Below, piece after piece: positions 1-64,000 of a DNA stretch of 64,000 nt. The stretch lies in the NCBI GenBank assembly GCA_016868585.1, contig VGGR01000003.1:1-64000 (forward strand). Direction: 5' to 3'. The notes beneath the pieces were generated by a model. That model made no database searches. It saw only the letters and a program-made list of their open reading frames with translations, and was not told the DNA's origin. Position numbers and translations under genes: made by a program. Numbering within the stretch: the first letter of the stretch is position 1; the number at the start of each line of letters is the position of its first letter. Source of the DNA: Bacteroidota bacterium. Its GTDB lineage: Bacteria > Bacteroidota > Bacteroidia > Chitinophagales > Chitinophagaceae.

Positions 1-2
1 CC

Positions 3-77
3 GGCGGAGCATGGGATGCGGTGCAAATGGGTTTTAACGGCAGGCGTTTATTTGCAAGGCTTGCTTTCAGTTTTTGA
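3..77 (+). CDS. C-terminal tail of a gene cut by the window edge
   Basis: Only the last 24 codons are inside the window, ending in TGA at 75-77; the peptide finishes with RRLFARLAFSF. The frame is favoured because it stops about 20 bases before a hairpin and T-run that looks like an intrinsic terminator. Other frames are open too, so the reading is uncertain and no function can be given. Confidence 0.35.
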   Translation, partial: GGAWDAVQMGFNGRRLFARLAFSF

Positions 78-96
78 TAAAATGATGTTTGCTGTT

Positions 97-126
97 AAAC
101 CGCTTCGGGAACGGGGCGGTTTTTTT
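97..126 (+). terminator. Intrinsic terminator after the edge gene
   Basis: A 7-bp stem, AAACCGC (97-103) with GCGGTTT (116-122), encloses a 12-base loop and runs into an uninterrupted T-run at 120-126. It is the clearest intrinsic terminator in the window and would end transcription entering from the left edge. Confidence 0.7.
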
Positions 127-167
127 AACTTTAGGATACGCAAAATTAGCCCGCCAAAAACCTTACC

Positions 168-272
168 ATGAAAAGAATCCTTTCCGTTGTCATTTTCATT
201 AAAGCTGCTTCCTTCCTGGTGGCGCCCCTAGCCCCAAAAAGACTAACATTAATAAAAAAATCTGATTCGTAA
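168..272 (+). pseudogene. Signal-peptide-like 34-aa ORF, probable gene remnant
   Basis: ATG at 168 opens a 34-codon frame starting MKRILSVVIF, followed by a hydrophobic stretch ending near VAPLA. This resembles a Sec signal peptide, but almost no mature protein follows before TAA at 270-272. The frame abuts the stop codon of the minus-strand TPR ORF at 273. I read it as the surviving 5-prime end of an exported-protein gene whose body was lost, in line with the other remnants in the first 5 kb. A genuine tiny exported peptide cannot be excluded. Confidence 0.35.
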
Positions 273-1403
273 TCACCTTTCGCGTTCAGCCCCGATATAC
301 CCAAATGCTCCCCATTGCTTTAAAGTTAGGATATGATTAAAAACGAGATTGGCTTTTTCATTTTCTCCTTTTAATTGCAAATAAACCCCCAGCCCGTATC
401 CATACGAAGCAGCTCCTAACCCAGCCTCGTTTTTAAGAAACGCCATAGGGTTGCCTATCTCCTGATTTTCAATATAGAGTTTCAATATTCGGAGGTAATC
501 GAAATTTTCAATTAACGACAGATTGGGATTTACTGACCTTAAAAAAAGATTTGCAGCTGCTGTATCCCCCGCTTTTCGAAGAGAGATATTATACCAGTTT
601 GCCGCTGCGATAAACATATCTGAATTTGTAGAAGCGGCAAGGCAGGACTTAAAAGCCTCACTTGAATTTATGAATTCGCCTTTGTAATAATAAGCCAAAC
701 CAAGATGATACCAGATATTGGTATGCAAAGTGCTGGTAGGAATATTTTTTTCATTTGGCATTCCATCAATTTCAACAACATCTTGTTTCCCCTTAATTAG
801 TTTTGCGGCAGCACTAAGATCTGTAATAGCTTTATCAAAACAACGAATTGTGATCCAGCGGTGACCCCGATGGCGATAGGGTTCTGGTGACTCAGCATGA
901 AGTGCTATAGCAGTAGTATAATAATCAATTGCCTCCGTGTAATTGCCGAGATAGGCGGTTCGCCTTCCTGCCCATATTAATTCATTTAGCCCCGCCGGGT
1001 TTTCTTTTAGCTGAGAGGCTGCTAGGTTCAAATCAGCTTGCATTTTTGCTCTCACCGGTTGGCTTAACTCGGGAGCTGGATAATTACCAGTAGCAACACA
1101 TAATTGTTGCGCAGACAAAGAAATATTTGTCGCCAAATAAATAAATAGGATAAGGATTAACTTTTTTAAAAGGAGGCCTTTTTTGGTTTTTACCTTTTTA
1201 TACACTTCGTCAGGATTTGAATTTGGAAAAGCCGCGTCCGCTATATCCGTGTAATTTTTCCCGTTTATTATTTCTGTTCCTGCTGCACAACATGAATTAG
1301 CAGACCCGCCTGAATCCATAAGTCTAATTCGGGGTAGGGCTGGTGTCGGGCCTTTTAAGCATGAAGAATTTATGTCGTAGGGAATACCGGTAAGCTTTAT
1401 CAT
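273..1403 (-). CDS. Chimeric ORF: agmatinase N-terminal fragment fused to a TPR protein
   Basis: The 376-residue frame has two parts. Residues 1 to about 75 look like the start of an arginase/agmatinase-family ureohydrolase: GIPYDINSS, then KGP..ALPRIR and GSAN, matching the family opening G-[IV]-P-[FY]-D...GP...IR; the metal-binding core is absent. From about residue 78 a classical signal peptide begins (KKLILILFIYLATNISLSAQ), followed by tetratricopeptide-like helices, e.g. LGNYTEAIDYYTTAIAL near 150 and WYHLGLAYYYKGEF near 235. A signal peptide 78 residues into a protein makes no sense for export, and there is no ATG, GTG or TTG just before KKLILIL, so the exported TPR gene seems to have lost its own start and been joined to a ureohydrolase remnant. 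Whether it yields a working protein is doubtful. Confidence 0.55.
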   Translation of the reverse strand: MIKLTGIPYDINSSCLKGPTPALPRIRLMDSGGSANSCCAAGTEIINGKNYTDIADAAFPNSNPDEVYKKVKTKKGLLLKKLILILFIYLATNISLSAQQLCVATGNYPAPELSQPVRAKMQADLNLAASQLKENPAGLNELIWAGRRTAYLGNYTEAIDYYTTAIALHAESPEPYRHRGHRWITIRCFDKAITDLSAAAKLIKGKQDVVEIDGMPNEKNIPTSTLHTNIWYHLGLAYYYKGEFINSSEAFKSCLAASTNSDMFIAAANWYNISLRKAGDTAAANLFLRSVNPNLSLIENFDYLRILKLYIENQEIGNPMAFLKNEAGLGAASYGYGLGVYLQLKGENEKANLVFNHILTLKQWGAFGYIGAERER

Positions 1404-1549
1404 ATTTTAGTGTCAATTTATTACTAACACATTGTACAAATAAGGAGGAACTATTCTGTTATTATTCGGTAAAACTAATATATAAATACTGTTTAAAAAA
1501 GCAGTCCCCACTGCTGCCTTATTTAAGAAATTCAATGGGATTGGTTTTT

Positions 1550-1557
1550 TATCTTTG
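1550..1557 (+). promoter_or_regulatory. -7 box for the M20 amidohydrolase gene
   Basis: TATCTTTG matches the Bacteroidota -7 consensus TAnnTTTG. It lies 47 bases before the ATG at 1605, leaving a leader of about 40 nt. No convincing -33 element is seen. Confidence 0.5.
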
Positions 1558-1604
1558 CTAAGTTTTAAGGGGGTTCAAAAAATATTTTACCGTTAATCAA
1601 CATA

Positions 1605-3083
1605 ATGAAAAACATAATAACAAGCATCTTTTTTTTCGGCATATTTATTTGTTGCTCAACTTCAACATATGCCCAAAAGAAAAAAGAAAATTCAAATTGG
1701 TCTGCCGTAGCAAAAGAAGCGGCGCGTAAAAATATTCAAGATCGCTACAATTATTACAAGGAGCGGGCCATAGCAATTTGGAATTATGCCGAGGTCGGAT
1801 ATAAGGAGGTTAAGAGCTCGGCCCTTTTACAGCAAACACTGCGAGAGAATGGATTTGCCGTAGAAGTCGGAGTTGCTGGAATTCCTACTGCATTTGTTGC
1901 TACTTACGGAAATGGCGGTCCCGTAATTGGTGTATTGGCCGAGTTCGATGCTTTGCCAGGTCTGGCACAAAAAGCTGTTCCTTTAAAAGAAAAAGCGGAG
2001 GGAAATGCAGGGCATGGTTGCGGGCATCACCTTTTTGGCGTAGGGTCTGTAGCGGGCGCCATTGAATTGAAGAATTTTATTGATAAGAATAATAGGGCTG
2101 GCACCATCAAGGTGTTTGGAACACCAGCCGAAGAAGGTGGATCCGGGAAAGTTTATATGGTAAGAGAGGGTTTGTTTAATGGGGTGGATGTGGTATTACA
2201 TTGGCATCCTGACAGCCAGAACGGTGCAAATCCTTATTCATCCCTGGCCAACAAAACAGCTAAGTTTCGTTTTTATGGGATCTCTTCCCATGCTGCAGGA
2301 TTTCCCGAGCGTGGCCGTTCTGCATTAGATGCGGCAGAAGCCATGAACTTCATGGCCAACATGATGCGCGAACATATTCCTGCTGATGCGCGAATGCATT
2401 ATGTGATTACCAATGGCGGTAAAGCTCCCAATGTGGTGCCTGATTTTGCAGAAGTATATTATTATATGCGTCATCCTCGTCGGGATGTATTATTGGATCT
2501 ATTTGATCGCCTGGTTAAAACAGCAGAGGGGGCAGCCGCGGGAACCGGCACTAAAATGGATTACGAAAATATTGGTGGCGTTTATGAACTACTACCCGTT
2601 GACACGTTAGCAAGAATGGTTTATGATAATCTACTAAAAGTAGGCGGGGTAACCTATTCCACTCAAGAGTTGGAGTTTGGTAAAAAAATTCAAGAAAGTT
2701 TTTTAACGGGCAGTCATCGTACTATTACTGATGCTGCTAAAATTGAGGAATATAGAGTGGTGAGCGAAGCCAACCGCTCTGGAGGGTCCACAGACGTGGG
2801 TGATGTAAGTTGGGCCGTGCCAACGGTTGGATTTAGGGCCGCTACTTGGATCCCGGGTACTCCCTCACATAGTTGGCAAGCAGTAGCATGTGGCGGAACA
2901 GATATTGGTATTAAAGGAATGATTGTAGCAGCAACCACTATTTCGTTTTCCGGAATTGATTTACTAACCAATCCCACTTTGCTGATCCGGGCAAAGGAAG
3001 AATGGCAAAAAAACAGAGGCGCTGATTTCAAATACGTTCCGTTGATCGGAAACAGAAAACCCGCTTTGAATTACCGGGACTGA
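1605..3083 (+). CDS. Exported M20-family amidohydrolase (AbgB-like)
   Basis: The protein has 492 residues with a signal peptide (1-24, ending TYAQ), so it acts outside the cytoplasm. Metal-site motifs of the M20 carboxypeptidase/aminoacylase fold are present: EFDALPG (about 113-119), GHGCGHH (136-142), PAEEGGSGK (about 174) and HWHPD (about 199). The long insert between EFDALPG and GHGCGHH and the overall length resemble the p-aminobenzoyl-glutamate hydrolase subunit AbgB. By family it should hydrolyse an amide bond in N-acyl amino acids or small peptides; the substrate is not predictable. The 3-prime end overlaps by 13 bases the stop of a broken minus-strand gene. A second M20 enzyme of the shorter M20D type lies at 21471-22787. 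Confidence 0.85.
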   Translation: MKNIITSIFFFGIFICCSTSTYAQKKKENSNWSAVAKEAARKNIQDRYNYYKERAIAIWNYAEVGYKEVKSSALLQQTLRENGFAVEVGVAGIPTAFVATYGNGGPVIGVLAEFDALPGLAQKAVPLKEKAEGNAGHGCGHHLFGVGSVAGAIELKNFIDKNNRAGTIKVFGTPAEEGGSGKVYMVREGLFNGVDVVLHWHPDSQNGANPYSSLANKTAKFRFYGISSHAAGFPERGRSALDAAEAMNFMANMMREHIPADARMHYVITNGGKAPNVVPDFAEVYYYMRHPRRDVLLDLFDRLVKTAEGAAAGTGTKMDYENIGGVYELLPVDTLARMVYDNLLKVGGVTYSTQELEFGKKIQESFLTGSHRTITDAAKIEEYRVVSEANRSGGSTDVGDVSWAVPTVGFRAATWIPGTPSHSWQAVACGGTDIGIKGMIVAATTISFSGIDLLTNPTLLIRAKEEWQKNRGADFKYVPLIGNRKPALNYRD

Positions 3084-3336
3084 ACAAACGTAAACATCCA
3101 TTTAATAGGATTCTGCACATCTGACTTAAAGGTTGCAACAGGAGCCTTAAGCAATATTGTGTTGCTGTTCGGTAAGCATCCCCCTCGTCTATCAATGAAA
3201 TTTCTGAATGCCCCTTTGCTCCTGCGCGTTGCCACATGGGTGGATTAATTTCCTTACCGTTAATCCAAACCTTACTACCCCTTTTACCCCACTGTCCTGC
3301 AGAGGGAGAATCACTTGGAAAATCACTTTGCAGGGC
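3071..3336 (-). pseudogene. Broken C-terminus of a GH20 hexosaminidase or sialate O-acetylesterase
   Basis: On the minus strand one frame reads GKRGSKVWINGKEINPPMWQ and then SLIDEGDAYRTAT. The next frame continues ILLKAPVATFKSDVQNPIKW and MFTFVQSR before TAA at 3071-3073. This is the C-terminal beta-sandwich pattern (W[IV]NG..I.PP.W, then D.Y..R..., then KWMFTF) that ends many Bacteroidota GH20 beta-hexosaminidases and sialate O-acetylesterases. The two halves are out of frame, and the turn of about ten residues expected between YRTAT and ILLKAP is missing, so a frameshifting deletion near 3150 has broken the gene. Upstream it is truncated at the fucosidase stop codon. Both candidate enzymes would fit beside the fucosidase and sialidase. 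Family choice is from memory. Confidence 0.65.
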
Positions 3337-3339
3337 TAT

Positions 3340-4680
3340 TTATTTCTTAGCAAGCGTTGGTTTAACTACCAATATCAAATCTTCTTTATTATTGTTACAA
3401 TGTGGGTCTAAAAATATTTGCATTCCGGCTGCTGTTTGTTTAAAACGCAAAGGCTCGGAATTTTCGAACAGCTGGATTGCTGATACGGCTCCAGCCCAGT
3501 TGGGTAATAGAATCACTCCATCAGCAGGACAAGCCAGCACATGAACATACTGACCGGTTGGCGTGCCCACCACTACACCCCACTCCTGGTCAGCAATAAT
3601 TTTTCCTCTTGTGCTATATAATGTGTTTCCGTATTGCTTAGTCCATGCTCCCACTTTTTTAAGTGTATCCAAAAACTCGGGTTGAATTTTTCCGGAAGGC
3701 ATGGGGCCTACATTTAGTAAAAGATTGGCATTGACCCCCGCTGCTCTTACCAAATAATCAATAATTGTTTTTGTGCTTTTGTATTGTTTGTCGGTAATAT
3801 TATATCCCCAGGAGTTATTCATTGTCTCACAAGTTTCAAGAGGCATTGCATTTGAAACTTCTTGAAAGCTTAATCCATTTTTATTTTGTCCGGGTAGATC
3901 TTTTTCAAAAAGTTGAAAGTCTTCTCCAGGAAAAGGACTCAAGTGATGATTGTTGCCAATTAAACACGCAGGCTGTAAACGATGGATAAGTCCATATAAT
4001 TCTTCATACCTCCAGTCAATACGAGAAGTTCTGTCTGCGTGACCTTCTGGATTAGTTTGATCCCAATGGCCATCAAGCCAAATAGACATGATGGGGCCAT
4101 AATTGGTTAGCAATTCGGTTAGTTGATTTTTCATAAAGCCCAGGTAGGAGGCATAATTACCCGTTCCTGTTCGTCCGGTTCCTTTTCCTGTTCGTCCTGA
4201 TTCATGGGGATAATCCTCCCTGAACCAATCTAGTGTAGAATAGTATAAACCCAATTTCATTCCTTGTCTTTTACAAGCGTCAGCCAATTGGCGTAACACA
4301 TCTTTTCCGTAGGGGGTATTAGTAATTTTCCAATCAGAATATTTTGTATCCCAATTTGAAAAACCGTCGTGATGACGGGATATAAAAACGATATAACGCA
4401 TGCCCGCATTTTTTGCGACCGTAACCCATTCGTCGGCATTAAATTGGGCGGGGTAAAATGCTTCTAGTAATCTTTTATAGTCGGTAGCCTGAATGTTGCG
4501 ATTATGCATTACCCATTCACCAGCACCAAGCATACTAGAAAGGCCCCAGTGAATAAATAGTCCAAACTTTGCGTCTTGAAATTGCTGTCTTGCTTTTAGA
4601 TTCTCTGGGGTGGGGGTATAATTTTGAGCAAAAGAAAAGCTTGACAATAGGATTAGTAATGAGGTAATACTATTTTTCAT
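3340..4680 (-). CDS. GH29 alpha-L-fucosidase, exported
   Basis: This 446-residue enzyme with signal peptide (1-19, ending SFAQ) hydrolyses terminal alpha-L-fucose from glycans, probably in the periplasm or outside the cell. GH29 landmarks are in order: FGLFIHWGL (about 39-47), SRHHDGFSNWD (101-111), GLYYSTLDW (144-152) and SIWLDGHWD (199-207), in which Asp203 occupies the catalytic nucleophile position (family pattern W[FL]DG). TCETMNNSWGY further on is the usual substrate-loop motif. The C-terminal half is a beta-sandwich. Length is normal. Downstream is a broken GH20/esterase-like fragment on the same strand, and a sialidase lies 2.6 kb away, so it was probably part of a host-glycan or mucin-like utilisation cluster. 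Confidence 0.9.
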   Translation of the reverse strand: MKNSITSLLILLSSFSFAQNYTPTPENLKARQQFQDAKFGLFIHWGLSSMLGAGEWVMHNRNIQATDYKRLLEAFYPAQFNADEWVTVAKNAGMRYIVFISRHHDGFSNWDTKYSDWKITNTPYGKDVLRQLADACKRQGMKLGLYYSTLDWFREDYPHESGRTGKGTGRTGTGNYASYLGFMKNQLTELLTNYGPIMSIWLDGHWDQTNPEGHADRTSRIDWRYEELYGLIHRLQPACLIGNNHHLSPFPGEDFQLFEKDLPGQNKNGLSFQEVSNAMPLETCETMNNSWGYNITDKQYKSTKTIIDYLVRAAGVNANLLLNVGPMPSGKIQPEFLDTLKKVGAWTKQYGNTLYSTRGKIIADQEWGVVVGTPTGQYVHVLACPADGVILLPNWAGAVSAIQLFENSEPLRFKQTAAGMQIFLDPHCNNNKEDLILVVKPTLAKK

Positions 4681-5079
4681 GGGCTCTATTTGGGCTTAAA
4701 TTTCGGGGGTTTGTTGTATTCGCCAGTCATCTAAATTATAGATTGGCTCTCGTCGCCCTTTCCTTGCCCCCGAAGATTTAGCTCCTCTGTGCCTGGTGGA
4801 GCTGATCAAGCAGGAGGTTAGTAAGGGGCGATATATAGAAATCCCGGAGGGGGTTCGGTCTTTTTATGCCTTATACCGCCCCGGTCCTCTTGTTTGTGCA
4901 ACGCGCTTGGAAAAACAGCTTAAACCCCCCGCGTGTATTTATTCAAAGTACGGGGGGTGGTTAAAAAACCACAGCATAGAACGGGCTGTCTTAGAAAAAT
5001 CAATCGGTTCTGTGCGGTTAATATCCGGTAGCTAACAAAAAAACAAATGGGATCTGCAGAAGAATAATGGTTTCTATAA
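4681..5079. other. Gene-poor, G-run-rich segment with an orphan ORF and paired hairpins
   Basis: This 399-base gap separates the divergent and convergent neighbours. On the plus strand a frame is open from 4742 to a stop at 5035; its peptide contains LVELIKQEVSKGRY, GVRSFYALYRPGP and IYSKYGGWLKN. I recognise no family, the only late start is GTG at 4796, and the composition (runs of six C or G) is unlike its neighbours. Two hairpins share bases: CCCCCCG (4925-4931) with CGGGGGG (4951-4957), and GTGGTT (4957-4962) with AACCAC (4967-4972) across AAAA. It may be another gene remnant. I assign no gene. Confidence 0.4.
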
Positions 5080-7233
5080 TTATTTATTGATTCTTTCTAG
5101 GGCAAACAAAAAAACATAGTGGAGCGCTACGTCTTTTAAATAATCAAAGCGCCCAGAGGCCCCGCCATGCCCTGCTTCCATATTTGTTTTTAAAAGTAAT
5201 ACGTTCTTATCTGTTTTAAGCTTGCGTAAGCGCGCCACCCATTTTGCAGGTTCAAAATATTGTACCTGACTATCGTGCAATCCGGTGGTAATCAACAAAT
5301 TTGGATACGCGGTTGCGGTTACGTTATCATAGGGCGAATAAGACTTCATATAAAAATAGGCATCCTTGTTGGCAGGATTGCCCCACTCGTCGTATTCGTT
5401 TGTTGTTAGGGGAATGGTGGGATCCGACATGGTGGTAATCACATCCACAAAAGGAACATGCGCAATTACGCCGTTCCAGAGCGTGGGCTCCATGTTAACA
5501 ACAGCACCCATCAATAATCCTCCGGCGCTTCCTCCCATTGCGTAAAGATGGCCCCGGCTGGTAAATTTTTGTTCGATCAAATATTTACCACAATCAATAA
5601 AATCATTGAAGGTGTTTTTCTTTTTCTGCAGCTTTCCGTCTTCATACCAGGATCTGCCCATTTCTTGTCCGCCTCGTATATGGGCAATAGCGTATACAAA
5701 ACCGCGATTCAATAAGGAGAGGCGGTTTGTTGAAAACCCGGCATCCATGCTGGCTCCATATGATCCGTATCCATAAAGAAGGGCCGGGGCTGATCCGTCA
5801 AGTTGGATTCCTTTTTTATATACAATGGATAGTGGAACGCGTGCGCCGTCGCGTGCAATAACAAAATGTCTTTCTGTGACATAGTCGGTTCTCTTGAACC
5901 CCCCGAGTACGGGCTGTTCTTTGATAAGTTCTTTTTGTTTGGAAGCAATAGTATAATCGTAGGTAGAAAGGGGTGTGGTCATGGAAGAATATCGAAAGCG
6001 GAGCCGCGTAGAAAGATATTCGGGATTGCTGCCCACAAAAGCATCATATGCGGGTTCTCCAAAATCGAGATAGTGTTCTTTTTCTCCGGGAAGTTCACGA
6101 ACGCGTAATTGCACCAACCCTTCTTTTCTTTCGGCGAGAATCCAAAAGTTTTTAAAGGGTTCAATACCCTCCAGTAATACGTCGGTCCTGTTGGGCACAA
6201 TCTCTGTCCATGCCGTTTGTTGTGTTTGGCTTAGTGGACAGCTCATTAAACGAAAGTTTTTTGCTTCCCAGTTGGTAACAATCAGAAAGCGGTCCTCCCA
6301 ATGATCTACACTATAAAGCACCTCTTTCTTGCGAGGCTGAAAAATTTGAAACGTTCCTTCGGGTTGATTCGCGGGCAAAATGCGTACCTCGGAAGAAAGG
6401 GTAGCCGCTGAATAAATCATAATATATTGTCCGGAGCGCGTCTTGCCTACTCCTATATAATTAGTAGGATCTTTTTCTTCATAAACAGTAACATCCGCTG
6501 CAGCGGCAGTTCCCAGCTGGTGTCTTTTTATTTTTTCTGATAATAAGGTAACTGCATTATTAGCCGCATAGAATATGGTTTTGCTGTCAGCGGACCAAAC
6601 CGCATTACCGCTGGTACTGGGTATTACATCAGAAAGCAGCTGGTCTGTTTTAAGGTTTTTAAAATAGAGCGTGTATTGCCTGCGAGAAACCTCGTCTACC
6701 CCATAAGCCATCCATTGGTTGTCCGGACTAATGCTGGGGCCGGAAATGGAATAATAATTTTTCCCTGTTGCCATTTGGTCTACATCTAACAACAATTCTT
6801 CTTTAGCACCGGGCGTAATTGCTTTGCGATAATATTTATAATACTGTTTCCCCTCCTCGGTTTTTGAATAATAGGTATAGCCGTTTTCTACCACTGGTTC
6901 TGATTCGTCTTTTTCCTGTATGCGACCGCGCATTTCTGCAAATAGGCTTTTTTGAAGCTCCTTGGTTCCGCTCATCATGGTATCCAGGTATGCGTTCTCG
7001 GCCTGTAGGTATTCAACAACGGTGGTACTATCCGGCCCTTTCTTAAAATAATCATTCATCCAATAGTACCCGTCTTTAATAGTATCCCCGTGTTGCACAA
7101 ACACGCGCATTTTTTCCATGGCTCTTGGCGTTTCGGCGTTTTCAGGCCAATCATATTGCGTTTTTTTCATGTTGGCGTTTTTACAAGCCACAAACAATAA
7201 CAGGGCAGAAAAATAAAAAATTGTTTTTTTCAT
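5080..7233 (-). CDS. S9A oligopeptidase B-like serine peptidase, lipoprotein
   Basis: This 717-residue prolyl-oligopeptidase-family enzyme has a lipoprotein signal (lipobox FVAC, Cys17), placing it on an envelope membrane. The N-terminal two thirds form the beta-propeller that restricts access to short peptides; the C-terminal alpha/beta-hydrolase domain carries the triad Ser569 (GGSAGG), Asp654 (GLHDSQV) and His689 (AGHGG). The overall pattern, with GGQEMGRSWYEDGK before the nucleophile, is that of oligopeptidase B, which cleaves after Arg or Lys. It is transcribed away from the sialidase gene, with 36 bases between the two starts. Together with the M20 and M28 enzymes it suggests peptide scavenging. 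Confidence 0.9.
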   Translation of the reverse strand: MKKTIFYFSALLLFVACKNANMKKTQYDWPENAETPRAMEKMRVFVQHGDTIKDGYYWMNDYFKKGPDSTTVVEYLQAENAYLDTMMSGTKELQKSLFAEMRGRIQEKDESEPVVENGYTYYSKTEEGKQYYKYYRKAITPGAKEELLLDVDQMATGKNYYSISGPSISPDNQWMAYGVDEVSRRQYTLYFKNLKTDQLLSDVIPSTSGNAVWSADSKTIFYAANNAVTLLSEKIKRHQLGTAAAADVTVYEEKDPTNYIGVGKTRSGQYIMIYSAATLSSEVRILPANQPEGTFQIFQPRKKEVLYSVDHWEDRFLIVTNWEAKNFRLMSCPLSQTQQTAWTEIVPNRTDVLLEGIEPFKNFWILAERKEGLVQLRVRELPGEKEHYLDFGEPAYDAFVGSNPEYLSTRLRFRYSSMTTPLSTYDYTIASKQKELIKEQPVLGGFKRTDYVTERHFVIARDGARVPLSIVYKKGIQLDGSAPALLYGYGSYGASMDAGFSTNRLSLLNRGFVYAIAHIRGGQEMGRSWYEDGKLQKKKNTFNDFIDCGKYLIEQKFTSRGHLYAMGGSAGGLLMGAVVNMEPTLWNGVIAHVPFVDVITTMSDPTIPLTTNEYDEWGNPANKDAYFYMKSYSPYDNVTATAYPNLLITTGLHDSQVQYFEPAKWVARLRKLKTDKNVLLLKTNMEAGHGGASGRFDYLKDVALHYVFLFALERINK

Positions 7234-7269
7234 TGTATTCGGATTATACTATCTTCAACTGGAACAAAT

Positions 7270-8478
7270 TTGAAGCAATTATTCAATTTTTCCACCCTTT
7301 TTACCACTTTGTTGCGTTTTTTCCCAAAAACAACTATTCTGTTTTTTCTGTTTGGCTTTTGTGCCACAGTGTTGCGAGCCCAGTCGGTGGTTTTTGCCTC
7401 CGGGAGCAACAGCTTTGCGTCTTTTAGAATTCCGGCTATAATTAAAGCGCCCAACGGAGATTTGCTGGCTTTTTGTGAAGGCCGTGTCAATAGTTCGGAC
7501 GACTTTGGCGATATTGATATTGTGATGAAGCGAAGTGTGGACGGAGGAAACAGTTGGTCAAACCTTCAGGTGGTGGTTGATGTGGGCTCCTTACAAGCCG
7601 GCAATCCCGCACCGGTGGTAGACTTGCTGGACCCGGAACACCCTGCAGGTAGAATTTTTTTATTTTATAATACAGGCAATAACCATGAGGGTGAGGTAAG
7701 AAAGGGTAGGGGCGAACGGAGGGTTGTATATGTTACCTCTGCGGATAATGGAAAATCGTGGGCTGCGCCTGTTGATATTTCAGCACAAACGCATCGTCAT
7801 GGTATGGCCGAGGATTGGAGGTCTTATGCTAATACGCCCGGACATGCTCTACAATTAGAAAGAGGAAAATATAGGGGCCGGCTTTATGTAGCCGCGAACC
7901 ATTCTGAGGGGCAACCCGGGGGTAGGTTTGAAGATTACCGCGCTCATGGGTTTTATTCCGATGATCATGGAAAATCGTTTTCGTTGAGCGAATCTGTTGG
8001 TTTTCCCGGCGGTAACGAATCCATTGCTGCGGAGTTGTCAGGTGGTCGCTTGATGATGAATAGCCGTAATCAACGCGGAGACAAAAGAATGCGTATTGTT
8101 TCCGTGAGCGAAGATGGGGGTAATCGCTGGGCGTTTTCTTTTTTTGATAGCACGCTGATTGATCCGGTCTGCCAGGGTAGTATTGTGAATATTGGGTGGA
8201 GGGACAATCGCGCAGTACTTGCTTTTTCCAACGCAGCTACTACTAGACGAAGGGATAGTTTAATGGTTCGCGTTAGTTTGGATGAAGGGGCTAGTTGGAA
8301 GCATGCGTTATTGGTAGACCATGATCCCGGAAAAAAGAAAAAAGATTATACAGCATACAGCGACCTGGTTTTGGTGAATAAAAATACGCTTGGTGTTTTG
8401 TATGAACGGAACGGGTATCAAGAAATCCTATACCAACCCATTCGGCTAAAAAGGGATTTTCGGCCATTTAAAAGATGA
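7270..8478 (+). CDS. GH33 exo-alpha-sialidase, exported
   Basis: A BNR-repeat sialidase of about 400 residues with a hydrophobic signal region ending near LRAQ (residue 38). It releases terminal sialic acid. Evidence: the RIP motif (FRIPAI, Arg53 of the Arg triad), several Asp boxes (SVDGGNSW near 90, SADNGKSW, SDDHGKSF, SEDGGNRW, SLDEGASW) and a late YERNGYQEILY segment holding the third triad Arg and the catalytic Tyr region. The start is unclear: no ATG precedes the signal peptide, so TTG at 7270 or an internal TTG near 7309 must be used. This could mean weak expression or a recent loss of ATG. No nan genes for sialic-acid catabolism lie in the window. Confidence 0.85.
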   Translation: MKQLFNFSTLFTTLLRFFPKTTILFFLFGFCATVLRAQSVVFASGSNSFASFRIPAIIKAPNGDLLAFCEGRVNSSDDFGDIDIVMKRSVDGGNSWSNLQVVVDVGSLQAGNPAPVVDLLDPEHPAGRIFLFYNTGNNHEGEVRKGRGERRVVYVTSADNGKSWAAPVDISAQTHRHGMAEDWRSYANTPGHALQLERGKYRGRLYVAANHSEGQPGGRFEDYRAHGFYSDDHGKSFSLSESVGFPGGNESIAAELSGGRLMMNSRNQRGDKRMRIVSVSEDGGNRWAFSFFDSTLIDPVCQGSIVNIGWRDNRAVLAFSNAATTRRRDSLMVRVSLDEGASWKHALLVDHDPGKKKKDYTAYSDLVLVNKNTLGVLYERNGYQEILYQPIRLKRDFRPFKR

Positions 8479-8515
8479 TTCCCGGTGTGCGTCTTCTTGC
8501 CGCGCCAACCATTAT

Positions 8516-9025
8516 CTACTCGACTATTTTTGCCTGACAGGCGGCAATGCCTTCTTTTGCGCCTTTTTTATACATTTTGAGTGCTTCTTTTTCGTTGCCC
8601 AGCTTTTCATAAGAGTGGCCTAGGAAAAAAAGAAGTTCGCTGTTTTTCTTTTGTTCATAAGAAAGCTTAAAACAGTCAAGCGCGGGTTGAAACAATCCCG
8701 AATAATAATAACTCTTGCCGAGGTATTCATAAAAGGAGGCCTCCTCTGGCTCTAGATAGTCAAACGGAAAAAGCAGCTGATTGACCCCCGTGTAATCTTT
8801 CTGTTCCAGCAACCTTTTTGCTTTTACCAGTATGGTGTCGCGTTTTTGTTTCCACTCCTTCAATCCCTGTTCGCGTAGTGCTGCGTTGGGGTCTATCTCC
8901 GTATCGCGGAGCGCCTGGTATTTCATTACCCCTTGTGTTAGGTTTGGTTTAAAGTCTTGTCCAAAAACATTCGCTTGTATTAAGAACAAAAAAGAGAGCG
9001 TAAAAAAAAGCAGTCCTTTGTTCAT
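8516..9025 (-). CDS. Exported small TPR protein
   Basis: This 169-residue protein has a signal peptide (about 1-22, ending VFGQ). The C-terminal half contains tandem tetratricopeptide-like helices: FYEYLGKSYYYSGLFQPALDC, then ELLFFLGHSYEKLGNEKEAL and KMYKKGAKEG. Such repeats bind partner proteins; none can be named. It converges on the sialidase gene with a gap of 37 bases. The function is unknown. Confidence 0.75.
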   Translation of the reverse strand: MNKGLLFFTLSFLFLIQANVFGQDFKPNLTQGVMKYQALRDTEIDPNAALREQGLKEWKQKRDTILVKAKRLLEQKDYTGVNQLLFPFDYLEPEEASFYEYLGKSYYYSGLFQPALDCFKLSYEQKKNSELLFFLGHSYEKLGNEKEALKMYKKGAKEGIAACQAKIVE

Positions 9026-9090
9026 GTTAATAAATTTATAGGAAAGTTAGGTTATTTTGGTGCGTAACGCTTTGTTAGCTTTTAACCCGT

Positions 9091-9882
9091 ATGTGTGTAG
9101 ATATTGGATATAACTCTATGTTGGCGGCAGACGGCTTGCCCCGCTATATTCCTAAAATTAAAATTAACCGAGACCTGGTTAATGCGGATCACAACAGGCC
9201 CCATATTGCCGCTTACGAAAACCCCTCGTGTTTTGTGTTGGTTAATTATGGGGGTGATGTTTGTGTGGAGCGGTTTTTTTGGGGTATAGTTCCTGGTTTT
9301 AAAACCCCCACTCCTTTGTATAACGCCCGAAGCGAAAAGGTATTATTGCGTGATTCTTTTTGGTATTCATTAAAAGAACACAGATGTTTATTGCTTGCCG
9401 ATGGTGTTTATGAGCACCAACAGCGTGTTGGGGTTAAAAAAAAGATTCCTTATTATATCAGACTAAAGAGCGGTGAGCCTTTGTTGATTCCTGCTCTTTT
9501 TTCCTTTGCTTCTTTGTCGTTTAGTATTCTTACGCGTTCTGCCAACGACGTGTTCAGGGAAATACATAATTCTGGGCCCAATAAGCACAGGATGCCGCTT
9601 CTTTGTCCTATGGAACGGGCGCTACGGTGGTTACAAAAAGATTTAAAACAAGAGGAGTTGGTTGATTTTATTGGTTACCTGCTCCCGGATCAACAATTGA
9701 GCTATCACACCGTTTTTTCAATTCGTGGTAAAAAAGAGAGACCTGATGGATTAAAAGAAAACGATTTTTTTGATTGGGGTCAGTCTGGTTTTTTGGAACA
9801 GGCTTCGCTTTTTTTATTTATACTCCTGCCTGGTTGCTTATTTCCAACATTCTTTCTATTGGTTTTTTTGCGGCAACCCTAA
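9091..9882 (+). CDS. SRAP-domain protein (YedK/HMCES family) with an unusual hydrophobic tail
   Basis: SRAP proteins form a covalent thiazolidine crosslink with abasic sites in single-stranded DNA and protect them. Met1 is followed directly by the essential Cys2, which fixes the start. Family residues are present: Asn78 in NARSEKV, Glu108 in ADGVYEH and His166 in KHRMP (usual form HDRMP). The fold ends near residue 235. The remaining tail, about 236-263, is strongly hydrophobic and its last 21 codons are antisense to the end of nadA, so it probably arose by loss of an earlier stop codon. Confidence in the family is high, and low that the tail has a role. Confidence 0.88.
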
Positions 9883-10816
9883 TTGTTTCTTCCATTAATA
9901 TTTCGGGCTTTTCGTTTACCAAACAAGTATATATTTTTTCAAGCGTGTTTAGTTTCATGTGCGGACAATCATTGCAGGCGCAGCTGTTGTTTGGTGGGGC
10001 AGGAATAAATGTTTTTTGGGGTGAGTTTTTGATCATTTGGTGTAATATCCCCGACTCTGTTGCCACAATATAGGTGCCGCCCGAATCCGATTGGCTAAAT
10101 TTTAATAATTCTGTGGTAGACCCAACCATATCTGCAATGCTTAAAATTTTTTCTTCGCACTCCGGGTGTGCAATTAGTTTTGCTGTGGGATATCTTGTTT
10201 TTAGCTTGCTAATTTTTTCTAAACTAAATATTTCGTGTACCATACAGGTCCCGTTCCAAAGAAGCATTGATCGCCCTGTTATTTTGTTAATATAAGCTCC
10301 TAAATTTTTATCAGGAGCAAAAATCAATGGTTGTTCTTTGGGAAAACTTTCAACAATTTTTTTTGCATTTGAGCTAGTACAAATAACATCGCTCAGGGCT
10401 TTAATTTCTGCACTGCAGTTTATATAACTAATAATCAAATGGTCGGAATGTTTTTCTTTAAATTTTTTAAATAATGCGGGGGGGCAACTATCGCTTAACG
10501 AGCACCCTGCATTTAAATCGGGTAATAAAATCTTTCTGCTGGGGTTTAAAATTTTTGCTGTTTCTGCCATAAAATGTACTCCCGCAAAAACAATAATTTC
10601 CGCATCCGTTTTTTGGGCTTCTCTGGCTAAACCTAAACTATCCCCTATATATTCCGCAATATCTTGAATATCTGACTCCTGATAGTAGTGTGCTAAGACA
10701 ACTGCATTTTTCTGCTTTTTAATTTTTTTTATTTCTTCGAATAGATCCAGAGTAGGATCTATTAAAATCTCTACATATCCTTTTTGTTTGATTTCTATTT
10801 CTTGTGCCTGAATCAT
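9818..10816 (-). CDS. nadA: Quinolinate synthase NadA
   Basis: NadA condenses iminoaspartate with dihydroxyacetone phosphate to give quinolinate, the start of de novo NAD synthesis, using a [4Fe-4S] cluster. The protein (332 residues) begins its domain with [10 protein letters not shown] (about 42-51). Cluster-ligand regions are [13 protein letters not shown] (Cys105), WNGTCMVHE (Cys191) and [10 protein letters not shown] (Cys281/Cys284). Length is typical. No nadB or nadC lies alongside. The 3-prime end overlaps the SRAP gene by 65 bases, tail to tail. A one-mismatch -7 box (GACTTTTG) is present on the minus strand at 10832-10839. Confidence 0.95.
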
Positions 10817-11350
10817 TTTTTCTATTGATTACAAAAGTCTGTTCAAAAAAAGGATATATAAAATCATTTTTTTAGGATTTATTCTTCTTATAGTATTATA
10901 TAATATTCTATTTATTTATAAATTATCTATTATTATTATTACTGTGGAAATGTTAATAAAAAAAAATATTGATTTTTTAAACAAAACTCTTTAGTAATAA
11001 ATCAAGGAATAATAAAATTAATTATTGATTTTCAGCCTTTTAATTATTTAAGACCCGGTGTTTTATTTTTCCTGATTGTTTTTTACTAATTTTTTTGGTG
11101 TTGATTTTACGTGAAAAGTTTTTGGTTTATCAACCCTAAACACCGGAAATGAAAAAAAAGACAAAGATTTTAACAGACTTTATAGACCGGGTTTAACGTT
11201 TCACGGGGGTTTATTAACAAAAAAAATACAGAAACCAACAGGGGCTGTGCATAAAAAAAACAGATTCGTTTTTAACCCGGCCTCCCGCATAAACCAGAAT
11301 TTTCCACAGTTTTTCCCCTATTTTTGCCATCCTCTTAAAGCAGGACAACA
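10817..11350. other. AT-rich gene-free segment with DnaA-box matches and inverted repeats (possible origin)
   Basis: This is the longest non-coding gap in the window. 10830-11040 is extremely AT-rich and includes the palindrome TATTATATAATA. Matches to the DnaA box TTWTNCACA: TTATGCACA on the minus strand (11246-11254), TTTTCCACA on the plus strand (11300-11308), and a one-mismatch ATTTCCACA on the minus strand (10943-10951). Nested inverted repeats are CCGGTGTTT (11055-11063) with AAACACCGG (11138-11146), CGTGAAA (11110-11116) with TTTCACG (11199-11205), and CCGGGTT (11187-11193) with AACCCGG (11274-11280). An unwinding element beside boxes is the architecture of oriC, but clustering is modest and the base-skew direction argues against it. 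It also holds the promoters of both flanking genes. Confidence 0.35.
11319..11326 (+). promoter_or_regulatory. -7 box for the parvulin-type isomerase gene
   Basis: TATTTTTG fits TAnnTTTG and lies 24 bases before the ATG at 11351. The DnaA-box match TTTTCCACA at 11300-11308 lies just upstream, so a protein bound there could affect this promoter. Confidence 0.55.
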
Positions 11351-13465
11351 ATGTCTATTATTCAAGATATCAGGGATAAATACGCAAAACTCACGGTTGT
11401 GCTTGTTGCTCTCGCGCTTCTGGGGTTTATTCTTACCGATTATTTTTCTGGCAAAAGCAGAGCGAGCGGAAATGTTGCCATCACTATCGGATCCGTTAAC
11501 GGTAACACCATTGGTTTTGAAGAATTTAATCAAAAAGTTATCCAGGCAGAGGAAAACCTAAAAACTCAGGGATACTCCCAGGGCGCTGCGCTGACTCAAC
11601 AAGCACTAGAGCAGGCCTGGAATCAGGAAATTGGACAACTTTTACTAAAAGAAGAACTTAAGGCACTGGGTGTAAGCGTAGGCAAGAAAGAATTAGCCGA
11701 TCTGCTTTATGGCCCGGGAGCCCCCCAGGACCTTCAAAACCAATTTAAGGACCCCCAAACCGGCGTGTTTAACCCCGCCCTTGCCAAACAAAACATAGAC
11801 CAGGCACTAAAAAGCGGAACGCCCGAACAAAAAACAAATATTGTCAACTACATCGATGCGCTGGCAAATATGCGCATGGCCGACAAATATCTCACACTGT
11901 TTTCTAACAGCATCAACTTTCCTCGATGGATCATTGAAAAACAAAACGCAGAAAACAGTCAACTAGCCCGCCTTTCGTTTGTTAGAGAATTATATACCTC
12001 GGTTCCAGACAGCGCAGTAAAAATTAGCAACGAGGAAATCAAGGACTATATCAACAAGAACAAAACACAGTTCAAACAACAAGAAAGCCGCACGATCCAG
12101 TATGTTGTTTTTGGCGCCTCCCCCTCCGCAGCAGACAGCGCCGCAGCACTTTCCTCGCTCAACAACCAAAAGGAAAGATTTGCTTCTTCAGACAATGTTG
12201 AGCGGTTTTTAGCCGGCGAGGGCGCCCCTTATTATAATGGTTATATAAACGGAAAATCCATCCAGCAAGCAGTAAAAGACTCTTTGTTTGGGCTTGCCCC
12301 GGGAGCAACCTTTGGACCATACCTTGAGGCCGACCGATTTTTGATTGCCAGAATGGTTGGCGTTACCCGTATGCCCGATACGGTTAGTATAAGGCATATA
12401 TTAATAAGCACACAAAACCGTGATTCAGCAACAGCATATAACCTATGTGATAGTCTTCAAAAAGCAATTGCGGGCGGGACAAGCTTCGACTCGTTAACCG
12501 CAAAGTTTTCGGATGATCCCGGAAGCAAAAACACGGGCGGTAAGTACGAAAATGTTTCTTCCGGACAAATGGTGGCTCCGTTCAACGACTTTATTTTCTT
12601 AAAATCCACGGGCGCAAAAGGGATTGTAAAAACTGATTTTGGTTTTCACTACATAGAAATTCTTTCTCAGAAGGGCGGCGGCAGCGGATACAAAATTGCT
12701 TATCTGCCACAGGAGATCGTAGCGAGTCAAGAAACCGACAACCTTGCGTTAAATAAGGCCAACGAGTTTGCGGGAGACAGCAAAGACCTTAAATCTTTCA
12801 ACGCTAATTACGAGAAAAAACTAAAAACACAGGGTGTTGTAAAAAGTGTTGCAACAGATATAAGCCCCATTTCTTATGAGGTTCGCGGGGTTGGCGCCTC
12901 CCGTAGTTTTGTTCGTGCTATTTACGAAGCTGAAATGGGCGATGTTTTAAAACCCGAGCGTATAGACAATAATTATATCGTAGCTGTTGTAACAGAAGCA
13001 AACAAGGAAGGAACAACAAGCGTGGAAACAGCCCGCCTTACTGTTGATCCGGTTCTTAGAAACAAGAAAAAGGCCGAACTTCTTAGTAAGAAAATCGGAA
13101 CCATTACAACACTTGAAGCCGCGGCAAGCGCGTTGGGCGGAAAACAAATCGAGACCATAGACAGCATAAGGTTTGCGGGATCGTTTTCTTTTGGATACGA
13201 ACCGCGCGTGGCGGGAGCCGCATTTAACATGGCCAATAAAGGAAAGGTGGTTTCTGCTGCAATCGAGGGGCTGAGTGGAGTTTTTGTGGTAAGAGTTGAC
13301 AATATTGGCAGCACGCCCGTTTTGGACGGCGATGTGGTTTCTCTGCGGGAATCCCGATATCAACAAGCCAAGCAGGCTTATGCCAACCAGTACAGCCCCA
13401 ACAATCCGGTATCTATTTTAAGAAGCGCGGCAACCATTAAAGATCGCCGCCAGGAAAGATATTGA
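11351..13465 (+). CDS. PpiD/SurA-like periplasmic peptidyl-prolyl isomerase
   Basis: This 704-residue protein has one N-terminal membrane anchor (about 15-32, LTVVLVALALLGFILTDYF) and a large periplasmic part. A SurA_N-type chaperone region (VNGNTIGFEEFNQKV, then LGVSVGKKELADLLYG) comes first. A parvulin rotamase domain follows at about 340-440, with VSIRHILIST, FDSLTAKFSDDPGSKNTGG and DFGFHYIEIL. Proteins of this layout help outer-membrane and exported proteins to fold. The ATG follows a well-placed -7 box. The DUF2480 gene starts 12 bases after its stop and is probably co-transcribed. Confidence 0.9.
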   Translation: MSIIQDIRDKYAKLTVVLVALALLGFILTDYFSGKSRASGNVAITIGSVNGNTIGFEEFNQKVIQAEENLKTQGYSQGAALTQQALEQAWNQEIGQLLLKEELKALGVSVGKKELADLLYGPGAPQDLQNQFKDPQTGVFNPALAKQNIDQALKSGTPEQKTNIVNYIDALANMRMADKYLTLFSNSINFPRWIIEKQNAENSQLARLSFVRELYTSVPDSAVKISNEEIKDYINKNKTQFKQQESRTIQYVVFGASPSAADSAAALSSLNNQKERFASSDNVERFLAGEGAPYYNGYINGKSIQQAVKDSLFGLAPGATFGPYLEADRFLIARMVGVTRMPDTVSIRHILISTQNRDSATAYNLCDSLQKAIAGGTSFDSLTAKFSDDPGSKNTGGKYENVSSGQMVAPFNDFIFLKSTGAKGIVKTDFGFHYIEILSQKGGGSGYKIAYLPQEIVASQETDNLALNKANEFAGDSKDLKSFNANYEKKLKTQGVVKSVATDISPISYEVRGVGASRSFVRAIYEAEMGDVLKPERIDNNYIVAVVTEANKEGTTSVETARLTVDPVLRNKKKAELLSKKIGTITTLEAAASALGGKQIETIDSIRFAGSFSFGYEPRVAGAAFNMANKGKVVSAAIEGLSGVFVVRVDNIGSTPVLDGDVVSLRESRYQQAKQAYANQYSPNNPVSILRSAATIKDRRQERY

Positions 13466-13477
13466 TAAACCCAACCC

Positions 13478-13993
13478 ATGGCTGAGCTTGTAAACAAGGT
13501 TGCAGAAAGCGGACTCATCACCATTGATCTTGAAGATTGGTTCCCCAAAGGAGAGATAACAGTATTTGATCTAAAGGACTATCTTTTCATGGGAATGATT
13601 GTAAAAGAAAAGGAGTTTAGAGAATCTTTAAAAAACACCGACTGGGAGAATTTCAGAGATAAGATGGTTTCCATTATTTGTTCGGCAGATGCAATTATCC
13701 CAAGCTGGGCTTTTATGTTGGTGGCGGCTTATTTACAGCCGGTTTGTAAAGAGATGGCACTTGCAAACCCCGAAGAATTACGCAAACAGGTTTTTATTCG
13801 AAACATTCAATCCATCAACCCCGCCGATTATAAAGACCAGCGCGTTATTATAAAAGGTTGTGGGGACACACCCATTGGTGATTATGCTTATTTGGAAGCA
13901 ACACGAATACTTCGTCCGGTTGTTCGAACATTAATGTTTGGTGAACCCTGCAGCACCGTTCCGGTATATAAAAGACAACGCGCAAACCAATAA
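13478..13993 (+). CDS. DUF2480 family protein
   Basis: This 171-residue cytoplasmic protein belongs to a family of unknown function that I know only from Bacteroidota. Recognisable features are the N-terminal ITIDLEDWFP, then FDLKDYLFMGMIVKEKEFRE, and the C-terminal LRPVVRTLMFGEPCSTVPVY. The central GCGDTPIGDYAY has Cys and acidic residues that could bind a metal or cofactor, which is a guess. No signal peptide or membrane segment is present. It follows the isomerase gene by 12 bases. Confidence 0.75.
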   Translation: MAELVNKVAESGLITIDLEDWFPKGEITVFDLKDYLFMGMIVKEKEFRESLKNTDWENFRDKMVSIICSADAIIPSWAFMLVAAYLQPVCKEMALANPEELRKQVFIRNIQSINPADYKDQRVIIKGCGDTPIGDYAYLEATRILRPVVRTLMFGEPCSTVPVYKRQRANQ

Positions 13994-14380
13994 CCACTCT
14001 TGTTCATAACTTATTCACATTAGACTTCTAATGGCCAATTGCTATAAATAGCAATTTAACTTACACTCACTTTACTAACCCGTGCAAGCAATTTCGGCTA
14101 CTCATTCTTACCGACTTGTTCTTTCAACAAGTATTGGCGACTTGCGTAAAGTCGCCGTATCTGGACAAAAAGCGTTTTTTGCCGGACGCCATTTTAGCGC
14201 CAGCGAATTGCTTACCCCTTTTCATCCCACCTCTGAGTGGGGCATAAGCCAACCATATGTTTGTAACTATCGCAGCCAACAGTGTTTGGGGATGATTCGG
14301 GGCGCCAGGCATTTGAGTGAGCAACAAGCCACCGATTATCGCTTAAACCGCCACATAGTGGATAAAAGAAATTTAAAGGG
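13994..14380. other. Leader-like gap with three consecutive stem-loops before the ATP-grasp operon
   Basis: This 387-base stretch holds three perfect hairpins within 120 bases: AATTGCTAT/ATAGCAATT (14037-14056, 9 bp), ACTTGTT/AACAAGT (14114-14132, 7 bp, loop CTTTC) and GGCGACTT/AAGTCGCC (14136-14156, 8 bp, loop GCGTA). A DnaA-box match TTATTCACA is at 14011-14019. A plus-strand frame starting GTG at 14082 runs to TGA at 14384 and overlaps the next ATG in the 4-base ATGA manner; its 100-residue peptide matches nothing I know, and its first 25 codons are the hairpins. I favour a structured 5-prime leader over a gene. No clear -7 box was found. Confidence 0.45.
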
Positions 14381-15523
14381 ATGAACCCGATAGTTATTAA
14401 AAACCTTGCTGCACAGTTTAAGGTCTGGGTTTTAGCCCCACATCTTGAAACCAATGATCTCAATCTTGCCCACTATTATGATTTTACACACAGCATTCAA
14501 GAGTATACGCGAGTTTTTGCGGAATTAAACATCGAGTGGGAGTGGGTTCCGGTAACCATGAAGGGTTTCGGAAAAACAATAGAAAAAATTAACAACTCAA
14601 CGCATGCCAAAAAAGCGCTGGTGTTGAACCTTTGTGATGGCGACGAAGTGAACGGAACTCCGGGGGTTTCTGTTATTGATGAACTGGAAAAGCACCAGCT
14701 TGTTTATACAGGAGCGGATCGTCATTTTTACACCATCACCACCTCTAAAATTCCAATGAAGAAGGCCTTTGATAGGTTGGGTGTGCCAAATTCGCCCTGG
14801 CGAATAATTTCCGGAAAGCCGGGATCCATTCGCGGAATTTGCCAACGCGTTGGGGCACCCCTTATATTAAAACCGGCTGTATCGGGTGGAAGCATGGGTG
14901 TTTCTGTTAAAAATGTTGTTCATTCCGAACAGGAATTAAAAAGCAGATTAGGCGAATTAGCAGAGGGATATCGGGGTTGGAATCTTCAGGCCGATGGATT
15001 ATTTGTGGAACGTTTTATAAACGGACCCGAGTTCACCACCTTCATTACGGGCTCATCCGACGACCCGGAAAATTGCAAAGTGTATGTTCCGGTAGAAAGG
15101 CACTTTCATCCATCGCTGCCCGAGGTCGAGCGCTTTTTGTCTTTTGACCGATTATGGGAAATCTACGAAACGGAAACGCCCATGCCGGGGAATGAAAATT
15201 TTTACGAATATGCTCCGGCACCAGAATCTCTCCGGACAGGGTTGGCCCTGCTTAGTAAAAAGGCATACCTCGCGCTGGGGGGAAAGGGGTATACGAGAAT
15301 TGATATTCGGCAAGACGCCCAATCCGGAAAACTATATGTGCTTGAGGCAAACGCACAGTGTGGGTTAAGTGAAGACGAAGACTATACTTCAATTGGGGCC
15401 ATTCTCAAAGCCTCAGGAGTTTCCTATACGCAGGTAATTTTTGAAATCTTGCAAGATGCTATCCGGCGTCACGCCAAAAACTTACTGGCTGAAAAGAAAA
15501 GAAAAACAAAAGCAGTATTGTGA
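14381..15523 (+). CDS. ATP-grasp ligase, D-Ala-D-Ala-ligase-like
   Basis: This 380-residue ATP-grasp enzyme ligates a carboxylate to an amine through an acyl-phosphate. Seen: LILKPAVSGGSMGVSVK (about 161-177, the nucleotide-binding lysine and glycine loop), VERFINGPEF (about 209-218), YTRIDIR (about 304-310) and VLEANAQCGLSED (about 320-332, metal ligands Glu and Asn). The N-terminal part with LVLNLCDGDE and HQLVYTGAD resembles Ddl. It is unlikely to be the cell-wall Ddl because it is paired with a second ATP-grasp-SET protein overlapping by 4 bases, not with mur genes. It probably makes a dipeptide-like bond in a small molecule or on a protein. Substrates are unknown. Confidence 0.8.
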   Translation: MNPIVIKNLAAQFKVWVLAPHLETNDLNLAHYYDFTHSIQEYTRVFAELNIEWEWVPVTMKGFGKTIEKINNSTHAKKALVLNLCDGDEVNGTPGVSVIDELEKHQLVYTGADRHFYTITTSKIPMKKAFDRLGVPNSPWRIISGKPGSIRGICQRVGAPLILKPAVSGGSMGVSVKNVVHSEQELKSRLGELAEGYRGWNLQADGLFVERFINGPEFTTFITGSSDDPENCKVYVPVERHFHPSLPEVERFLSFDRLWEIYETETPMPGNENFYEYAPAPESLRTGLALLSKKAYLALGGKGYTRIDIRQDAQSGKLYVLEANAQCGLSEDEDYTSIGAILKASGVSYTQVIFEILQDAIRRHAKNLLAEKKRKTKAVL

Positions 15524-16947
15524 AGGTTTGTGTTCTTCAGCCCGATTATTCAACCACAACGGTAGATTATAAATATTATGATCCGCCAAGAAATCTTTCT
15601 TCGCTGCTCCCCCACGCTAAGGTAGACCACGTGTTTTTAAATAAGCTAACCACCTATAAACAACTCAAAGAATTATCAAAACAGGGGTACGACATATTTG
15701 TAAACCTTTGCGAAGGATATCCCGAGTGGGAGGTCCCCGGAGTTGATGTTGTTTACTCGCTAGAAACTCTAAACCTTCCATTCACCGGGCCGACCTCAGC
15801 CACCTATGATTTACCCAAGGCACTATTAAAGTATGTGGCTTATTGCGAAGACGTTCCCACGCCGGCATATGCGCTTTTAGAAAAGGAAGAAGACTTACAA
15901 ACCATCCCCGCAGAATTAAGGTTTCCGCTTTTTATCAAACCCGCACACGCGGGCGATAGTCTTGGGGTTAACGAAGAGTCCCTCGCAAACAACAGGAATG
16001 GGCTTGAAAAGAAATGCAAGGAGTTATTCCCGCTTTATGGTAACGTATTGGTAGAACAATATATCGAAGGCCGGGAGTTTACCGTGTTGATCGCGGCAAA
16101 CCAAGACGGCAAGAGTTGTACCAGCTATAAACCCGTTGAATATATTTTTCCTTCGGGCAAATCCTTTAAAACCTATTCTTTAAAAACATCCGAACTACAC
16201 CCAAGCGCCAATATTCCATGTGGTGATGTTGCGCTGGAAACCAAGCTCCGAACAGCAAGCGAAAAAATATTCAAAACAGCAAGCGGGCAGGGATATGGCA
16301 GGCTGGACTTTCGTGTAGATAAAGAAGGAAATATATTTTTTTTAGAGATGAACCTTACCTGTTCTGTTTTTTATACAGATGGATACGAGGGGTCTGCTGA
16401 TTTTATTTTAAAATATGACCCCGTTGGTCAATCGGGGTTCTTGCAACATATCATCGCAGAAGGAATGGCGCGACATGCCAGAAAACAACGGCCATTTTAT
16501 ATGAAAGGCAATTCCATCGCGGGGTATGGAATTTATGCAAAACAAACGCTACAGCCACTGCAGGTTGTTTTCGTTGGGGAAGGCCGATCGCAGCGACTTA
16601 TTACAAAAAGAGAAGTAGATCAAAACTGGAACGAGGAAGAGAAATTTCTTTTTCGCCGATATGCATATCCGATTAGTGACGAGGTTTATATTTTGTGGGA
16701 TAACAATCCGGCAGACTGGGCCCCACAGAATCACAGCTGTGATGCAAACACGGTGTTTGATGGTCTTAATGTAATTACCACACGAATGGTTGCCGCACAC
16801 GAAGAGCTAACGCTTGACTATGCCAACCTTCTTGATGCAAATACGGAGTCTTTTATTTGTGGCTGTGGGTCCCCGATGTGTAGAGGAAAAATCGAAGGAA
16901 CAAAAAACAATACAGTTACCACAAGAGAACAAAAAAAGAAACGCTAG
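15520..16947 (+). CDS. ATP-grasp ligase fused to a SET-domain methyltransferase
   Basis: A 475-residue two-domain protein. Residues 1 to about 315 form an ATP-grasp domain like that of the preceding gene: FVNLCEGYPEWEVPGVDVVY (60-79), FPLFIKPAHAGDSLGV (about 135-150), VEQYIEGREF (178-187), YGRLDFRVD (259-267) and the metal ligands Glu276/Asn278 in FLEMNLT. Residues about 325-465 are a SET lysine-methyltransferase domain: GYGIYAKQTL (335-344), the signature NHSCDANT (404-411), EELTLDYA (428-435), and a post-SET zinc motif with Cys447, Cys449 and Cys454. Start GTG overlaps the previous stop in GTGA, so translation is coupled. A bacterial SET domain joined to a ligase suggests one substrate both ligated and N-methylated; the target is unknown. 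Confidence 0.88.
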   Translation: MKVCVLQPDYSTTTVDYKYYDPPRNLSSLLPHAKVDHVFLNKLTTYKQLKELSKQGYDIFVNLCEGYPEWEVPGVDVVYSLETLNLPFTGPTSATYDLPKALLKYVAYCEDVPTPAYALLEKEEDLQTIPAELRFPLFIKPAHAGDSLGVNEESLANNRNGLEKKCKELFPLYGNVLVEQYIEGREFTVLIAANQDGKSCTSYKPVEYIFPSGKSFKTYSLKTSELHPSANIPCGDVALETKLRTASEKIFKTASGQGYGRLDFRVDKEGNIFFLEMNLTCSVFYTDGYEGSADFILKYDPVGQSGFLQHIIAEGMARHARKQRPFYMKGNSIAGYGIYAKQTLQPLQVVFVGEGRSQRLITKREVDQNWNEEEKFLFRRYAYPISDEVYILWDNNPADWAPQNHSCDANTVFDGLNVITTRMVAAHEELTLDYANLLDANTESFICGCGSPMCRGKIEGTKNNTVTTREQKKKR

Positions 16948-16950
16948 TCT

Positions 16951-18813
16951 TTAACGCCCCATGTACACCATTAGAATCTGCACGTCGCTTGGGTTGATTC
17001 CCGAAATTCTACTTGCTTGACCCAGCGTTCGGGGTTTGACCCTCATTAGTTTTTCTCTTGCCTCATTTCCAAGCGAGGAAATCTTTTTATAGTCAAAGCC
17101 GTCAGGAATTTCAAGCTCTTCAAGTTGTTTCATTCGTTGTACCAACCCCCTTTCTTTTTCGATATAAACCTCATACTTAATCTGTACACCCGCCTGCTCA
17201 ATACTCTCCTTATCAAAATTTCCAAGTGCGCGGTTAATAGAATCAACCACACGCACCATGTCAAAAATTTCAATATCGGGGCGCAATAAAACCTTCTGTG
17301 CTTTTTGTTTTTCAACAATAGGCGCGGTGTGTAGTGTGGCAAACCAATCGTTCACTTCGGAAGGTTCTAAAAACAAAGAGTTGAATATTTTTTTGATTTC
17401 GTCTATCTCAGCTTGTTTTTTCTGAACACGACTCATGCGTTCTTGAGAGGCGAGGCCTATTTTATGGCTTAGTTCGGTTAGCCGTAGATCTGCATTATCC
17501 TGCCTCAACAAGGTTCTAAACTCGGCACGCGATGTAAACATTCGATAAGGTTCCTGTGTTCCCTTTCCGACCAGATCATCAATCAACACACCAATATACG
17601 CCTCGCTTCTCTTTAATATCAAACCCTCTTGGTCTTTTGCCGCCCGATGTGCATTTATTCCGGCCATCAGACCCTGGCAGGCCGCCTCCTCATACCCTGT
17701 TGTTCCATTTATTTGTCCCGCAAAGAACAGGTTGTTCAATATTCTGGTTTCAAGGGTATAATGTAACTGAGTTGGTGGGAAATAGTCGTATTCTATTGCG
17801 TATCCAGGCCTAAAGATTCTAACATTTTCAAAACCACATATATTACGAAGCGCCTCGTACTGCGTTTCTTCTGGTAATGACGTAGAAAACCCATTCAAAT
17901 AGACTTCAACCGTATTCCACCCCTCCGGCTCAACAAAAAGCTGATGACGATCTCTTTCAGCAAAGCGATTAATCTTATCCTCGATGCTGGGGCAGTAGCG
18001 CGGCCCAACCCCATCAATTCTTCCCGCAAACATCGGGCTTCTGTCAAAGCCGGTTTTTAAAACATCGTGGACAACCCCGTTGGTGTACGCTATCCAGCAA
18101 CTCCTTTGTTTTTTTGGCTTTTCGGTATCTAAAAACGAAAAACCTGTTATTTCCGTGTCCCCGGGCTGTTCTTCCATTTTTGAATAATCCAGGCTTCTTC
18201 CGTCAATTCTTGGAGGGGTGCCTGTTTTTAGCCTATCACTTTCAAACCCTTGATTTACAAGTTGTTCTGTAATTCCCGTTGATGCCTTTTCGGCCATTCT
18301 TCCACCCCCAAAGTTTTTTTCTCCTATATGTAACACCCCATTTAAAAAAGTTCCGTTGGTTAAGACAACAGATTTTGCCCTGATCTCATGCCCCAGTCCG
18401 GTTTTGACACCAAAACACATGCGGTCTTTTATAAGCAGCTCAGCGACCATATCTTGATAAAAATCAAGATTGGGGGTGTTTTCAAGCAATTCTCTCCATT
18501 TGAGATGAAACAACATCCTGTCGTTTTGGGCACGAGGGCTCCACATGGCAGGGCCCTTGCTACGGTTTAGCATTCTAAACTGTATTGTGGATAGGTCGGT
18601 AACTATACCAGAATAACCCCCCATTGCATCTACTTCCCTTACAATTTGCCCCTTTGCAATACCGCCCATGGCCGGGTTACAGCTCATTTGGGCAATTGTC
18701 TGCAAATTCATGGTAATTAACAGGGTGCGAGAACCCAGGTTTGCGGCAGCTGCAGCAGCCTCACAACCAGCGTGTCCAGCCCCAACCACTATAACGTCGT
18801 ATTCTTTAAACAC
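16951..18813 (-). CDS. mnmG: tRNA uridine-5-carboxymethylaminomethyl enzyme MnmG
   Basis: MnmG (GidA), with MnmE, installs the carboxymethylaminomethyl group at wobble U34 of several tRNAs using FAD, NADH and a folate donor. At 620 residues it is of normal length. Features: N-terminal dinucleotide fold VVVGAGHAGCEAA (about 8-20), SCNPAMGGIAKGQ, RPGYAIEYDYFPP, LFFAGQINGTTGYEEAA and a C-terminal helical domain ending with LGQASRISGINPSDV. The start is GTG at 18811-18813; the -7 box at 18818-18825 lies only 4 bases before it, so the mRNA is probably leaderless. A parS-like palindrome is 35 bases upstream of the start. mnmG often lies near replication origins. Confidence 0.96.
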   Translation of the reverse strand: MFKEYDVIVVGAGHAGCEAAAAAANLGSRTLLITMNLQTIAQMSCNPAMGGIAKGQIVREVDAMGGYSGIVTDLSTIQFRMLNRSKGPAMWSPRAQNDRMLFHLKWRELLENTPNLDFYQDMVAELLIKDRMCFGVKTGLGHEIRAKSVVLTNGTFLNGVLHIGEKNFGGGRMAEKASTGITEQLVNQGFESDRLKTGTPPRIDGRSLDYSKMEEQPGDTEITGFSFLDTEKPKKQRSCWIAYTNGVVHDVLKTGFDRSPMFAGRIDGVGPRYCPSIEDKINRFAERDRHQLFVEPEGWNTVEVYLNGFSTSLPEETQYEALRNICGFENVRIFRPGYAIEYDYFPPTQLHYTLETRILNNLFFAGQINGTTGYEEAACQGLMAGINAHRAAKDQEGLILKRSEAYIGVLIDDLVGKGTQEPYRMFTSRAEFRTLLRQDNADLRLTELSHKIGLASQERMSRVQKKQAEIDEIKKIFNSLFLEPSEVNDWFATLHTAPIVEKQKAQKVLLRPDIEIFDMVRVVDSINRALGNFDKESIEQAGVQIKYEVYIEKERGLVQRMKQLEELEIPDGFDYKKISSLGNEAREKLMRVKPRTLGQASRISGINPSDVQILMVYMGR

Positions 18814-18817
18814 GGAG

Positions 18818-18825
18818 CAAAGATA
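18818..18825 (-). promoter_or_regulatory. -7 box of mnmG, giving a leaderless transcript
   Basis: On the minus strand TATCTTTG matches TAnnTTTG exactly. Its last G (18818) is 5 bases from the G of the GTG start at 18813. In Bacteroidota the transcription start falls about 4-6 bases after the box, so the mRNA would begin at or beside GTG without room for a ribosome-binding site. Confidence 0.55.
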
Positions 18826-18847
18826 GCCCCATATTTCCTTGAATTAT

Positions 18848-18861
18848 GTTCCACGTGGAAC
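18848..18861. promoter_or_regulatory. parS-like centromere site
   Basis: GTTCCACGTGGAAC is a perfect 14-bp palindrome. Extended to 16 bases (TGTTCCACGTGGAACG, 18847-18862) it matches the ParB/Spo0J consensus TGTTNCACGTGNAACA at every specified position except the last base. It sits in the 49-base gap between mnmG and ybeY, abutting the ybeY stop codon. parS sites usually cluster in the origin-proximal part of bacterial chromosomes. No parAB genes are in the window. Confidence 0.75.
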
Positions 18862-18862
18862 G

Positions 18863-19303
18863 CTAAACGAGGGAAATACCATATTTATTAAGGTATCGGT
18901 CTTCTTTTTCCCTCATTTTCTTGATATCCAAACTTTTTTTGTCTCTATATCCACAAAGATGAAGGGCCCCGTGAAAAACAACCCTATGAATTTCACTTTT
19001 TAGGCTTATGCCAAGTGATTTTGCATTATCCCTAACCCTGTCAACGCTTATATATATATCTGCGGTTATTAGTTTGCCTTCAGAAAGATCAAAAGTTATA
19101 ATATCGGTGGCGTAGTTGTGCCTTAGGTACCGAAGGTTAATTTTCCTTATTGACCCGTCGTCGCAGAAAATGTAATTAACCTGCTTAATTTGTTTGTTTT
19201 CTGACTTAAATAATTTTTCAATGAAGTCCTTTAGGGCCGACCGATTACCAAAACCAATCGAACCAGAGGGAAAGAAAAAATAAACTTTTGATTTTGAGCT
19301 CAT
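18863..19303 (-). CDS. ybeY: Endoribonuclease YbeY (16S rRNA maturation)
   Basis: YbeY is a metal-dependent endoribonuclease for 16S rRNA 3-prime maturation and ribosome quality control. I take the ATG at 19301-19303 (MSSKSKVYFF, 146 residues) rather than a longer frame upstream, because family members start close to this point. Seen: NLRYLRHNYATDIITFD (about 56-72) and the active-site HGALHLCGY (111-119). The classical motif is HGxLHLxGYDH; here the third His is replaced by the sequence RDK (Asp121), a variant I believe is common in Bacteroidota. It lies downstream of divergent feoA and upstream of mnmG on the same strand. Confidence 0.85.
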   Translation of the reverse strand: MSSKSKVYFFFPSGSIGFGNRSALKDFIEKLFKSENKQIKQVNYIFCDDGSIRKINLRYLRHNYATDIITFDLSEGKLITADIYISVDRVRDNAKSLGISLKSEIHRVVFHGALHLCGYRDKKSLDIKKMREKEDRYLNKYGISLV

Positions 19304-19342
19304 AATTATCAAAATTCGTAAAGAAAAACCACTCAACAAGGA

Positions 19343-19350
19343 TAGCTTTG
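19343..19350 (+). promoter_or_regulatory. -7 box of feoA with adjacent inverted repeat
   Basis: TAGCTTTG matches TAnnTTTG, 18-21 bases before the candidate ATG codons at 19369 and 19372. Directly after it GCATTA and TAATGC around one T (19350-19362) form a 13-base palindrome covering the expected transcription start, a plausible operator or small leader hairpin. Confidence 0.5.
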
Positions 19351-19371
19351 CATTATTAATGCTTGTTTATG

Positions 19372-19599
19372 ATGGTTAGACTATCGGACCTTAAGCCGGG
19401 GCAGGAGGCAACGATCGAGGAGTTTGAAAGCTCAGAGCTCTTATTGAAACTCATGGAAATGGGGTGTATTCCAGGCGAAAAAATATTGGTTGAACAGGTA
19501 GCTCCGCTGGGAGACCCAATTTCGGTTTCTGTTTCCGGCTACCATCTTAGCCTAAGGAAAAACGAAGCAGAAATCATTTTGGTCAATATAAAAGACTGA
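19372..19599 (+). CDS. feoA: Ferrous iron transport protein FeoA
   Basis: This 75-residue SH3-like protein assists the FeoB Fe(II) permease. It has the family opening VRLSDLKPGQEATI, then LMEMGCIPGEKILVEQVAPLGDPISV and YHLSLRKNEAEIILV, and is of normal length. Of the two adjacent ATG codons the second (19372) gives the usual start. Unlike the common feoA-feoB operon, here nadD follows after 15 bases and feoB is 3.2 kb away on the other strand. Confidence 0.92.
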   Translation: MVRLSDLKPGQEATIEEFESSELLLKLMEMGCIPGEKILVEQVAPLGDPISVSVSGYHLSLRKNEAEIILVNIKD

Positions 19600-19614
19600 T
19601 AATCAATTATATAG

Positions 19615-20187
19615 GTGAAAATCGCTCTTTATTTTGGCTCCTTTAATCCTATTCACAACGGGCATCTGATTGTGGCTAATTACTTATTGAACCAAACAGA
19701 CGTAGAAGGGCTCTGGTTAATTGTTTCGCCTCAAAACCCAAACAAACAAGAAAACGGGTTACTAAACGAAAACCAACGTCTTCGTTTAGCAAAACTAGCC
19801 ACAGAACATGACGAACGAATTGGGGTTTCGGATATCGAATTTAATCTGCCTCGGCCTTCTTATACTATCGACACGCTTACTTGCTTGAGTGAAAAATATC
19901 CACAGCACGAGTATTCTTTGTTGATGGGTGCGGATAGTTTTCAGAACCTATACAAGTGGAAAAACGCCAATCAACTGGTGGCCAACTATCCACTATTTGT
20001 TTATCCACGACAAGGGTTTTCAATCAACAACAACATAGGCGCCCAACTCAACGGAATTGATGCACCGATGTTAAACCTTTCTGCAACCTATATTCGGCAG
20101 TGTGTTGCAAACGGAAAATCTATTCGATACATGGTTCCCGACTCGGTGCGGGAGGAAATTGAAAAAGGCGGGTATTATAAAAAATAA
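19615..20187 (+). CDS. nadD: Nicotinate-nucleotide adenylyltransferase NadD
   Basis: NadD adenylates nicotinate mononucleotide to deamido-NAD. The 190-residue protein opens with [19 protein letters not shown], the nucleotidyltransferase GxFxPxHxGH motif, and has [20 protein letters not shown] near the C-terminus, equivalent to the usual ISSTxIR adenylate motif, here SATYIR. The start is GTG at 19615, 15 bases after feoA, so both are probably one transcript. It overlaps chrA tail to tail by 13 bases. With nadA it serves the same NAD pathway. Confidence 0.95.
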
Positions 20188-21413
20188 CCCAACAGCAAAC
20201 AAATTGCAACAATTAACGGGGAAATAATTTTTGTAAAGCGCAGCAACAACACAGTACCAACCAATACCATAAAACTTACCCATCCTGTTGTGTTGTTTTC
20301 CAGCAATGAAATATCTCGCGAAATATAAAAGGTGGAGGCAATTAATATTCCCACAATGGTTGCGTTAATGCCTTCCAAGGAACGATAAACAACTGCATAT
20401 TTTTTTAGGTTGTGCCAAATGGGAAAAAAGAAAAGCACAAGAAGGGTGCCGGGTAAAAAAACAGCAAAAGTCCCAATCAAACAACCCAAGAATTGCATCC
20501 CGGGACCTTCTTTTTTTAGTGCTAATCCCCCCGTGAAAGAAGCAAAAGAAAACAAAGGACCGGGGACTGCTTGCACCAACCCCATACCCATATAAAAATC
20601 CTGTTGATCAATTTGAAGAACGTTAGGATTTTTTTCACGCACCGTGTTAGGACGAACACTCCATTGTTCGTACATCATAGGTAACAACACCTGACCTCCA
20701 CCAAAAACCAGGCTACCCAAACGATAAGTGTTCTCAAAAAGATTCAACGGTTTTCTTTCGGGCCAGTTGTGGGTGCGAGCCGTTTCGCTCAATAATCCCG
20801 CCACAAAAAAAATAATTCCAAAGAGCCAAAAATTCCACCAACGAATTTGTTTGGGCTTTTCATCGATCTGCGGAATTCGCTTACTACTAAAATTGGTTGC
20901 AATTCCTCCGGCAATCAACAAGACCGGAATCAGCCAAGGTCTTCCGAATAAAAAGACAGTTACAACAAGACCAGCACCCATGATAATCCACGTGATGGTA
21001 TTTCTAATTGCCAGCGGGAAAAGGCGAAGGATCGTAAAAACAAGAAACCCGGCCGCCATGGAAGGAATAAACCTAAACAAACCGACTCCAAATTTTTGCT
21101 GATTCAAAAAGGGAAGCAAAAACGAAAACCCACCCATAATTGTGCTGGCCGGAAAAATCCAGACCAAGAGAGTGAGCATAGCAAGAGGCACCCCTCCGCG
21201 TTTATAACCAATCAGGGTTAGGGTTTGTGTGGAGGAACCACCCGGCAACAACTGACAGAGTGTATTATATTCCATCAACTCTTTCTCGGTTACATAGGGT
21301 GTTTTATGGACAAAACTTTTAAACATCATACCCAAATGGGCCTGCGGGCCTCCAAAAGAAACAAGGCTGTGTGCAAGAACAGATCGCAAAAAAGGAAGAT
21401 GGCGAATCAGCAT
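20175..21413 (-). CDS. chrA: Chromate transporter family protein (two CHR domains)
   Basis: This 412-residue membrane protein is of the long-chain CHR family, with two homologous halves of about six helices each. N-half landmarks are [12 protein letters not shown] (about 19-30), [17 protein letters not shown] (about 49-65) and [15 protein letters not shown]. The C-half repeats them as [36 protein letters not shown] and [11 protein letters not shown]. The family exports chromate, sometimes sulfate; substrate is unproven here. The ATG is at 21411-21413; the divergent M20D gene begins 57 bases away. Confidence 0.88.
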
Positions 21414-21470
21414 GGCACCCTAAAAGTAAAAATTTATCATTGTTATTGTATTTTCACAAAAACAAGCCCC

Positions 21471-22787
21471 GTGAATAAAATAATTTTATCCTGTCTTTTT
21501 ACAGTTTCCTCTATTACGGGTAATGCACAGGTGCGTAATTCCACAGCAGACCCCAAGCCGATGGTTCATTCAAAAGCAGAACTGCTGCAGTCAAAAACCA
21601 ATAGCTGGAGAGAGCAAATACATCAAAACCCGGAATTGGGGAATCGTGAGTTTAAAACAGCAAGGCTGGTTGCCGCTCATCTGCGCTCGCTCGGAATGGA
21701 AGTACAGGAAGGCGTTGCCAAAACAGGCGTGGTTGGATTGTTAAAAGGGGAAAGGCCGGGACCCTGTGTGGCACTACGTGCAGATATGGATGGGTTGCCC
21801 GTTACCGAACGCGTAAAAATTCCCTTTGCCTCAAGTGAAAAAACAATCTACGAGGGCGCCGAAGTGGGGGTGATGCACGCATGTGGTCATGACACGCATG
21901 TGGCTATTTTGATGACTGTTGCTGAAATTCTTTCTGGCATGCGTGATCAGCTGAGCGGCTCTGTAAAGTTTATTTTTCAACCAGCAGAAGAGGGACCCCC
22001 TGCCGGTGAAGAGGGAGGAGCAGCATTGATGGTAAAAGAAGGGGTAATGGAAAACCCCAAGGTGGATGTCATATTTGGATTACATATACAATCAGGTTTA
22101 GAAGTTGGGAGGATAAAATATAAGGCCGGATCACTAATGGCAGCAGCAGACTGGTTCAATATTATTGTAAAAGGTAAAGGAAGTCATGGTTCTCAGCCCT
22201 GGCGCGGAGTGGACCCTATTCAGGTTGGTGCGCAAATCATAGAGGGTTTACAGAATATCGTTAGCCGACAATCAGAGCTCAGCAAAGCGCCAGTGGTAAT
22301 TACGGTCGGTAAAATAAAGGGGGGTGTTAGACAGAATATAATTTCTGAAACCTGCGAAATGTCTGGGACAATCCGAACACTAGATAGCAAAATGCAAGGA
22401 GACGTACATGAAAAAATAAAAAGAACCGCCAAACTAATTGCCGCTGCAAATGGTGCTGATGCGGATGTTGTTATTGAAACACAAACATTGGTAACCTATA
22501 ACACACCTGAACTGGTAAAGCAAATGGTACCAACACTGGAAAAAACATTAGGCGCAACCAATGTAACCGAAACAGAATGGGTTACCGGTGCAGAAGATTT
22601 TTCCTATTATGGAACAAAAGCTCCGGCATTCTTTTTCTTTTTGGGAGGAATGCCCAAGGGACAAGATTCTTCTCAAGCTCCGCCACACCACACATCAGAT
22701 TTTTATGTTGATAACAGCGGCATGCCAGCCGGTGTTAAAGCACTTTGTAATTTGGTGTTTGATTATTTGTCTGCCGCAGCAAAATAG
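21471..22787 (+). CDS. Exported M20D-family amidohydrolase
   Basis: This 438-residue metallo-amidohydrolase resembles N-acyl-L-amino-acid, hippurate and IAA-amino-acid hydrolases. The start is taken as GTG at 21471, which gives a signal peptide ending TGNAQ; a longer open frame upstream runs antisense through chrA and is not credible. Motifs: HQNPELGNREF, VALRADMDGLPV (Asp metal ligand), HACGHDTHVAIL (Cys-His metal site), FQPAEEGPPAGEEGG (general base Glu) and VTGAEDFSYYG near the C-terminus. It probably releases amino acids from N-acylated or conjugated forms in the periplasm. It converges on feoB with a gap of 12 bases. Confidence 0.88.
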   Translation: MNKIILSCLFTVSSITGNAQVRNSTADPKPMVHSKAELLQSKTNSWREQIHQNPELGNREFKTARLVAAHLRSLGMEVQEGVAKTGVVGLLKGERPGPCVALRADMDGLPVTERVKIPFASSEKTIYEGAEVGVMHACGHDTHVAILMTVAEILSGMRDQLSGSVKFIFQPAEEGPPAGEEGGAALMVKEGVMENPKVDVIFGLHIQSGLEVGRIKYKAGSLMAAADWFNIIVKGKGSHGSQPWRGVDPIQVGAQIIEGLQNIVSRQSELSKAPVVITVGKIKGGVRQNIISETCEMSGTIRTLDSKMQGDVHEKIKRTAKLIAAANGADADVVIETQTLVTYNTPELVKQMVPTLEKTLGATNVTETEWVTGAEDFSYYGTKAPAFFFFLGGMPKGQDSSQAPPHHTSDFYVDNSGMPAGVKALCNLVFDYLSAAAK

Positions 22788-22799
22788 ACCCGAAAAGAA

Positions 22800-24914
22800 T
22801 TAGCTGAAAATACAATAAACCATCCAGGAAAGAACCCAGGCAAGTCCGGTCATGTAGAGTAATTGGATCATCGGCCATTTCCAACTTTTGGTTTCTCTTT
22901 TCACCACGGCCAGCGTGCTCATGCATTGCATGGCAAACACGTAGAAGGTCATTAGTGAAAGTCCGGTAGCGAGGGTAAACAAGGGTGTGCCATTAGAACG
23001 AACCGCCGCTTTCATTTTTTCATTCAGCAAGGCATCATCGCGGTTGTCTCCAACACTGAACAACGTTGCCATGGTTCCAACAAAAACCTCTCTGGCCGCA
23101 AAAGAAGTGACCAGTGCAATTCCTATTCTCCAATCAAACCCAAGTGGCGAAATAGCGAACTCTAATTGTTTTCCAATTAACCCGGCGTAAGAATTTTGGA
23201 GCTTGGCCGCATGAAATTCCCTTTTTAATTGTACCGAATCGGCACCCGGAACTGCTATATAGGACTGATAACTTTTTTCAACAGCTTGCATCCGTGCACT
23301 GGGCCCGTAGGTGCTTAGCCCCCAAAGCACCAGAGAAATAATCATGATTACTTTACCCGCATCAAACATAAAAATTTTAGCCTTGCCCAACATGGTGGGC
23401 AACAGATTTCCCCAACGGGGTGAGCGATACATGGGCAGTTCAAGGATAAAGAAACCCTTTTCTTTAATCTTTATGAACAGATTGGCTATATAGGAAACCA
23501 AAAACGCAAAAACAACACCAGCCATATACAGCCCAAGTAATACCAAACCCTGCAAGCTTATTACCCCAAACAAATAATTTTTAGGGATCACCAGCGCTGT
23601 GATGGTGGTATAAACAGGCAACCTTGCCGAACAACTCATTAAAGGAGTTATTAAAATGGTAAGCAGTCTTTCTTTTCTGTTTTCGATGTTTCTAGTGCAC
23701 ATGATGGCGGGCACCGCACAAGCAAATCCGCTAATCATGTGCATTACACTTTTTCCGTTTAAACCCACGCTTCTCATTAGTCTGTCAGACAAAAAACCGA
23801 TCCTTGCCATATAGCCAGAATCTTCTAATAGGGTAATGAGCCCAAATAGTATCATGATCTGAGGAACGAAAACAAGAATTCCCCCCAACCCGGCCACAAT
23901 GCCATTTATTATTAAATCAGAAAACAATGTGTTTGGAAGCGTAGAAGAAAGCCAACCACTCAGCATCCCAAAACCCAACTCAACCAAATTCATTGGGTAT
24001 TGTGCCAGCAAAAAAACACTTTGAAATAACAAAAACAAAACTGTTAATAAAATAAGGTACCCCCAGTTACGATGCAATAGCACGGCATCCAGCCTCTCCA
24101 TTAAAAAAACCTTTTTTAATGGATCTGGTTCGGTGACAGCCAACTGCATAACCTGTTTGATCTTTGCGTATCGCTGCAATATTTCACTGGCCTGTGTTTT
24201 GGTGGGGTTGAATTGGTACTGTTTTTCAATCTCTTCAATTTTATGCTGTATGTCGGGAGCAAATCCAAAATGTTCGTGGTTGATGAGGAAATGAATGGCT
24301 TTATAATCCCCTACGCCAACAAATTCGTCCTTAATTTTTTCTATAGCAATTGCTGCCAGCGACCGATTGTCGATAAAATCGCGTATCGGTATTTTATAAG
24401 CACCATTAATGGTAAGCTCAATCGCTTTTTGAAGTGCGCCGACCCCACCCCTTTTTCTGGCATCAACGGCTACTACCGGCACCCCCAATTCTCTTTCGAG
24501 TTCTGTCGGGTTAATTCTAATTCCTTTTTGGCGCGCCAGGTCCATCATGGTAAGCGCCACCACTACCGGCAACTTCAGATCAATTAGCTGCGTACAAAAA
24601 AGTAGGTTACGTTTTAGGTTGCTGGCGTCTGCTACCACCACAATTACAGCGGGTTTTATTTCGGCATCCTCCCCCATGATCACTCGGTAGGTTACCCATT
24701 CGTCCATTCTTTTGGGATACAAACTGTAGGTTCCGGGTAGGTCGATGAAATTCACCCGGTGTTTACCTAGCTGTGCGGTTCCTGTTTTTTTATCAACAGT
24801 TACCCCGGGGAAATTTCCTACCTGTTGGCGCAGCCCCGTCAAGCGGTTAAAAAGTGAACTTTTTCCGCAGTTGGAGTTGCCCACAAGGGCAATATGATTA
24901 ATAGTGATTCCCAC
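22800..24914 (-). CDS. feoB: Ferrous iron transporter FeoB
   Basis: FeoB imports Fe(II) across the inner membrane. The start is GTG at 24912-24914: an upstream extension to 25046 is rejected because a perfect -7 box lies inside it at 24933-24940. The resulting 704 residues hold an N-terminal G domain with GNSNCGKSS (12-20, G1), FPGVTVDKKTG (G2), DLPGTYSL (G3) and TMMD at the G4 position (usual N-x-x-D, so Asn is replaced by Thr). A helical linker and a permease follow with two Gate repeats, GFLSDRLMRSVGLNGKS and ISGFACAVPAIMCTR. FeoA is encoded separately 3.2 kb away. Confidence 0.94.
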   Translation of the reverse strand: MGITINHIALVGNSNCGKSSLFNRLTGLRQQVGNFPGVTVDKKTGTAQLGKHRVNFIDLPGTYSLYPKRMDEWVTYRVIMGEDAEIKPAVIVVVADASNLKRNLLFCTQLIDLKLPVVVALTMMDLARQKGIRINPTELERELGVPVVAVDARKRGGVGALQKAIELTINGAYKIPIRDFIDNRSLAAIAIEKIKDEFVGVGDYKAIHFLINHEHFGFAPDIQHKIEEIEKQYQFNPTKTQASEILQRYAKIKQVMQLAVTEPDPLKKVFLMERLDAVLLHRNWGYLILLTVLFLLFQSVFLLAQYPMNLVELGFGMLSGWLSSTLPNTLFSDLIINGIVAGLGGILVFVPQIMILFGLITLLEDSGYMARIGFLSDRLMRSVGLNGKSVMHMISGFACAVPAIMCTRNIENRKERLLTILITPLMSCSARLPVYTTITALVIPKNYLFGVISLQGLVLLGLYMAGVVFAFLVSYIANLFIKIKEKGFFILELPMYRSPRWGNLLPTMLGKAKIFMFDAGKVIMIISLVLWGLSTYGPSARMQAVEKSYQSYIAVPGADSVQLKREFHAAKLQNSYAGLIGKQLEFAISPLGFDWRIGIALVTSFAAREVFVGTMATLFSVGDNRDDALLNEKMKAAVRSNGTPLFTLATGLSLMTFYVFAMQCMSTLAVVKRETKSWKWPMIQLLYMTGLAWVLSWMVYCIFS

Positions 24915-24932
24915 GCAGGTTGGGTAAGGGTG

Positions 24933-24940
24933 CAAAAGTA
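24933..24940 (-). promoter_or_regulatory. -7 box of feoB
   Basis: TACTTTTG on the minus strand is an exact TAnnTTTG match, 18 bases before the GTG start at 24914. It fixes the feoB start, because transcripts from here could not encode any upstream extension. Confidence 0.6.
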
Positions 24941-25036
24941 GACAGACCTCGCCAAAGTGATTTACGAAATAAGAAGTACCTCTTGAATCCCATGTAAAAC
25001 CGACTAATTTAGCAATTCTTTGATCAACCAGCACCA

Positions 25037-26722
25037 ATGAAATCAAGATTTTACCTTCCCCTTCTATTTACTACGCTAAGTGGGTGCACGATTTTTAAAA
25101 GTTCAACCAGTTCAAACAAACTGGAGTCCGGCCTCCGGGAACACGTTTCTTTTTTGGCAGACGACAAACTTGAGGGGCGTAGAACAGGGACCGCAGGAGA
25201 AAAATTAGCGATGAGTTATATAGCTCAGCAGTTTCAAAAAAATGGATTGGAATCCAAGGGGGCAGACCAATATTACCAACCCTTTTTGGTGAATGAAGGG
25301 ATTGAGATGAAAGAGGGAACAACATTAACCATTTCCAAATCTTTCTCAGAAGGGACGGTGGTCACAAAAAAGCTGATAATCAACAAAGATTTTTTTGCAT
25401 TTCCCTACAGCGCCAGCGGTCCCGTAACAGGAACAGCCACAACAGGACTTCACGAAATAGGTTCGCCAAGGCTGGTGGATATAAATGAAGTGCTGGAGGA
25501 CAATTCAAACAATCCGCACTTTGATTTGGCCGGATATATTTATGAATACAGTAAAACCGCAAAAAGCAAAGGGGCCACTTCACTGATTTGGTATAACCCC
25601 GGTAAAAAAGAAGATAAACTAGTTTTTAACGGAAAAGATAAATCGCCTACGGTTGACATCCCTGTTCTTTATCTGAGCAATGCCATACTTAATGAAATAA
25701 CCAAAGAAGACGAAGTGGGGGCTTTTAGTTTTGATGGAACAGTTCAGCTTGGCGAAAAAATGCGTTCGGGCTCTAATGTAATCGGATGGATAGACAACAA
25801 AGCAGCTACCACGGTAATAATTGGTGCGCATTTTGATCATCTTGGCTATGGGGAAGACGGCAACTCCCGCTATGAAAAAAAAGAAGCCGCTATTCACAAT
25901 GGCGCAGATGATAATGCCAGCGGGACAGCAGCACTTATTGAACTATCCAGGATGTTGAAACAATCAGCCGCAAAAACCAACAACTATTTATTTATTGCAT
26001 TTTCCGGTGAGGAGCTGGGGCTGTATGGTTCAAAACACTTTACCGATCACCCCACCATTGAACTCAGCACTGTTAATTATATGATTAATATGGACATGGT
26101 GGGACGAATGAACGACAGCACCCGCTCTGTAACCATTGGTGGATTTGGGACCTCTCCAACCTGGGCCTCTTTGATCAACAAGCCCTTGGCAACCAAAAAC
26201 CAAAAAAATCTCACAATAAAAATTGACTCTAGTGGAGCAGGCCCAAGCGATCATACTTCTTTTTATCGGAAAAACATCCCTGTGCTATTTTATTTTACGG
26301 GGCTACACACCGATTACCATAAACCCTCGGATGATGCAGATAAAATAAACTACAAGGGCATGGTACAAATAGTAAAACACGTTAGTGGAGTGGTGAAAGG
26401 CGCCAATGAAAAAGGAAGGCTGTTGTTTTTAAAAACGCGTGAAACACAAACAACCACCACGGCCAGATTTAGTGTTTCAATGGGAATTATGCCCGATTAC
26501 ACGTATAGCGGAAATGGTGTTCGGGCCGATGGTGTTACCGAGGGAAGAGCCGCACAAAAAGCAGGATTAAAAGCAGGTGATATTGTACTTCAAATAGGCG
26601 ATTACCGAATCAGCTCCATGGAGTCATATATGCAAACGCTGGGTCGATTTAAAAAGGGCGATAAAACAAAATTGATCTATCAGCGCGGGGCGGAACAGTT
26701 TACCGTAGAGATTCAGTTTTGA
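25037..26722 (+). CDS. M28-family aminopeptidase lipoprotein with C-terminal PDZ domain
   Basis: This 561-residue lipoprotein has lipobox LSGC (Cys17). The zinc-peptidase domain contains GAHFDHLGYG (about 262-271), HNGADDNASGTAAL (about 287-300), FSGEELGLYG (about 321-330), INMDMVGRMND (about 348) and HTDYHKPSDDADKINY (about 422), which supply the co-catalytic zinc ligands. An inserted region at about 120-230 resembles a PA domain. The last 80 residues are a PDZ domain (RAAQKAGLKAGDIVLQIGDY). It should remove N-terminal amino acids from peptides outside the cytoplasm. The PDZ domain probably binds peptide C-termini or tunes activity. Confidence 0.9.
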   Translation: MKSRFYLPLLFTTLSGCTIFKSSTSSNKLESGLREHVSFLADDKLEGRRTGTAGEKLAMSYIAQQFQKNGLESKGADQYYQPFLVNEGIEMKEGTTLTISKSFSEGTVVTKKLIINKDFFAFPYSASGPVTGTATTGLHEIGSPRLVDINEVLEDNSNNPHFDLAGYIYEYSKTAKSKGATSLIWYNPGKKEDKLVFNGKDKSPTVDIPVLYLSNAILNEITKEDEVGAFSFDGTVQLGEKMRSGSNVIGWIDNKAATTVIIGAHFDHLGYGEDGNSRYEKKEAAIHNGADDNASGTAALIELSRMLKQSAAKTNNYLFIAFSGEELGLYGSKHFTDHPTIELSTVNYMINMDMVGRMNDSTRSVTIGGFGTSPTWASLINKPLATKNQKNLTIKIDSSGAGPSDHTSFYRKNIPVLFYFTGLHTDYHKPSDDADKINYKGMVQIVKHVSGVVKGANEKGRLLFLKTRETQTTTTARFSVSMGIMPDYTYSGNGVRADGVTEGRAAQKAGLKAGDIVLQIGDYRISSMESYMQTLGRFKKGDKTKLIYQRGAEQFTVEIQF

Positions 26723-26745
26723 TAGAACATTCTTATTGTAGAAGT

Positions 26746-26766
26746 TTGTAGTAGTTTAGACTACAA
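26746..26766. promoter_or_regulatory. Inverted repeat over a probable promoter of the IPExxxVDY gene
   Basis: TTGTAGT (26746-26752) and ACTACAA (26760-26766) form a perfect 7-bp inverted repeat. Its loop contains TAGTTTAG (26752-26759), one mismatch from the -7 box, just upstream of the ATG at 26772. This could be an operator occluding the promoter. Confidence 0.35.
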
Positions 26767-26771
26767 TAGTT

Positions 26772-27218
26772 ATGGCAGAACGCATCCCCAAACAGGTTTT
26801 GGATAATTCATTGATCACCGAGGCATTTTTTGAAGGCACGCGGTTGTTGGGAATTGTAGCCCCTATCCGTGGTTATCAGTTCTGCTGGCATCTCAATAAT
26901 TCAATTGGGCTTGATTTTCGAATCAACGAGCTGGAGATTAAACGGATTTACAAAAAACGACAATACTCCTTTGCGGTATACGAATACAAAGAGCCTACGG
27001 GTTCTCTCGAGCACTATATCTATAATAATAAGTTCGATGGCGAATTTCTGTTGCCCGAATTCAAACACCTTGATTTTTTGTGGCTAATGCGGGAGGACGA
27101 AGTGAGCGATGCATCAATACAACAGACCATCCAAATTATCCGAAACATTCAACCGGTTCAACTAGTAGCCGAACTACCCGTAGAACAAATAAAAAACAAA
27201 GAGAATTTAGTTTTTTAA
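26772..27218 (+). CDS. IPExxxVDY family protein
   Basis: This 148-residue cytoplasmic protein matches a Bacteroidota family named after the motif I-P-E-x-x-x-V-D-Y; here LPEFKHLDF occupies that place (about 93-101), followed by LWLMRED. The N-terminal half has FEGTRLLGIVAP and a FCWHLNNSIGLDF segment. The family has no known function. It sits after the M28 peptidase and converges directly on selD, whose stop follows at 27219. Confidence 0.7.
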   Translation: MAERIPKQVLDNSLITEAFFEGTRLLGIVAPIRGYQFCWHLNNSIGLDFRINELEIKRIYKKRQYSFAVYEYKEPTGSLEHYIYNNKFDGEFLLPEFKHLDFLWLMREDEVSDASIQQTIQIIRNIQPVQLVAELPVEQIKNKENLVF

Positions 27219-28271
27219 CTATCGCCTGACCAATAACGGCACAGCTGATTGCGCAGTGATTTTCCCAATTGGATTGACAAATGCACCGAATCCGTTTACT
27301 TGCAAGAGATCTTGCACTTCTTTCAACGAATCGGGGGCGCAACTGATCAACAACCCACCATTGGTTTGTGGATCGGGAAGCACCGTAAACGCCTCCATCA
27401 CATTCACCCCTCCCTCAAATTTCACCTTACTACTATATGCATTCCAATTACGAGACGTGGCATCAGGGGCAATCCGCTGGCTGATATAAGATTGCAACCC
27501 TTCGATCCGGGGCACTTGGGAATAATTGATAATTGCGCTGCTGCTACTTCCGCCAACCATTTCCAAAACATGTCCCATCAGTCCAAATCCGGTTACATCC
27601 GTCATGGCATTTACTCCTTTTATTTTACCCAGCTCTTCACCAACAGCATTTAGTTGTGTTAACAGTTGATGTAGTGTAATGCGATCGGTTTCTTGCAGCA
27701 AACCTCGTTTTTCGGCAGTGGTGAGAACACCAACACCAAGGGGCTTGGTAAGTAATAACAGATCCTCTGGTTCTGCGGTGTTGTTTTTTTTCAGGTTTTC
27801 CAGCGGAACAATTCCGGTAACCGCCAATCCAAAAAAGGGCTCCGGCGAATCAATACTATGTCCGCCCGCGAGTGGGATCCCGGCTGCGGCACAACTGGCT
27901 CGACCTCCTTCAACCACTTGCTGTGCATACGTTGCCGCAATTTTTTCAACAGGCCAACCCAAAATTGCAATAGCCAACAATGGCTTTCCTCCCATTGCAT
28001 ATACATCGCTGATCGCATTGGCGGCGGCCACTTTCCCAAATAAAAAGGGGTCGTCTACAACGGGGGTAAAAAAATCGGTGGTTGAGATAAGCGCGGTGCC
28101 ATTTCCCAGATCATATATTGCCGCATCGTCATTACTATGATTGCCTACCAATAAATTTTTAGTATCAGGTAACGCAAGATTGGTGTGTAATATTTCTTCC
28201 AACACGTTGGGTGCAATTTTACAACCACAACCTGCGCCATGTGAAAAAGAGGTGAGTTTAATAGTTTCCAT
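27219..28271 (-). CDS. selD: Selenide, water dikinase SelD
   Basis: SelD makes selenophosphate from selenide and ATP. The 350-residue protein begins with SFSHGAGCGCKI, in which Cys15 holds the catalytic Cys/Sec position and Lys18 the essential lysine, so this is the cysteine form. Further motifs: DLGNGTALISTTDFFTP (metal-binding Asp) and GGHSIDSPEPFFGLAV. It follows mnmH by 7 bases on the same strand, so the selenium donor and its tRNA-modifying user are co-expressed. No selA, selB or selC is in the window, so use for selenoproteins is not indicated here. Confidence 0.95.
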   Translation of the reverse strand: METIKLTSFSHGAGCGCKIAPNVLEEILHTNLALPDTKNLLVGNHSNDDAAIYDLGNGTALISTTDFFTPVVDDPFLFGKVAAANAISDVYAMGGKPLLAIAILGWPVEKIAATYAQQVVEGGRASCAAAGIPLAGGHSIDSPEPFFGLAVTGIVPLENLKKNNTAEPEDLLLLTKPLGVGVLTTAEKRGLLQETDRITLHQLLTQLNAVGEELGKIKGVNAMTDVTGFGLMGHVLEMVGGSSSSAIINYSQVPRIEGLQSYISQRIAPDATSRNWNAYSSKVKFEGGVNVMEAFTVLPDPQTNGGLLISCAPDSLKEVQDLLQVNGFGAFVNPIGKITAQSAVPLLVRR

Positions 28272-28278
28272 GTTCGTC

Positions 28279-29319
28279 TTATACTTTTTTTACTTCAAGC
28301 AGCGAGACTACATTGCCCGCACCAGTTTGATTGCTTGGGATTGCAGTTAATAATTTTTCAAGCCCTTCCCGATTTTGCAACGAACGTGCATAGAATTTGT
28401 CGTAATACCGTAATAAAATGGAAAAGCACGCCATTGTATTGTTTTCTTGCAAAAAATCAATGGACTGTTGCGCTTGTTGGTGCCCGAGTTTTTTGGTAAT
28501 ACGCGCTATGGCAGCGGTGACGGCATCCCGATCAAGTTGCCCGTATTCTACCACAATATGTTGAAGTCTTTTTTCAAAAGGGATATCCAAAAAATATACC
28601 GGCGACCTTCGCATAGTGGCCCATAGGTCATTGGGGATATTTACGGTTCCTATGCGTTGCGATTCATCCTCCAGCCAAATTGCAGCAGAATGGTTTGCTT
28701 GTACACAATCCTGCAATGCCCGGGCTAATTTGTTTTCAAATTGTTCTTGCCCAGGTTGAGGCGGAAGGCCAATATTTCCAAAGGCGGAACCCTTGTGACC
28801 CGCCAATGCCTCCAAATCTATCACCCGCTGTCCTTCTTTTTTTACCTGATTTAATAATTCTGTTTTTCCAGAACCCGTATACCCTCCTATCAATTGGAAG
28901 GAGTAATTTTTTTTAAACTGCTCCAACACCCAGTTCCGATAAGCTTTGTATCCTCCGGAAAGTGTATAAATCTTAAATCCATACAGATCCAACAGCCAAC
29001 TAATGACAGCGCTTCGCATACCTCCTCGCCAGCAATGCACCAACAATATTTTACTTCCGTTAGCTATGCGTTCTGCCTCCTGTACACGTTGCTTAAGCGT
29101 GGGACCAAAAAAATCAAGACCAATTTTGATGGCTTCCTCCCTGCTTTTTTGTTTATACGCGGTTCCAACAATTTTTCTTTCCTTGTCTGTGAAAAGAGGA
29201 AATGAGAGTGCGCCCGGAATATGTGCATGGTTGAATTCGCCCGGGCTTCTCACATCTAAAACGGGATGTAATAAGGCGAAAGAAAGAAATTGTTCGATAT
29301 CAATCCGCTGCGCCGGCAT
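28279..29319 (-). CDS. mnmH: tRNA 2-selenouridine synthase MnmH (SelU)
   Basis: MnmH converts 2-thiouridine to 2-selenouridine at wobble U34, via a geranylated intermediate, using selenophosphate. I use the ATG at 29317-29319; a TTG three codons earlier also opens the frame. The N-terminal rhodanese domain carries the catalytic Cys in LLVHCWRGGMRSA, and a P-loop ATPase domain follows (GGYTGSGKTEL, then VIDLEALAGHKGSAFG). 346 residues is normal. It lies between rho and selD on the same strand, 31 bases after rho. Confidence 0.93.
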   Translation of the reverse strand: MPAQRIDIEQFLSFALLHPVLDVRSPGEFNHAHIPGALSFPLFTDKERKIVGTAYKQKSREEAIKIGLDFFGPTLKQRVQEAERIANGSKILLVHCWRGGMRSAVISWLLDLYGFKIYTLSGGYKAYRNWVLEQFKKNYSFQLIGGYTGSGKTELLNQVKKEGQRVIDLEALAGHKGSAFGNIGLPPQPGQEQFENKLARALQDCVQANHSAAIWLEDESQRIGTVNIPNDLWATMRRSPVYFLDIPFEKRLQHIVVEYGQLDRDAVTAAIARITKKLGHQQAQQSIDFLQENNTMACFSILLRYYDKFYARSLQNREGLEKLLTAIPSNQTGAGNVVSLLEVKKV

Positions 29320-29350
29320 ATAAAACAAGGAACCGCAGTCCCCTGTACGT

Positions 29351-30724
29351 TTACCTATTCATTGAAGCTAAAAACTCTTCATTATTCTTGGTGCCCTTCA
29401 TTCGATTTTGCAATTCACGCATCGCTTCCTCGGTATTCATATCGGTAAGAAACACACGAAGCAGATTCATGCGTTGCAGTACGGCCGGATCCAATAGTAA
29501 ATCATCACGACGAGTAGAAGATGAGGTAAGATCGATAGCGGGGTATATGCGTTTGTTGGATAATTTACGATCTAACTGTAGTTCCATATTTCCGGTTCCT
29601 TTGAATTCTTCAAAGATCACCTCATCCATTTTACTACCGGTATCAACCAGGGCGGTAGCGATAATGGTAAGAGAGCCGCCGTTTTCAATTTTGCGGGCCG
29701 CACCAAAAAATTGTTTTGGTTTTTGCATTGCATTTGCTTCCACACCGCCAGACAATACCTTACCAGAAGCGGGAGCCACGGTATTGTGTGCACGTGCTAA
29801 ACGTGTGATGGAATCTAATAGGATCACCACATCGTGTCCGCATTCTACCAGGCGCTTGGCTTTATTGAGCGCCATGGTGGAAACCTTCACGTGTTTTTCG
29901 GCGGGTTCATCAAAAGTTGAAGCAATGACCTCTGCTCGTACACTTCTTTCCATATCCGTAACCTCTTCAGGTCTTTCATCTACCAGCACCACCATCAAAT
30001 AACATTCTGGATGATTGGTCGCAATTGCATTGGCTACTGCTTTCAGCAACATGGTTTTACCCGTTTTGGGTTGTGCCACGATTAATCCACGCTGACCCTT
30101 ACCAATGGGAGTGAACAAATCCATGATACGAGTGGAATAATCAGCATGAGTAGTAAACAGATTTAATTTTTCGAAAGGGAAAAGCGGTGTCAGGTAATCA
30201 AACGGAACGCGATCTCTTACTTCGTCCGGGCTTTTTCCGTTTAACAGATCAACTTTTATAAGGGCAAAGTATTTTTCTCCTTCTTTTGGGGGGCGAACGG
30301 GGCCATAAACAGTATCTCCGCTTTTTAAACCAAAGATCTTGATTTGTGAAGGAGAAACGTATACGTCGTCGGGGGAGGATAAATAATTGTAATCGGAGGA
30401 GCGAAGAAACCCGTATCCATCGGGCATCATTTCCAATACTCCCTCACCCATGATCATACCGTCAAACTCAACGGTAAAAACAGGTTCTTTTCGGGGTACT
30501 GGTACTGGCTGAAAGCGCTGTGGGATATTTTCAACGGGCGCTCCGGGCTCAGGTGTATTTTCTAAAATAGTTTGTGCCAGCAAATCTGTTTTTACAGGAG
30601 TGACCGCTGCCAGCACAGCAGGGGCATCAGCAGTGCTCTTCTCGGGGGTTTTTTCTTCGGGTATGTCTTCTTTACGGGGTCTTCCTCTTCTTTTTGGTTT
30701 GTTTTCGTCGGTAGAAACTGGCAT
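29351..30724 (-). CDS. rho: Transcription termination factor Rho
   Basis: Rho is the hexameric RNA helicase of factor-dependent termination. In the 457 residues a charged, low-complexity N-terminus (1-75) includes RRGRPRK, an AT-hook-like motif. The RNA-binding cold-shock fold follows ([20 protein letters not shown], about 116-135), then the ATPase core: [11 protein letters not shown] (Walker A), [26 protein letters not shown] (Walker B) and the RNA-contacting Q/R loops. Rho in many Bacteroidota has a far longer N-terminal insertion; this one is short. Only one clear intrinsic terminator is visible in the window, consistent with heavy use of Rho. Confidence 0.96.
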
Positions 30725-30919
30725 TCTTGTTTTTTTAGTGATTGAAATTTGTCGGGGAAAATAGAACGAACAACTCGTTCGGGAGATAAAAGTTAGGTGT
30801 TACTATAGGACTTGAAAAGATGGCCGCAACGGCCGTTTGCTACTGCAATAGTACAGCAAATTCGGGAATCCAAAAAATTTTTTCATTCCTTCTTTGTCAG
30901 CCACTCTGTGTTCAGGACT

Positions 30920-30927
30920 TACCTTTG
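30920..30927 (+). promoter_or_regulatory. -7 box of asnS
   Basis: TACCTTTG matches TAnnTTTG and ends 18 bases before the ATG at 30946. It shows that a longer upstream frame, opening at 30820, is not the real start. Confidence 0.6.
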
Positions 30928-30945
30928 TCTCTAAAGTTTGGGGGC

Positions 30946-32388
30946 ATGTTTAATAACAGGATCAAGATTAAGGAGTTGTTGGCACAGGAACCCGCTGGTC
31001 AGCAGGTTACGGTCATGGGTTGGGTGCGTACTTTTCGCAACAATCAATTTATAGCCCTAAATGATGGGAGCACTAATAATAATCTACAAGTGGTGTTGGA
31101 GTTGGGAAAATTTCCCGAAGAACTTTTAAAAAGAATTACCACATCTGCATCCTTACGGGCACAGGGTGTTATTGAGCCCTCGCTTGGGAAAGGGCAAAAA
31201 CTGGATCTAAAAGCAACCACAATCGAAATACTGGGCGATTCCGATGCAGAGAAATATCCGCTTCAACCCAAAAAGCATTCTTTAGAATTTTTAAGAGAAA
31301 AAACGCACCTGCGTTTTCGTACCAACACCTTTGGTGCGATATTTCGTGTAAGACATACACTAGCATTTGCCGTACATCAGTTTTTCAATCAAAAAGGGTT
31401 TATTTATTTACACACACCCATCATTACCGCCAGTGATGCAGAAGGTGCTGGTGAAATGTTTCGGGTTACTACCTTGCCCATGGATGGGACCGCACCAAAA
31501 AATGAAGAGGGTTCTGTCAACTACAAAGAAGATTTTTTTGGTCGCTCCACCAATTTAACGGTGAGTGGTCAATTGGAGGGCGAATTGGGAGCCACTGCAT
31601 TTGGAGAAATCTATACGTTTGGCCCTACTTTTCGTGCCGAGAACAGCAACACAGCCAGACACCTGGCGGAATTCTGGATGATAGAACCCGAAATGGCATT
31701 CTGTGATCTGGAAGACAACATGAATTTAGCCGAAGAGTTTATCAAGTATATCATTCGCTATGCGATGCAGCATAACGCAGAAGACATGCAATTTTTAGAT
31801 CAGCGCTTATTTGAAGAAGAAAAACAATTGCCACCAGACAAGAGAAGCGAAATGGGACTGTTGGACAAACTCAAGTTTGTAGTCGACAATCAATTTGAAC
31901 GAATCACGTACACGGCAGCAATTGACATCTTACGGCAGAGCAATCACAACAAGAAAAAGAAATTTCAATACGAGATCACAGGATGGGGCATGGATTTGCA
32001 AAGTGAACACGAGCGTTACCTGGTAGAAAAACACTTTAAGAAACCCGTGATCCTTTCCAACTACCCGGCCGCCACCAAAGCATTTTATATGCGCCAAAAT
32101 GAAGATGGTAAAACCGTTGCTGCCATGGACATCCTGGTACCCGGTATTGGAGAAATTGCAGGAGGATCACAACGTGAGGAACGAATGGACCGATTGACCA
32201 CACGTATGAAGGAAATGCATATTCCCGAAGAAGAGTTGTGGTGGTATTTAGATACCCGCCGATTTGGAACCGTACCGCATGCGGGCTTTGGATTGGGTTT
32301 TGAAAGAATGGTACAATTTGTTACCGGCATGAATAACATACGCGATGTGATTGCCTTTCCACGTACACCGGGGAGCGCAGAATTTTAA
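30946..32388 (+). CDS. asnS: Asparaginyl-tRNA synthetase
   Basis: AsnRS charges tRNA-Asn with asparagine. The 480-residue class IIb synthetase starts [12 protein letters not shown] with an N-terminal OB-fold anticodon-binding domain ([20 protein letters not shown], about 21-40). The catalytic domain has motif 1 around [28 protein letters not shown], motif 2 [20 protein letters not shown] and motif 3 [12 protein letters not shown]. The GRSTNL and [11 protein letters not shown] sequences separate it from AspRS. The start is fixed by a -7 box 18 bases upstream. The gene stands alone, divergent from rho. Confidence 0.96.
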
Positions 32389-32403
32389 TTATTCCCCAAC
32401 TTC

Positions 32404-33447
32404 TTATTTTCCTTGCTGAAACCTGTGAATACGCGTTGCTATATTCTCGCGAACATTGATATAGTAAAGGTTGATATCACCAATGTGATAATTGCTGGTT
32501 TTATATAAAAAACTCCAGGGAAACCTTGGCTTTTCAGTAAACAAAACACCATGACTGATCTGTGCATCGGCCGGTGTTGGAAATATCTTGTTGAATTTAT
32601 TAAGAACGGCTCCTTTGTTGCGCGATCGTCCTACAACTGTATTATCGGTGGTCCAGCTTATAGGATTGGTAACTAATATAGAATCTCCCCTTGCATTTTC
32701 TTTGGTAACCCCCGGGGTAAGGTACCCTGTTTTAAATGTTCGCCAACTACATACGCAACCAATTTGTTCAGGGGTTGAGCATACCGGAATGGTGGTCAAT
32801 GCTTTTACATGCAAAGGCCAGCCAACTGCGTAAGCGGCGACCAGTTGATTTTGCAGGGGCTTGCCGTCAAAAAATTCCTTTAATAACCAGATGGCATGCA
32901 GTGCACCTTGGCTATGTGCTGCAAGTAATATGGGCCTTCCATTATTAAAATGTTCGAGATAATAGATAAATGCAGTACGAACGTCCTGATACGCCAGTGC
33001 AAGGGCCCGGTTTGACGATGCCGAATCGGCTGCATAAAAATTTCTTATATGTGCTTGTCTGTACCTCGGTGCAAAAATTTGCCCATATTGATTAAATGCG
33101 CTGGCCTGAAACAGGATAGTTGAGTAATCTGTTTTGGCGTTTAAATATGGATCATCAATGGCTGCATTGCCCCGGGCAAAATCCCCCTTGTTGGTAAAAG
33201 TGGTGGGGTGTACAAAAAAAACATCAGCGATGGCAGCCTTGTCTCCATTTCTAAGGGGGGCCGGGATGCTGTCTGATGGGTCTTTTTTCAATGGGTGTGC
33301 AGCCCAATGGTCCAAATTGCTATAGTCGGGCACTCCGGTATCATTACGAAAAGTATATTTTTTACTGTAGGCTTGGTATTTATCTGCACATCCTTGAATT
33401 CCTGAAAAACAGGCAAAAAGCACTAAAAATCGATAAAAATGGGTCAT
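32404..33447 (-). CDS. DUF3089 alpha/beta-hydrolase-like lipoprotein
   Basis: I start this at the ATG 33445-33447 (MTHFYRFLVL, 347 residues) because it gives a lipoprotein signal with GIQGC (Cys20); an upstream frame would put the signal inside the protein. The DUF3089 signature is present: ADVFFVHPTTF (about 77-87), then AFIYYLEHFNNGRPILLAAHSQ with the nucleophile elbow AHSQG, and CVCSWRTF. It is probably an envelope esterase or lipase-like hydrolase of unknown substrate. A near-match -7 box (GATATTTG, 33452-33459, minus strand) precedes the start. Confidence 0.8.
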   Translation of the reverse strand: MTHFYRFLVLFACFSGIQGCADKYQAYSKKYTFRNDTGVPDYSNLDHWAAHPLKKDPSDSIPAPLRNGDKAAIADVFFVHPTTFTNKGDFARGNAAIDDPYLNAKTDYSTILFQASAFNQYGQIFAPRYRQAHIRNFYAADSASSNRALALAYQDVRTAFIYYLEHFNNGRPILLAAHSQGALHAIWLLKEFFDGKPLQNQLVAAYAVGWPLHVKALTTIPVCSTPEQIGCVCSWRTFKTGYLTPGVTKENARGDSILVTNPISWTTDNTVVGRSRNKGAVLNKFNKIFPTPADAQISHGVLFTEKPRFPWSFLYKTSNYHIGDINLYYINVRENIATRIHRFQQGK

Positions 33448-33514
33448 AATGTTGCAAATATCGGCTAAAACATGATAAAAAGAGCAAAATAAATAAAAAA
33501 ACAAAAAATAATAG

Positions 33515-33533
33515 TACTATGTAATGCATAGTA
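33515..33533. promoter_or_regulatory. Palindromic operator candidate for PadR autoregulation
   Basis: TACTATG (33515-33521) and CATAGTA (33527-33533) are a perfect 7-bp inverted repeat around TAATG. It ends 14 bases before the -7 box of the padR-pspC operon, overlapping the -33 region. PadR regulators bind palindromes of this kind (ATGT/ACAT-type half-sites) and commonly repress themselves, and the core here contains ATGTAATGCAT. Confidence 0.5.
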
Positions 33534-33547
33534 TCATATATTCACAT

Positions 33548-33555
33548 TATCTTTG
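33548..33555 (+). promoter_or_regulatory. -7 box of the padR-pspC operon
   Basis: TATCTTTG, an exact TAnnTTTG match, ends 23 bases before the padR ATG at 33579. The palindrome at 33515-33533 lies directly upstream. Confidence 0.6.
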
Positions 33556-33578
33556 CACAAGCAACTACAAGCTTTAAT

Positions 33579-33920
33579 ATGAATATCGACAACACACAAA
33601 GCCAAATGCGTAAGGGGATTTTGGAATTTTGCATCCTCTCTGTTATCAAAAGAGGAGAATCCTACCCCGGGGACATAGTGGATGAAATGCGTGCGTCCGG
33701 GTTTCAGATCCTGGAAGGAACGCTTTATCCGCTTTTGACCCGACTCAAAAATGCAGAAATGCTCAGCTATCGCTGGGTTGAAAGCCCTACGGGCCCACCT
33801 CGCAAGTATTTTTCACTGACCGAAAAAGGGCAGCTTTTTTACAAGGACCTGGATCGTACCTGGGAGGCGCTCTCCTTTGCAGTAAATAAAATAATTAGTC
33901 CTAAACCCACCAACCTTTAA
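33579..33920 (+). CDS. PadR-family transcriptional regulator
   Basis: This 113-residue winged-helix protein of the short PadR subfamily has RKGILEFCILSVIKRGESYP (about 11-30) as the first helices and FQILEGTLYPLLTRLKNAEML (about 45-65) as the recognition helix, with the wing at GPPRKYFSLTEKG (about 76-88). It is followed after 17 bases by a PspC-domain protein, a standard Bacteroidota pair, and should control its own operon through the palindrome upstream of the promoter. The ligand or stress signal is unknown. Confidence 0.9.
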   Translation: MNIDNTQSQMRKGILEFCILSVIKRGESYPGDIVDEMRASGFQILEGTLYPLLTRLKNAEMLSYRWVESPTGPPRKYFSLTEKGQLFYKDLDRTWEALSFAVNKIISPKPTNL

Positions 33921-33937
33921 TAATAAACAGTTGTACT

Positions 33938-36070
33938 ATGAAAAAGATCATCACCATTAATCTGAGCGGACGTGTTCTCCAGATCGAGGAATCTGCTTAT
34001 GAACAACTGCAACAATATATTGCCAGTTTGCGCGCTTATTTCGCAAAAGAAGAAAGCCGAGAAGAGATTATTAACGACATTGAGGGCAGAGTAGCGGAAC
34101 AGTTCCATAGTTTAATTCAACAGGGGGCTCCTTGTATTACAGAACAACACTTGAGCGGTATCATTGCCGCTATGGGAAAGCCAGAAGAGTTGGCCGATGC
34201 GGAAATGACTGAATCGATAAACACTCAAGAAGAGCGTCCGTTGAACAATCAAACAAATCCCAATACTAAAACAACTAAAAGAGAATTTTTTAGAGACGCT
34301 AATAATAAAGTGTTGGGTGGCGTGGCAAGCGGTATTGCTAATTTTATCGGAATTGATCCGGCAATCATTCGCATTTTACTTGTGCTGCTTAGCTTTTCAA
34401 GTTTTGGGTTAGTATCATTGGGTTATATTCTGCTTTGGATTTTTGTTCCTGCCAAAGAACTGGACGGCTATAAGGGGCGACGATTTTATCGTAACCCCGA
34501 TGATCGTGTATTTGCGGGTGTAGCTAGTGGTATTGCTGCGTATTACAATGTAACTGCGCGTAACATTCGTCTCTTATTTCTGGCACCTTTATTGTTGCAA
34601 ATTATGTTTTCTGTGTTGGATATTTTTGATGACTCAGCGCTGGCAGAACTTTTATTCAATGTGAGCTTTGGTTCGTTGTTTGGCTTCTTGGTGATTCTGT
34701 ATATTATTCTATGGGTTATTCTCCCTACCGCAGAAACGTCCTATCAAAAAATGGAAATGCGTGGAGAAACCATCAACCTGGAGCGGATTCGTCAGTATGT
34801 AAGTGAAGGCGGTGTCAATAAAAAAATGGAAGAGTGGGGGAAAGATGTTGAGCTAACTGCCAAACAATTATCTGCACGAGTAGAAGAATTGGCAAAAGAA
34901 GCAAAGCAAAAAAGCAGCATTTCTAAACCGCTTCGTATTATCGGGTTATTTTTTAAAGTACTTTTTGTTTTCTTTTTTGGTGGTATCGCAATTGTTTTAC
35001 TGATAGCACTATTGGCTCTTTTATTTGGAGGCATTGTTTCCTGGCCGCTGCAACAGTATATATGGAGTTCAATGCAACAACAAATACTGGCTTGGGCAAC
35101 CTTTGCTTTGTTTTTATTAGTGCCTGTCATTGGTTTTATCATCTGGTTGATTCGTCGATTAATCAACACTAAAGCCGGTCACACCTATTTGAGTTGGACC
35201 TTTGGTGGACTCTGGGCCTTGGGCTGGGTTGCATTAGCATGGTTTGCTTCCAGTATCTCAAAAGATTTTGGGTATCAAGAAAAGAAAATCGAAAACATTG
35301 CAATGCCTGCCACCTTCGCTAACAAAATGGTTGTTACGGTTACGGAACCTGAATTAGAATATAGCGGAAGTTTTAGCTGGATAGACGGAGATCCATCTGG
35401 CTGGGATTTAACACCCGACACCTTAAAGCTCTCTAATATTTTGATTAAAGTGGAGCCCAGTCGTGATTCTACTTACCAGTTGCAATTGATTCGTATGGCA
35501 AATGGTAAGGACGAACAAGAAGCTGGTAAGCGGGCGGAGTTAATCAATTATCACATCACTACAAATGCTGTAGGTGGACAACAATCATTTGTGGAGAAAA
35601 ATAAAATAGGGGATACTATTACATATTTGATAAAAAATCTTTCTTATACACTGGTTGATTTGGGTAATGGCTATTCTATACCTGCCTCTTCCAAATACAG
35701 AGGCCAACAGGTGCGTATAATTATTCGAGTTCCTGTGGGGGCCACTATTAACTTTGATGAATCTGTTCGTTCTAAACTTTCCTCTTTCGAGGTAAAAATC
35801 AGGCAGCACACCGATAGTAAATATGACCGATTCGATTGGACAGAGCATCATTTCAGGTATCGCTCCAACATTGATTATATCATGGGTGCAGATGGAGAAC
35901 TCAAGGTAGCGGATGGGTCAGATCCAGAAGCAGAATCTATGAATATGGAATTGGAGCCCCCTTCGCCACCAACTCCGGATACACAAAAGAAAGTCATGTT
36001 ATTACCTCCCAGTAAGATTTATCCTGTTCGAGTACTTGGCCCCTCCCCATTAAGACTTCTTTTGGGGTAG
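33938..36070 (+). CDS. PspC-domain membrane protein (two PspC domains)
   Basis: A 710-residue envelope-stress-type membrane protein. An N-terminal soluble segment (1-100; [18 protein letters not shown]) is followed by two PspC domains: [20 protein letters not shown] with a membrane helix (about 110-170) and [20 protein letters not shown] with helices (about 180-260). After a coiled-coil-like stretch (about 295-325) come two or three more membrane segments (about 335-440) and a large C-terminal domain outside the membrane, beta-rich at about 460-660, related to DUF2154/LiaF-like adhesin folds. PspC proteins respond to membrane damage. The gene follows the padR regulator in one operon. Confidence 0.88.
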
Positions 36071-36071
36071 A

Positions 36072-36127
36072 CTGACAGACGCTTTGACTTACATTTGTGT
36101 TCTTAAAAAAAGACAAATGTCTGTCAG
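36072..36127. repeat. Nine-bp inverted repeat flanking the gcvT promoter and start codon
   Basis: CTGACAGAC (36072-36080) and GTCTGTCAG (36119-36127) are perfect inverted copies 38 bases apart. The left copy is just upstream of the -7 box (36090-36097); the right one overlaps the gcvT ATG at 36117 and belongs also to a smaller palindrome, AGACA/TGTCT. The left arm lies before the transcription start, so it would act in DNA as paired operator sites rather than as an RNA hairpin. Confidence 0.45.
36090..36097 (+). promoter_or_regulatory. -7 box of gcvT
   Basis: TACATTTG fits TAnnTTTG and ends 19 bases before the ATG at 36117, which excludes the alternative upstream start at 36084. Confidence 0.6.
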
Positions 36128-37208
36128 GAATACTCCTTTCTTTCAAAAACACCAGGAATTAGGCGCCAAGATGGCCCCCTTTGCTGGTTATCACATGCCT
36201 ATATCCTATTCTGGGATTAATGACGAACATCAAGCTGTAAGAAAAAATGCAGGCGTATTCGATGTGAGCCACATGGGTGAGTTTATCTTAAAAGGACCAG
36301 CGGCGCTTGATTTAATACAACGTGTTACCAGTAACGATGCTTCAAAGTTGATCAAGGGCAAAGCACAATACAGTTGTTTTCCCAACGACAAGGGAGGTAT
36401 TGTGGATGATCTGTTGGTGTACTGTTTAGAGGAAAACAGCGCCTATATGTTGGTGGTAAATGCTTCCAATATTGAAAAGGATTGGAACTGGATTCAGCAA
36501 TTCAATTCAACGGGGGTGGAAATGCATAATATTTCTGAAAAAACCTGCTTGTTAGCGGTACAGGGGCCAAATGCAACACGCATCTTACAGCCGTTAACTG
36601 AAATGGATTTGTTGAATCTTGCGTATTACACATTTGTAAAAGGAACGTTTGCAGGTGTTGAAAATGTATTAATCAGCGCTACCGGATATACGGGAGCGGG
36701 GGGTGTAGAGATTTATTTTGAAAACAAAAACGGGCATGCTGAAAAAATTTGGAATGCCATTTTTGAAGTTGGGACACCACAAGGACTCAAACCAATTGGA
36801 TTGGGGGCACGTGATACCCTTCGATTAGAGATGGGATTCTGTCTGTATGGGAATGACATTGATGACACCACATCGCCACTGGAGGCCGGGCTGGGTTGGG
36901 TTGTTAAATTTTCAAAGCCCTTCACCAACACCACTGCACTGGCTGCACAAAAAGCTGCGGGTCTGCAGCGGAAATTGGTGGGTTTTGAAATGATTGATAA
37001 AGGAATTCCACGCCATGGGTATGAAATAAAAAATCAAGAAGGGCAGCTTATTGGAGTAGTCACTTCTGGAACACAATCGCCAAGTTTAAGCAAAGCAATC
37101 GGAATGGGGTATGTACAAGTGGGTTATTCTACACTTGGTACCATTGTCTATATACAGGTTCGTGATAAACAATTAAAAGCAAAAATTGTCAAAGTACCTT
37201 TTATTTGA
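36117..37208 (+). CDS. gcvT: Glycine cleavage system T protein (aminomethyltransferase)
   Basis: GcvT releases ammonia from the aminomethyl-lipoyl H protein and passes the methylene group to tetrahydrofolate. The 363-residue protein starts MSVRNTPFF, then [31 protein letters not shown] (about 53-63) and [12 protein letters not shown] (about 189-200), with [19 protein letters not shown] and the C-terminal domain ending [11 protein letters not shown]. Asp and Arg of ARDTLRLE are the folate-contact region. Length matches the family. gcvH and gcvP are not nearby. The SRPBCC gene follows immediately. Confidence 0.95.
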
Positions 37209-37210
37209 GT

Positions 37211-37687
37211 ATGCCTACAATTCATCTGACTACGTTTATTGCGGCACCGGCCGATATTGTATTTGATCTTAGCAGACATGTGAGTGTGCACAAAGAAGCT
37301 AATGTGGTATACAAGACAGAGGCAGTTGCAGGTACGCGGTTTGGTTTTTTGGAAAAGGGCGAAACAATTACTTGGAAATCCTTTCACCTTTTTAAAGAGC
37401 GTTTGCAACGTGTCAAAATTGTAGAAATGATCAAGCCTGAAATGTATGTAGAGGTCCAATTGCAGGGGGACTTGACCATGTTCAGACACGAGCATCACTT
37501 TAAACCTATTGATAATGGCATGCTGATGATAGACCTGCTCACCTATGATTTTCCTTATGGTCAATTGGGGCGATTATTTAATGCCGTTTATTTTCATCAG
37601 TATATGGAAAAGTATCTCCAACAAAAAATTGGGCTGATAAAAAACTATGCTGAAACAGATCGTTGGAAAAAACTCCTGCTGCGATAA
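37211..37687 (+). CDS. SRPBCC (START-like) family protein
   Basis: This 158-residue cytoplasmic protein has the helix-grip ligand-binding fold: HLTTFIAAPADIVFDLSRHV at the N-terminus, central strands (GETITWKSFHLFK, MYVEVQLQGDL, FRHEHHFKP) and a long C-terminal helix (FHQYMEKYLQQKIGLIKNY). Such proteins bind hydrophobic ligands; some are annotated as cell-division inhibitors without proof. ATG at 37211 is 2 bases after the gcvT stop; a TTG at 37205 overlaps gcvT. Translation is probably coupled. Confidence 0.75.
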   Translation: MPTIHLTTFIAAPADIVFDLSRHVSVHKEANVVYKTEAVAGTRFGFLEKGETITWKSFHLFKERLQRVKIVEMIKPEMYVEVQLQGDLTMFRHEHHFKPIDNGMLMIDLLTYDFPYGQLGRLFNAVYFHQYMEKYLQQKIGLIKNYAETDRWKKLLLR

Positions 37688-37728
37688 AAACACTTTTTAT
37701 CAACTGCTGTCGATTGTAGAATTAATTC

Positions 37729-37736
37729 TAAATTTG
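37729..37736 (+). promoter_or_regulatory. -7 box of comB
   Basis: TAAATTTG, an exact match, ends 16 bases before the ATG at 37753. Confidence 0.55.
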
Positions 37737-37752
37737 CGCACGCCAATCAAAC

Positions 37753-38481
37753 ATGTCTACTAAGCCAGTACTTTATACCTCCCTCTCGCCCGCCCTCCTG
37801 CATCTTTACAACTTAAGTAACTGCGTGGTTGTAATCATCGATGTGTTTCGGGCAACCTCAACAATTGTCGCTGCGCTGCATAATGGGGCTCGGGCGGTAA
37901 TTCCTGTAGATTCCGTTCCCAAAGCAATTGAAATGGGGAAAAAAATCGATGGAATTGTAGCGGGTGAACGCGATGGTTTGATTGCTGAAGGTTTGCAACA
38001 CGGAAATTCGCCATTGGAGTATTCACGAAGTTTTATAGAAAACCGTAATTTGGTTTTAACCACCACCAACGGCACACGTCTGCTTCAAATGGCTTTAGAC
38101 AGGAATGCATCTACAATTATCGCTGGAAGTTTCCCCAACCTGTCTGCTGTTTGTTCTTTTTTGATCAACGAAGGAAAAAACGTGGTATTGGGCTGTGCGG
38201 GTTGGGAAGACCGATTTAATTTAGAGGATACTCTTTTTGCCGGAGCTGTAATTAATCAGGTTCAGGAACATTTTTCCATTCATTGTGATAGTTCGTTGAT
38301 GGCCACAACGCTCTACCAAAAGTATGCCAAAGATTTATTAGGTTTTGCCCCTCAGCTAACGCATTATCATCGCTTGGTGAAACGTATTGGGCTGATCAAG
38401 GACATTGAATTTTGCCTGACTCCGGACGTAGCTAACGTGTTGCCTGTTTATCAGGACGGGAAGCTAATTGTAAAAAAATAA
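37753..38481 (+). CDS. comB: ComB-family 2-phosphosulfolactate phosphatase
   Basis: This 242-residue Mg-dependent phosphatase-fold protein has the family hallmark VVVIIDVFRATSTIVAAL (about 25-42), then AGERDGLIAEGLQHGNSPLE, LTTTNGTRLLQMA and GCAGWEDRFNLEDTLFAGAV. In archaeal coenzyme M synthesis ComB dephosphorylates phosphosulfolactate. In bacteria the family occurs widely without coenzyme M, and the physiological substrate, perhaps in sulfolactate or sulfonate metabolism, is uncertain. No comA or comC homologue lies nearby, so the symbol marks family, not proven pathway. Confidence 0.85.
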   Translation: MSTKPVLYTSLSPALLHLYNLSNCVVVIIDVFRATSTIVAALHNGARAVIPVDSVPKAIEMGKKIDGIVAGERDGLIAEGLQHGNSPLEYSRSFIENRNLVLTTTNGTRLLQMALDRNASTIIAGSFPNLSAVCSFLINEGKNVVLGCAGWEDRFNLEDTLFAGAVINQVQEHFSIHCDSSLMATTLYQKYAKDLLGFAPQLTHYHRLVKRIGLIKDIEFCLTPDVANVLPVYQDGKLIVKK

Positions 38482-38577
38482 ATCTGGCAAGATAGGTATT
38501 TTTTAGCGTACGAAATCAGTTTGTACCCAAACCCTCTCTTTATTTTTTTCCACACAGAAAATTGATTCTTATTGCTT

Positions 38578-38608
38578 TAGATTTGTAGGTTCCCCCTTGC
38601 ACAAGGGG
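38578..38608 (+). promoter_or_regulatory. -7 box and leader hairpin of the SNF2 helicase gene
   Basis: TAGATTTG (38578-38585) fits TAnnTTTG. Between it and the start codon lies CCCCTTG-CA-CAAGGGG (38593-38608), a perfect 7-bp stem. Its 3-prime arm CAAGGGG is 4 bases before the TTG start and is the only purine-rich ribosome-binding candidate, so the hairpin could mask initiation. Confidence 0.5.
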
Positions 38609-38612
38609 CACG

Positions 38613-41600
38613 TTGATAATTGTGGCACTACCCCATCTCGTAAAATATATTTATACGCATGGCACGGATGAAGTGATTCGTCGTGGGAAAAAAATACATG
38701 CTATTGGTTTTGTCGAGCTTGTTGAACATGATCAGCTGTTTGGTACAGCTACTTTTCGAGTGCCCGATGATAGTTATAATACCTATTATAAAGTTTATAT
38801 ATATCACTTTAAAGAGCCGGGTGCCACAACCTTGCGTTGCACTTGTCCGTACAATCTGGGAGATATTTGCAGACACGAAACAGCCGCCTTGCTTCAGTTA
38901 CAAGAATTACTGGATCGTGGCCAGCTGCAAACAGGACAAATTCTATATGATCAACGACATACGGTGGTTAAAATGAAAACTATTGATTTAAAAAATATTC
39001 GATTACTCTGTGGTCCGCAAATATTATCACAAGCCGAAACGTACTTACGTACAAAAAAAGCGACCATTGTTTATGCAGAAAACGAAACAGTAAAAGCCAA
39101 CGTTTCTTTAGAAGACGAGGAGTATGAAGTATTGATTCGGAAAAATGAGGAACGAAATTTTGATACCAGCTGTGATTATGAGGATACCTTGCACCCAATT
39201 TGTTTACCCAAGGTGATTGTACTGCTCCAATTATTACATACACATGGTGCAAATTATTTTGACAGTATTCGAAACTGGGACAAAGAAAAAAATATGTTGT
39301 TGGAAGCCTATGGCTACTCATTAAAGGACGATCTGGCGGGTAAGTTTGAATTTACCTATAAGGATAGCAAACCTTTTTTGCGGGTGTTGGATGCTGAGAT
39401 AAAACGAGTGGCTTCTCCCGTTTCAACACCAAAACCCGTTCTTTTCCCTACAAAACCATTGCTCAAAGAGGAAGAGGTAGTCGTAATCCCAGTTTCTGAG
39501 TGGACTCAACGCATTGGGGTGGTAATGAATTTTAATAAAAAAGAATTTCCACGATTTTCAATTGACGTAATAATGGGTGAACCAACCCAAGACAACGATG
39601 GATTTGCGGGGCGTGTGGAAAAACTGGATGTATCACGATTTGTAGATGTTTATGATATCAGTGAGTCCGATCGTGAATTACTGCAGGCCGTACGAAAAAT
39701 ACAGGATGCAGAAATAAAAAAGTACCTCAGCCGCAATTCTCCGTTTTCGGGCATATGGGACAATATTATTCATCAGGAGGGGGATGATCTACCTGACGAA
39801 ACAAAAGAGTTAATTACCGAGTACCTGCTTCCCAAATTGCATCGCTTATTCCGTGAGTTAGCCGCTTCTCCTTTTGTTTTTCGACTTGGTATGGGCAAAG
39901 CATTTAAAACAGCCAACCTGGAGCCGCTTGAATTGAGTGCAGAACATTTAACGCCTCAATTTCTGATCAAAAAAAACGCACATTACGCCGTTCACGCACA
40001 GATAAAAGTTGGCGCACTGGAATTCAGTTTGAAGGACAATGAATGTTCTTCGCCACTTTTATTTGAACAAAACGGGGTTTGCTACTGCTGGAAAACAAAA
40101 GAGATTATTCAGCTGAATGAAACTTTTTTACCAGATAGCAGAATCAATTATCCCATAGCGGACTGGGCACAAACCATGCAGCAAGTTGTTTTGCCGCTTT
40201 CGCGTACCTATACTATTCGATTTGATAAAGCGCTCACTAAAGAAATTCGAGGTGTTAATCCCGAAGCAAAAATTCAACTTACAGAAAAAGGAGATTATCT
40301 GATATTCAAACCTAGTTTTGTTTATGAGGGATTTGAGGCAGGGGCTACGGATGGGGACCAGGTATTGATCCCGCAGGCAGACGGGGTAATGGTTGTACAT
40401 AGAAATCGTGACAAAGAAGAATTGTTCTTACAAAGACTGGCTTCTTTGCACTCCGGATTTGTATATAACGCAGAAGACGGGGCCTATGCTTTAAAAGGAA
40501 TCGATGTGTTACGCAATAACTGGTTCTTTCTTTTCATTGACGCGATGAAAGAATCCAAGACCCCGGTATTTGGATTTGAAAATCTGCAGCACTATCGTTT
40601 TAATACGGCCAAACCCCAAACACAAATATTTATCAGCAGTCATACCGACTGGTTTGGCGCTAAGGTGAATATTGCTTTTGGTAATCAGCAAATAACCGTG
40701 GCCGATGTAAAAAAAGCAATAGCCAACAATCAACAATTTGTGCAATTAAGCGATGGCACATTGGGTATTTTACCTGAGGATTGGCTGAAAAAGTATGCCT
40801 TGTTATTTAGAGTAGGTGAAGGGAAGACGGATACATTAAAACTTTCCCGTTATCATTTGGGGGTGATAGATGAATTATATGCGAACCGAAATCAGCAGGA
40901 ACTGGAATTACAACTTGAGGAAAAATATGAACAGCTTCGACAGGTTGATCAAATAAAAAAAATTGAACCGCCCAAGTCCTTGCAACCGATATTGCGTCCC
41001 TATCAACTATCCGGCTATCAATGGCTAAATTATCTTAAAGAGGTTAGTTGGGGCGGAATCCTTGCAGATGATATGGGATTGGGGAAAACAGTTCAAGCAC
41101 TGTCTTATCTGGAATATTTCAAAAGCCAGGAGGGGGAACTCCGTGCATTGGTAATTTGCCCGACCACGCTGATCTATAATTGGGAAAATGAAATAAAAAA
41201 GTTCACCCCCTCTTTGCGACATCGTATTCATCATGGGCCGCAACGCATACGTAATAAGGAAGCGTTTGAACAATTTGATATCATCATTACCACCTATGGT
41301 ACTTTACGTGGCGATATTAAAATATTGAGTACATTCAAATTTGATTATGTGGTGTTGGACGAATCGCAAGCCATTAAAAATCCCACGAGTAAGGTTACGC
41401 GCGCTGCACAATTATTACAAGCACAACATCGCCTATGTATGAGCGGAACCCCGCTACAGAATAACACCTTTGACATTTATGCGCAAATGAACTTCCTAAA
41501 TCCAGGAATGCTTGGATCGATAGAGTTTTTCCGCAACGAATTTGCTATTCCCATTGATAAACTGGGGGAACCAGACAGAAAGGAACATCTTCGGAAGCTC

Positions 41601-42380
41601 CTTTACCCGTTTATTTTAAGAAGAACCAAGGAGCAAGTAGCCAAGGACTTGCCTGAGAAACAAGAAATGGTTTTATTCTGCGAGATGGAACAGAAACAAA
41701 GAGATATCTACGATGCATATCGTAATGATTATAGAAATCAGATATTGGGATCAATTGAAACAAAGGGTGTACAAAAATCACAACTTACTATTTTACAGGG
41801 GCTGATGAAACTTAGACAAATATGTGATTCTCCGGCTATTCTTAATGAAAAGGAAAAATACCCAAATTACTCTATTAAACTAGACGAGTTGGCCCGTCAA
41901 CTGGTTGAAGAAATCAGCAATCACAAGGCATTGATTTTTTCACAGTTCCTGGGCATGTTAGCCTTGATCAGAACTAAACTGGAGGAGTTAGGGATCCCTT
42001 ATGTGTATTTTGACGGGAGTACTACTGCCCCAGAGAGAGAGAAAGCCGTGCAGCGGTTTCAACAACAGGAAAACATACGAATATTTCTTATTTCTCTCAA
42101 GGCAGGCGGGGTGGGTTTAAACCTCACTGCTGCTGATTATGTCTATATCATGGATCCTTGGTGGAATCCTGCTGTAGAGCAACAAGCAATTGACAGGACG
42201 CATCGAATCGGGCAGACTAAAAATATTTTTGCCTATCGAATGATCTGCAAGGATAGTATTGAAGACAAGATTCTTCAGTTGCAAGACCGAAAACGCACAC
42301 TTGCAAAAGATATCATTACGGACGAGGCAGGCTTTGTTAAGAGCTTATCCCGCGAAGATGTGGAATATCTTTTTAGTTAA
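38613..42380 (+). CDS. SWIM-domain SNF2-family helicase/ATPase
   Basis: A 1255-residue DNA-dependent ATPase of the Swi2/Snf2 superfamily. A SWIM zinc domain is near the N-terminus (RCTCPYNLGDICRHETAALL, about 76-95; C-x-C...C-x-H). A long middle region of about 650 residues is not recognised. The motor is in the last 470 residues: ILADDMGLGKTVQ (motif I), VVLDESQAIKN (II, DESQ), MSGTPLQNN (III), then ALIFSQFLGML, SLKAGGVGLNL and DRTHRIGQTK (V-VI). Such proteins translocate on duplex DNA and remodel protein-DNA or RNA polymerase complexes. The start is TTG at 38613 or GTG at 38622; there is no ATG. Confidence 0.9.
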   Translation: MIIVALPHLVKYIYTHGTDEVIRRGKKIHAIGFVELVEHDQLFGTATFRVPDDSYNTYYKVYIYHFKEPGATTLRCTCPYNLGDICRHETAALLQLQELLDRGQLQTGQILYDQRHTVVKMKTIDLKNIRLLCGPQILSQAETYLRTKKATIVYAENETVKANVSLEDEEYEVLIRKNEERNFDTSCDYEDTLHPICLPKVIVLLQLLHTHGANYFDSIRNWDKEKNMLLEAYGYSLKDDLAGKFEFTYKDSKPFLRVLDAEIKRVASPVSTPKPVLFPTKPLLKEEEVVVIPVSEWTQRIGVVMNFNKKEFPRFSIDVIMGEPTQDNDGFAGRVEKLDVSRFVDVYDISESDRELLQAVRKIQDAEIKKYLSRNSPFSGIWDNIIHQEGDDLPDETKELITEYLLPKLHRLFRELAASPFVFRLGMGKAFKTANLEPLELSAEHLTPQFLIKKNAHYAVHAQIKVGALEFSLKDNECSSPLLFEQNGVCYCWKTKEIIQLNETFLPDSRINYPIADWAQTMQQVVLPLSRTYTIRFDKALTKEIRGVNPEAKIQLTEKGDYLIFKPSFVYEGFEAGATDGDQVLIPQADGVMVVHRNRDKEELFLQRLASLHSGFVYNAEDGAYALKGIDVLRNNWFFLFIDAMKESKTPVFGFENLQHYRFNTAKPQTQIFISSHTDWFGAKVNIAFGNQQITVADVKKAIANNQQFVQLSDGTLGILPEDWLKKYALLFRVGEGKTDTLKLSRYHLGVIDELYANRNQQELELQLEEKYEQLRQVDQIKKIEPPKSLQPILRPYQLSGYQWLNYLKEVSWGGILADDMGLGKTVQALSYLEYFKSQEGELRALVICPTTLIYNWENEIKKFTPSLRHRIHHGPQRIRNKEAFEQFDIIITTYGTLRGDIKILSTFKFDYVVLDESQAIKNPTSKVTRAAQLLQAQHRLCMSGTPLQNNTFDIYAQMNFLNPGMLGSIEFFRNEFAIPIDKLGEPDRKEHLRKLLYPFILRRTKEQVAKDLPEKQEMVLFCEMEQKQRDIYDAYRNDYRNQILGSIETKGVQKSQLTILQGLMKLRQICDSPAILNEKEKYPNYSIKLDELARQLVEEISNHKALIFSQFLGMLALIRTKLEELGIPYVYFDGSTTAPEREKAVQRFQQQENIRIFLISLKAGGVGLNLTAADYVYIMDPWWNPAVEQQAIDRTHRIGQTKNIFAYRMICKDSIEDKILQLQDRKRTLAKDIITDEAGFVKSLSREDVEYLFS

Positions 42381-42411
42381 GTTTTAACAAGTTTCCCCTT
42401 CCCTTTACGTT

Positions 42412-42419
42412 TAATTTTG
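42412..42419 (+). promoter_or_regulatory. -7 box of the outer-membrane barrel gene
   Basis: TAATTTTG, an exact TAnnTTTG match, ends 18 bases before the ATG at 42438. Confidence 0.55.
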
Positions 42420-42437
42420 CGGCCTTAAAATTTGTTT

Positions 42438-45356
42438 ATGAGAAAGTGCATCAGTTTACTCCTGTTAGTCTTGTGTGTTGGAAACGGAGCCATGGCCCAA
42501 CGGGCCGACGGGATTATTAGGGGCCAGCTTAGTGATTCCAGTGGGAAGCAACCAATTATGGACGCAACGGTATCCGTAATAAACAGTAAGGACTCTTCTC
42601 TAACCAGCTTTGTATTGACTTCCCGGAAAGGTGATTTTGAGATCAAAAATTTACTCTCCGGAGATTATCGTCTTATCATAAGCAGCAAAGGTTTCGAGGA
42701 AATTAGCCGAAACCTCAGTATCAGCACAGAGAAAAAAATAATTGATCTGGGCACCCTGATGATGAACAAAGATTACAAGATGCTGGAGGGTGTTGTGGTT
42801 ACAACAGAGTCTCCCATTGTAGTAAAAAATGATACCGTACAATTTAATACCAGCGGTTTCAAAACCATACCTAACGCCACCGTGGAAGATTTGCTTAAGA
42901 AAATTCCAGGAATGGAAGTAGATAAGGAGGGAAACGTAATGGCGCAGGGCGAACAGGTCCAGCGAATAATTGTTGACGGGAAAGAATTTTTCGGAAACGA
43001 CCCTAAGCTGGCTACCAAAAACCTTATGGCCGATATGGTGGAAAGTGTACAAGTGTTTGATGATATGAGTGAACAATCCAAGTTTACTAAAATTGATGAC
43101 GGAAGCAGGAGCAAAACCATCAACATCAAATTAAAAAAGGATAAAAACAAGGGTTATTTTACGCGGGCGCTAGCTGGTGCCGGCAGCAATGATCGCTTTG
43201 AAGGAAATCTAACCTTTAACAACTTTAATGGCAACAAGCGATTCTCCGTACTATTTAATACGAATAACATAAATAAGCAGGGCTTCTCCTTTAATGATAT
43301 AATCAGCACCATGGGTGGGATCAGTGGTTTTGGTGGGGGTGGTGGTGGATTCGGCGGCGGCGGATTTGGCGGCGGGAGGAATGGTTTTGGTGGTGGAGGC
43401 GGAATGCAGATAGTTACTATGGGCAGAGGTGGTGGTGGCTTTGGTGGACAGAACACCGGGATCATTCGCTCACTTTCATCTGGACTTAATTTCAATAATG
43501 AGTGGGGGACAAAAACAAAGTTTACGGGCAGTTACTTTTTTTCTGATTCCAGACCCGTACAAGAACAAAATATCCTTCGCCAGACATTTTTTGTAAACGA
43601 CTCAACCGCTTATCAAAATAGGGCCAGTCGATCCGATAATTTAAATCAAAATCATCGGGTTAATCTTCGATTTGAATATCAGATTGATTCGCTCACTTCT
43701 ATACTATATACGCCACAATTAACATTGCAGCATTCTGACAATATTAGCTTTGACTCCAGCTTAACTACATCCCAAACCCCAACCCGCTCCTACACCGCTA
43801 TTCGTACCAGCTCACGGAATACTAATGTGAGAGATGGAATTAGCTTCAATAATAATATTTTATTCCGCAGAAAATTTAAAAAAATAGGAAGGACCATTAC
43901 AATTGGATTGAATAGCACATCGGGGATGAGTGAATCGGATGGGGGAACAATATCCAGCAATCGGTTTTTTCGTGCTGATGGGAATCCGGGTTTCTTCTTT
44001 TCTCAGAATCAGCAATATTTCCAAACTATTAAAACCAGAAATAATGTATTGAGCACTTCTTATACAGAACCACTGGGAAATAATAAATTGTTGGAGATCA
44101 ACTATGCGTATACCAATAATTTCAATCGCTCAGAAAAGGAAACGTTTAATTACAATGCTAACAATGATAAGTACGACAAACCCAATCTGCTCCAAACAAA
44201 TCGGTTCAAGAATTTATTTGAAGCGCATCGTACAGGTTTGAACTTCCGTGTGCAAGAGAAAAAATATAATTACCAGATGGGTGTGGGCGTGCAGCGGTCC
44301 TTATTAGAGAATCATACCTATCAGGCGGCTACCGAAAAAGACTCTTTGATCAAACAAAGCTTTACTAACTTTTTCCCAACAGCTAATTTCAATTATACTC
44401 CTTCCCGTAGCAAGAATCTTAGACTCTCTTACAATGGGCGCACCAATCAGCCTACGGTAACGCAGTTACAAAACGTACCCGACGTAACCGACACACTAAA
44501 TGTTCGCATCGGAAATCCTGGTTTGAAACAAGAGTTCACACATAACGTAAACCTTGGCTATAACACGTTCAACCTGGCTACTTTCCGCTTCGTAGCCGCA
44601 AACATCAATATCAGCGCTACCAACAATCGTATTGTAAACAGCATTACCACACGCGGTCCTGTGCAAACCACAACCTACGCCAACGTAAATGGTTACCTGA
44701 GGGGGTTCTCCTATTTTACATTGGGTCTGCCTTTTAAAAATCCAAAGCTGAAAGGGTCCAGTGTAAACACTACAAATACCATGCTTTATCTGCGTGATAT
44801 CAGTTTGATCAACAAGCGAGAGAATATTACACAAACATTCACGGTTACACAAGGTGTAGGAGTCAATATTAGCAAAGAAAAATTCGATATTGGCTTACGC
44901 ACCAACTTGGGGTATAATAAACTGAGCTATTCTATCAATAACAAGCTGAATGAGGATTACTGGACACAGACGTACAATGCGGATCTTACCTATAAACTGC
45001 CTGCCAACTTTATTATCACTACTAATGTTGATTACCTGATTAACACAGGACGCGCTGCCGGATTCAATCAACGTATATCCTTGTTGGGAGCCAGTGTAAG
45101 TAAACTGTTGTTTAAAAATAAAAATGGGGAGTTAAAAATATCTGCTAACGATTTACTCAATCAAAATCAAAGCATAACTCGTACGGCAGGCGATAACTAT
45201 TTACAGGATACACGCAGCATGGTTTTGCGTCGGTATTTTCTGGTTAGTTTCTTGTTCAACCTAAACAAAACAGGAGGGAAAATACAACAGCAACAGACCA
45301 TCCCAGGCATGCCACGATTTATGACACGCGAAATGCGTGATGTTCGGATGTTTTAA
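42438..45356 (+). CDS. Outer-membrane beta-barrel protein, TonB-receptor-like with CarboxypepD_reg domain
   Basis: A 972-residue exported protein with signal peptide (about 1-20, ending AMAQ). A carboxypeptidase-regulatory-like beta domain (about 25-105; [20 protein letters not shown]) is followed by a plug-like segment ([19 protein letters not shown], then [20 protein letters not shown]). A glycine-rich stretch (about 290-340, mostly Gly-Phe and poly-Gly) lies at the start of the barrel, which fills the rest with many alternating strands (outer-membrane beta-barrel family 3 type). No SusD partner is adjacent, so it is not a standard SusCD pair. It may transport or serve as a structural porin. 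The cargo is unknown. Confidence 0.88.
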
Positions 45357-45361
45357 AGTAT

Positions 45362-46087
45362 TTACAGGCTGGCCAGGTGAATATTGGCACGCACCAGGTC
45401 TGCTGGTGTATCAATGGCTATGCTGCTGTAATCGGTTTTTACCATTCGGATCTTCGTGCTATGTTCGAGATAACGTAATTGCTCTAGCTTTTCAGTGGAT
45501 TCCAAACTGGAAACTGGCCAGGTAGTAAACTCAAGTAGCGTTTTTTTTCTGAATGCATACACGCCAATATGTTCGTAATAGATAGTAGAGTTGTTTTTAT
45601 CCCGGATATAAGGAATGGGGTTTCTGCTGAAATACAACGCATCATTAGCTAAGTCTGTAACTACTTTAACTACGTTGGGATCCTGAATTAGCTTATGATC
45701 CAGAATTGGCTGCATCAACGATGCCACTTCAACGATGGGGCTATCAAATGCTTTTAATAAAGCAGCCAGAGGTTCTTTTTTAATAAATGGAGTATCTCCT
45801 TGTACGTTGACAATAATATCCGCGTCCATGGTGGCTGCTATCTCAGCAATTCGATCTGTTCCGCTTTCAAAACTTTTTGTGCTTTTTTTGCACACACCAC
45901 CAAATTTGTTGATTTCGGCTTCAATTTGATCACTATCTGTTACTACAATAACCTGATCAAATAACAGGGTGGCTTGTGTGGCTTCTGCCGTATGTCTAAT
46001 TACGGTTTTATTACCCAAGGGTTGCATCAGTTTTCCGGGAAATCGGCTGGCCGCATAACGAGCAGGAATCAGTGCTACAACTTTCAT
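45362..46087 (-). CDS. kdsB: CMP-Kdo synthetase KdsB
   Basis: KdsB activates 3-deoxy-manno-octulosonate with CTP for lipid A-core synthesis. The 241-residue protein has the family opening ALIPARYAASRFPGKLM (about 5-21), then VVVTDSDQIEAEI, ESGTDRIAEIA and IIVNVQGDTPFI (metal-binding Asp), with YEHIGVYAFRKKTLLEF. It ends an apparent dnaN - sterol desaturase - kdsB minus-strand run, 9 bases after its neighbour. kdsD begins at the right edge of the window, so two Kdo genes lie within 18 kb. Confidence 0.95.
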   Translation of the reverse strand: MKVVALIPARYAASRFPGKLMQPLGNKTVIRHTAEATQATLLFDQVIVVTDSDQIEAEINKFGGVCKKSTKSFESGTDRIAEIAATMDADIIVNVQGDTPFIKKEPLAALLKAFDSPIVEVASLMQPILDHKLIQDPNVVKVVTDLANDALYFSRNPIPYIRDKNNSTIYYEHIGVYAFRKKTLLEFTTWPVSSLESTEKLEQLRYLEHSTKIRMVKTDYSSIAIDTPADLVRANIHLASL

Positions 46088-46096
46088 GCCTGCAGT

Positions 46097-46921
46097 TTAG
46101 TTTGTTTGTTTTTGAAAAGGACTTTTCAGCAGGTTCAACAGATCCTCGTCTTTTTCTTCCGGGTAATCCCTGTTAATTCCATATTGAATTGACTTGATAT
46201 CCAGAAAACGGAATGTACCAAATAGTCGATCCCATACGGCAAACACAGCACCATAATTACTGTCGGTGTAAGGTTGTTCGCAATGATGATGCACCTTGTG
46301 CATATTGGGAGAGATCAACACCCAACTCAACAATCGGTCTATAGTTGCAGAAAGGCTAATATTGGCGTGTGTAAAGGCAGTGGCGACTACCACCAGCGTC
46401 TGATAGATCATCACGGTATACATGGGCGCACCTGAAAAAACGATCAGTAGCAAAAAAAATAGTCCTCTGAGTAGACTATCTCCCGGATGATGACGAAGTC
46501 CCGTGGTTACATCTACTTTTTGATCGCTATGATGTATAATATGAAAGCGCCAGAAAAATTTTTGCTGATGCATCACCCAATGAACCCACCAACTGCTGAA
46601 ATCAAGTGCCAATACTCCAATCACAATGGTTAATCCCATTCCGGCATTACTCCAATAAACCAACCCAAACGATTGTTGATTACACCAATCAGACAAGGCT
46701 ACAATCAAAATTGCCAAGAAGGTGTGAATAATTAAATGAATTAGGGTAAAAACAAAATTGATGCCGGCGTGTTGAAGTTTACCTTTTTGGTAAGGGAGTT
46801 GAAAAAGTGGGAAAGCTCCTTCAAGTATCCAAAAAAACAATAACCCTCCCACTAAAATGGCTAATCTTTCGGCGGGCCTTTGCTCAAGATCTTGAAAGTA
46901 GTTGATCCACTCCGACCACAT
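46097..46921 (-). CDS. Sterol desaturase / fatty acid hydroxylase family membrane protein
   Basis: This 274-residue integral membrane di-iron enzyme has four or so membrane helices. The histidine clusters are HWVMHQQKFFWRFHIIHHSD (about 134-153), TGLRHHPGD, and MHKVHHHCEQPYTDSNYG (about 220-237). The family hydroxylates or desaturates lipids (sterols, sphingoid bases, carotenoids, fatty acids); the substrate cannot be told from sequence. It lies 10 bases downstream of dnaN and 9 bases upstream of kdsB, so probably co-transcribed. Confidence 0.87.
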   Translation of the reverse strand: MWSEWINYFQDLEQRPAERLAILVGGLLFFWILEGAFPLFQLPYQKGKLQHAGINFVFTLIHLIIHTFLAILIVALSDWCNQQSFGLVYWSNAGMGLTIVIGVLALDFSSWWVHWVMHQQKFFWRFHIIHHSDQKVDVTTGLRHHPGDSLLRGLFFLLLIVFSGAPMYTVMIYQTLVVVATAFTHANISLSATIDRLLSWVLISPNMHKVHHHCEQPYTDSNYGAVFAVWDRLFGTFRFLDIKSIQYGINRDYPEEKDEDLLNLLKSPFQKQTN

Positions 46922-46931
46922 GATAAAATAT

Positions 46932-48047
46932 TTATTGATTCAGCATCAATGGCATGATAAGCATTTGCAATTCCTCGTTGTCCTCTATTGTTAAAGGTCT
47001 TAGAATTCCTGCTTTATTGGGGGTGGATAATTCAATAATTACTTCTTCGCTTTCCGTAGCGCCCAGCATTTCAATTAAAAACTTGGCGTTGAAAGCAATC
47101 ACCAAATCCTCTCCGTTGTATTGGCATTTCATACGTTCGTTCCCCTCAAAACTAAAATCCACATCCTGTGCAGCTAATTGTAACTCGCTGCCGGTAATAC
47201 TCAGGGCAACCTGGTTAGTACTTTTATTACTGAAAATGCTTACGCGACGAAGTGCACTTTGAAATGCCACCTTGTCTACAGTCAATGTGTAAGGATTTCC
47301 GGTAGGAATTACGACTTTATAATCCGGGAAACGGGCATCAATCAATCGGCAGCTCATTTGAGTAGTACCATAACGGATAAACAAATGGTTGCTATTGTAA
47401 CTTATGGTAACCGCTTCCTCGGTATCAGGAATAGCCGCTTTGACAAGGTTCAACGGCTTCTTGGGAACAATAAAGGAGTCTGCTTTAGGGCATTTGATAT
47501 CGGTGAGCTTATAACGAACCAATCGGTGCGCATCGGTGGACACACATTGCAACCCTTTTTTATCTAATTCAAAATATACACCCGTCATAGCTGGACGAAG
47601 ATCATCGTTACTGGTAGCGAATAAAGTTTTGTTGATGGCGGTAAGCAGAGCCGTTGCGCTCATCTCAAAAGAAGTAGTATCATCTGCACTGGGCTCTTTT
47701 GGGAAGTTGTCTGGATTTTCGCTCATCACTTTATACTTTCCGTTGTCGCTGGTTATTTCAATGGCAAAATTCTTGTCAATAGTAAAGGTGAGCGGCTGGT
47801 CTCCAATATTTTTTAATGAGTCCACCAAAATACGAGCAGGGATACAAACCTTTCCGGTATCCTTAGCCTCGATATCAAGCTGCACACGCATAACCGTTTC
47901 CAAGTCAGTGGCCACAACGGTTAGTTTATTCTTTTCTACTTCAAACAAAAAGTCCTCTAGAATGGGAAGAACCGTGTTGGTGTTAATGACGCCGGAAATG
48001 TGCTGCAACTGTTTCAACAGCACTGAAGAATTCGCAATGAATTTCAT
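46932..48047 (-). CDS. dnaN: DNA polymerase III sliding clamp (beta subunit)
   Basis: The 371-residue protein forms the ring that tethers the replicative polymerase to DNA. It shows the three-domain clamp pattern: start MKFIANSSVLLKQLQHISGV, VNTNTVLPILEDFLFEV-like first domain, then TGVYFELDKKGLQCVSTDAHRL (about 149-170), DARFPDYKVVIP and the C-terminal LRPLTIEDNEELQMLIMPLM. As usual for the phylum, dnaA, recF and gyrB do not accompany it. It leads a minus-strand run with the sterol desaturase and kdsB genes, and is divergent from recX. Confidence 0.96.
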   Translation of the reverse strand: MKFIANSSVLLKQLQHISGVINTNTVLPILEDFLFEVEKNKLTVVATDLETVMRVQLDIEAKDTGKVCIPARILVDSLKNIGDQPLTFTIDKNFAIEITSDNGKYKVMSENPDNFPKEPSADDTTSFEMSATALLTAINKTLFATSNDDLRPAMTGVYFELDKKGLQCVSTDAHRLVRYKLTDIKCPKADSFIVPKKPLNLVKAAIPDTEEAVTISYNSNHLFIRYGTTQMSCRLIDARFPDYKVVIPTGNPYTLTVDKVAFQSALRRVSIFSNKSTNQVALSITGSELQLAAQDVDFSFEGNERMKCQYNGEDLVIAFNAKFLIEMLGATESEEVIIELSTPNKAGILRPLTIEDNEELQMLIMPLMLNQ

Positions 48048-48092
48048 ACCATTTCTATTGATGGGTTGATGGCGAAACTACTGATTTTATGG

Positions 48093-48100
48093 TAGATTTG
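48093..48100 (+). promoter_or_regulatory. -7 box of recX, giving a leaderless transcript
   Basis: TAGATTTG is an exact TAnnTTTG match and ends only 5 bases before the ATG at 48106. A transcript starting at the normal distance would have a leader of 0-2 nt. The intervening GAGGG could alternatively be a ribosome-binding site used by a longer transcript. Confidence 0.5.
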
Positions 48101-48105
48101 GAGGG

Positions 48106-48570
48106 ATGTATAAAAAGGTATTAACGCCCGAACAGGCACTTCAAAAACTGCGTCATTACTGTGCTTATCAGGAGCGTTCTCACCAGGAAGTCAGGGAAAA
48201 ACTCTTTCAATTAGGGTGTCCTTCCCGGATTCATGATGAATTGATTAGCTCACTGATCCAGGACGATTATCTAAATGAGGAGCGTTTTGCAACTGCCTAT
48301 GCCGGCGGGAAATGGAGGGCTAAACATTGGGGACGGATTCGTATTAAGTTGGAGCTGCAGCAACGAAAGGTCAGTGCCTATTGTATACGCAAGGCACTGG
48401 AGCAGATTGTGGAAGACCACTATCAAAAAGTGCTGGAGGCTCAGGCACTTAAAAAGTATACCGCATTGAAACAGCATCAATATATTATTCGAAAGAAAAA
48501 AACAATAGATTACCTGGTAGGTCGAGGGTTTGAACCCTCATTGGTTCGTTCTATTGTTTCCAAATTTTAA
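48106..48570 (+). CDS. recX: RecX-family regulatory protein
   Basis: RecX binds and restrains RecA filaments. The 154-residue protein is made of three-helix repeats: LTPEQALQKLRHYCAYQERSH (about 5-25) with VREKLFQLG, then LIQDDYLNEERFATAYAGGKWRAKHWGRIRI, and a C-terminal TIDYLVGRGFEPSLVRSIV. The motif DDYLNEERFA is typical. recA is not in the window. A nitrilase-family gene starts 4 bases after the stop. The gene is divergent from dnaN. Confidence 0.9.
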   Translation: MYKKVLTPEQALQKLRHYCAYQERSHQEVREKLFQLGCPSRIHDELISSLIQDDYLNEERFATAYAGGKWRAKHWGRIRIKLELQQRKVSAYCIRKALEQIVEDHYQKVLEAQALKKYTALKQHQYIIRKKKTIDYLVGRGFEPSLVRSIVSKF

Positions 48571-48574
48571 TCTT

Positions 48575-49369
48575 ATGTCAACCATTACCGTTTCTTTAGT
48601 ACAAACCACACTTCATTGGGAGAAGAAAGCGGCTAATCGGCAGCATTTTGAAGAAAAAATAGCTACGCTTGCCGGAAAAACGCAGGTGGTATTCTTGCCT
48701 GAAATGTTCACTACGGGTTTTAGTATGAACCCCTCCCAGCTTGCTGAAAAAATGGAGGGGGAATCTGTACAATGGTTACGGAATATGGCTGTGCAATACC
48801 GATTGATTTTAACCGGAAGTTTGATCATTGAGGAAAATGGAAAATATTTCAACAGATTGATTTGGATGTTGCCCACCGGCAAGTTTGGTTATTATGATAA
48901 GCGCCACCTATTTGCTTTTGCAGGAGAGGATAAACGTTATACCGCAGGCGATAAGCGATTGATTACGGGTGTGAATGGCTGGCGATTCAATCTGCAAGTT
49001 TGCTATGATTTACGTTTTCCGGTATGGGCTCGCCAACAGGTTTCAAACGGGGAGCCCGAATATGATGTGCTGGTTTATGTAGCCAATTGGCCTGAAAGAA
49101 GAAGACAAGCCTGGATTACATTATTACAAGCGCGGGCTATTGAAAACCAGTGTTATGTAATTGGCGTGAACAGAATTGGGGAGGATGGAAAGGGGATTTA
49201 TCACAGTGGCGACAGTATGGCGGTTGATCCATTAGGAGAAATTTTGTTCGCCCAAAAAGATCAAGAAGCACTCCATACCCTCACACTGAATAAGGAAAGA
49301 CTCACTGCAGCGCGCCAATCCCTGCCATTTCTAAAAGATGGAGATAAATTTGGGCTATTTACCGGCTAA
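48575..49369 (+). CDS. Nitrilase-superfamily amidase (omega-amidase, YafV-like)
   Basis: A 264-residue carbon-nitrogen hydrolase starting MSTITVSLVQ at the ATG 48575. The Glu-Lys-Cys triad is visible in FLPEMFTTGF (Glu), YYDKRHLF (Lys) and QVCYDLRFPVWAR (Cys). The MFTTGFSM and YDKRHLFAFAGED patterns match YafV-type omega-amidases, which hydrolyse 2-oxoglutaramate and 2-oxosuccinamate as metabolite repair. The start is 4 bases after recX, and the end overlaps thiL tail to tail by 15 bases. Confidence 0.88.
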   Translation: MSTITVSLVQTTLHWEKKAANRQHFEEKIATLAGKTQVVFLPEMFTTGFSMNPSQLAEKMEGESVQWLRNMAVQYRLILTGSLIIEENGKYFNRLIWMLPTGKFGYYDKRHLFAFAGEDKRYTAGDKRLITGVNGWRFNLQVCYDLRFPVWARQQVSNGEPEYDVLVYVANWPERRRQAWITLLQARAIENQCYVIGVNRIGEDGKGIYHSGDSMAVDPLGEILFAQKDQEALHTLTLNKERLTAARQSLPFLKDGDKFGLFTG

Positions 49370-50392
49370 ATGATTCCACCCCTGTGCCGTGATGGGATAT
49401 TTGCTGCCGCCTTTTGTGAATAGTTGTGCGCCTTGTTCCGCATCCGTCATATAACCCACCACACTGATTTGTTCGTTGAGCACCAGTTTATCGTATTCTG
49501 TTTGAGGGATAGTAAATAATAATTCGTAATCCTCCCCACCACTCAGCGCACAGGCGGTGGGATCGAGTTCAAATTTATAGGCGGCTTGTCGGGTTGCTTC
49601 TGCAATTGGGATTTTTTCTTCATATAGCACACAGCCCAGTTCACTTTGCTTGCAGATGTGCAAGATTTCGGAACTGAGCCCATCGCTGATGTCCATCATA
49701 GCGGTTGGTTGAATTTTTTGAGCCGCTAAAAATTCAACAATATCTTTTCTGGCTTCAGGTTTTAGTAAACGACCTACTACATAGGCTTCGCCTTCCAGAT
49801 CAGGCTGCACGCCTGGGTTCTCGAGATAAATCTTTTTTTCTCTTTCTAAAAACAACAACCCTATATAAGGAGCTCCCAAATCCCCACTCACACAAATCAA
49901 ATCACCTTTTTGTGCCGTACTTCTTTTAACAAAAGTATCTGGGGTTATTTCACCTATGGCCGTTATGGAAATAATCAATCCTTTCTGCGAGGAGGTAGTG
50001 TCGCCCCCTACCAGGTCTACGCCATATTTTTCACAGGCCGTATAAATTCCTTCATATAGTTCTTCTACCGCTTCCACGCTAAGCCGGTTACTCAACCCCA
50101 AGCTTATTACAAGCTGTGTAGGTATTGCATTCATGGCATAGATGTCGCTGATGTTTGCGATTACCGATTTATATCCCAAATGTTTAAGTGGGGTATAGAT
50201 CAGATCAAAATGAACCCCTTCTACCAAAAGATCCGTACTGATTACGGTTTGTTTGCCAAAATGATCTATCACTGCTCCATCATCGCCAACACCCACAATG
50301 GAAGAAGCGTTTTGTAGCGCTATATTTTTAGTAACATGCTCAATCAGCCCAAATTCTCCTAAGGAACTGATCTCTGTACGTTGATTTGACAT
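49355..50392 (-). CDS. thiL: Thiamine-monophosphate kinase ThiL
   Basis: ThiL phosphorylates thiamine monophosphate to the diphosphate. The 345-residue protein has GEFGLIEHVTK (about 12), VGVGDDGAVID (about 35-45), VISTDLLVEGVHFD, SVIANISDIYAMNAIPTQLV, VGGDTTSSQKGL and AMMDISDGLSSEILH, all typical metal- and ATP-binding motifs of the PurM-like fold. It follows the inositol-monophosphatase gene by 9 bases. Other thiamine genes are not in the window. Confidence 0.94.
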   Translation of the reverse strand: MSNQRTEISSLGEFGLIEHVTKNIALQNASSIVGVGDDGAVIDHFGKQTVISTDLLVEGVHFDLIYTPLKHLGYKSVIANISDIYAMNAIPTQLVISLGLSNRLSVEAVEELYEGIYTACEKYGVDLVGGDTTSSQKGLIISITAIGEITPDTFVKRSTAQKGDLICVSGDLGAPYIGLLFLEREKKIYLENPGVQPDLEGEAYVVGRLLKPEARKDIVEFLAAQKIQPTAMMDISDGLSSEILHICKQSELGCVLYEEKIPIAEATRQAAYKFELDPTACALSGGEDYELLFTIPQTEYDKLVLNEQISVVGYMTDAEQGAQLFTKGGSKYPITAQGWNHLAGK

Positions 50393-50401
50393 AATGCTAT
50401 T

Positions 50402-51196
50402 TTAAAGTTCTTTACGTCCGTTAATCACTTCTACCATTTCATCGTGTATCAATCCGTTTGTAGCAATTAACTTATGTTGATAAACTGAAAAAGCCTCTCC
50501 TTTGAAGTCTGTTACTTTACCGCCCGCTTCTTCTACGATCAAATATCCGGCAGCACTATCCCAGGGTTCTAGTTTTTGTTCAAAGAATCCATCAAATCTT
50601 CCGCAGGCAACCCAGCACAGGTCAATTGCAGCAGAGCCTAACCGACGTACGGGAACACCCTTGCGTACAAACCGTTCAAAGACTTCAATGGGGCCGTTGC
50701 TTTCGTTGATGTAGGTGTACGGGAAGCCGGTGACCAAACAGGATTTTAATGTAGCATTTTTTTTGCTGACCTGAATAGGTTTATCATTAAGCGTAGCCCC
50801 CTTCCCTTTTTCTGCAAAAAAGAACTCCCGAAGATGTGGGTTATACACGGCTCCTAAAATGATGGATCCTTTCCATTCCACGGCTATCGATACACAGTTG
50901 AGCGGAATACCTTGCGCAAAATTGATAGTGCCATCTATGGGGTCAATGATCCATTTATATTCGGACCATTGTTCAAGCGCTCCGCTTTCCTCTGCTAAGA
51001 TCTGATGATCCGGATACGCCTTTTTAATTACTTGCAGAATGGCTTTTTCAGCAGCGTGATCTGCTTCGGTAACCAGGTTGTTTACACCATCTTTATTGCA
51101 TACTTCAAAACTGCCCCGGAAAAAGCGTAGTATTTCTGCTGCACCAGCATCTGCAGCGTCACGTAAAATAGTGTGGAGCATGCGCGAAGATAACAT
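50402..51196 (-). CDS. Inositol monophosphatase family protein
   Basis: This 264-residue Mg-dependent phosphatase of the IMPase/SuhB type has VTEADHAAEKAI, ILAEESGA (metal Glu), WIIDPIDGTINFAQGIP (metal DPIDGT) and EPWDSAAGYLIVEEAGG (metal Asp). It hydrolyses inositol phosphates or related sugar phosphates. The start at 51196 or five codons later at 51181 (MLHTIL) is possible; before the latter lies TATCTTCG (51185-51192), one mismatch from a -7 box. thiL follows in the same operon. Confidence 0.9.
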   Translation of the reverse strand: MLSSRMLHTILRDAADAGAAEILRFFRGSFEVCNKDGVNNLVTEADHAAEKAILQVIKKAYPDHQILAEESGALEQWSEYKWIIDPIDGTINFAQGIPLNCVSIAVEWKGSIILGAVYNPHLREFFFAEKGKGATLNDKPIQVSKKNATLKSCLVTGFPYTYINESNGPIEVFERFVRKGVPVRRLGSAAIDLCWVACGRFDGFFEQKLEPWDSAAGYLIVEEAGGKVTDFKGEAFSVYQHKLIATNGLIHDEMVEVINGRKEL

Positions 51197-51243
51197 GTCC
51201 CCCGCTCAAATGCTTATATTCGCACTATAATAGAAACAGTGCG

Positions 51244-52776
51244 ATGGCGTCAATTCTTGACATAAAAATTCCACGGGCACTGGCCTCCATTCTCCAGATT
51301 CCCATCAACGACAATCGTCGGCAACAACTTCGGGTACTCAAAAAGTTGTTGAAAAAAGCCCGCTTTACCGCATTTGGTCAGCAGTACCATTTTGATCAGG
51401 TCTTATTGAGCAAACATCCTGGGAAAAAATTCCAGGAATTGGTCCCGATTCATACTTACAATAAGATCTACGAGCAGTGGTGGAAACAGACGCTCGATGG
51501 CATTCCTGATGTAACCTGGCCTGGTAAGATCAAATATTATGCATTGAGTTCTGGCACTTCCGAGGCAGCCAGTAAATATATTCCTGTTACCAGTGATCTG
51601 CTGCGCAGCAATATGGTGAATTACCTGCGACAGTTAATTAGTTTGGTTCGATACGAAGAGGCCAATATGATAGCCATGACCAAAGGGTTTCTAATGTTGG
51701 GAGGAGCCACGGATCTAAAGAAAGGGAAGGCGGGATGGTTTGCGGGAGACCTCAGTGGTATTTTAGCAAAACGCAGACCTTTCTGGTTTCAGACCTTTTA
51801 TAAACCAGGGGGACGCATTGCTGCAATTAGTGACTGGAATCAAAAATTACAGGAGATTGTTGAGCAGGCGCCTAATTGGGATATTGGCTTTCTGGTTGGT
51901 GTTCCGGCCTGGTGCCAAATGCTGATGGAGATGGTGATTGAAAGACATAAGCTGAATCATATTCATGAGGTTTGGCCCAACCTTAGTTTTTTTGTACATG
52001 GAGGGGTTGCCTTTGAACCGTACAAGAAAAGATTTGAAAAGTTATTGGGCAAACCTATTGTATATGTTGAGAATTATTTATCGAGCGAAGGATTTATCGG
52101 ATATAGAACAAGAAAGCATGCATCTGGCATGCAATTGATCCTGAATAATAATATTTTCTTTGAGTTTATTCCATTTGATGAATCCCATTTTGACGTCGAT
52201 GGAAATCCGCTTCCTGCCGCCAAGGCAAAAATGATTCATGAGGTAGAAGCCGGGAAGGAGTATGCGCTACTCATGAGCACCAATGCGGGTGCTTGGCGTT
52301 ATTTGATCGGAGATACCATTCGGTTTACGGACATAGAACGCTCCGAAATAATAATTACGGGTCGGATCAAACATTTTTTGAGTTTGACTGGCGAACACCT
52401 GAGTGTAGATAATATGAACAAGGCTATTGAATTAGTGAGTAACGAACTCAATATCAGTATTCCTGAATACACTGTGGTTGGGCTTCCTTATCAAAGGTTT
52501 TTTGCGCACCGTTGGTATGTTGCCACGGACGATAAGGTAGAGGCAGCGGTGTTACGTACTAAAATTGATCAACAGTTAAGAATACTAAATGATGATTATG
52601 CTACAGAAAGAGATGGTGCATTAAAGGAGGTTTTTCTCGAGGTGCTCCCCGAACAAAAGTTTTTAGATTTTATGGCATTAAAGGGAAAGCTGGGAAGTCA
52701 GCATAAATTTCCACGCGTAATGAAGGGGTCCATGCTGGCAGATTGGGAAACGTTTTTACAAACCAGCCAATGTTGA
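51244..52776 (+). CDS. GH3-family acyl-adenylate enzyme-like protein
   Basis: This 510-residue member of the GH3 auxin-responsive promoter family belongs to the ANL superfamily of adenylating enzymes. Recognisable: YYALSSGTSEAASKYIPVT (about 99-117, the phosphate-binding loop), FFVHGGVAFEPYKKRFEKL, YLSSEGFIGYR, WRYLIGDTIRFTD and a C-terminal RIKHFLSLTGEHLSVDNM. Plant GH3 enzymes join amino acids to hormones. The bacterial branch has no established substrate; amide-bond formation through an acyl-adenylate is the inference. mtgA begins 6 bases later. Confidence 0.85.
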   Translation: MASILDIKIPRALASILQIPINDNRRQQLRVLKKLLKKARFTAFGQQYHFDQVLLSKHPGKKFQELVPIHTYNKIYEQWWKQTLDGIPDVTWPGKIKYYALSSGTSEAASKYIPVTSDLLRSNMVNYLRQLISLVRYEEANMIAMTKGFLMLGGATDLKKGKAGWFAGDLSGILAKRRPFWFQTFYKPGGRIAAISDWNQKLQEIVEQAPNWDIGFLVGVPAWCQMLMEMVIERHKLNHIHEVWPNLSFFVHGGVAFEPYKKRFEKLLGKPIVYVENYLSSEGFIGYRTRKHASGMQLILNNNIFFEFIPFDESHFDVDGNPLPAAKAKMIHEVEAGKEYALLMSTNAGAWRYLIGDTIRFTDIERSEIIITGRIKHFLSLTGEHLSVDNMNKAIELVSNELNISIPEYTVVGLPYQRFFAHRWYVATDDKVEAAVLRTKIDQQLRILNDDYATERDGALKEVFLEVLPEQKFLDFMALKGKLGSQHKFPRVMKGSMLADWETFLQTSQC

Positions 52777-52782
52777 TTGTTT

Positions 52783-53490
52783 ATGCCTGCTAATTCTTCG
52801 GCCTCTTTTTCCTGGTGGCGCACTTTTAAACGAGTACTTTTTTACTTTTTTATTTTTCAATTTATATACATCCTGGCTTTGCGCTGGGTCAATCCTCCTA
52901 TAACCATTACACAGTTGAGCAATTGGCTAGCGGGTAATGGCATGCGCAGGGATTATGTAACCGCAAGTGAAATCTCGCCGTATATGCGGCTTGCGGTGAT
53001 AGCTTCGGAAGACCAGCTCTACACACAGCATTATGGGTTTGATTGGAAGCGTATACAAGAGGCAATGGCCTATAATAAACGAAAGCCTCAAAAATCAAGA
53101 GGGGGTAGCACCATCAGTCAGCAAACGGCTAAGAATGTTTTTTTATGGCAAGGCCGAAGCTGGATGCGAAAGGGGCTTGAAGTGTACTTTACCACTATGA
53201 TTGAATTACTATGGGGGAAGAAAAGAATTCTTGAGGTATATCTGAATGTAATTGAAATGGGCAAAGGGGTGTTTGGAGTGGAAGTGGCTGCACAATATTA
53301 TTTTGGAAAATCAGCCCTACAATTAACCCAACGAGAAGCAGCTATGATTGCCGCTGGGTTGCCCAATCCAAAAAAGTTTAAAATAAAACCAGCTTCTAAA
53401 TATGTGCAGAGTAGAAGTAATTTTATTCTCCGGCAAATGATGCATTTACAATCAGAGCCGACAATTCGAAAACTTATTGAGCATCGGTAA
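52783..53490 (+). CDS. mtgA: Monofunctional peptidoglycan glycosyltransferase MtgA
   Basis: MtgA polymerises glycan strands from lipid II. The 235-residue GT51 protein has one N-terminal membrane helix (about 14-34, KRVLFYFFIFQFIYILAL) and the family motifs ASEDQLYTQHYGFDW (catalytic Glu), SRGGSTISQQTAKNVFLW, KKRILEVYLNVIEMGKGVFGVE and REAAMIAAGLPNP. ATG at 52783 is used; TTG at 52777 is in the same frame. It is co-oriented with the GH3 gene and overlaps the NadR-like gene tail to tail by 17 bases. Confidence 0.94.
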   Translation: MPANSSASFSWWRTFKRVLFYFFIFQFIYILALRWVNPPITITQLSNWLAGNGMRRDYVTASEISPYMRLAVIASEDQLYTQHYGFDWKRIQEAMAYNKRKPQKSRGGSTISQQTAKNVFLWQGRSWMRKGLEVYFTTMIELLWGKKRILEVYLNVIEMGKGVFGVEVAAQYYFGKSALQLTQREAAMIAAGLPNPKKFKIKPASKYVQSRSNFILRQMMHLQSEPTIRKLIEHR

Positions 53491-54055
53491 CGAAAGAAGT
53501 TTCCAGGATTTGATTGACAGCACTAATAGCTAATCGTATTCTTTCTACATCTTTTCCATGTATGAGCGTCCAGGGAACAGCTTGCTTTTCCAACCAGTTA
53601 CGATAGAGGGTAAATAATTTTTCACGCGTTGCCTGATCGGGATATTCCCTTAATTGATCCTTTACCCAGGGTAAATCGGGTTGACAAAGGAAATAATGGT
53701 CTACGTTTCGCTTGGCTAATTGCTCCTCAATAAACGGATGACATTTATTGAAAACAAACTCGCACCATACCTTCATAACACGCATGTCCGTATCAATAAA
53801 ATACGGGATATCATAACCGTGCTCCAATAAAGGGGCAACCCTTTTTTCCAGTTTTGCTGCCAGCTGATCTTCCAGAGCAATTTGCCCCTTGGCAATGGAT
53901 AACAGGTCCTCGAAGCAATAATCTGTACCATGGGTAAGCAAATACTCGCGGGCATATTCCGGACACCAGATAGTTTCAAAATGTTCAGCCAGTTCTTGGC
54001 AGAGGGTGCTTTTTCCGGTGCTTTCGGGGCCTATGATTACAATTTTCTTAAGCAT
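53474..54055 (-). CDS. NadR-like nicotinamide riboside kinase/ATPase
   Basis: This 193-residue P-loop kinase has IVIIGPESTGKSTLCQELAEHF at the N-terminus (Walker A GPESTGKS), then WCPEYAREYLL and FIDTDMRVMKVWCEFVFN. It resembles the C-terminal ribosylnicotinamide-kinase domain of NadR without the adenylyltransferase or repressor domains. The gene overlaps pnuC by 8 bases, which supports phosphorylation of imported nicotinamide riboside as its role, trapping it as NMN. A thiamine-directed role is a less likely alternative, since PnuC relatives also carry thiamine. Confidence 0.82.
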   Translation of the reverse strand: MLKKIVIIGPESTGKSTLCQELAEHFETIWCPEYAREYLLTHGTDYCFEDLLSIAKGQIALEDQLAAKLEKRVAPLLEHGYDIPYFIDTDMRVMKVWCEFVFNKCHPFIEEQLAKRNVDHYFLCQPDLPWVKDQLREYPDQATREKLFTLYRNWLEKQAVPWTLIHGKDVERIRLAISAVNQILETSFVTDAQ

Positions 54056-54674
54056 GTGGTTTTTTCACTTTTTCTTTCCAACTATGCAATCCTGCAAAAG
54101 CGAGAAGCAAAAGTATTAAATAATAGAGCGCCGTAACCCTTAAACCTTTCACAAAATAGAGCGGCATCGATGTAATATTGGTGACTATCCACCAATACCA
54201 ACTTTCTATTTTTTTTTGTGTCATCAACCACATCCCTGTAAATGCGGCGGCGGAAGCCAATGCATCTGCCCAGGGGATAGCGCCTTCAAAAAAATATTCC
54301 TTTAATCCACTAAGCGATCCGTACAGAACAATATAGATAATCACAAAAAACAAAACATGTTGTATCCACTCTTGACTTGTAGCATAGCTGATCTGCACCA
54401 ACGGTTTTTCCGTAAGATCTTTCCGAGACCAATTATACCAACCGTAAAGGCTCATGATGGTATAATAAAGATTTACAACACCTTCTCCGGGTAGTTGAAT
54501 TTTAAAACTTAACCAGACATAAATAATGGTATTGAGTAGTCCTGTGGGATACACCCAGCTACTTGCTTTTTTACTAAACCAAACACTGACAATTCCTGCA
54601 GCTGCCGCCAACAATTCCGTCGAGGAGGTTTGAGTGATTGATTCCCAAAGATCCGCTACCAGATTGTTGCTCAT
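54048..54674 (-). CDS. pnuC: PnuC-family nicotinamide riboside transporter
   Basis: A 208-residue membrane protein with seven or so helices, of the PnuC family of facilitated vitamin transporters. Landmarks: AAAAGIVSVWFSKKASSWVYP (about 23-43), the helix with YYTIMSLYGWYNWSRK (family motif YGWYxW), and the late WYWWIVTNITSMPLYFVKGL. The ligand should be nicotinamide riboside because a NadR-like kinase overlaps it. The start overlaps the Nfu gene stop by 4 bases. Confidence 0.88.
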   Translation of the reverse strand: MSNNLVADLWESITQTSSTELLAAAAGIVSVWFSKKASSWVYPTGLLNTIIYVWLSFKIQLPGEGVVNLYYTIMSLYGWYNWSRKDLTEKPLVQISYATSQEWIQHVLFFVIIYIVLYGSLSGLKEYFFEGAIPWADALASAAAFTGMWLMTQKKIESWYWWIVTNITSMPLYFVKGLRVTALYYLILLLLAFAGLHSWKEKVKKPHA

Positions 54675-55267
54675 TCTGCTTCGGCAATCACTTCTTTTAC
54701 TTCAGGGATCATTCGTTTCATCATTCCTTCGACCCCTGCTTTGAGTGTGATCATAGAAGAGGGACAGCCACTGCAACTACCTTGCATGACCAAACTAACC
54801 GTACCCGCTTCATAGCTTTTAAATTGAATAGCGCCACCGTCCATTTCAACGGCAGGACGAACATAACTATCCAACAACGCCTTAATTCGTTTTACAACAT
54901 CGTCATCGTCAGCTACCACTTCATTGGAAACGCTTTGCTTTACGGCGGCTAATTCTTCTTCATTCACTACAAGCTTGGCTTCCTCTAAATAATCCTTTAG
55001 GAACTGACGAACCGATGGTATTACATCGTTCCAGTCCGTTTCTGCAGTTTTTGTAAGCGTAACAAAATTGCTGGCTATAAAAACGGCTTTAATAAAAGGG
55101 AAACCGAATAATTCGGTGGCCAGTGGCGAAGGTGCTGCACTGGCCGCATCTGGAAAGTCCACACTTTTTCCCGGGTATAAAAGTTTATTGGCCACAAACT
55201 TCATGGTTTCGGGGTTAGGGGTCATTTCCGTATAAATACTTACTATGGGATTGCCGGTCTTAATCAT
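54671..55267 (-). CDS. Nfu/NifU-type iron-sulfur scaffold protein
   Basis: This 198-residue protein has an Nfu N-terminal domain (about 10-90; YTEMTPNPETMKFVANKLLYP) and a C-terminal NifU-like domain (about 120-195) with GSCSGCPSSMITLK, whose two Cys (C-x-x-C) hold a bridging Fe-S cluster in the dimer. It delivers clusters to apo-enzymes. It is the first gene of an overlapping run with pnuC and the NadR-like gene. A perfect -7 box lies 19 bases before the ATG. Confidence 0.92.
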   Translation of the reverse strand: MIKTGNPIVSIYTEMTPNPETMKFVANKLLYPGKSVDFPDAASAAPSPLATELFGFPFIKAVFIASNFVTLTKTAETDWNDVIPSVRQFLKDYLEEAKLVVNEEELAAVKQSVSNEVVADDDDVVKRIKALLDSYVRPAVEMDGGAIQFKSYEAGTVSLVMQGSCSGCPSSMITLKAGVEGMMKRMIPEVKEVIAEAE

Positions 55268-55286
55268 ATCAGTTTAATTTGTTCTG

Positions 55287-55294
55287 CAAAAATA
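55287..55294 (-). promoter_or_regulatory. -7 box of the nfu-pnuC-nadR-like operon
   Basis: On the minus strand TATTTTTG matches TAnnTTTG, 19 bases before the ATG at 55267. Confidence 0.55.
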
Positions 55295-55349
55295 ACAAGT
55301 CTGGGGACCCATTGTTTACGAAGTAGGGAATCTGCTAATTTTCTGAAAT

Positions 55350-56087
55350 TCAATCAGTAAACCTTCCAGATTTTTTTAGTACCCGAATTAAAACGTAAAA
55401 GGCTGTCAGGGACGTAAGGCAAACGCCTAACAGTTGATCACGCCAAATCTCATCATAACAGGCCAATTCCGGATAACGCCAAACAGGAATAGGAGCAAAG
55501 AGGAGTAAAAAAATTCCAGCTAACCAAATGTATTGTGTGGTATGCTCTTTAAGTATCCATCGCTTCCAGTTGAATGCCATGCTGGACAATGTTCGGCCAA
55601 GTCCTTGCAAGCGCGGCCACCAACGATTAACATCGGCGCAATAAGCGTCATAGCCTGCCCCAAATTTTCCTCGCAGAAAATTTTCCTCTGCCAAAACAAT
55701 GGCTTGGTATATAAATAAAAATACCGGGACCATAATAGCCACATAGAAAAGGGAGTTGGCAAGGATGCCTACACCTAATAACATCAAAATATTTCCAACA
55801 TAAAGTGGATTTCTGCAATGACTAAAAATGCCCTCTGTAACAAGTCCGTCGGCATATGGTTTCCCTTCCTTACCTCCCCGGACAATATAAGCTAGTCCGA
55901 TGGTGGCACCGCGAACGGCTTGTCCCAACAGGGTTGTGAGTAAGCCCAGTATAATGGGCCACCAATAATAAGAGGGCCCACAGTTTGCTTCTGTAAATAG
56001 CAAGGGGGATGGTAAAAACAACGCACCGTAAAAAAAAATAAAGAGGATATTACGGTATTTGAAAAGGAAGTTACCGATTGTAACCAT
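55350..56087 (-). CDS. Isoprenylcysteine/phospholipid methyltransferase-like membrane protein
   Basis: A 245-residue multi-helix protein of the ICMT/PEMT-like methyltransferase group. The family core is FSHCRNPLYVGNILMLLGVG (about 98-117) and AEENFLRGKFGAGYDAYCADVNRWWP (about 152-177), corresponding to the SAM-binding RHPxYxG...EE region. Membrane helices flank both. Bacterial members methylate small lipids or unknown acceptors. It follows cmoA by 16 bases on the same strand and so may be co-transcribed. Confidence 0.8.
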   Translation of the reverse strand: MVTIGNFLFKYRNILFIFFYGALFLPSPLLFTEANCGPSYYWWPIILGLLTTLLGQAVRGATIGLAYIVRGGKEGKPYADGLVTEGIFSHCRNPLYVGNILMLLGVGILANSLFYVAIMVPVFLFIYQAIVLAEENFLRGKFGAGYDAYCADVNRWWPRLQGLGRTLSSMAFNWKRWILKEHTTQYIWLAGIFLLLFAPIPVWRYPELACYDEIWRDQLLGVCLTSLTAFYVLIRVLKKSGRFTD

Positions 56088-56103
56088 GAAAGTAAATTGA
56101 AGA

Positions 56104-56832
56104 TTATTTTTTTACGGCCAACAGACCGGTAAAATTGTACCATTTGAAAAACGTCTCACAATGTGCAAACCCCTGATCCCGAAGTAAACTGATATTCTCG
56201 CTCAATTTATAAGGGACCAATACGTTCTCCAATGCTTCTCTTTTTTGTGAAATCTCTAATTCGCTGTATTGGTTGCGGCGTTTGTAATTGTAATAGTAAT
56301 TGATAAAATTGCGATTGAAATCACTTTCTTCCGCTAAAATTTTTTCAACGATTATTAAAACACCACCGCTATTGAGTCCGCTTACAATATCCTGAATTAA
56401 TTTTTCTCTGTAAATGGGTCGAACAAACTGTAGTGTGAGACATAAAACTACTACGGATGCATTTTCAATTTCCACGCCCTGTCCCAGATCCTTGCATCGT
56501 AATTCATAAGGCCGACAAAATTTAATCTCATCAAATTTTGCTTTGCACTTGTCTAGCATCTCAGGCGAATCATCGATCCCAATGAATTTGATGGATTTGT
56601 CAACGAGTGTATCCATGCCAATCATGGTGGTTCCTGTAGAGCAACCAAGGTCATAGACAAAAGTGCCTTCTCTGGCATGATCGGCCGCCAACTCCGCTAC
56701 CATCCGTTGAATTTCGCCATAGAAAGGCACGGATCGGTTAACCATGTCGTCAAACACATGGGCTACGTTGGCCCCGAATTTAAAATCGCTGGCTTTGTTA
56801 ATCTCTTCGCGGAAAATCTGGTCTTTTGACAT
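56104..56832 (-). CDS. cmoA: Carboxy-S-adenosyl-methionine synthase CmoA
   Basis: CmoA converts SAM and prephenate to carboxy-SAM, which CmoB uses to form 5-carboxymethoxyuridine at tRNA wobble U34. The 242-residue protein has the typical opening DFKFGANVAHVFDDMVNRSV (about 16-35), then PFYGEIQRM, FVYDLGCSTGTTM (SAM motif I), IGIDDSPEML and VVVLCLTLQFVRP. cmoB is not in the window. With mnmG and mnmH this is the third wobble-uridine enzyme here. Confidence 0.92.
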   Translation of the reverse strand: MSKDQIFREEINKASDFKFGANVAHVFDDMVNRSVPFYGEIQRMVAELAADHAREGTFVYDLGCSTGTTMIGMDTLVDKSIKFIGIDDSPEMLDKCKAKFDEIKFCRPYELRCKDLGQGVEIENASVVVLCLTLQFVRPIYREKLIQDIVSGLNSGGVLIIVEKILAEESDFNRNFINYYYNYKRRNQYSELEISQKREALENVLVPYKLSENISLLRDQGFAHCETFFKWYNFTGLLAVKK

Positions 56833-56870
56833 ATACTAAGTTGCCCGCAAAATAACGAAATAACTAACCC

Positions 56871-58724
56871 CTATTCAGGCTGTTGTCCCCATTTCTCTGG
56901 CGAACGCCAAAGCGCGGAGAGTAATAATTCGCGCATATAGAAAAACTCCTTGGGAAGTTTGTCGTGTACTTTTTCAAACAAATCCCGATGATCTAAGAGT
57001 TCAAGTTTTCCTTCCTCTTTGTCAATGATCATCACTTTATCAAAGTCCTCTTTTGAAAAATTTTCCATTCCTCTCCAATCTATATCAACAAAACGGGGTC
57101 TCCATCCAATTGGACTTTCAACGGCCTGCGACTGCCCACGAATTCGGCCGACAATCCATTTTAGCACGCGCATATTTTGACCGTAGCCTGGCCATAGGAA
57201 TTGTCCATGTTGATCTTTTCTAAACCAGTTGACACTAAAAATACGTGGCGCATTGGAGAGATTTCTGCCGAATTGCAACCAGTGATTTACATAATCTCCA
57301 ATATGATATCCCATAAAAGGCAACATGGCAAATGGGTCACGACGAACTTTTCCCACTTCACCAAATGCCGCTGCGGTCATTTCGCTTCCCATAGTAGCAG
57401 CCAGATAAACACCAAAACTCCAGTTGAAACTTTGATAGACCAATGGCACACCGGTACTTCTTCTTCCACCAAAAATGAACCCTGAAATGTGAACACCATC
57501 CGGGTTTTCCCAATCCTCATCGATGGCAGGATTTTGATGTGCAGGTGCACAGAAACGAGAATTAGGATGTGCAGCAGGTTGCCCTGTGCCGGGATCATAG
57601 GGGTTGCCTTTCCAATCCGTTAATCCCTCGGGAACTTCTTTGGTTAGCCCTTCCCACCAAACATTTTTATCAGCGGTAATAGCCACATTGGTAAAAATGG
57701 TATTGGCTCTGATGGTTTCCATCGCATTGGGATTGGTATGATAATTGGTGCCGGGTGCTACACCAAAATATCCTGCTTCTGGATTGATGGCATGCAATGC
57801 TCCCTTTTTCCCTTTGTGTATCCAGGCAATATCATCTCCCACGGTGCTTACTTTCCAGTCGCTGAATTCTTTTGGCGGAACAAGCATCGCAAAATTTGTT
57901 TTACCACAAGCGCTGGGGAATGCCGCCGCTACATAAGTTTTTTGTTTATCGGGCGATTCCACACCCAGGATCAACATATGTTCGGCTAACCATCCTTCTT
58001 CACGACCCATCACTGAAGCAATTCGCAGGGCAAAACATTTTTTACCCATGAGGGCATTGCCACCATATCCGCTTCCATAGGAAATAATTAATCTTTCTTC
58101 AGGGAAATGCGAGATGTATTTTACATCGGGGTTGCAAGGCCAGGTATTGTCATTTTGAAGGCCACCCAACGGTGCGCCCACCGTATGCAAACATTTTACA
58201 TATCCTTTCTTTTGTAAATAAGGAAGTATTTCGCTGCCCATCCGAGTCATGATCCGCATACTCACCACCGCATATTCAGAGTCTGTAAGTTGTACGCCGT
58301 AACGTGAATAGGGCGAACCAACCGGACCCATACAAAAAGGGATCACATATAAGGTTCTTCCCCTCATGCTTCCTCTTAGCAGATCATTCAATTTGGTTTT
58401 CATTTCCAACGGATCCATCCAATTATTGGTTGGACCGGCATCATCTTTCCGAAGACTGCAAATAAAAGTGCGGTCCTCCACTCGAGCCACATCGCTTGGA
58501 TCACTAAAGCAAGCAAAACTGTTAGGTCTTTTTTCCGGGTTAAGACGAATAAAGGTTCCTTTCTTAACCAACAACTTGCAAAGATTATCATACTCCTCCT
58601 GTGAGCCGTCGCACCAATGAATGTTTAATGCTTCGCAATACTTGGAAATTTGTTTGACCCAGGTTTCTAATTCAGCACGGGCCTTGGCTGTTTCTGTAGA
58701 GAAAAAGTTAGAGGCTAATGTCAT
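56871..58724 (-). CDS. pckG: Phosphoenolpyruvate carboxykinase (GTP)
   Basis: The enzyme interconverts oxaloacetate and PEP with GTP at the entry to gluconeogenesis. The 617-residue protein is of the GTP class: [20 protein letters not shown] (about 65-84), [13 protein letters not shown] (the hyper-reactive Cys in the P-loop, about 264-276), [11 protein letters not shown] (metal Asp), [13 protein letters not shown] and [15 protein letters not shown]. Bacteroidota often carry the ATP type instead, so the GTP type is notable. The gene stands alone between cmoA and the MFS gene. Confidence 0.96.
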
Positions 58725-58792
58725 AAATAATGGCTAAAAATCTTTGAATCGGATTACCCAATCTGCTGCAAAGTTGCCAAGAAAAAATTAAA

Positions 58793-60010
58793 CTAACGAC
58801 TGTTTGCTGATTGGAATGTTAATTTGCTAATAATCAATGCACTAAACATAAAAATTGCTCCCATAAAAAAGGCCACTCCAGGGAAAAAAACAGGTCTGTA
58901 AGGGCCGGTAAAGTAGGAAAATAAATTGTTCATGACTAATGGCCCCAGCATGGCGGTGAGGCTCATAATGCTGGTCAACGCTCCTTGTAATTCGCCCTGA
59001 ACATTGGCGGGAAGAAGACCGGATAATATTGACTGAAGAGAAGGCATTGCAATACCTCCAAAACAATACGGGATTAAAAAAAGAAACATCATCCAGCCTT
59101 GTGCGGCAAAAACAAAAAGGGTTAAGCCCAGTGTATATAAGGAGAGCCCCAGGTAAATACTCCTCTTGTTCCCAATGTGTGGATTAATGACCCTGATTAG
59201 CACGGACTGAACAAATGCTACGAGAATACCCACTATTGCCAGGGAAAGTCCCACTTTGCTCTCGCTCCAGCTGAATCTGTAAATTGTAAAATAACTCCAT
59301 GTGCTCTGCACGGCCTGTGCACCCATGTAAATAAGAAAATAAACAATACCCAGATTTGTAACCTGCGGAAAGGAGGTAAAAATCTTTAATGCTCCAAATG
59401 GACTAACTCTTTTCCAATCAAAAGTTCTACGATTTTCTATGGGCAGTGATTCCGGCAATACAAAAAACCCATAGAGGCCATTGATCAGACATAAAAAGGC
59501 GGCGGCATAAAAAGGAGCACGAATTCCCCAGCCTGCCAACAGACCTCCCAATGCGGGGCCTAAAATAAAACCAAGTCCAAAAGCGGCACCGATCATTCCA
59601 AAATTTTTGGCCCGTGATTGTTGGTCACTGATATCGGCTATATAGGCGCTTCCCGTACTAAAACTTGATCCCGCAATACCGGCAAGTACCCTCCCCAGCA
59701 AAAGCCAAGCGTAGGTTGGAGCCCATGCAAGAAGCAGATAGTCTATGAAAAATCCAAAAATGGAGCATAATAAAACAGGTCTTCTCCCATAGCGGTCACT
59801 AAGATTACCCATAATGGGCGCACAAAAAAATTGGGTAAAAGAATACGCAAAGATCAGCACCGCTCCATAAGAACTGGCTTCATTGACGGACACTCCTTTA
59901 AGACTGGCTATTAATGAGGGTAAAACAGGGATAATCAGGCCTAACCCCATAACATCCAAAAACAGCGTCACAAAAATAAAACCAACCGCAGCCTTTCTTT
60001 TCTGGTGCAT
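58793..60010 (-). CDS. MFS transporter, TetA(TCR)-like
   Basis: A 405-residue major-facilitator antiporter with 12 predicted helices. Between helices 2 and 3 is the motif-A signature GNLSDRYGRRPVLL (about 68-81). GRVLAGIAGSSFSTGSAYIADI and GAAFGLGFILGPALGGLLAG (motif C, drug/H+ antiporters) follow. The sequence is closest in pattern to the tetracycline-resistance TCR family, but this group includes many chromosomal pumps of unknown substrate, so resistance should not be assumed. A perfect -7 box lies 3 bases before the ATG. Confidence 0.88.
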   Translation of the reverse strand: MHQKRKAAVGFIFVTLFLDVMGLGLIIPVLPSLIASLKGVSVNEASSYGAVLIFAYSFTQFFCAPIMGNLSDRYGRRPVLLCSIFGFFIDYLLLAWAPTYAWLLLGRVLAGIAGSSFSTGSAYIADISDQQSRAKNFGMIGAAFGLGFILGPALGGLLAGWGIRAPFYAAAFLCLINGLYGFFVLPESLPIENRRTFDWKRVSPFGALKIFTSFPQVTNLGIVYFLIYMGAQAVQSTWSYFTIYRFSWSESKVGLSLAIVGILVAFVQSVLIRVINPHIGNKRSIYLGLSLYTLGLTLFVFAAQGWMMFLFLIPYCFGGIAMPSLQSILSGLLPANVQGELQGALTSIMSLTAMLGPLVMNNLFSYFTGPYRPVFFPGVAFFMGAIFMFSALIISKLTFQSANSR

Positions 60011-60013
60011 TTA

Positions 60014-60021
60014 CAAATTTA
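60014..60021 (-). promoter_or_regulatory. -7 box of the MFS gene, giving a leaderless transcript
   Basis: TAAATTTG on the minus strand is an exact match whose last G (60014) is 4 bases from the A of the ATG at 60010, so transcription should start at the start codon. Confidence 0.5.
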
Positions 60022-60048
60022 ACAGGTTAAGGATACGGGGTGGTTTTA

Positions 60049-60056
60049 TATATTTG
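60049..60056 (+). promoter_or_regulatory. -7 box of the OmpA-family gene
   Basis: TATATTTG fits TAnnTTTG and ends 26 bases before the ATG at 60083. The divergent MFS promoter box lies 27 bases away. Confidence 0.6.
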
Positions 60057-60082
60057 CAATACTAACCTTCAATTTTATATTT

Positions 60083-60976
60083 ATGCGTTTACGTTCTGTT
60101 TTTTTCATTGCCCTTGCGCCACTTTTTTTGATTTCTTGTGTAAGTAGCAAAAAGTTTAAAAATGCACAAACCGAATTTGCAAAGTTGCAAGATCGGTATA
60201 AAACGCTGGAATCAGAAAACAATGCTTGTGGCGAAGAAAAAGGAATTCTTGCCCGTCAGAAAGAAACACTTGAGCGCGAGAAAGCATTACTAACCGCTCG
60301 GATTAAAGAATTGCAGGAACAAATTGAATATTGGAAAGCTAACAATAATCAAACGCTTAAGCAGCTTGAAAATTTGTCGGTGATTTCCACGCAGCAAGCG
60401 GAGAGTATTAAAAAGTCAATGGATAATCTGGGCATCAAGGATCTCTATATTCAAAGTATTCAGCAACAGATGTCCTTTAAGGATTCGCTTAATATGGCAT
60501 TAGTGATGAACCTAAAAGGTGCGATCGGAAATTTAGCCGATGAGGATATTAATATTAAAGTGGACAAAGGAGTGGTTTATGTAGACATATCTGATAAGCT
60601 GTTGTTCAAGGTAGGTAGCTATCAGGTTACTGACCGCGCTAATGAAGTATTAGGTAAAGTGGCATTGGTGCTAAAGAATCAACCTGATCTGGAATTTATG
60701 GTCGAAGGGCATACTGATGATGTAGCCTACAATGGCAGTGGTGTAATTAGTGATAACTGGGACTTGAGCGTGCTTCGTGCTACTACCGTAGTGCGTTTGT
60801 TACAGTCAAAATATGGGTTGGACCCGGCTAAAATGGCAGCTGCTGGCCGTAGTGAATACAAACCGGTTGCAGACAATAGCTCTAAAGAAGGACGTGCGGC
60901 TAATCGACGTACACGTATTGTGATATTGCCACAACTGGATCAATTCTTCAAGTTGTTGGAGAAACCAAAAGGATAA
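60083..60976 (+). CDS. OmpA-family peptidoglycan-binding lipoprotein
   Basis: This 297-residue lipoprotein has lipobox LISC (Cys19). A coiled coil (about 27-100; QDRYKTLESENNACGEEKGI onward) links it to a C-terminal OmpA-like domain (about 160-285): VEGHTDDVAYNG, SDNWDLSVLRATTVVRLL (Asp contacting diaminopimelate) and NRRTRIVI (Arg contact). It should tether the outer membrane to peptidoglycan. It is divergent from the MFS gene and converges on recQ. Confidence 0.9.
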   Translation: MRLRSVFFIALAPLFLISCVSSKKFKNAQTEFAKLQDRYKTLESENNACGEEKGILARQKETLEREKALLTARIKELQEQIEYWKANNNQTLKQLENLSVISTQQAESIKKSMDNLGIKDLYIQSIQQQMSFKDSLNMALVMNLKGAIGNLADEDINIKVDKGVVYVDISDKLLFKVGSYQVTDRANEVLGKVALVLKNQPDLEFMVEGHTDDVAYNGSGVISDNWDLSVLRATTVVRLLQSKYGLDPAKMAAAGRSEYKPVADNSSKEGRAANRRTRIVILPQLDQFFKLLEKPKG

Positions 60977-60995
60977 GCAGCGAATAACAGATGTA

Positions 60996-63260
60996 TTACA
61001 TTCCGTATTTAGTCAGGAATTTGATACGCATTATTTTCAACTGTTCCCAGGTAAAGTCAAATTCGGCTAATTCTTCCTGTGCAACCTGCAAGGAAGATGT
61101 TTCGCAGCTTTTGAAGTAAGCGATGATCTCTTCTTGCTCTTCCTCATCGATCATTTGTTCAATGGCGTAGTCAAGGTTTAAACGGGTTCCGCTGGCCGCA
61201 ATGGTTTCTATTTCTTCCAATAGTTGATCCATGCGCCATCCTTTATTCTTGGCAATGGTCTCGAGGGAAACTTTTTTATCGGTATTCTGAATGATGTAAA
61301 CTTTATCTCCGCTTTTATTGACCACACTCTTCATCACAAAATCATCAGGGCGCTCTATACTGTTTTCTTCAACATAAGAGGCAATTAGATCCACGAAAGG
61401 TTTACCATATTTAAGCGCCTTTCCTTTACTTACACCTTGGCATTTTTCTAATCCTTCCAAGGTGATCGGATAGGTAGTGGCCATATCTCTTAGGGATGTT
61501 TCCAGAAATATTACAAAGGAGGGCAAGGATCTTTTTTTCGCTTCTTGCTGACGCAAGTCCACCAATTGTTTGAATAGCGCTTGATCAACGGCCAATTCTT
61601 CGACTTCCTCTGCAACTTCCCAATCATCTTCTCCGGCTGCATTATCGTATTGCTTGTTCAATACAATATGGAAAGATTTTGGTTTTTTCAAAAAGGCCTC
61701 TCCCTTCTTCGTGAATTTTAACACGCCATATTCTTCGATATCTTTTGACAAGAACCCTTCCAAAATCATTTGTCGAATCAGTGATTGCCAGAAAAAGGCC
61801 TCTTTATTATTTCCACTGGCAAACACTTCCAGTCCCTCATGTCTAAAGAGCGTAATTTGTGGGGTTAGTTTTCCGGAAATAATTTGAACCACATAGTCTG
61901 TGGCAAACCGTTCGTCCAATTGTCGAATTGCTTTTAACACCAGCGCCGCTTCTTCTTTGGCCTTAATTTTTTCCTTAGGATGTTTGCAATTGTCACAGTG
62001 ACCACAATTCTCTTGCGTGTATTCCTCACCAAAGTAGCTCATCAATACTTTTCGACGACAAACCCCTGTTTCGGCAAAAGCCACTGTTTCCTGAATCAAT
62101 TGTGCGCCAACCTCACGCTCACTCAAAGGCTTATCTCGCATCAGGTGTTCGAGTTTTGAAACATCTTTATGAGAGTAGTATAAAATACAACGTCCTTCTA
62201 ATCCATCGCGCCCTGCCCTTCCGGTTTCCTGATAATAATTTTCAATACTTTTCGGGATATTGTAGTGAATCACGAAGCGAATATCCGGTTTGTCAATGCC
62301 CATCCCAAAAGCAATAGTGGCGCAGATCACTTGCATCTCTTCGCCTAAAAATTGATCCTGTCTTTCCGTACGCACTTTGCCATCCATCCCGGCATGATAG
62401 GCAACTGCTTTGATTCCATTGGCCATCAATACATCCGCCAGTTCTTCCGTGGTTTTTCTATTGAGCGTGTAAATAATACCGCTCTTGCCCTTCATGGTTT
62501 TGATAAAACGAACAATGCTCTCGTCGGTTTGCGCTTTTTTTACTTTGGGCAATACCTCATAATAAAGATTAGGACGATTGAAAGAGGAAATAAAAATATG
62601 GGGATCTCTTAAATCCAGATTTTTGACTATATCGCTTTGGACTTTTGGTGTGGCCGTTGCCGTCAATGCCATCACCGGCGCGTTGGCATTGATCAGCGTC
62701 ATCATTTCTCTTAAGCGTCGGTATTCTGGTCGGAAATCGTGTCCCCACTCCGAAATACAATGTGCTTCATCTACTGCAAAAAAAGAAATAGACAGTGCGG
62801 AGAAAAAGTCAATATTCTCTTGCTTAGCCAACGTTTCGGGGGCTACGTAAAGCATTTTTGTAGTGCCGCTTAACAGATCATCTTGTACGGCGCGTATTTC
62901 TTTTTTGGATAGTGTGGAATTTAAAAAGTGTGCAACCTGATCGTGGCTACTAAATCCGCGAACTAAATCCACTTGATTTTTCATGAGCGCAATCAGTGGC
63001 GAAACAAAAATAGCAACGCCCTCGCTAATCAAGGCGGGCAACTGATAGCACAAACTTTTGCCACCGCCAGTGGGCATAATCACAAAAGTGTCGTGTCCGG
63101 CTAATAAACTTTCTACCGCCTTTTCCTGTGCGCCCTTGAATTTTTTGAAACCAAAGTATTGTTGTAAAGCCTCGTGAAGGCCTTTTATAGGAGCTGTACT
63201 GGCCGCTTTTTTCTTTCCGGGTGATTTTTTTACAAGGTTTTTTTTGGTAAGCTTGCTCAT
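60996..63260 (-). CDS. recQ: ATP-dependent DNA helicase RecQ
   Basis: RecQ unwinds 3-prime-overhang and structured DNA in recombination repair. The 754-residue protein has the order helicase core (FVIMPTGGGKSLCYQLPAL, about 58-76; VDEAHCISEWGHDFRP DEAH box; ETGRAGRDG motif VI), an RQC zinc domain with GVCRRKVLMSYFG and CGHCDNC, a winged helix, and an HRDC domain near 560-640 (RSLPSFVIFLETSLRDMA). The extra C-terminal 110 residues are acidic and typical of the Bacteroidota form. The Lys-rich N-terminus is low in complexity. Confidence 0.95.
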   Translation of the reverse strand: MSKLTKKNLVKKSPGKKKAASTAPIKGLHEALQQYFGFKKFKGAQEKAVESLLAGHDTFVIMPTGGGKSLCYQLPALISEGVAIFVSPLIALMKNQVDLVRGFSSHDQVAHFLNSTLSKKEIRAVQDDLLSGTTKMLYVAPETLAKQENIDFFSALSISFFAVDEAHCISEWGHDFRPEYRRLREMMTLINANAPVMALTATATPKVQSDIVKNLDLRDPHIFISSFNRPNLYYEVLPKVKKAQTDESIVRFIKTMKGKSGIIYTLNRKTTEELADVLMANGIKAVAYHAGMDGKVRTERQDQFLGEEMQVICATIAFGMGIDKPDIRFVIHYNIPKSIENYYQETGRAGRDGLEGRCILYYSHKDVSKLEHLMRDKPLSEREVGAQLIQETVAFAETGVCRRKVLMSYFGEEYTQENCGHCDNCKHPKEKIKAKEEAALVLKAIRQLDERFATDYVVQIISGKLTPQITLFRHEGLEVFASGNNKEAFFWQSLIRQMILEGFLSKDIEEYGVLKFTKKGEAFLKKPKSFHIVLNKQYDNAAGEDDWEVAEEVEELAVDQALFKQLVDLRQQEAKKRSLPSFVIFLETSLRDMATTYPITLEGLEKCQGVSKGKALKYGKPFVDLIASYVEENSIERPDDFVMKSVVNKSGDKVYIIQNTDKKVSLETIAKNKGWRMDQLLEEIETIAASGTRLNLDYAIEQMIDEEEQEEIIAYFKSCETSSLQVAQEELAEFDFTWEQLKIMRIKFLTKYGM

Positions 63261-63469
63261 GAATCCTTTAAGATACTCTTTTTATTTGGTAGGTCATTTT
63301 TAAACCACACTTTCTAAAGAATTGATTATTAAATAGTTGATTAGTCTTTTTTCAAAAATGAACAAAACTGGCAGAGAAACGAATATACTTAGTATAACCC
63401 TCCAATGAAAGTGGTGTTTAGTTAAAATTCCACATTTGTAAACAGGGTTGATTTATACCTAAATGGGGT

Positions 63470-63477
63470 TAATTTTG
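63470..63477 (+). promoter_or_regulatory. Promoter of kdsD
   Basis: TAATTTTG fits the -7 consensus, with TTG at 63448-63450 19 bases upstream as a -33 candidate. The leader to the ATG at 63529 would be about 45 nt. The rest of the 268-base gap after recQ shows nothing further. Confidence 0.5.
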
Positions 63478-63528
63478 TCTCCCGTTCGAGGGAAACAAAA
63501 GAATGTGAAACGGACTGATCCTCTGCCT

Positions 63529-64000
63529 ATGAAGGAATTGATTCGGCAAACCGCCCTACGAACCCTTGACCTAGAGGCCCAATCTATTCAAGGGCTACGT
63601 TCCTCTATAAATGATCAGTTTGTCAAAGCTGTTGAAGCAATTGCAACCACTAAGGGTCGTATAGTAATCAGCGGGATTGGAAAAAGTGCAGTGATTGCTC
63701 AAAAAATTGTTGCCACATTTAACTCCACCGGTACGCCTTCCTTATTCATGCATGCTGCAGATGCTATTCATGGGGATTTAGGGATGATCCAGCAGAATGA
63801 TGTGGTGATTATTATCAGTAAGAGTGGCGAGAGTCCTGAAATTAGAGCGTTGGTACAATTGATTCGCAATTTTGGCAACACCATTATTGCCATGGTGGGT
63901 AATATTCATTCTTCATTGGCGCTACAAGCTTCTTTGATTTTGGATACAACAGTACAACAGGAAGCTTGTCCAAACAATCTGGCTCCCACCAGCAGTACTA
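63529..64000 (+). CDS. kdsD: D-arabinose-5-phosphate isomerase KdsD (partial, runs off the window)
   Basis: Only the first 157 codons are present. The SIS domain is clear: VISGIGKSAVIAQKIVATFN (about 46-65), then STGTPSLFMHAADAIHGDLG (about 66-85) and VVIIISKSGESPEI (about 93-106). These are hallmarks of KpsF/GutQ-type isomerases, which convert ribulose 5-phosphate to arabinose 5-phosphate for Kdo synthesis. Two CBS domains normally follow beyond residue 190, outside the window. With kdsB it supports LPS synthesis. ATG at 63529 is the first good start. Confidence 0.92.
   Translation, partial: MKELIRQTALRTLDLEAQSIQGLRSSINDQFVKAVEAIATTKGRIVISGIGKSAVIAQKIVATFNSTGTPSLFMHAADAIHGDLGMIQQNDVVIIISKSGESPEIRALVQLIRNFGNTIIAMVGNIHSSLALQASLILDTTVQQEACPNNLAPTSST

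Follow-up and report, generated by a model that had tools for sequence, protein, structure and literature searches.

Most of what is known about SET domains concerns the methylation of lysines in proteins. ATP-grasp ligases that stand alone, such as MysD in mycosporine synthesis, build small non-ribosomal amides, and we know of no SET enzyme in MysD-type or other stand-alone ATP-grasp pathways. A SET-domain enzyme that works on a small molecule is BurB (PDB 9l4t), a methionine S-methyltransferase that converts free methionine to S-methylmethionine and keeps more than 60% of its activity as the Y124F variant (PMC12542666). BurB is the one small-molecule SET case met in this analysis, and the accessible part of the paper makes no mention of an ATP-grasp ligase partner (PMC12542666). 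The only protein with both a SET and a ligase domain that our literature search brought up is TTLL12, a eukaryotic protein with a SET-like and a tubulin-tyrosine-ligase-like domain that, in the text available, is reported not to catalyse histone methylation (PMC3520985). TTLL12 resembles the fusion protein described here in that its ligase domain, of the ATP-grasp type, shares a single chain with a SET-like domain; however, as far as the available text describes it, it is eukaryotic and its ligase is of the TTL type, whereas the ligase domain of our fusion is of the D-Ala-D-Ala ligase (Ddl) type. A term search in the accessible text of a review on bacterial SET proteins (PMC3980110) and of a survey of ATP-grasp enzymes (PMC4431377) gave nothing on such a fusion. 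The author of an earlier note on this DNA knew of no characterised pathway with this arrangement, and our search, which covered mostly openly available literature, found no characterised homologue and no paper describing the fusion or the cassette. The cassette is apparently undescribed, and we group it, as a candidate, with the stand-alone ATP-grasp biosynthetic systems, SET enzymes being its unusual part. It shares with MysD-type systems the ATP-grasp ligases, as we propose for its two ligase proteins, and no mycosporine core gene was recognised by eye near the pair. By the window we mean the whole stretch of 64,000 nucleotides that was analysed.

Results

The window belongs to a genome of 1.77 Mb (20 contigs, 99.4% complete). 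Two genes, here named P1 and P2, lie on the same strand of it and overlap by four bases in the ORF list. P1 (14381..15523, + strand) starts with ATG and encodes a D-Ala-D-Ala-ligase-like ATP-grasp ligase of 380 aa that matches PF07478 with 59.8 bits (cut-off 24). P2 (15520..16947, + strand) starts with GTG and encodes an ATP-grasp-SET fusion of 475 aa, whose ATP-grasp part (15880..16353, + strand) scored 83.7 bits with PF07478 in the same Pfam search and whose SET part (16522..16821, + strand; residues 335-434) matches PF00856 with 29.4 bits (cut-off 22.4). The SET part holds an NHSC motif (residues 404-407; 16729-16740, + strand) and an ELTLDY motif (residues 429-434) that ends with Tyr434, the tyrosine of LDY (16819-16821, + strand), and is followed by the post-SET cysteines C447, C449 and C454 (16858..16881, + strand). 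Two coupled genes, each with a Ddl-like ATP-grasp domain, and a C-terminal SET domain with these three motifs had been described in the earlier note, and the ORFs and the profile matches bear out both descriptions. Compared with three close relatives, window P1 and P2 have dN/dS values of 0.04-0.07, which are rough since dS is about 0.9-1.8. Because of these values, and because full-length orthologues occur in 31 of 248 genomes of the order, P1 and P2 are not chance ORFs. The GC content of the region is close to that of its surroundings; promoter-like sites show no excess (6 against 6.3 in shuffled sequence), and nine terminator-like sites were observed where 3.9 are expected. An mnmG-like gene, identified by eye, lies convergent at the 3' side of P2, and a DUF2480 gene is found upstream of the cassette in the window.

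A stand-alone SET gene, which we call c1, precedes the pair. Three related loci (L002, L003 and L004) carry it at the same place as an intact gene of 164 aa, and comparison with them identifies a remnant in the window that is shortened to 100 aa (14082..14384, + strand) and whose stop codon overlaps the ATG of P1 by four bases. DNA alignment with the same three loci places the junction of a 192-bp in-frame deletion at 14209..14210 (+ strand), and it is through this deletion that the NHSC core was lost. Other conserved residues of the window copy are altered as well (FFY to PFH, C127 to Y). Intact c1 matches PF00856 with 43.2 bits (L002) and 38.7 bits (L004), and the Pfam profile search did not find this match in the window remnant; the single SET match in the window genome is that of P2 itself. 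The dN/dS of window c1 ranges from 0.16-0.28, whereas comparisons between the three intact copies give 0.07-0.13; with a dS near or above 1, all these values are rough. Hence the "two-gene operon" of the earlier note was right about the coupled pair and had overlooked the remnant of a third gene. By these comparisons window c1 is decaying and the window organism carries a reduced cassette, in which the ligase pair is still under selection as judged by substitution rates, because c1 has suffered a deletion and has the higher dN/dS, the genome gave no match to PF13748, a transporter family that accompanies the pair in part of the relatives, and the dN/dS of P1 and P2 is low.

We aligned the P1 (n=51) and P2 (n=69) sequences, the latter comprising 52 that are near to window P2 and 17 divergent ones, with E. 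coli DdlB and with the Ddl of the window genome, and use DdlB numbering. K144, E180, E187, R255, D257, E270 and N272, which we take to be the ATP/Mg-binding residues of DdlB, are invariant in 51/51 P1 and 69/69 P2, and K97 is exchanged for Arg in the 17 divergent P2. Likeness to Ddl thus extends to the profile-level ATP-grasp match, the seven ATP/Mg positions and the RxD and ExN motifs. Unlike in Ddl, most positions of the D-Ala pocket are changed, and P2 is fused to SET. No P1 or P2 retains H63, Y216 or P275: Cys stands at the P275 position throughout, and Y216 has given way to Trp in P1 and the divergent P2 and to Thr in the near P2. Together with Y216, E15 and S150 are presumably the D-Ala-binding residues of DdlB. 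S150 is Gly in 51/51 P1, Asp in 52/52 near P2 and Ala (13/17) or Ser (4/17) in divergent P2. The E15 position lies in a gappy stretch of the alignment; seven of the 51 P1 have Glu there, and none of the P2 does. On balance P1 and P2 look, from their alignment, like active ligases with another substrate than D-Ala, since the ATP/Mg residues are invariant and most D-Ala pocket positions are changed; the intact catalytic residues are in line with the earlier inference that both are ligases. The change of the pocket is incomplete, with E68 kept as Glu in 50/51 P1, E15 kept in part of P1 and S150 in part of the divergent P2, and this speaks against our preferred explanation, an exported small molecule (see Discussion).

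Such retention of E68 could also mean that the pair supplies peptidoglycan with an altered D-Ala-D-X dipeptide, and among solved proteins D-Ala-D-Ala ligases are indeed the best relatives of each ATP-grasp domain. The two structure models are of low quality (mean pLDDT 53 and 51), too low for a SET pocket to be read. The 50 structural matches that Foldseek listed for the fusion, obtained with a poor model, again point to Ddl and have 13-24% identity. However, a role in the cell wall is extremely improbable in view of the replaced H63 and Y216 in all sequences and of S150 and E15 in most, all four of which, like P275, are kept by the separate, canonical Ddl of the window genome. Furthermore, the NCBIfam Ddl scores (at best 78.4 and 95.9 bits) stay far under the cut-offs of 243 and 245.65. 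Inspecting the ORFs at 8000-24000 by eye, we recognised no van or mur gene.

In the SET half of P2, W400, P402, H405, C407, F445, C447, C449 and C454 are invariant in all 69 sequences, and position 434 is Tyr in 65 and Phe in four. The profile of this half finds MLL (KMT2)-type histone-lysine methyltransferases from 6e-10 downward, with which it shares NHSC, LDY and the post-SET cysteines; it scores histone methyltransferases (41.7 bits) and BurB (40.4 bits) alike. In contrast to the MLL type, P2 carries an amide ligase in the same chain and is encoded in a bacterial operon, and no chromatin domains were found in P2 by Pfam search. The best solved match of the c1 profile is BurB with an E value of 5e-15, followed by the next solved protein at 9e-10, a ranking that holds among solved structures only. 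To take SET domains for lysine methyltransferases, as the earlier note did, is too narrow, as BurB, the closest solved relative of c1, S-methylates methionine (PMC12542666). Over the 110 positions of the alignment, c1 and BurB share the His of HSC, the Tyr124 position and a C-terminal IxGA. Of the residues that contact SAM and substrate in BurB, c1 retains H93 and Y124 but differs at H72, S88, R133 and H138, with R42 and A44 lying outside the aligned stretch. Since four of the six checkable contact positions differ, the acceptor of c1 need not be methionine. A further difference is the FFYPSxEW motif, near-invariant in 38 c1 sequences, which belongs to c1. By analogy, BurB argues that small molecules can be substrates for a SET enzyme of the c1/BurB branch and that such an enzyme can bear Phe at the Tyr124 position, which corresponds to Y434 of P2.

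These SET features can also be read as those of a protein-modifying system, an option left open in the earlier note, in which the ATP-grasps would add amino acids to a protein side chain or terminus and the SET domains would methylate its lysines. The conservation of NHSC and LDY in nearly all P2 and of the post-SET cysteines in 69/69 is in line with this, as are the near-equal scores with histone methyltransferases and BurB and the surroundings of the fusion in genome G446, where genes for a MATCAP-family peptidase, an FGase and a GshB-like ATP-grasp lie nearby and could mean peptide tagging. However, Ddl-type ATP-grasps join small amino acids, and c1 has a free-amino-acid methyltransferase as its nearest solved relative. 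The recurring neighbours in the compared loci are SET, transporter and housekeeping genes, among which no recurring candidate substrate protein was recognised, and the pair is linked to exporters. Protein modification is a rather unlikely reading, though the main rival of our preferred one. In many relatives the system includes a third gene that encodes SET alone, as well as transporter genes, and this favours an exported small molecule over a protein side chain.

This membership rests on the distribution of the genes in the order, of which 248 genomes were sampled from a larger group (cut-offs: P2 E<=1e-30, P1 E<=1e-60, c1 E<=1e-15, PF13748 E<=1e-20). P2 occurs in 32/248 genomes, full length in 31 and with the ATP-grasp part alone in one (G065). 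P1 occurs in 31/248, and at the cut-offs used these are identical to the 31 with full-length P2. We found c1 in 30/248 genomes, namely in 27/31 with the pair and in 3/217 others, one of the three being weak (Fisher p ~1.3e-28 over the 248 order genomes). Among the 27, c1 is intact and clustered in 24, the remnant described above in one, and remote from the pair in two (G113, G135); four of the 31 pair genomes are without c1. Because SET domains are generally common in the order (191/248 genomes), it is the subtype c1 and not SET in general that is linked to the pair. In a quick SET tree of 135 sequences and few columns, each group lies on one side of a branch, with support of 90 for c1, 100 for the small SET group c1s, 95 for near P2, 48 (low) for divergent P2 and 91 for 20 background SETs.

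PF13748, a transporter membrane protein, is present in 18/248 genomes, 14/31 with the pair and 4/217 others (p ~2e-11), and by coordinates it directly adjoins P2 in all 14 pair genomes that have both. For one of the 31 (G209) the adjacency of c1 and PF13748 was taken from coordinates, without a fetched neighbourhood. At E<=1e-20 PF13748 was not found in 17/31 pair genomes, including that of the window, and the window has no exporter gene next to the pair. These 17 genomes would suit a product that arises by the same chemistry and stays inside the cell, a betaine or sulfonium peptide resembling an osmolyte or cofactor, with the transporters being incidental. The adjacency in 14 of 14 genomes and a full ABC exporter in a divergent genus (see below) speak against this, and we consider an unexported product unlikely.

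Outside the order we searched 395 genomes of the phylum and 249 of Gemmatimonadota, both sampled from larger groups. P2 matches were found in 17/395 phylum genomes (E<=1e-25), five of them already counted, one at 53% identity and 11 divergent (34-39%). Nine of the 11 divergent sequences belong to one genus, in which the gene order is c1, P2, a full ABC exporter and a SET protein of ~120 aa; this layout is complete in seven loci and interrupted by contig ends in two. In Gemmatimonadota 26/249 genomes have P2 matches, 18 at 50-55% and eight at 32-37%, and the loci of 14/18 near and 6/8 divergent cases were fetched, in addition to L008 (G624, among the 18). Altogether 69 loci were compared, a set that includes near copies, namely the window together with L002-L004, and nine loci from a single genus. 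P1 lies upstream of P2 in 51/52 near loci, the exception being L082, which is without P1; an antisense gene separates the two in L043. None of the 17 divergent loci has P1 beside P2. The exact overlap of four bases recurs in 21/51 P1-P2 pairs, with start codons in the distance counts chosen by script. The order P1-P2-PF13748-c1 occurs in one Gemmatimonadota locus (L123) and in one genome of the order (L058), and P1-P2-PF13748 in a second Gemmatimonadota locus. Overall, near Gemmatimonadota loci have c1 in 1/15 and PF13748 in 2/15 cases, and in 3/15 a MATE-type gene is next upstream on the same strand (L124-126; Pfam-checked in L126). In the six fetched divergent Gemmatimonadota loci c1 was not found. 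The proposed link between the two genes holds in both respects, the same 31 of 248 genomes and P1 directly upstream of P2 in nearly all near-type loci. The conserved neighbourhood that the earlier note had suggested to look for exists for the pair, and in many relatives it also takes in c1 and transporter genes, which had not been foreseen.

RiPP clusters generally combine ATP-grasp ligases with a methyltransferase and an exporter, and the shape of the cassette fits a graspetide-like system in which the ATP-grasps would crosslink and the SETs methylate a short ribosomal peptide. However, across the 69 loci no short ORF conserved between lineages was found within 400 bp on either side or in the gap between P2 and PF13748, a scan that left out the short c1-P1 and P1-P2 gaps. 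The short-ORF clusters that did appear were confined to close relatives and, to judge by their position, seem to be fragments of neighbouring genes or alternative reading frames within them. In addition, the ATP-grasps match PF07478, and RimK was not matched at E values up to 0.1. A ribosomal peptide as substrate is thus very unlikely.

Discussion

Our preferred reading, to which we give about an even chance, is that the cassette makes and exports an N- or S-methylated, amide-linked small molecule and that P1 and P2 are its retained core. P1 and the ATP-grasp half of P2 would each use ATP to turn a carboxylate into an acyl phosphate, which then reacts with an amine, so that two amide bonds arise. 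SAM-dependent methylation of an amine or thioether, either on a building block or on the product, would fall to the SET half of P2 and, in most relatives, to c1 as well. In some relatives the product would then leave the cell via the PF13748 protein, a full ABC exporter or a MATE protein, depending on the lineage. The pathway might run from a methylated building block through ligation and a second methylation to export, with two ligases and one to three SET domains. We read the cassette as such a short pathway because the ligases, SETs and exporter are co-inherited and often coupled. Counting against this reading are the lack of an exporter beside the window pair and of PF13748 matches in 17 pair genomes, the loci and genomes without c1, the BurB contact positions that differ in c1, the equal scores of the P2 SET half with histone methyltransferases and BurB, the neighbours of the fusion in G446 and the poor structure models. 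We infer the small-molecule nature of the product, its two amide bonds and the methyl acceptor, and likewise that P1 and P2 share a substrate.

A bolder proposal is that the exported small molecule represents a new class, made independently of ribosome and NRPS by paired Ddl-like ligases with dedicated SETs and common to Bacteroidota and Gemmatimonadota. We advance it tentatively, thinking it more probably wrong than right, though by no means far-fetched. In such a class the fusion would couple amide formation to methylation, and the products would possibly be sulfonium or betaine peptides. A conserved family that joins SET to an amide ligase, accompanied by SET-only partners and exporters, would mean that the bacterial use of SET enzymes in small-molecule chemistry is wider than known, and annotators would have a reason not to label bacterial SET genes as histone methyltransferases. 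With two to four genes the cassette is compact, and hence directly testable.

An origin of P2 from mobile elements was considered and rejected, as no plasmid record (436 partial matches) or phage record (14 partial matches) covers 80% of P2, and a search of viral contigs, which reaches close relatives only, found no P2 relatives. The closest relatives of P2 have 91, 86 and 86% identity, followed by three more at 64%, all in Bacteroidetes/Sphingobacteriales assemblies, and one record titled Gemmatimonadetes has a relative at 53% identity. Judging from isolate names, the Bacteroidetes/Sphingobacteriales relatives come from lake or groundwater.

In G233, a genome of the window's own genus, the gene for the PF13748 transporter membrane protein is present (locus L141) and is close to the copy in genome G081, while a search of G233 for P1 (the ATP-grasp ligase), P2 (the ATP-grasp-SET fusion) and c1 (the stand-alone SET gene) gave no match. 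This lone PF13748 gene looks as if the cassette were being lost piecemeal in the genus. SET genes of the c1 type also occur in genomes that have neither a P1 nor a P2 match: G041, which carries two of them, and G128; inspection of their neighbours at these loci (L175-L177) gave no clear clue. At L043, an antisense gene for an ABC-transporter ATPase (7643-8635) lies between P1 and P2.

Downstream of the divergent ATP-grasp-SET gene at L084 (genome G446, 4541-10292 for the whole group of genes), and separated from it by a gap of ~440 bp, are genes for an FGase, a MATCAP-family peptidase (PF08014) and a GshB-like ATP-grasp protein, all on the same strand. This single case hints at peptide synthesis or tagging. 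A gene of ~1000-1500 aa, mostly on the opposite strand, is found at 8 of the 15 Gemmatimonadota loci (L121-L134 and L008); judged by eye, it possibly encodes an M14-type zinc carboxypeptidase, and its recurrence may be plain synteny. In the window itself, an ORF at 7270-8478 appears, from its sequence read by eye, similar to exo-alpha-sialidase.
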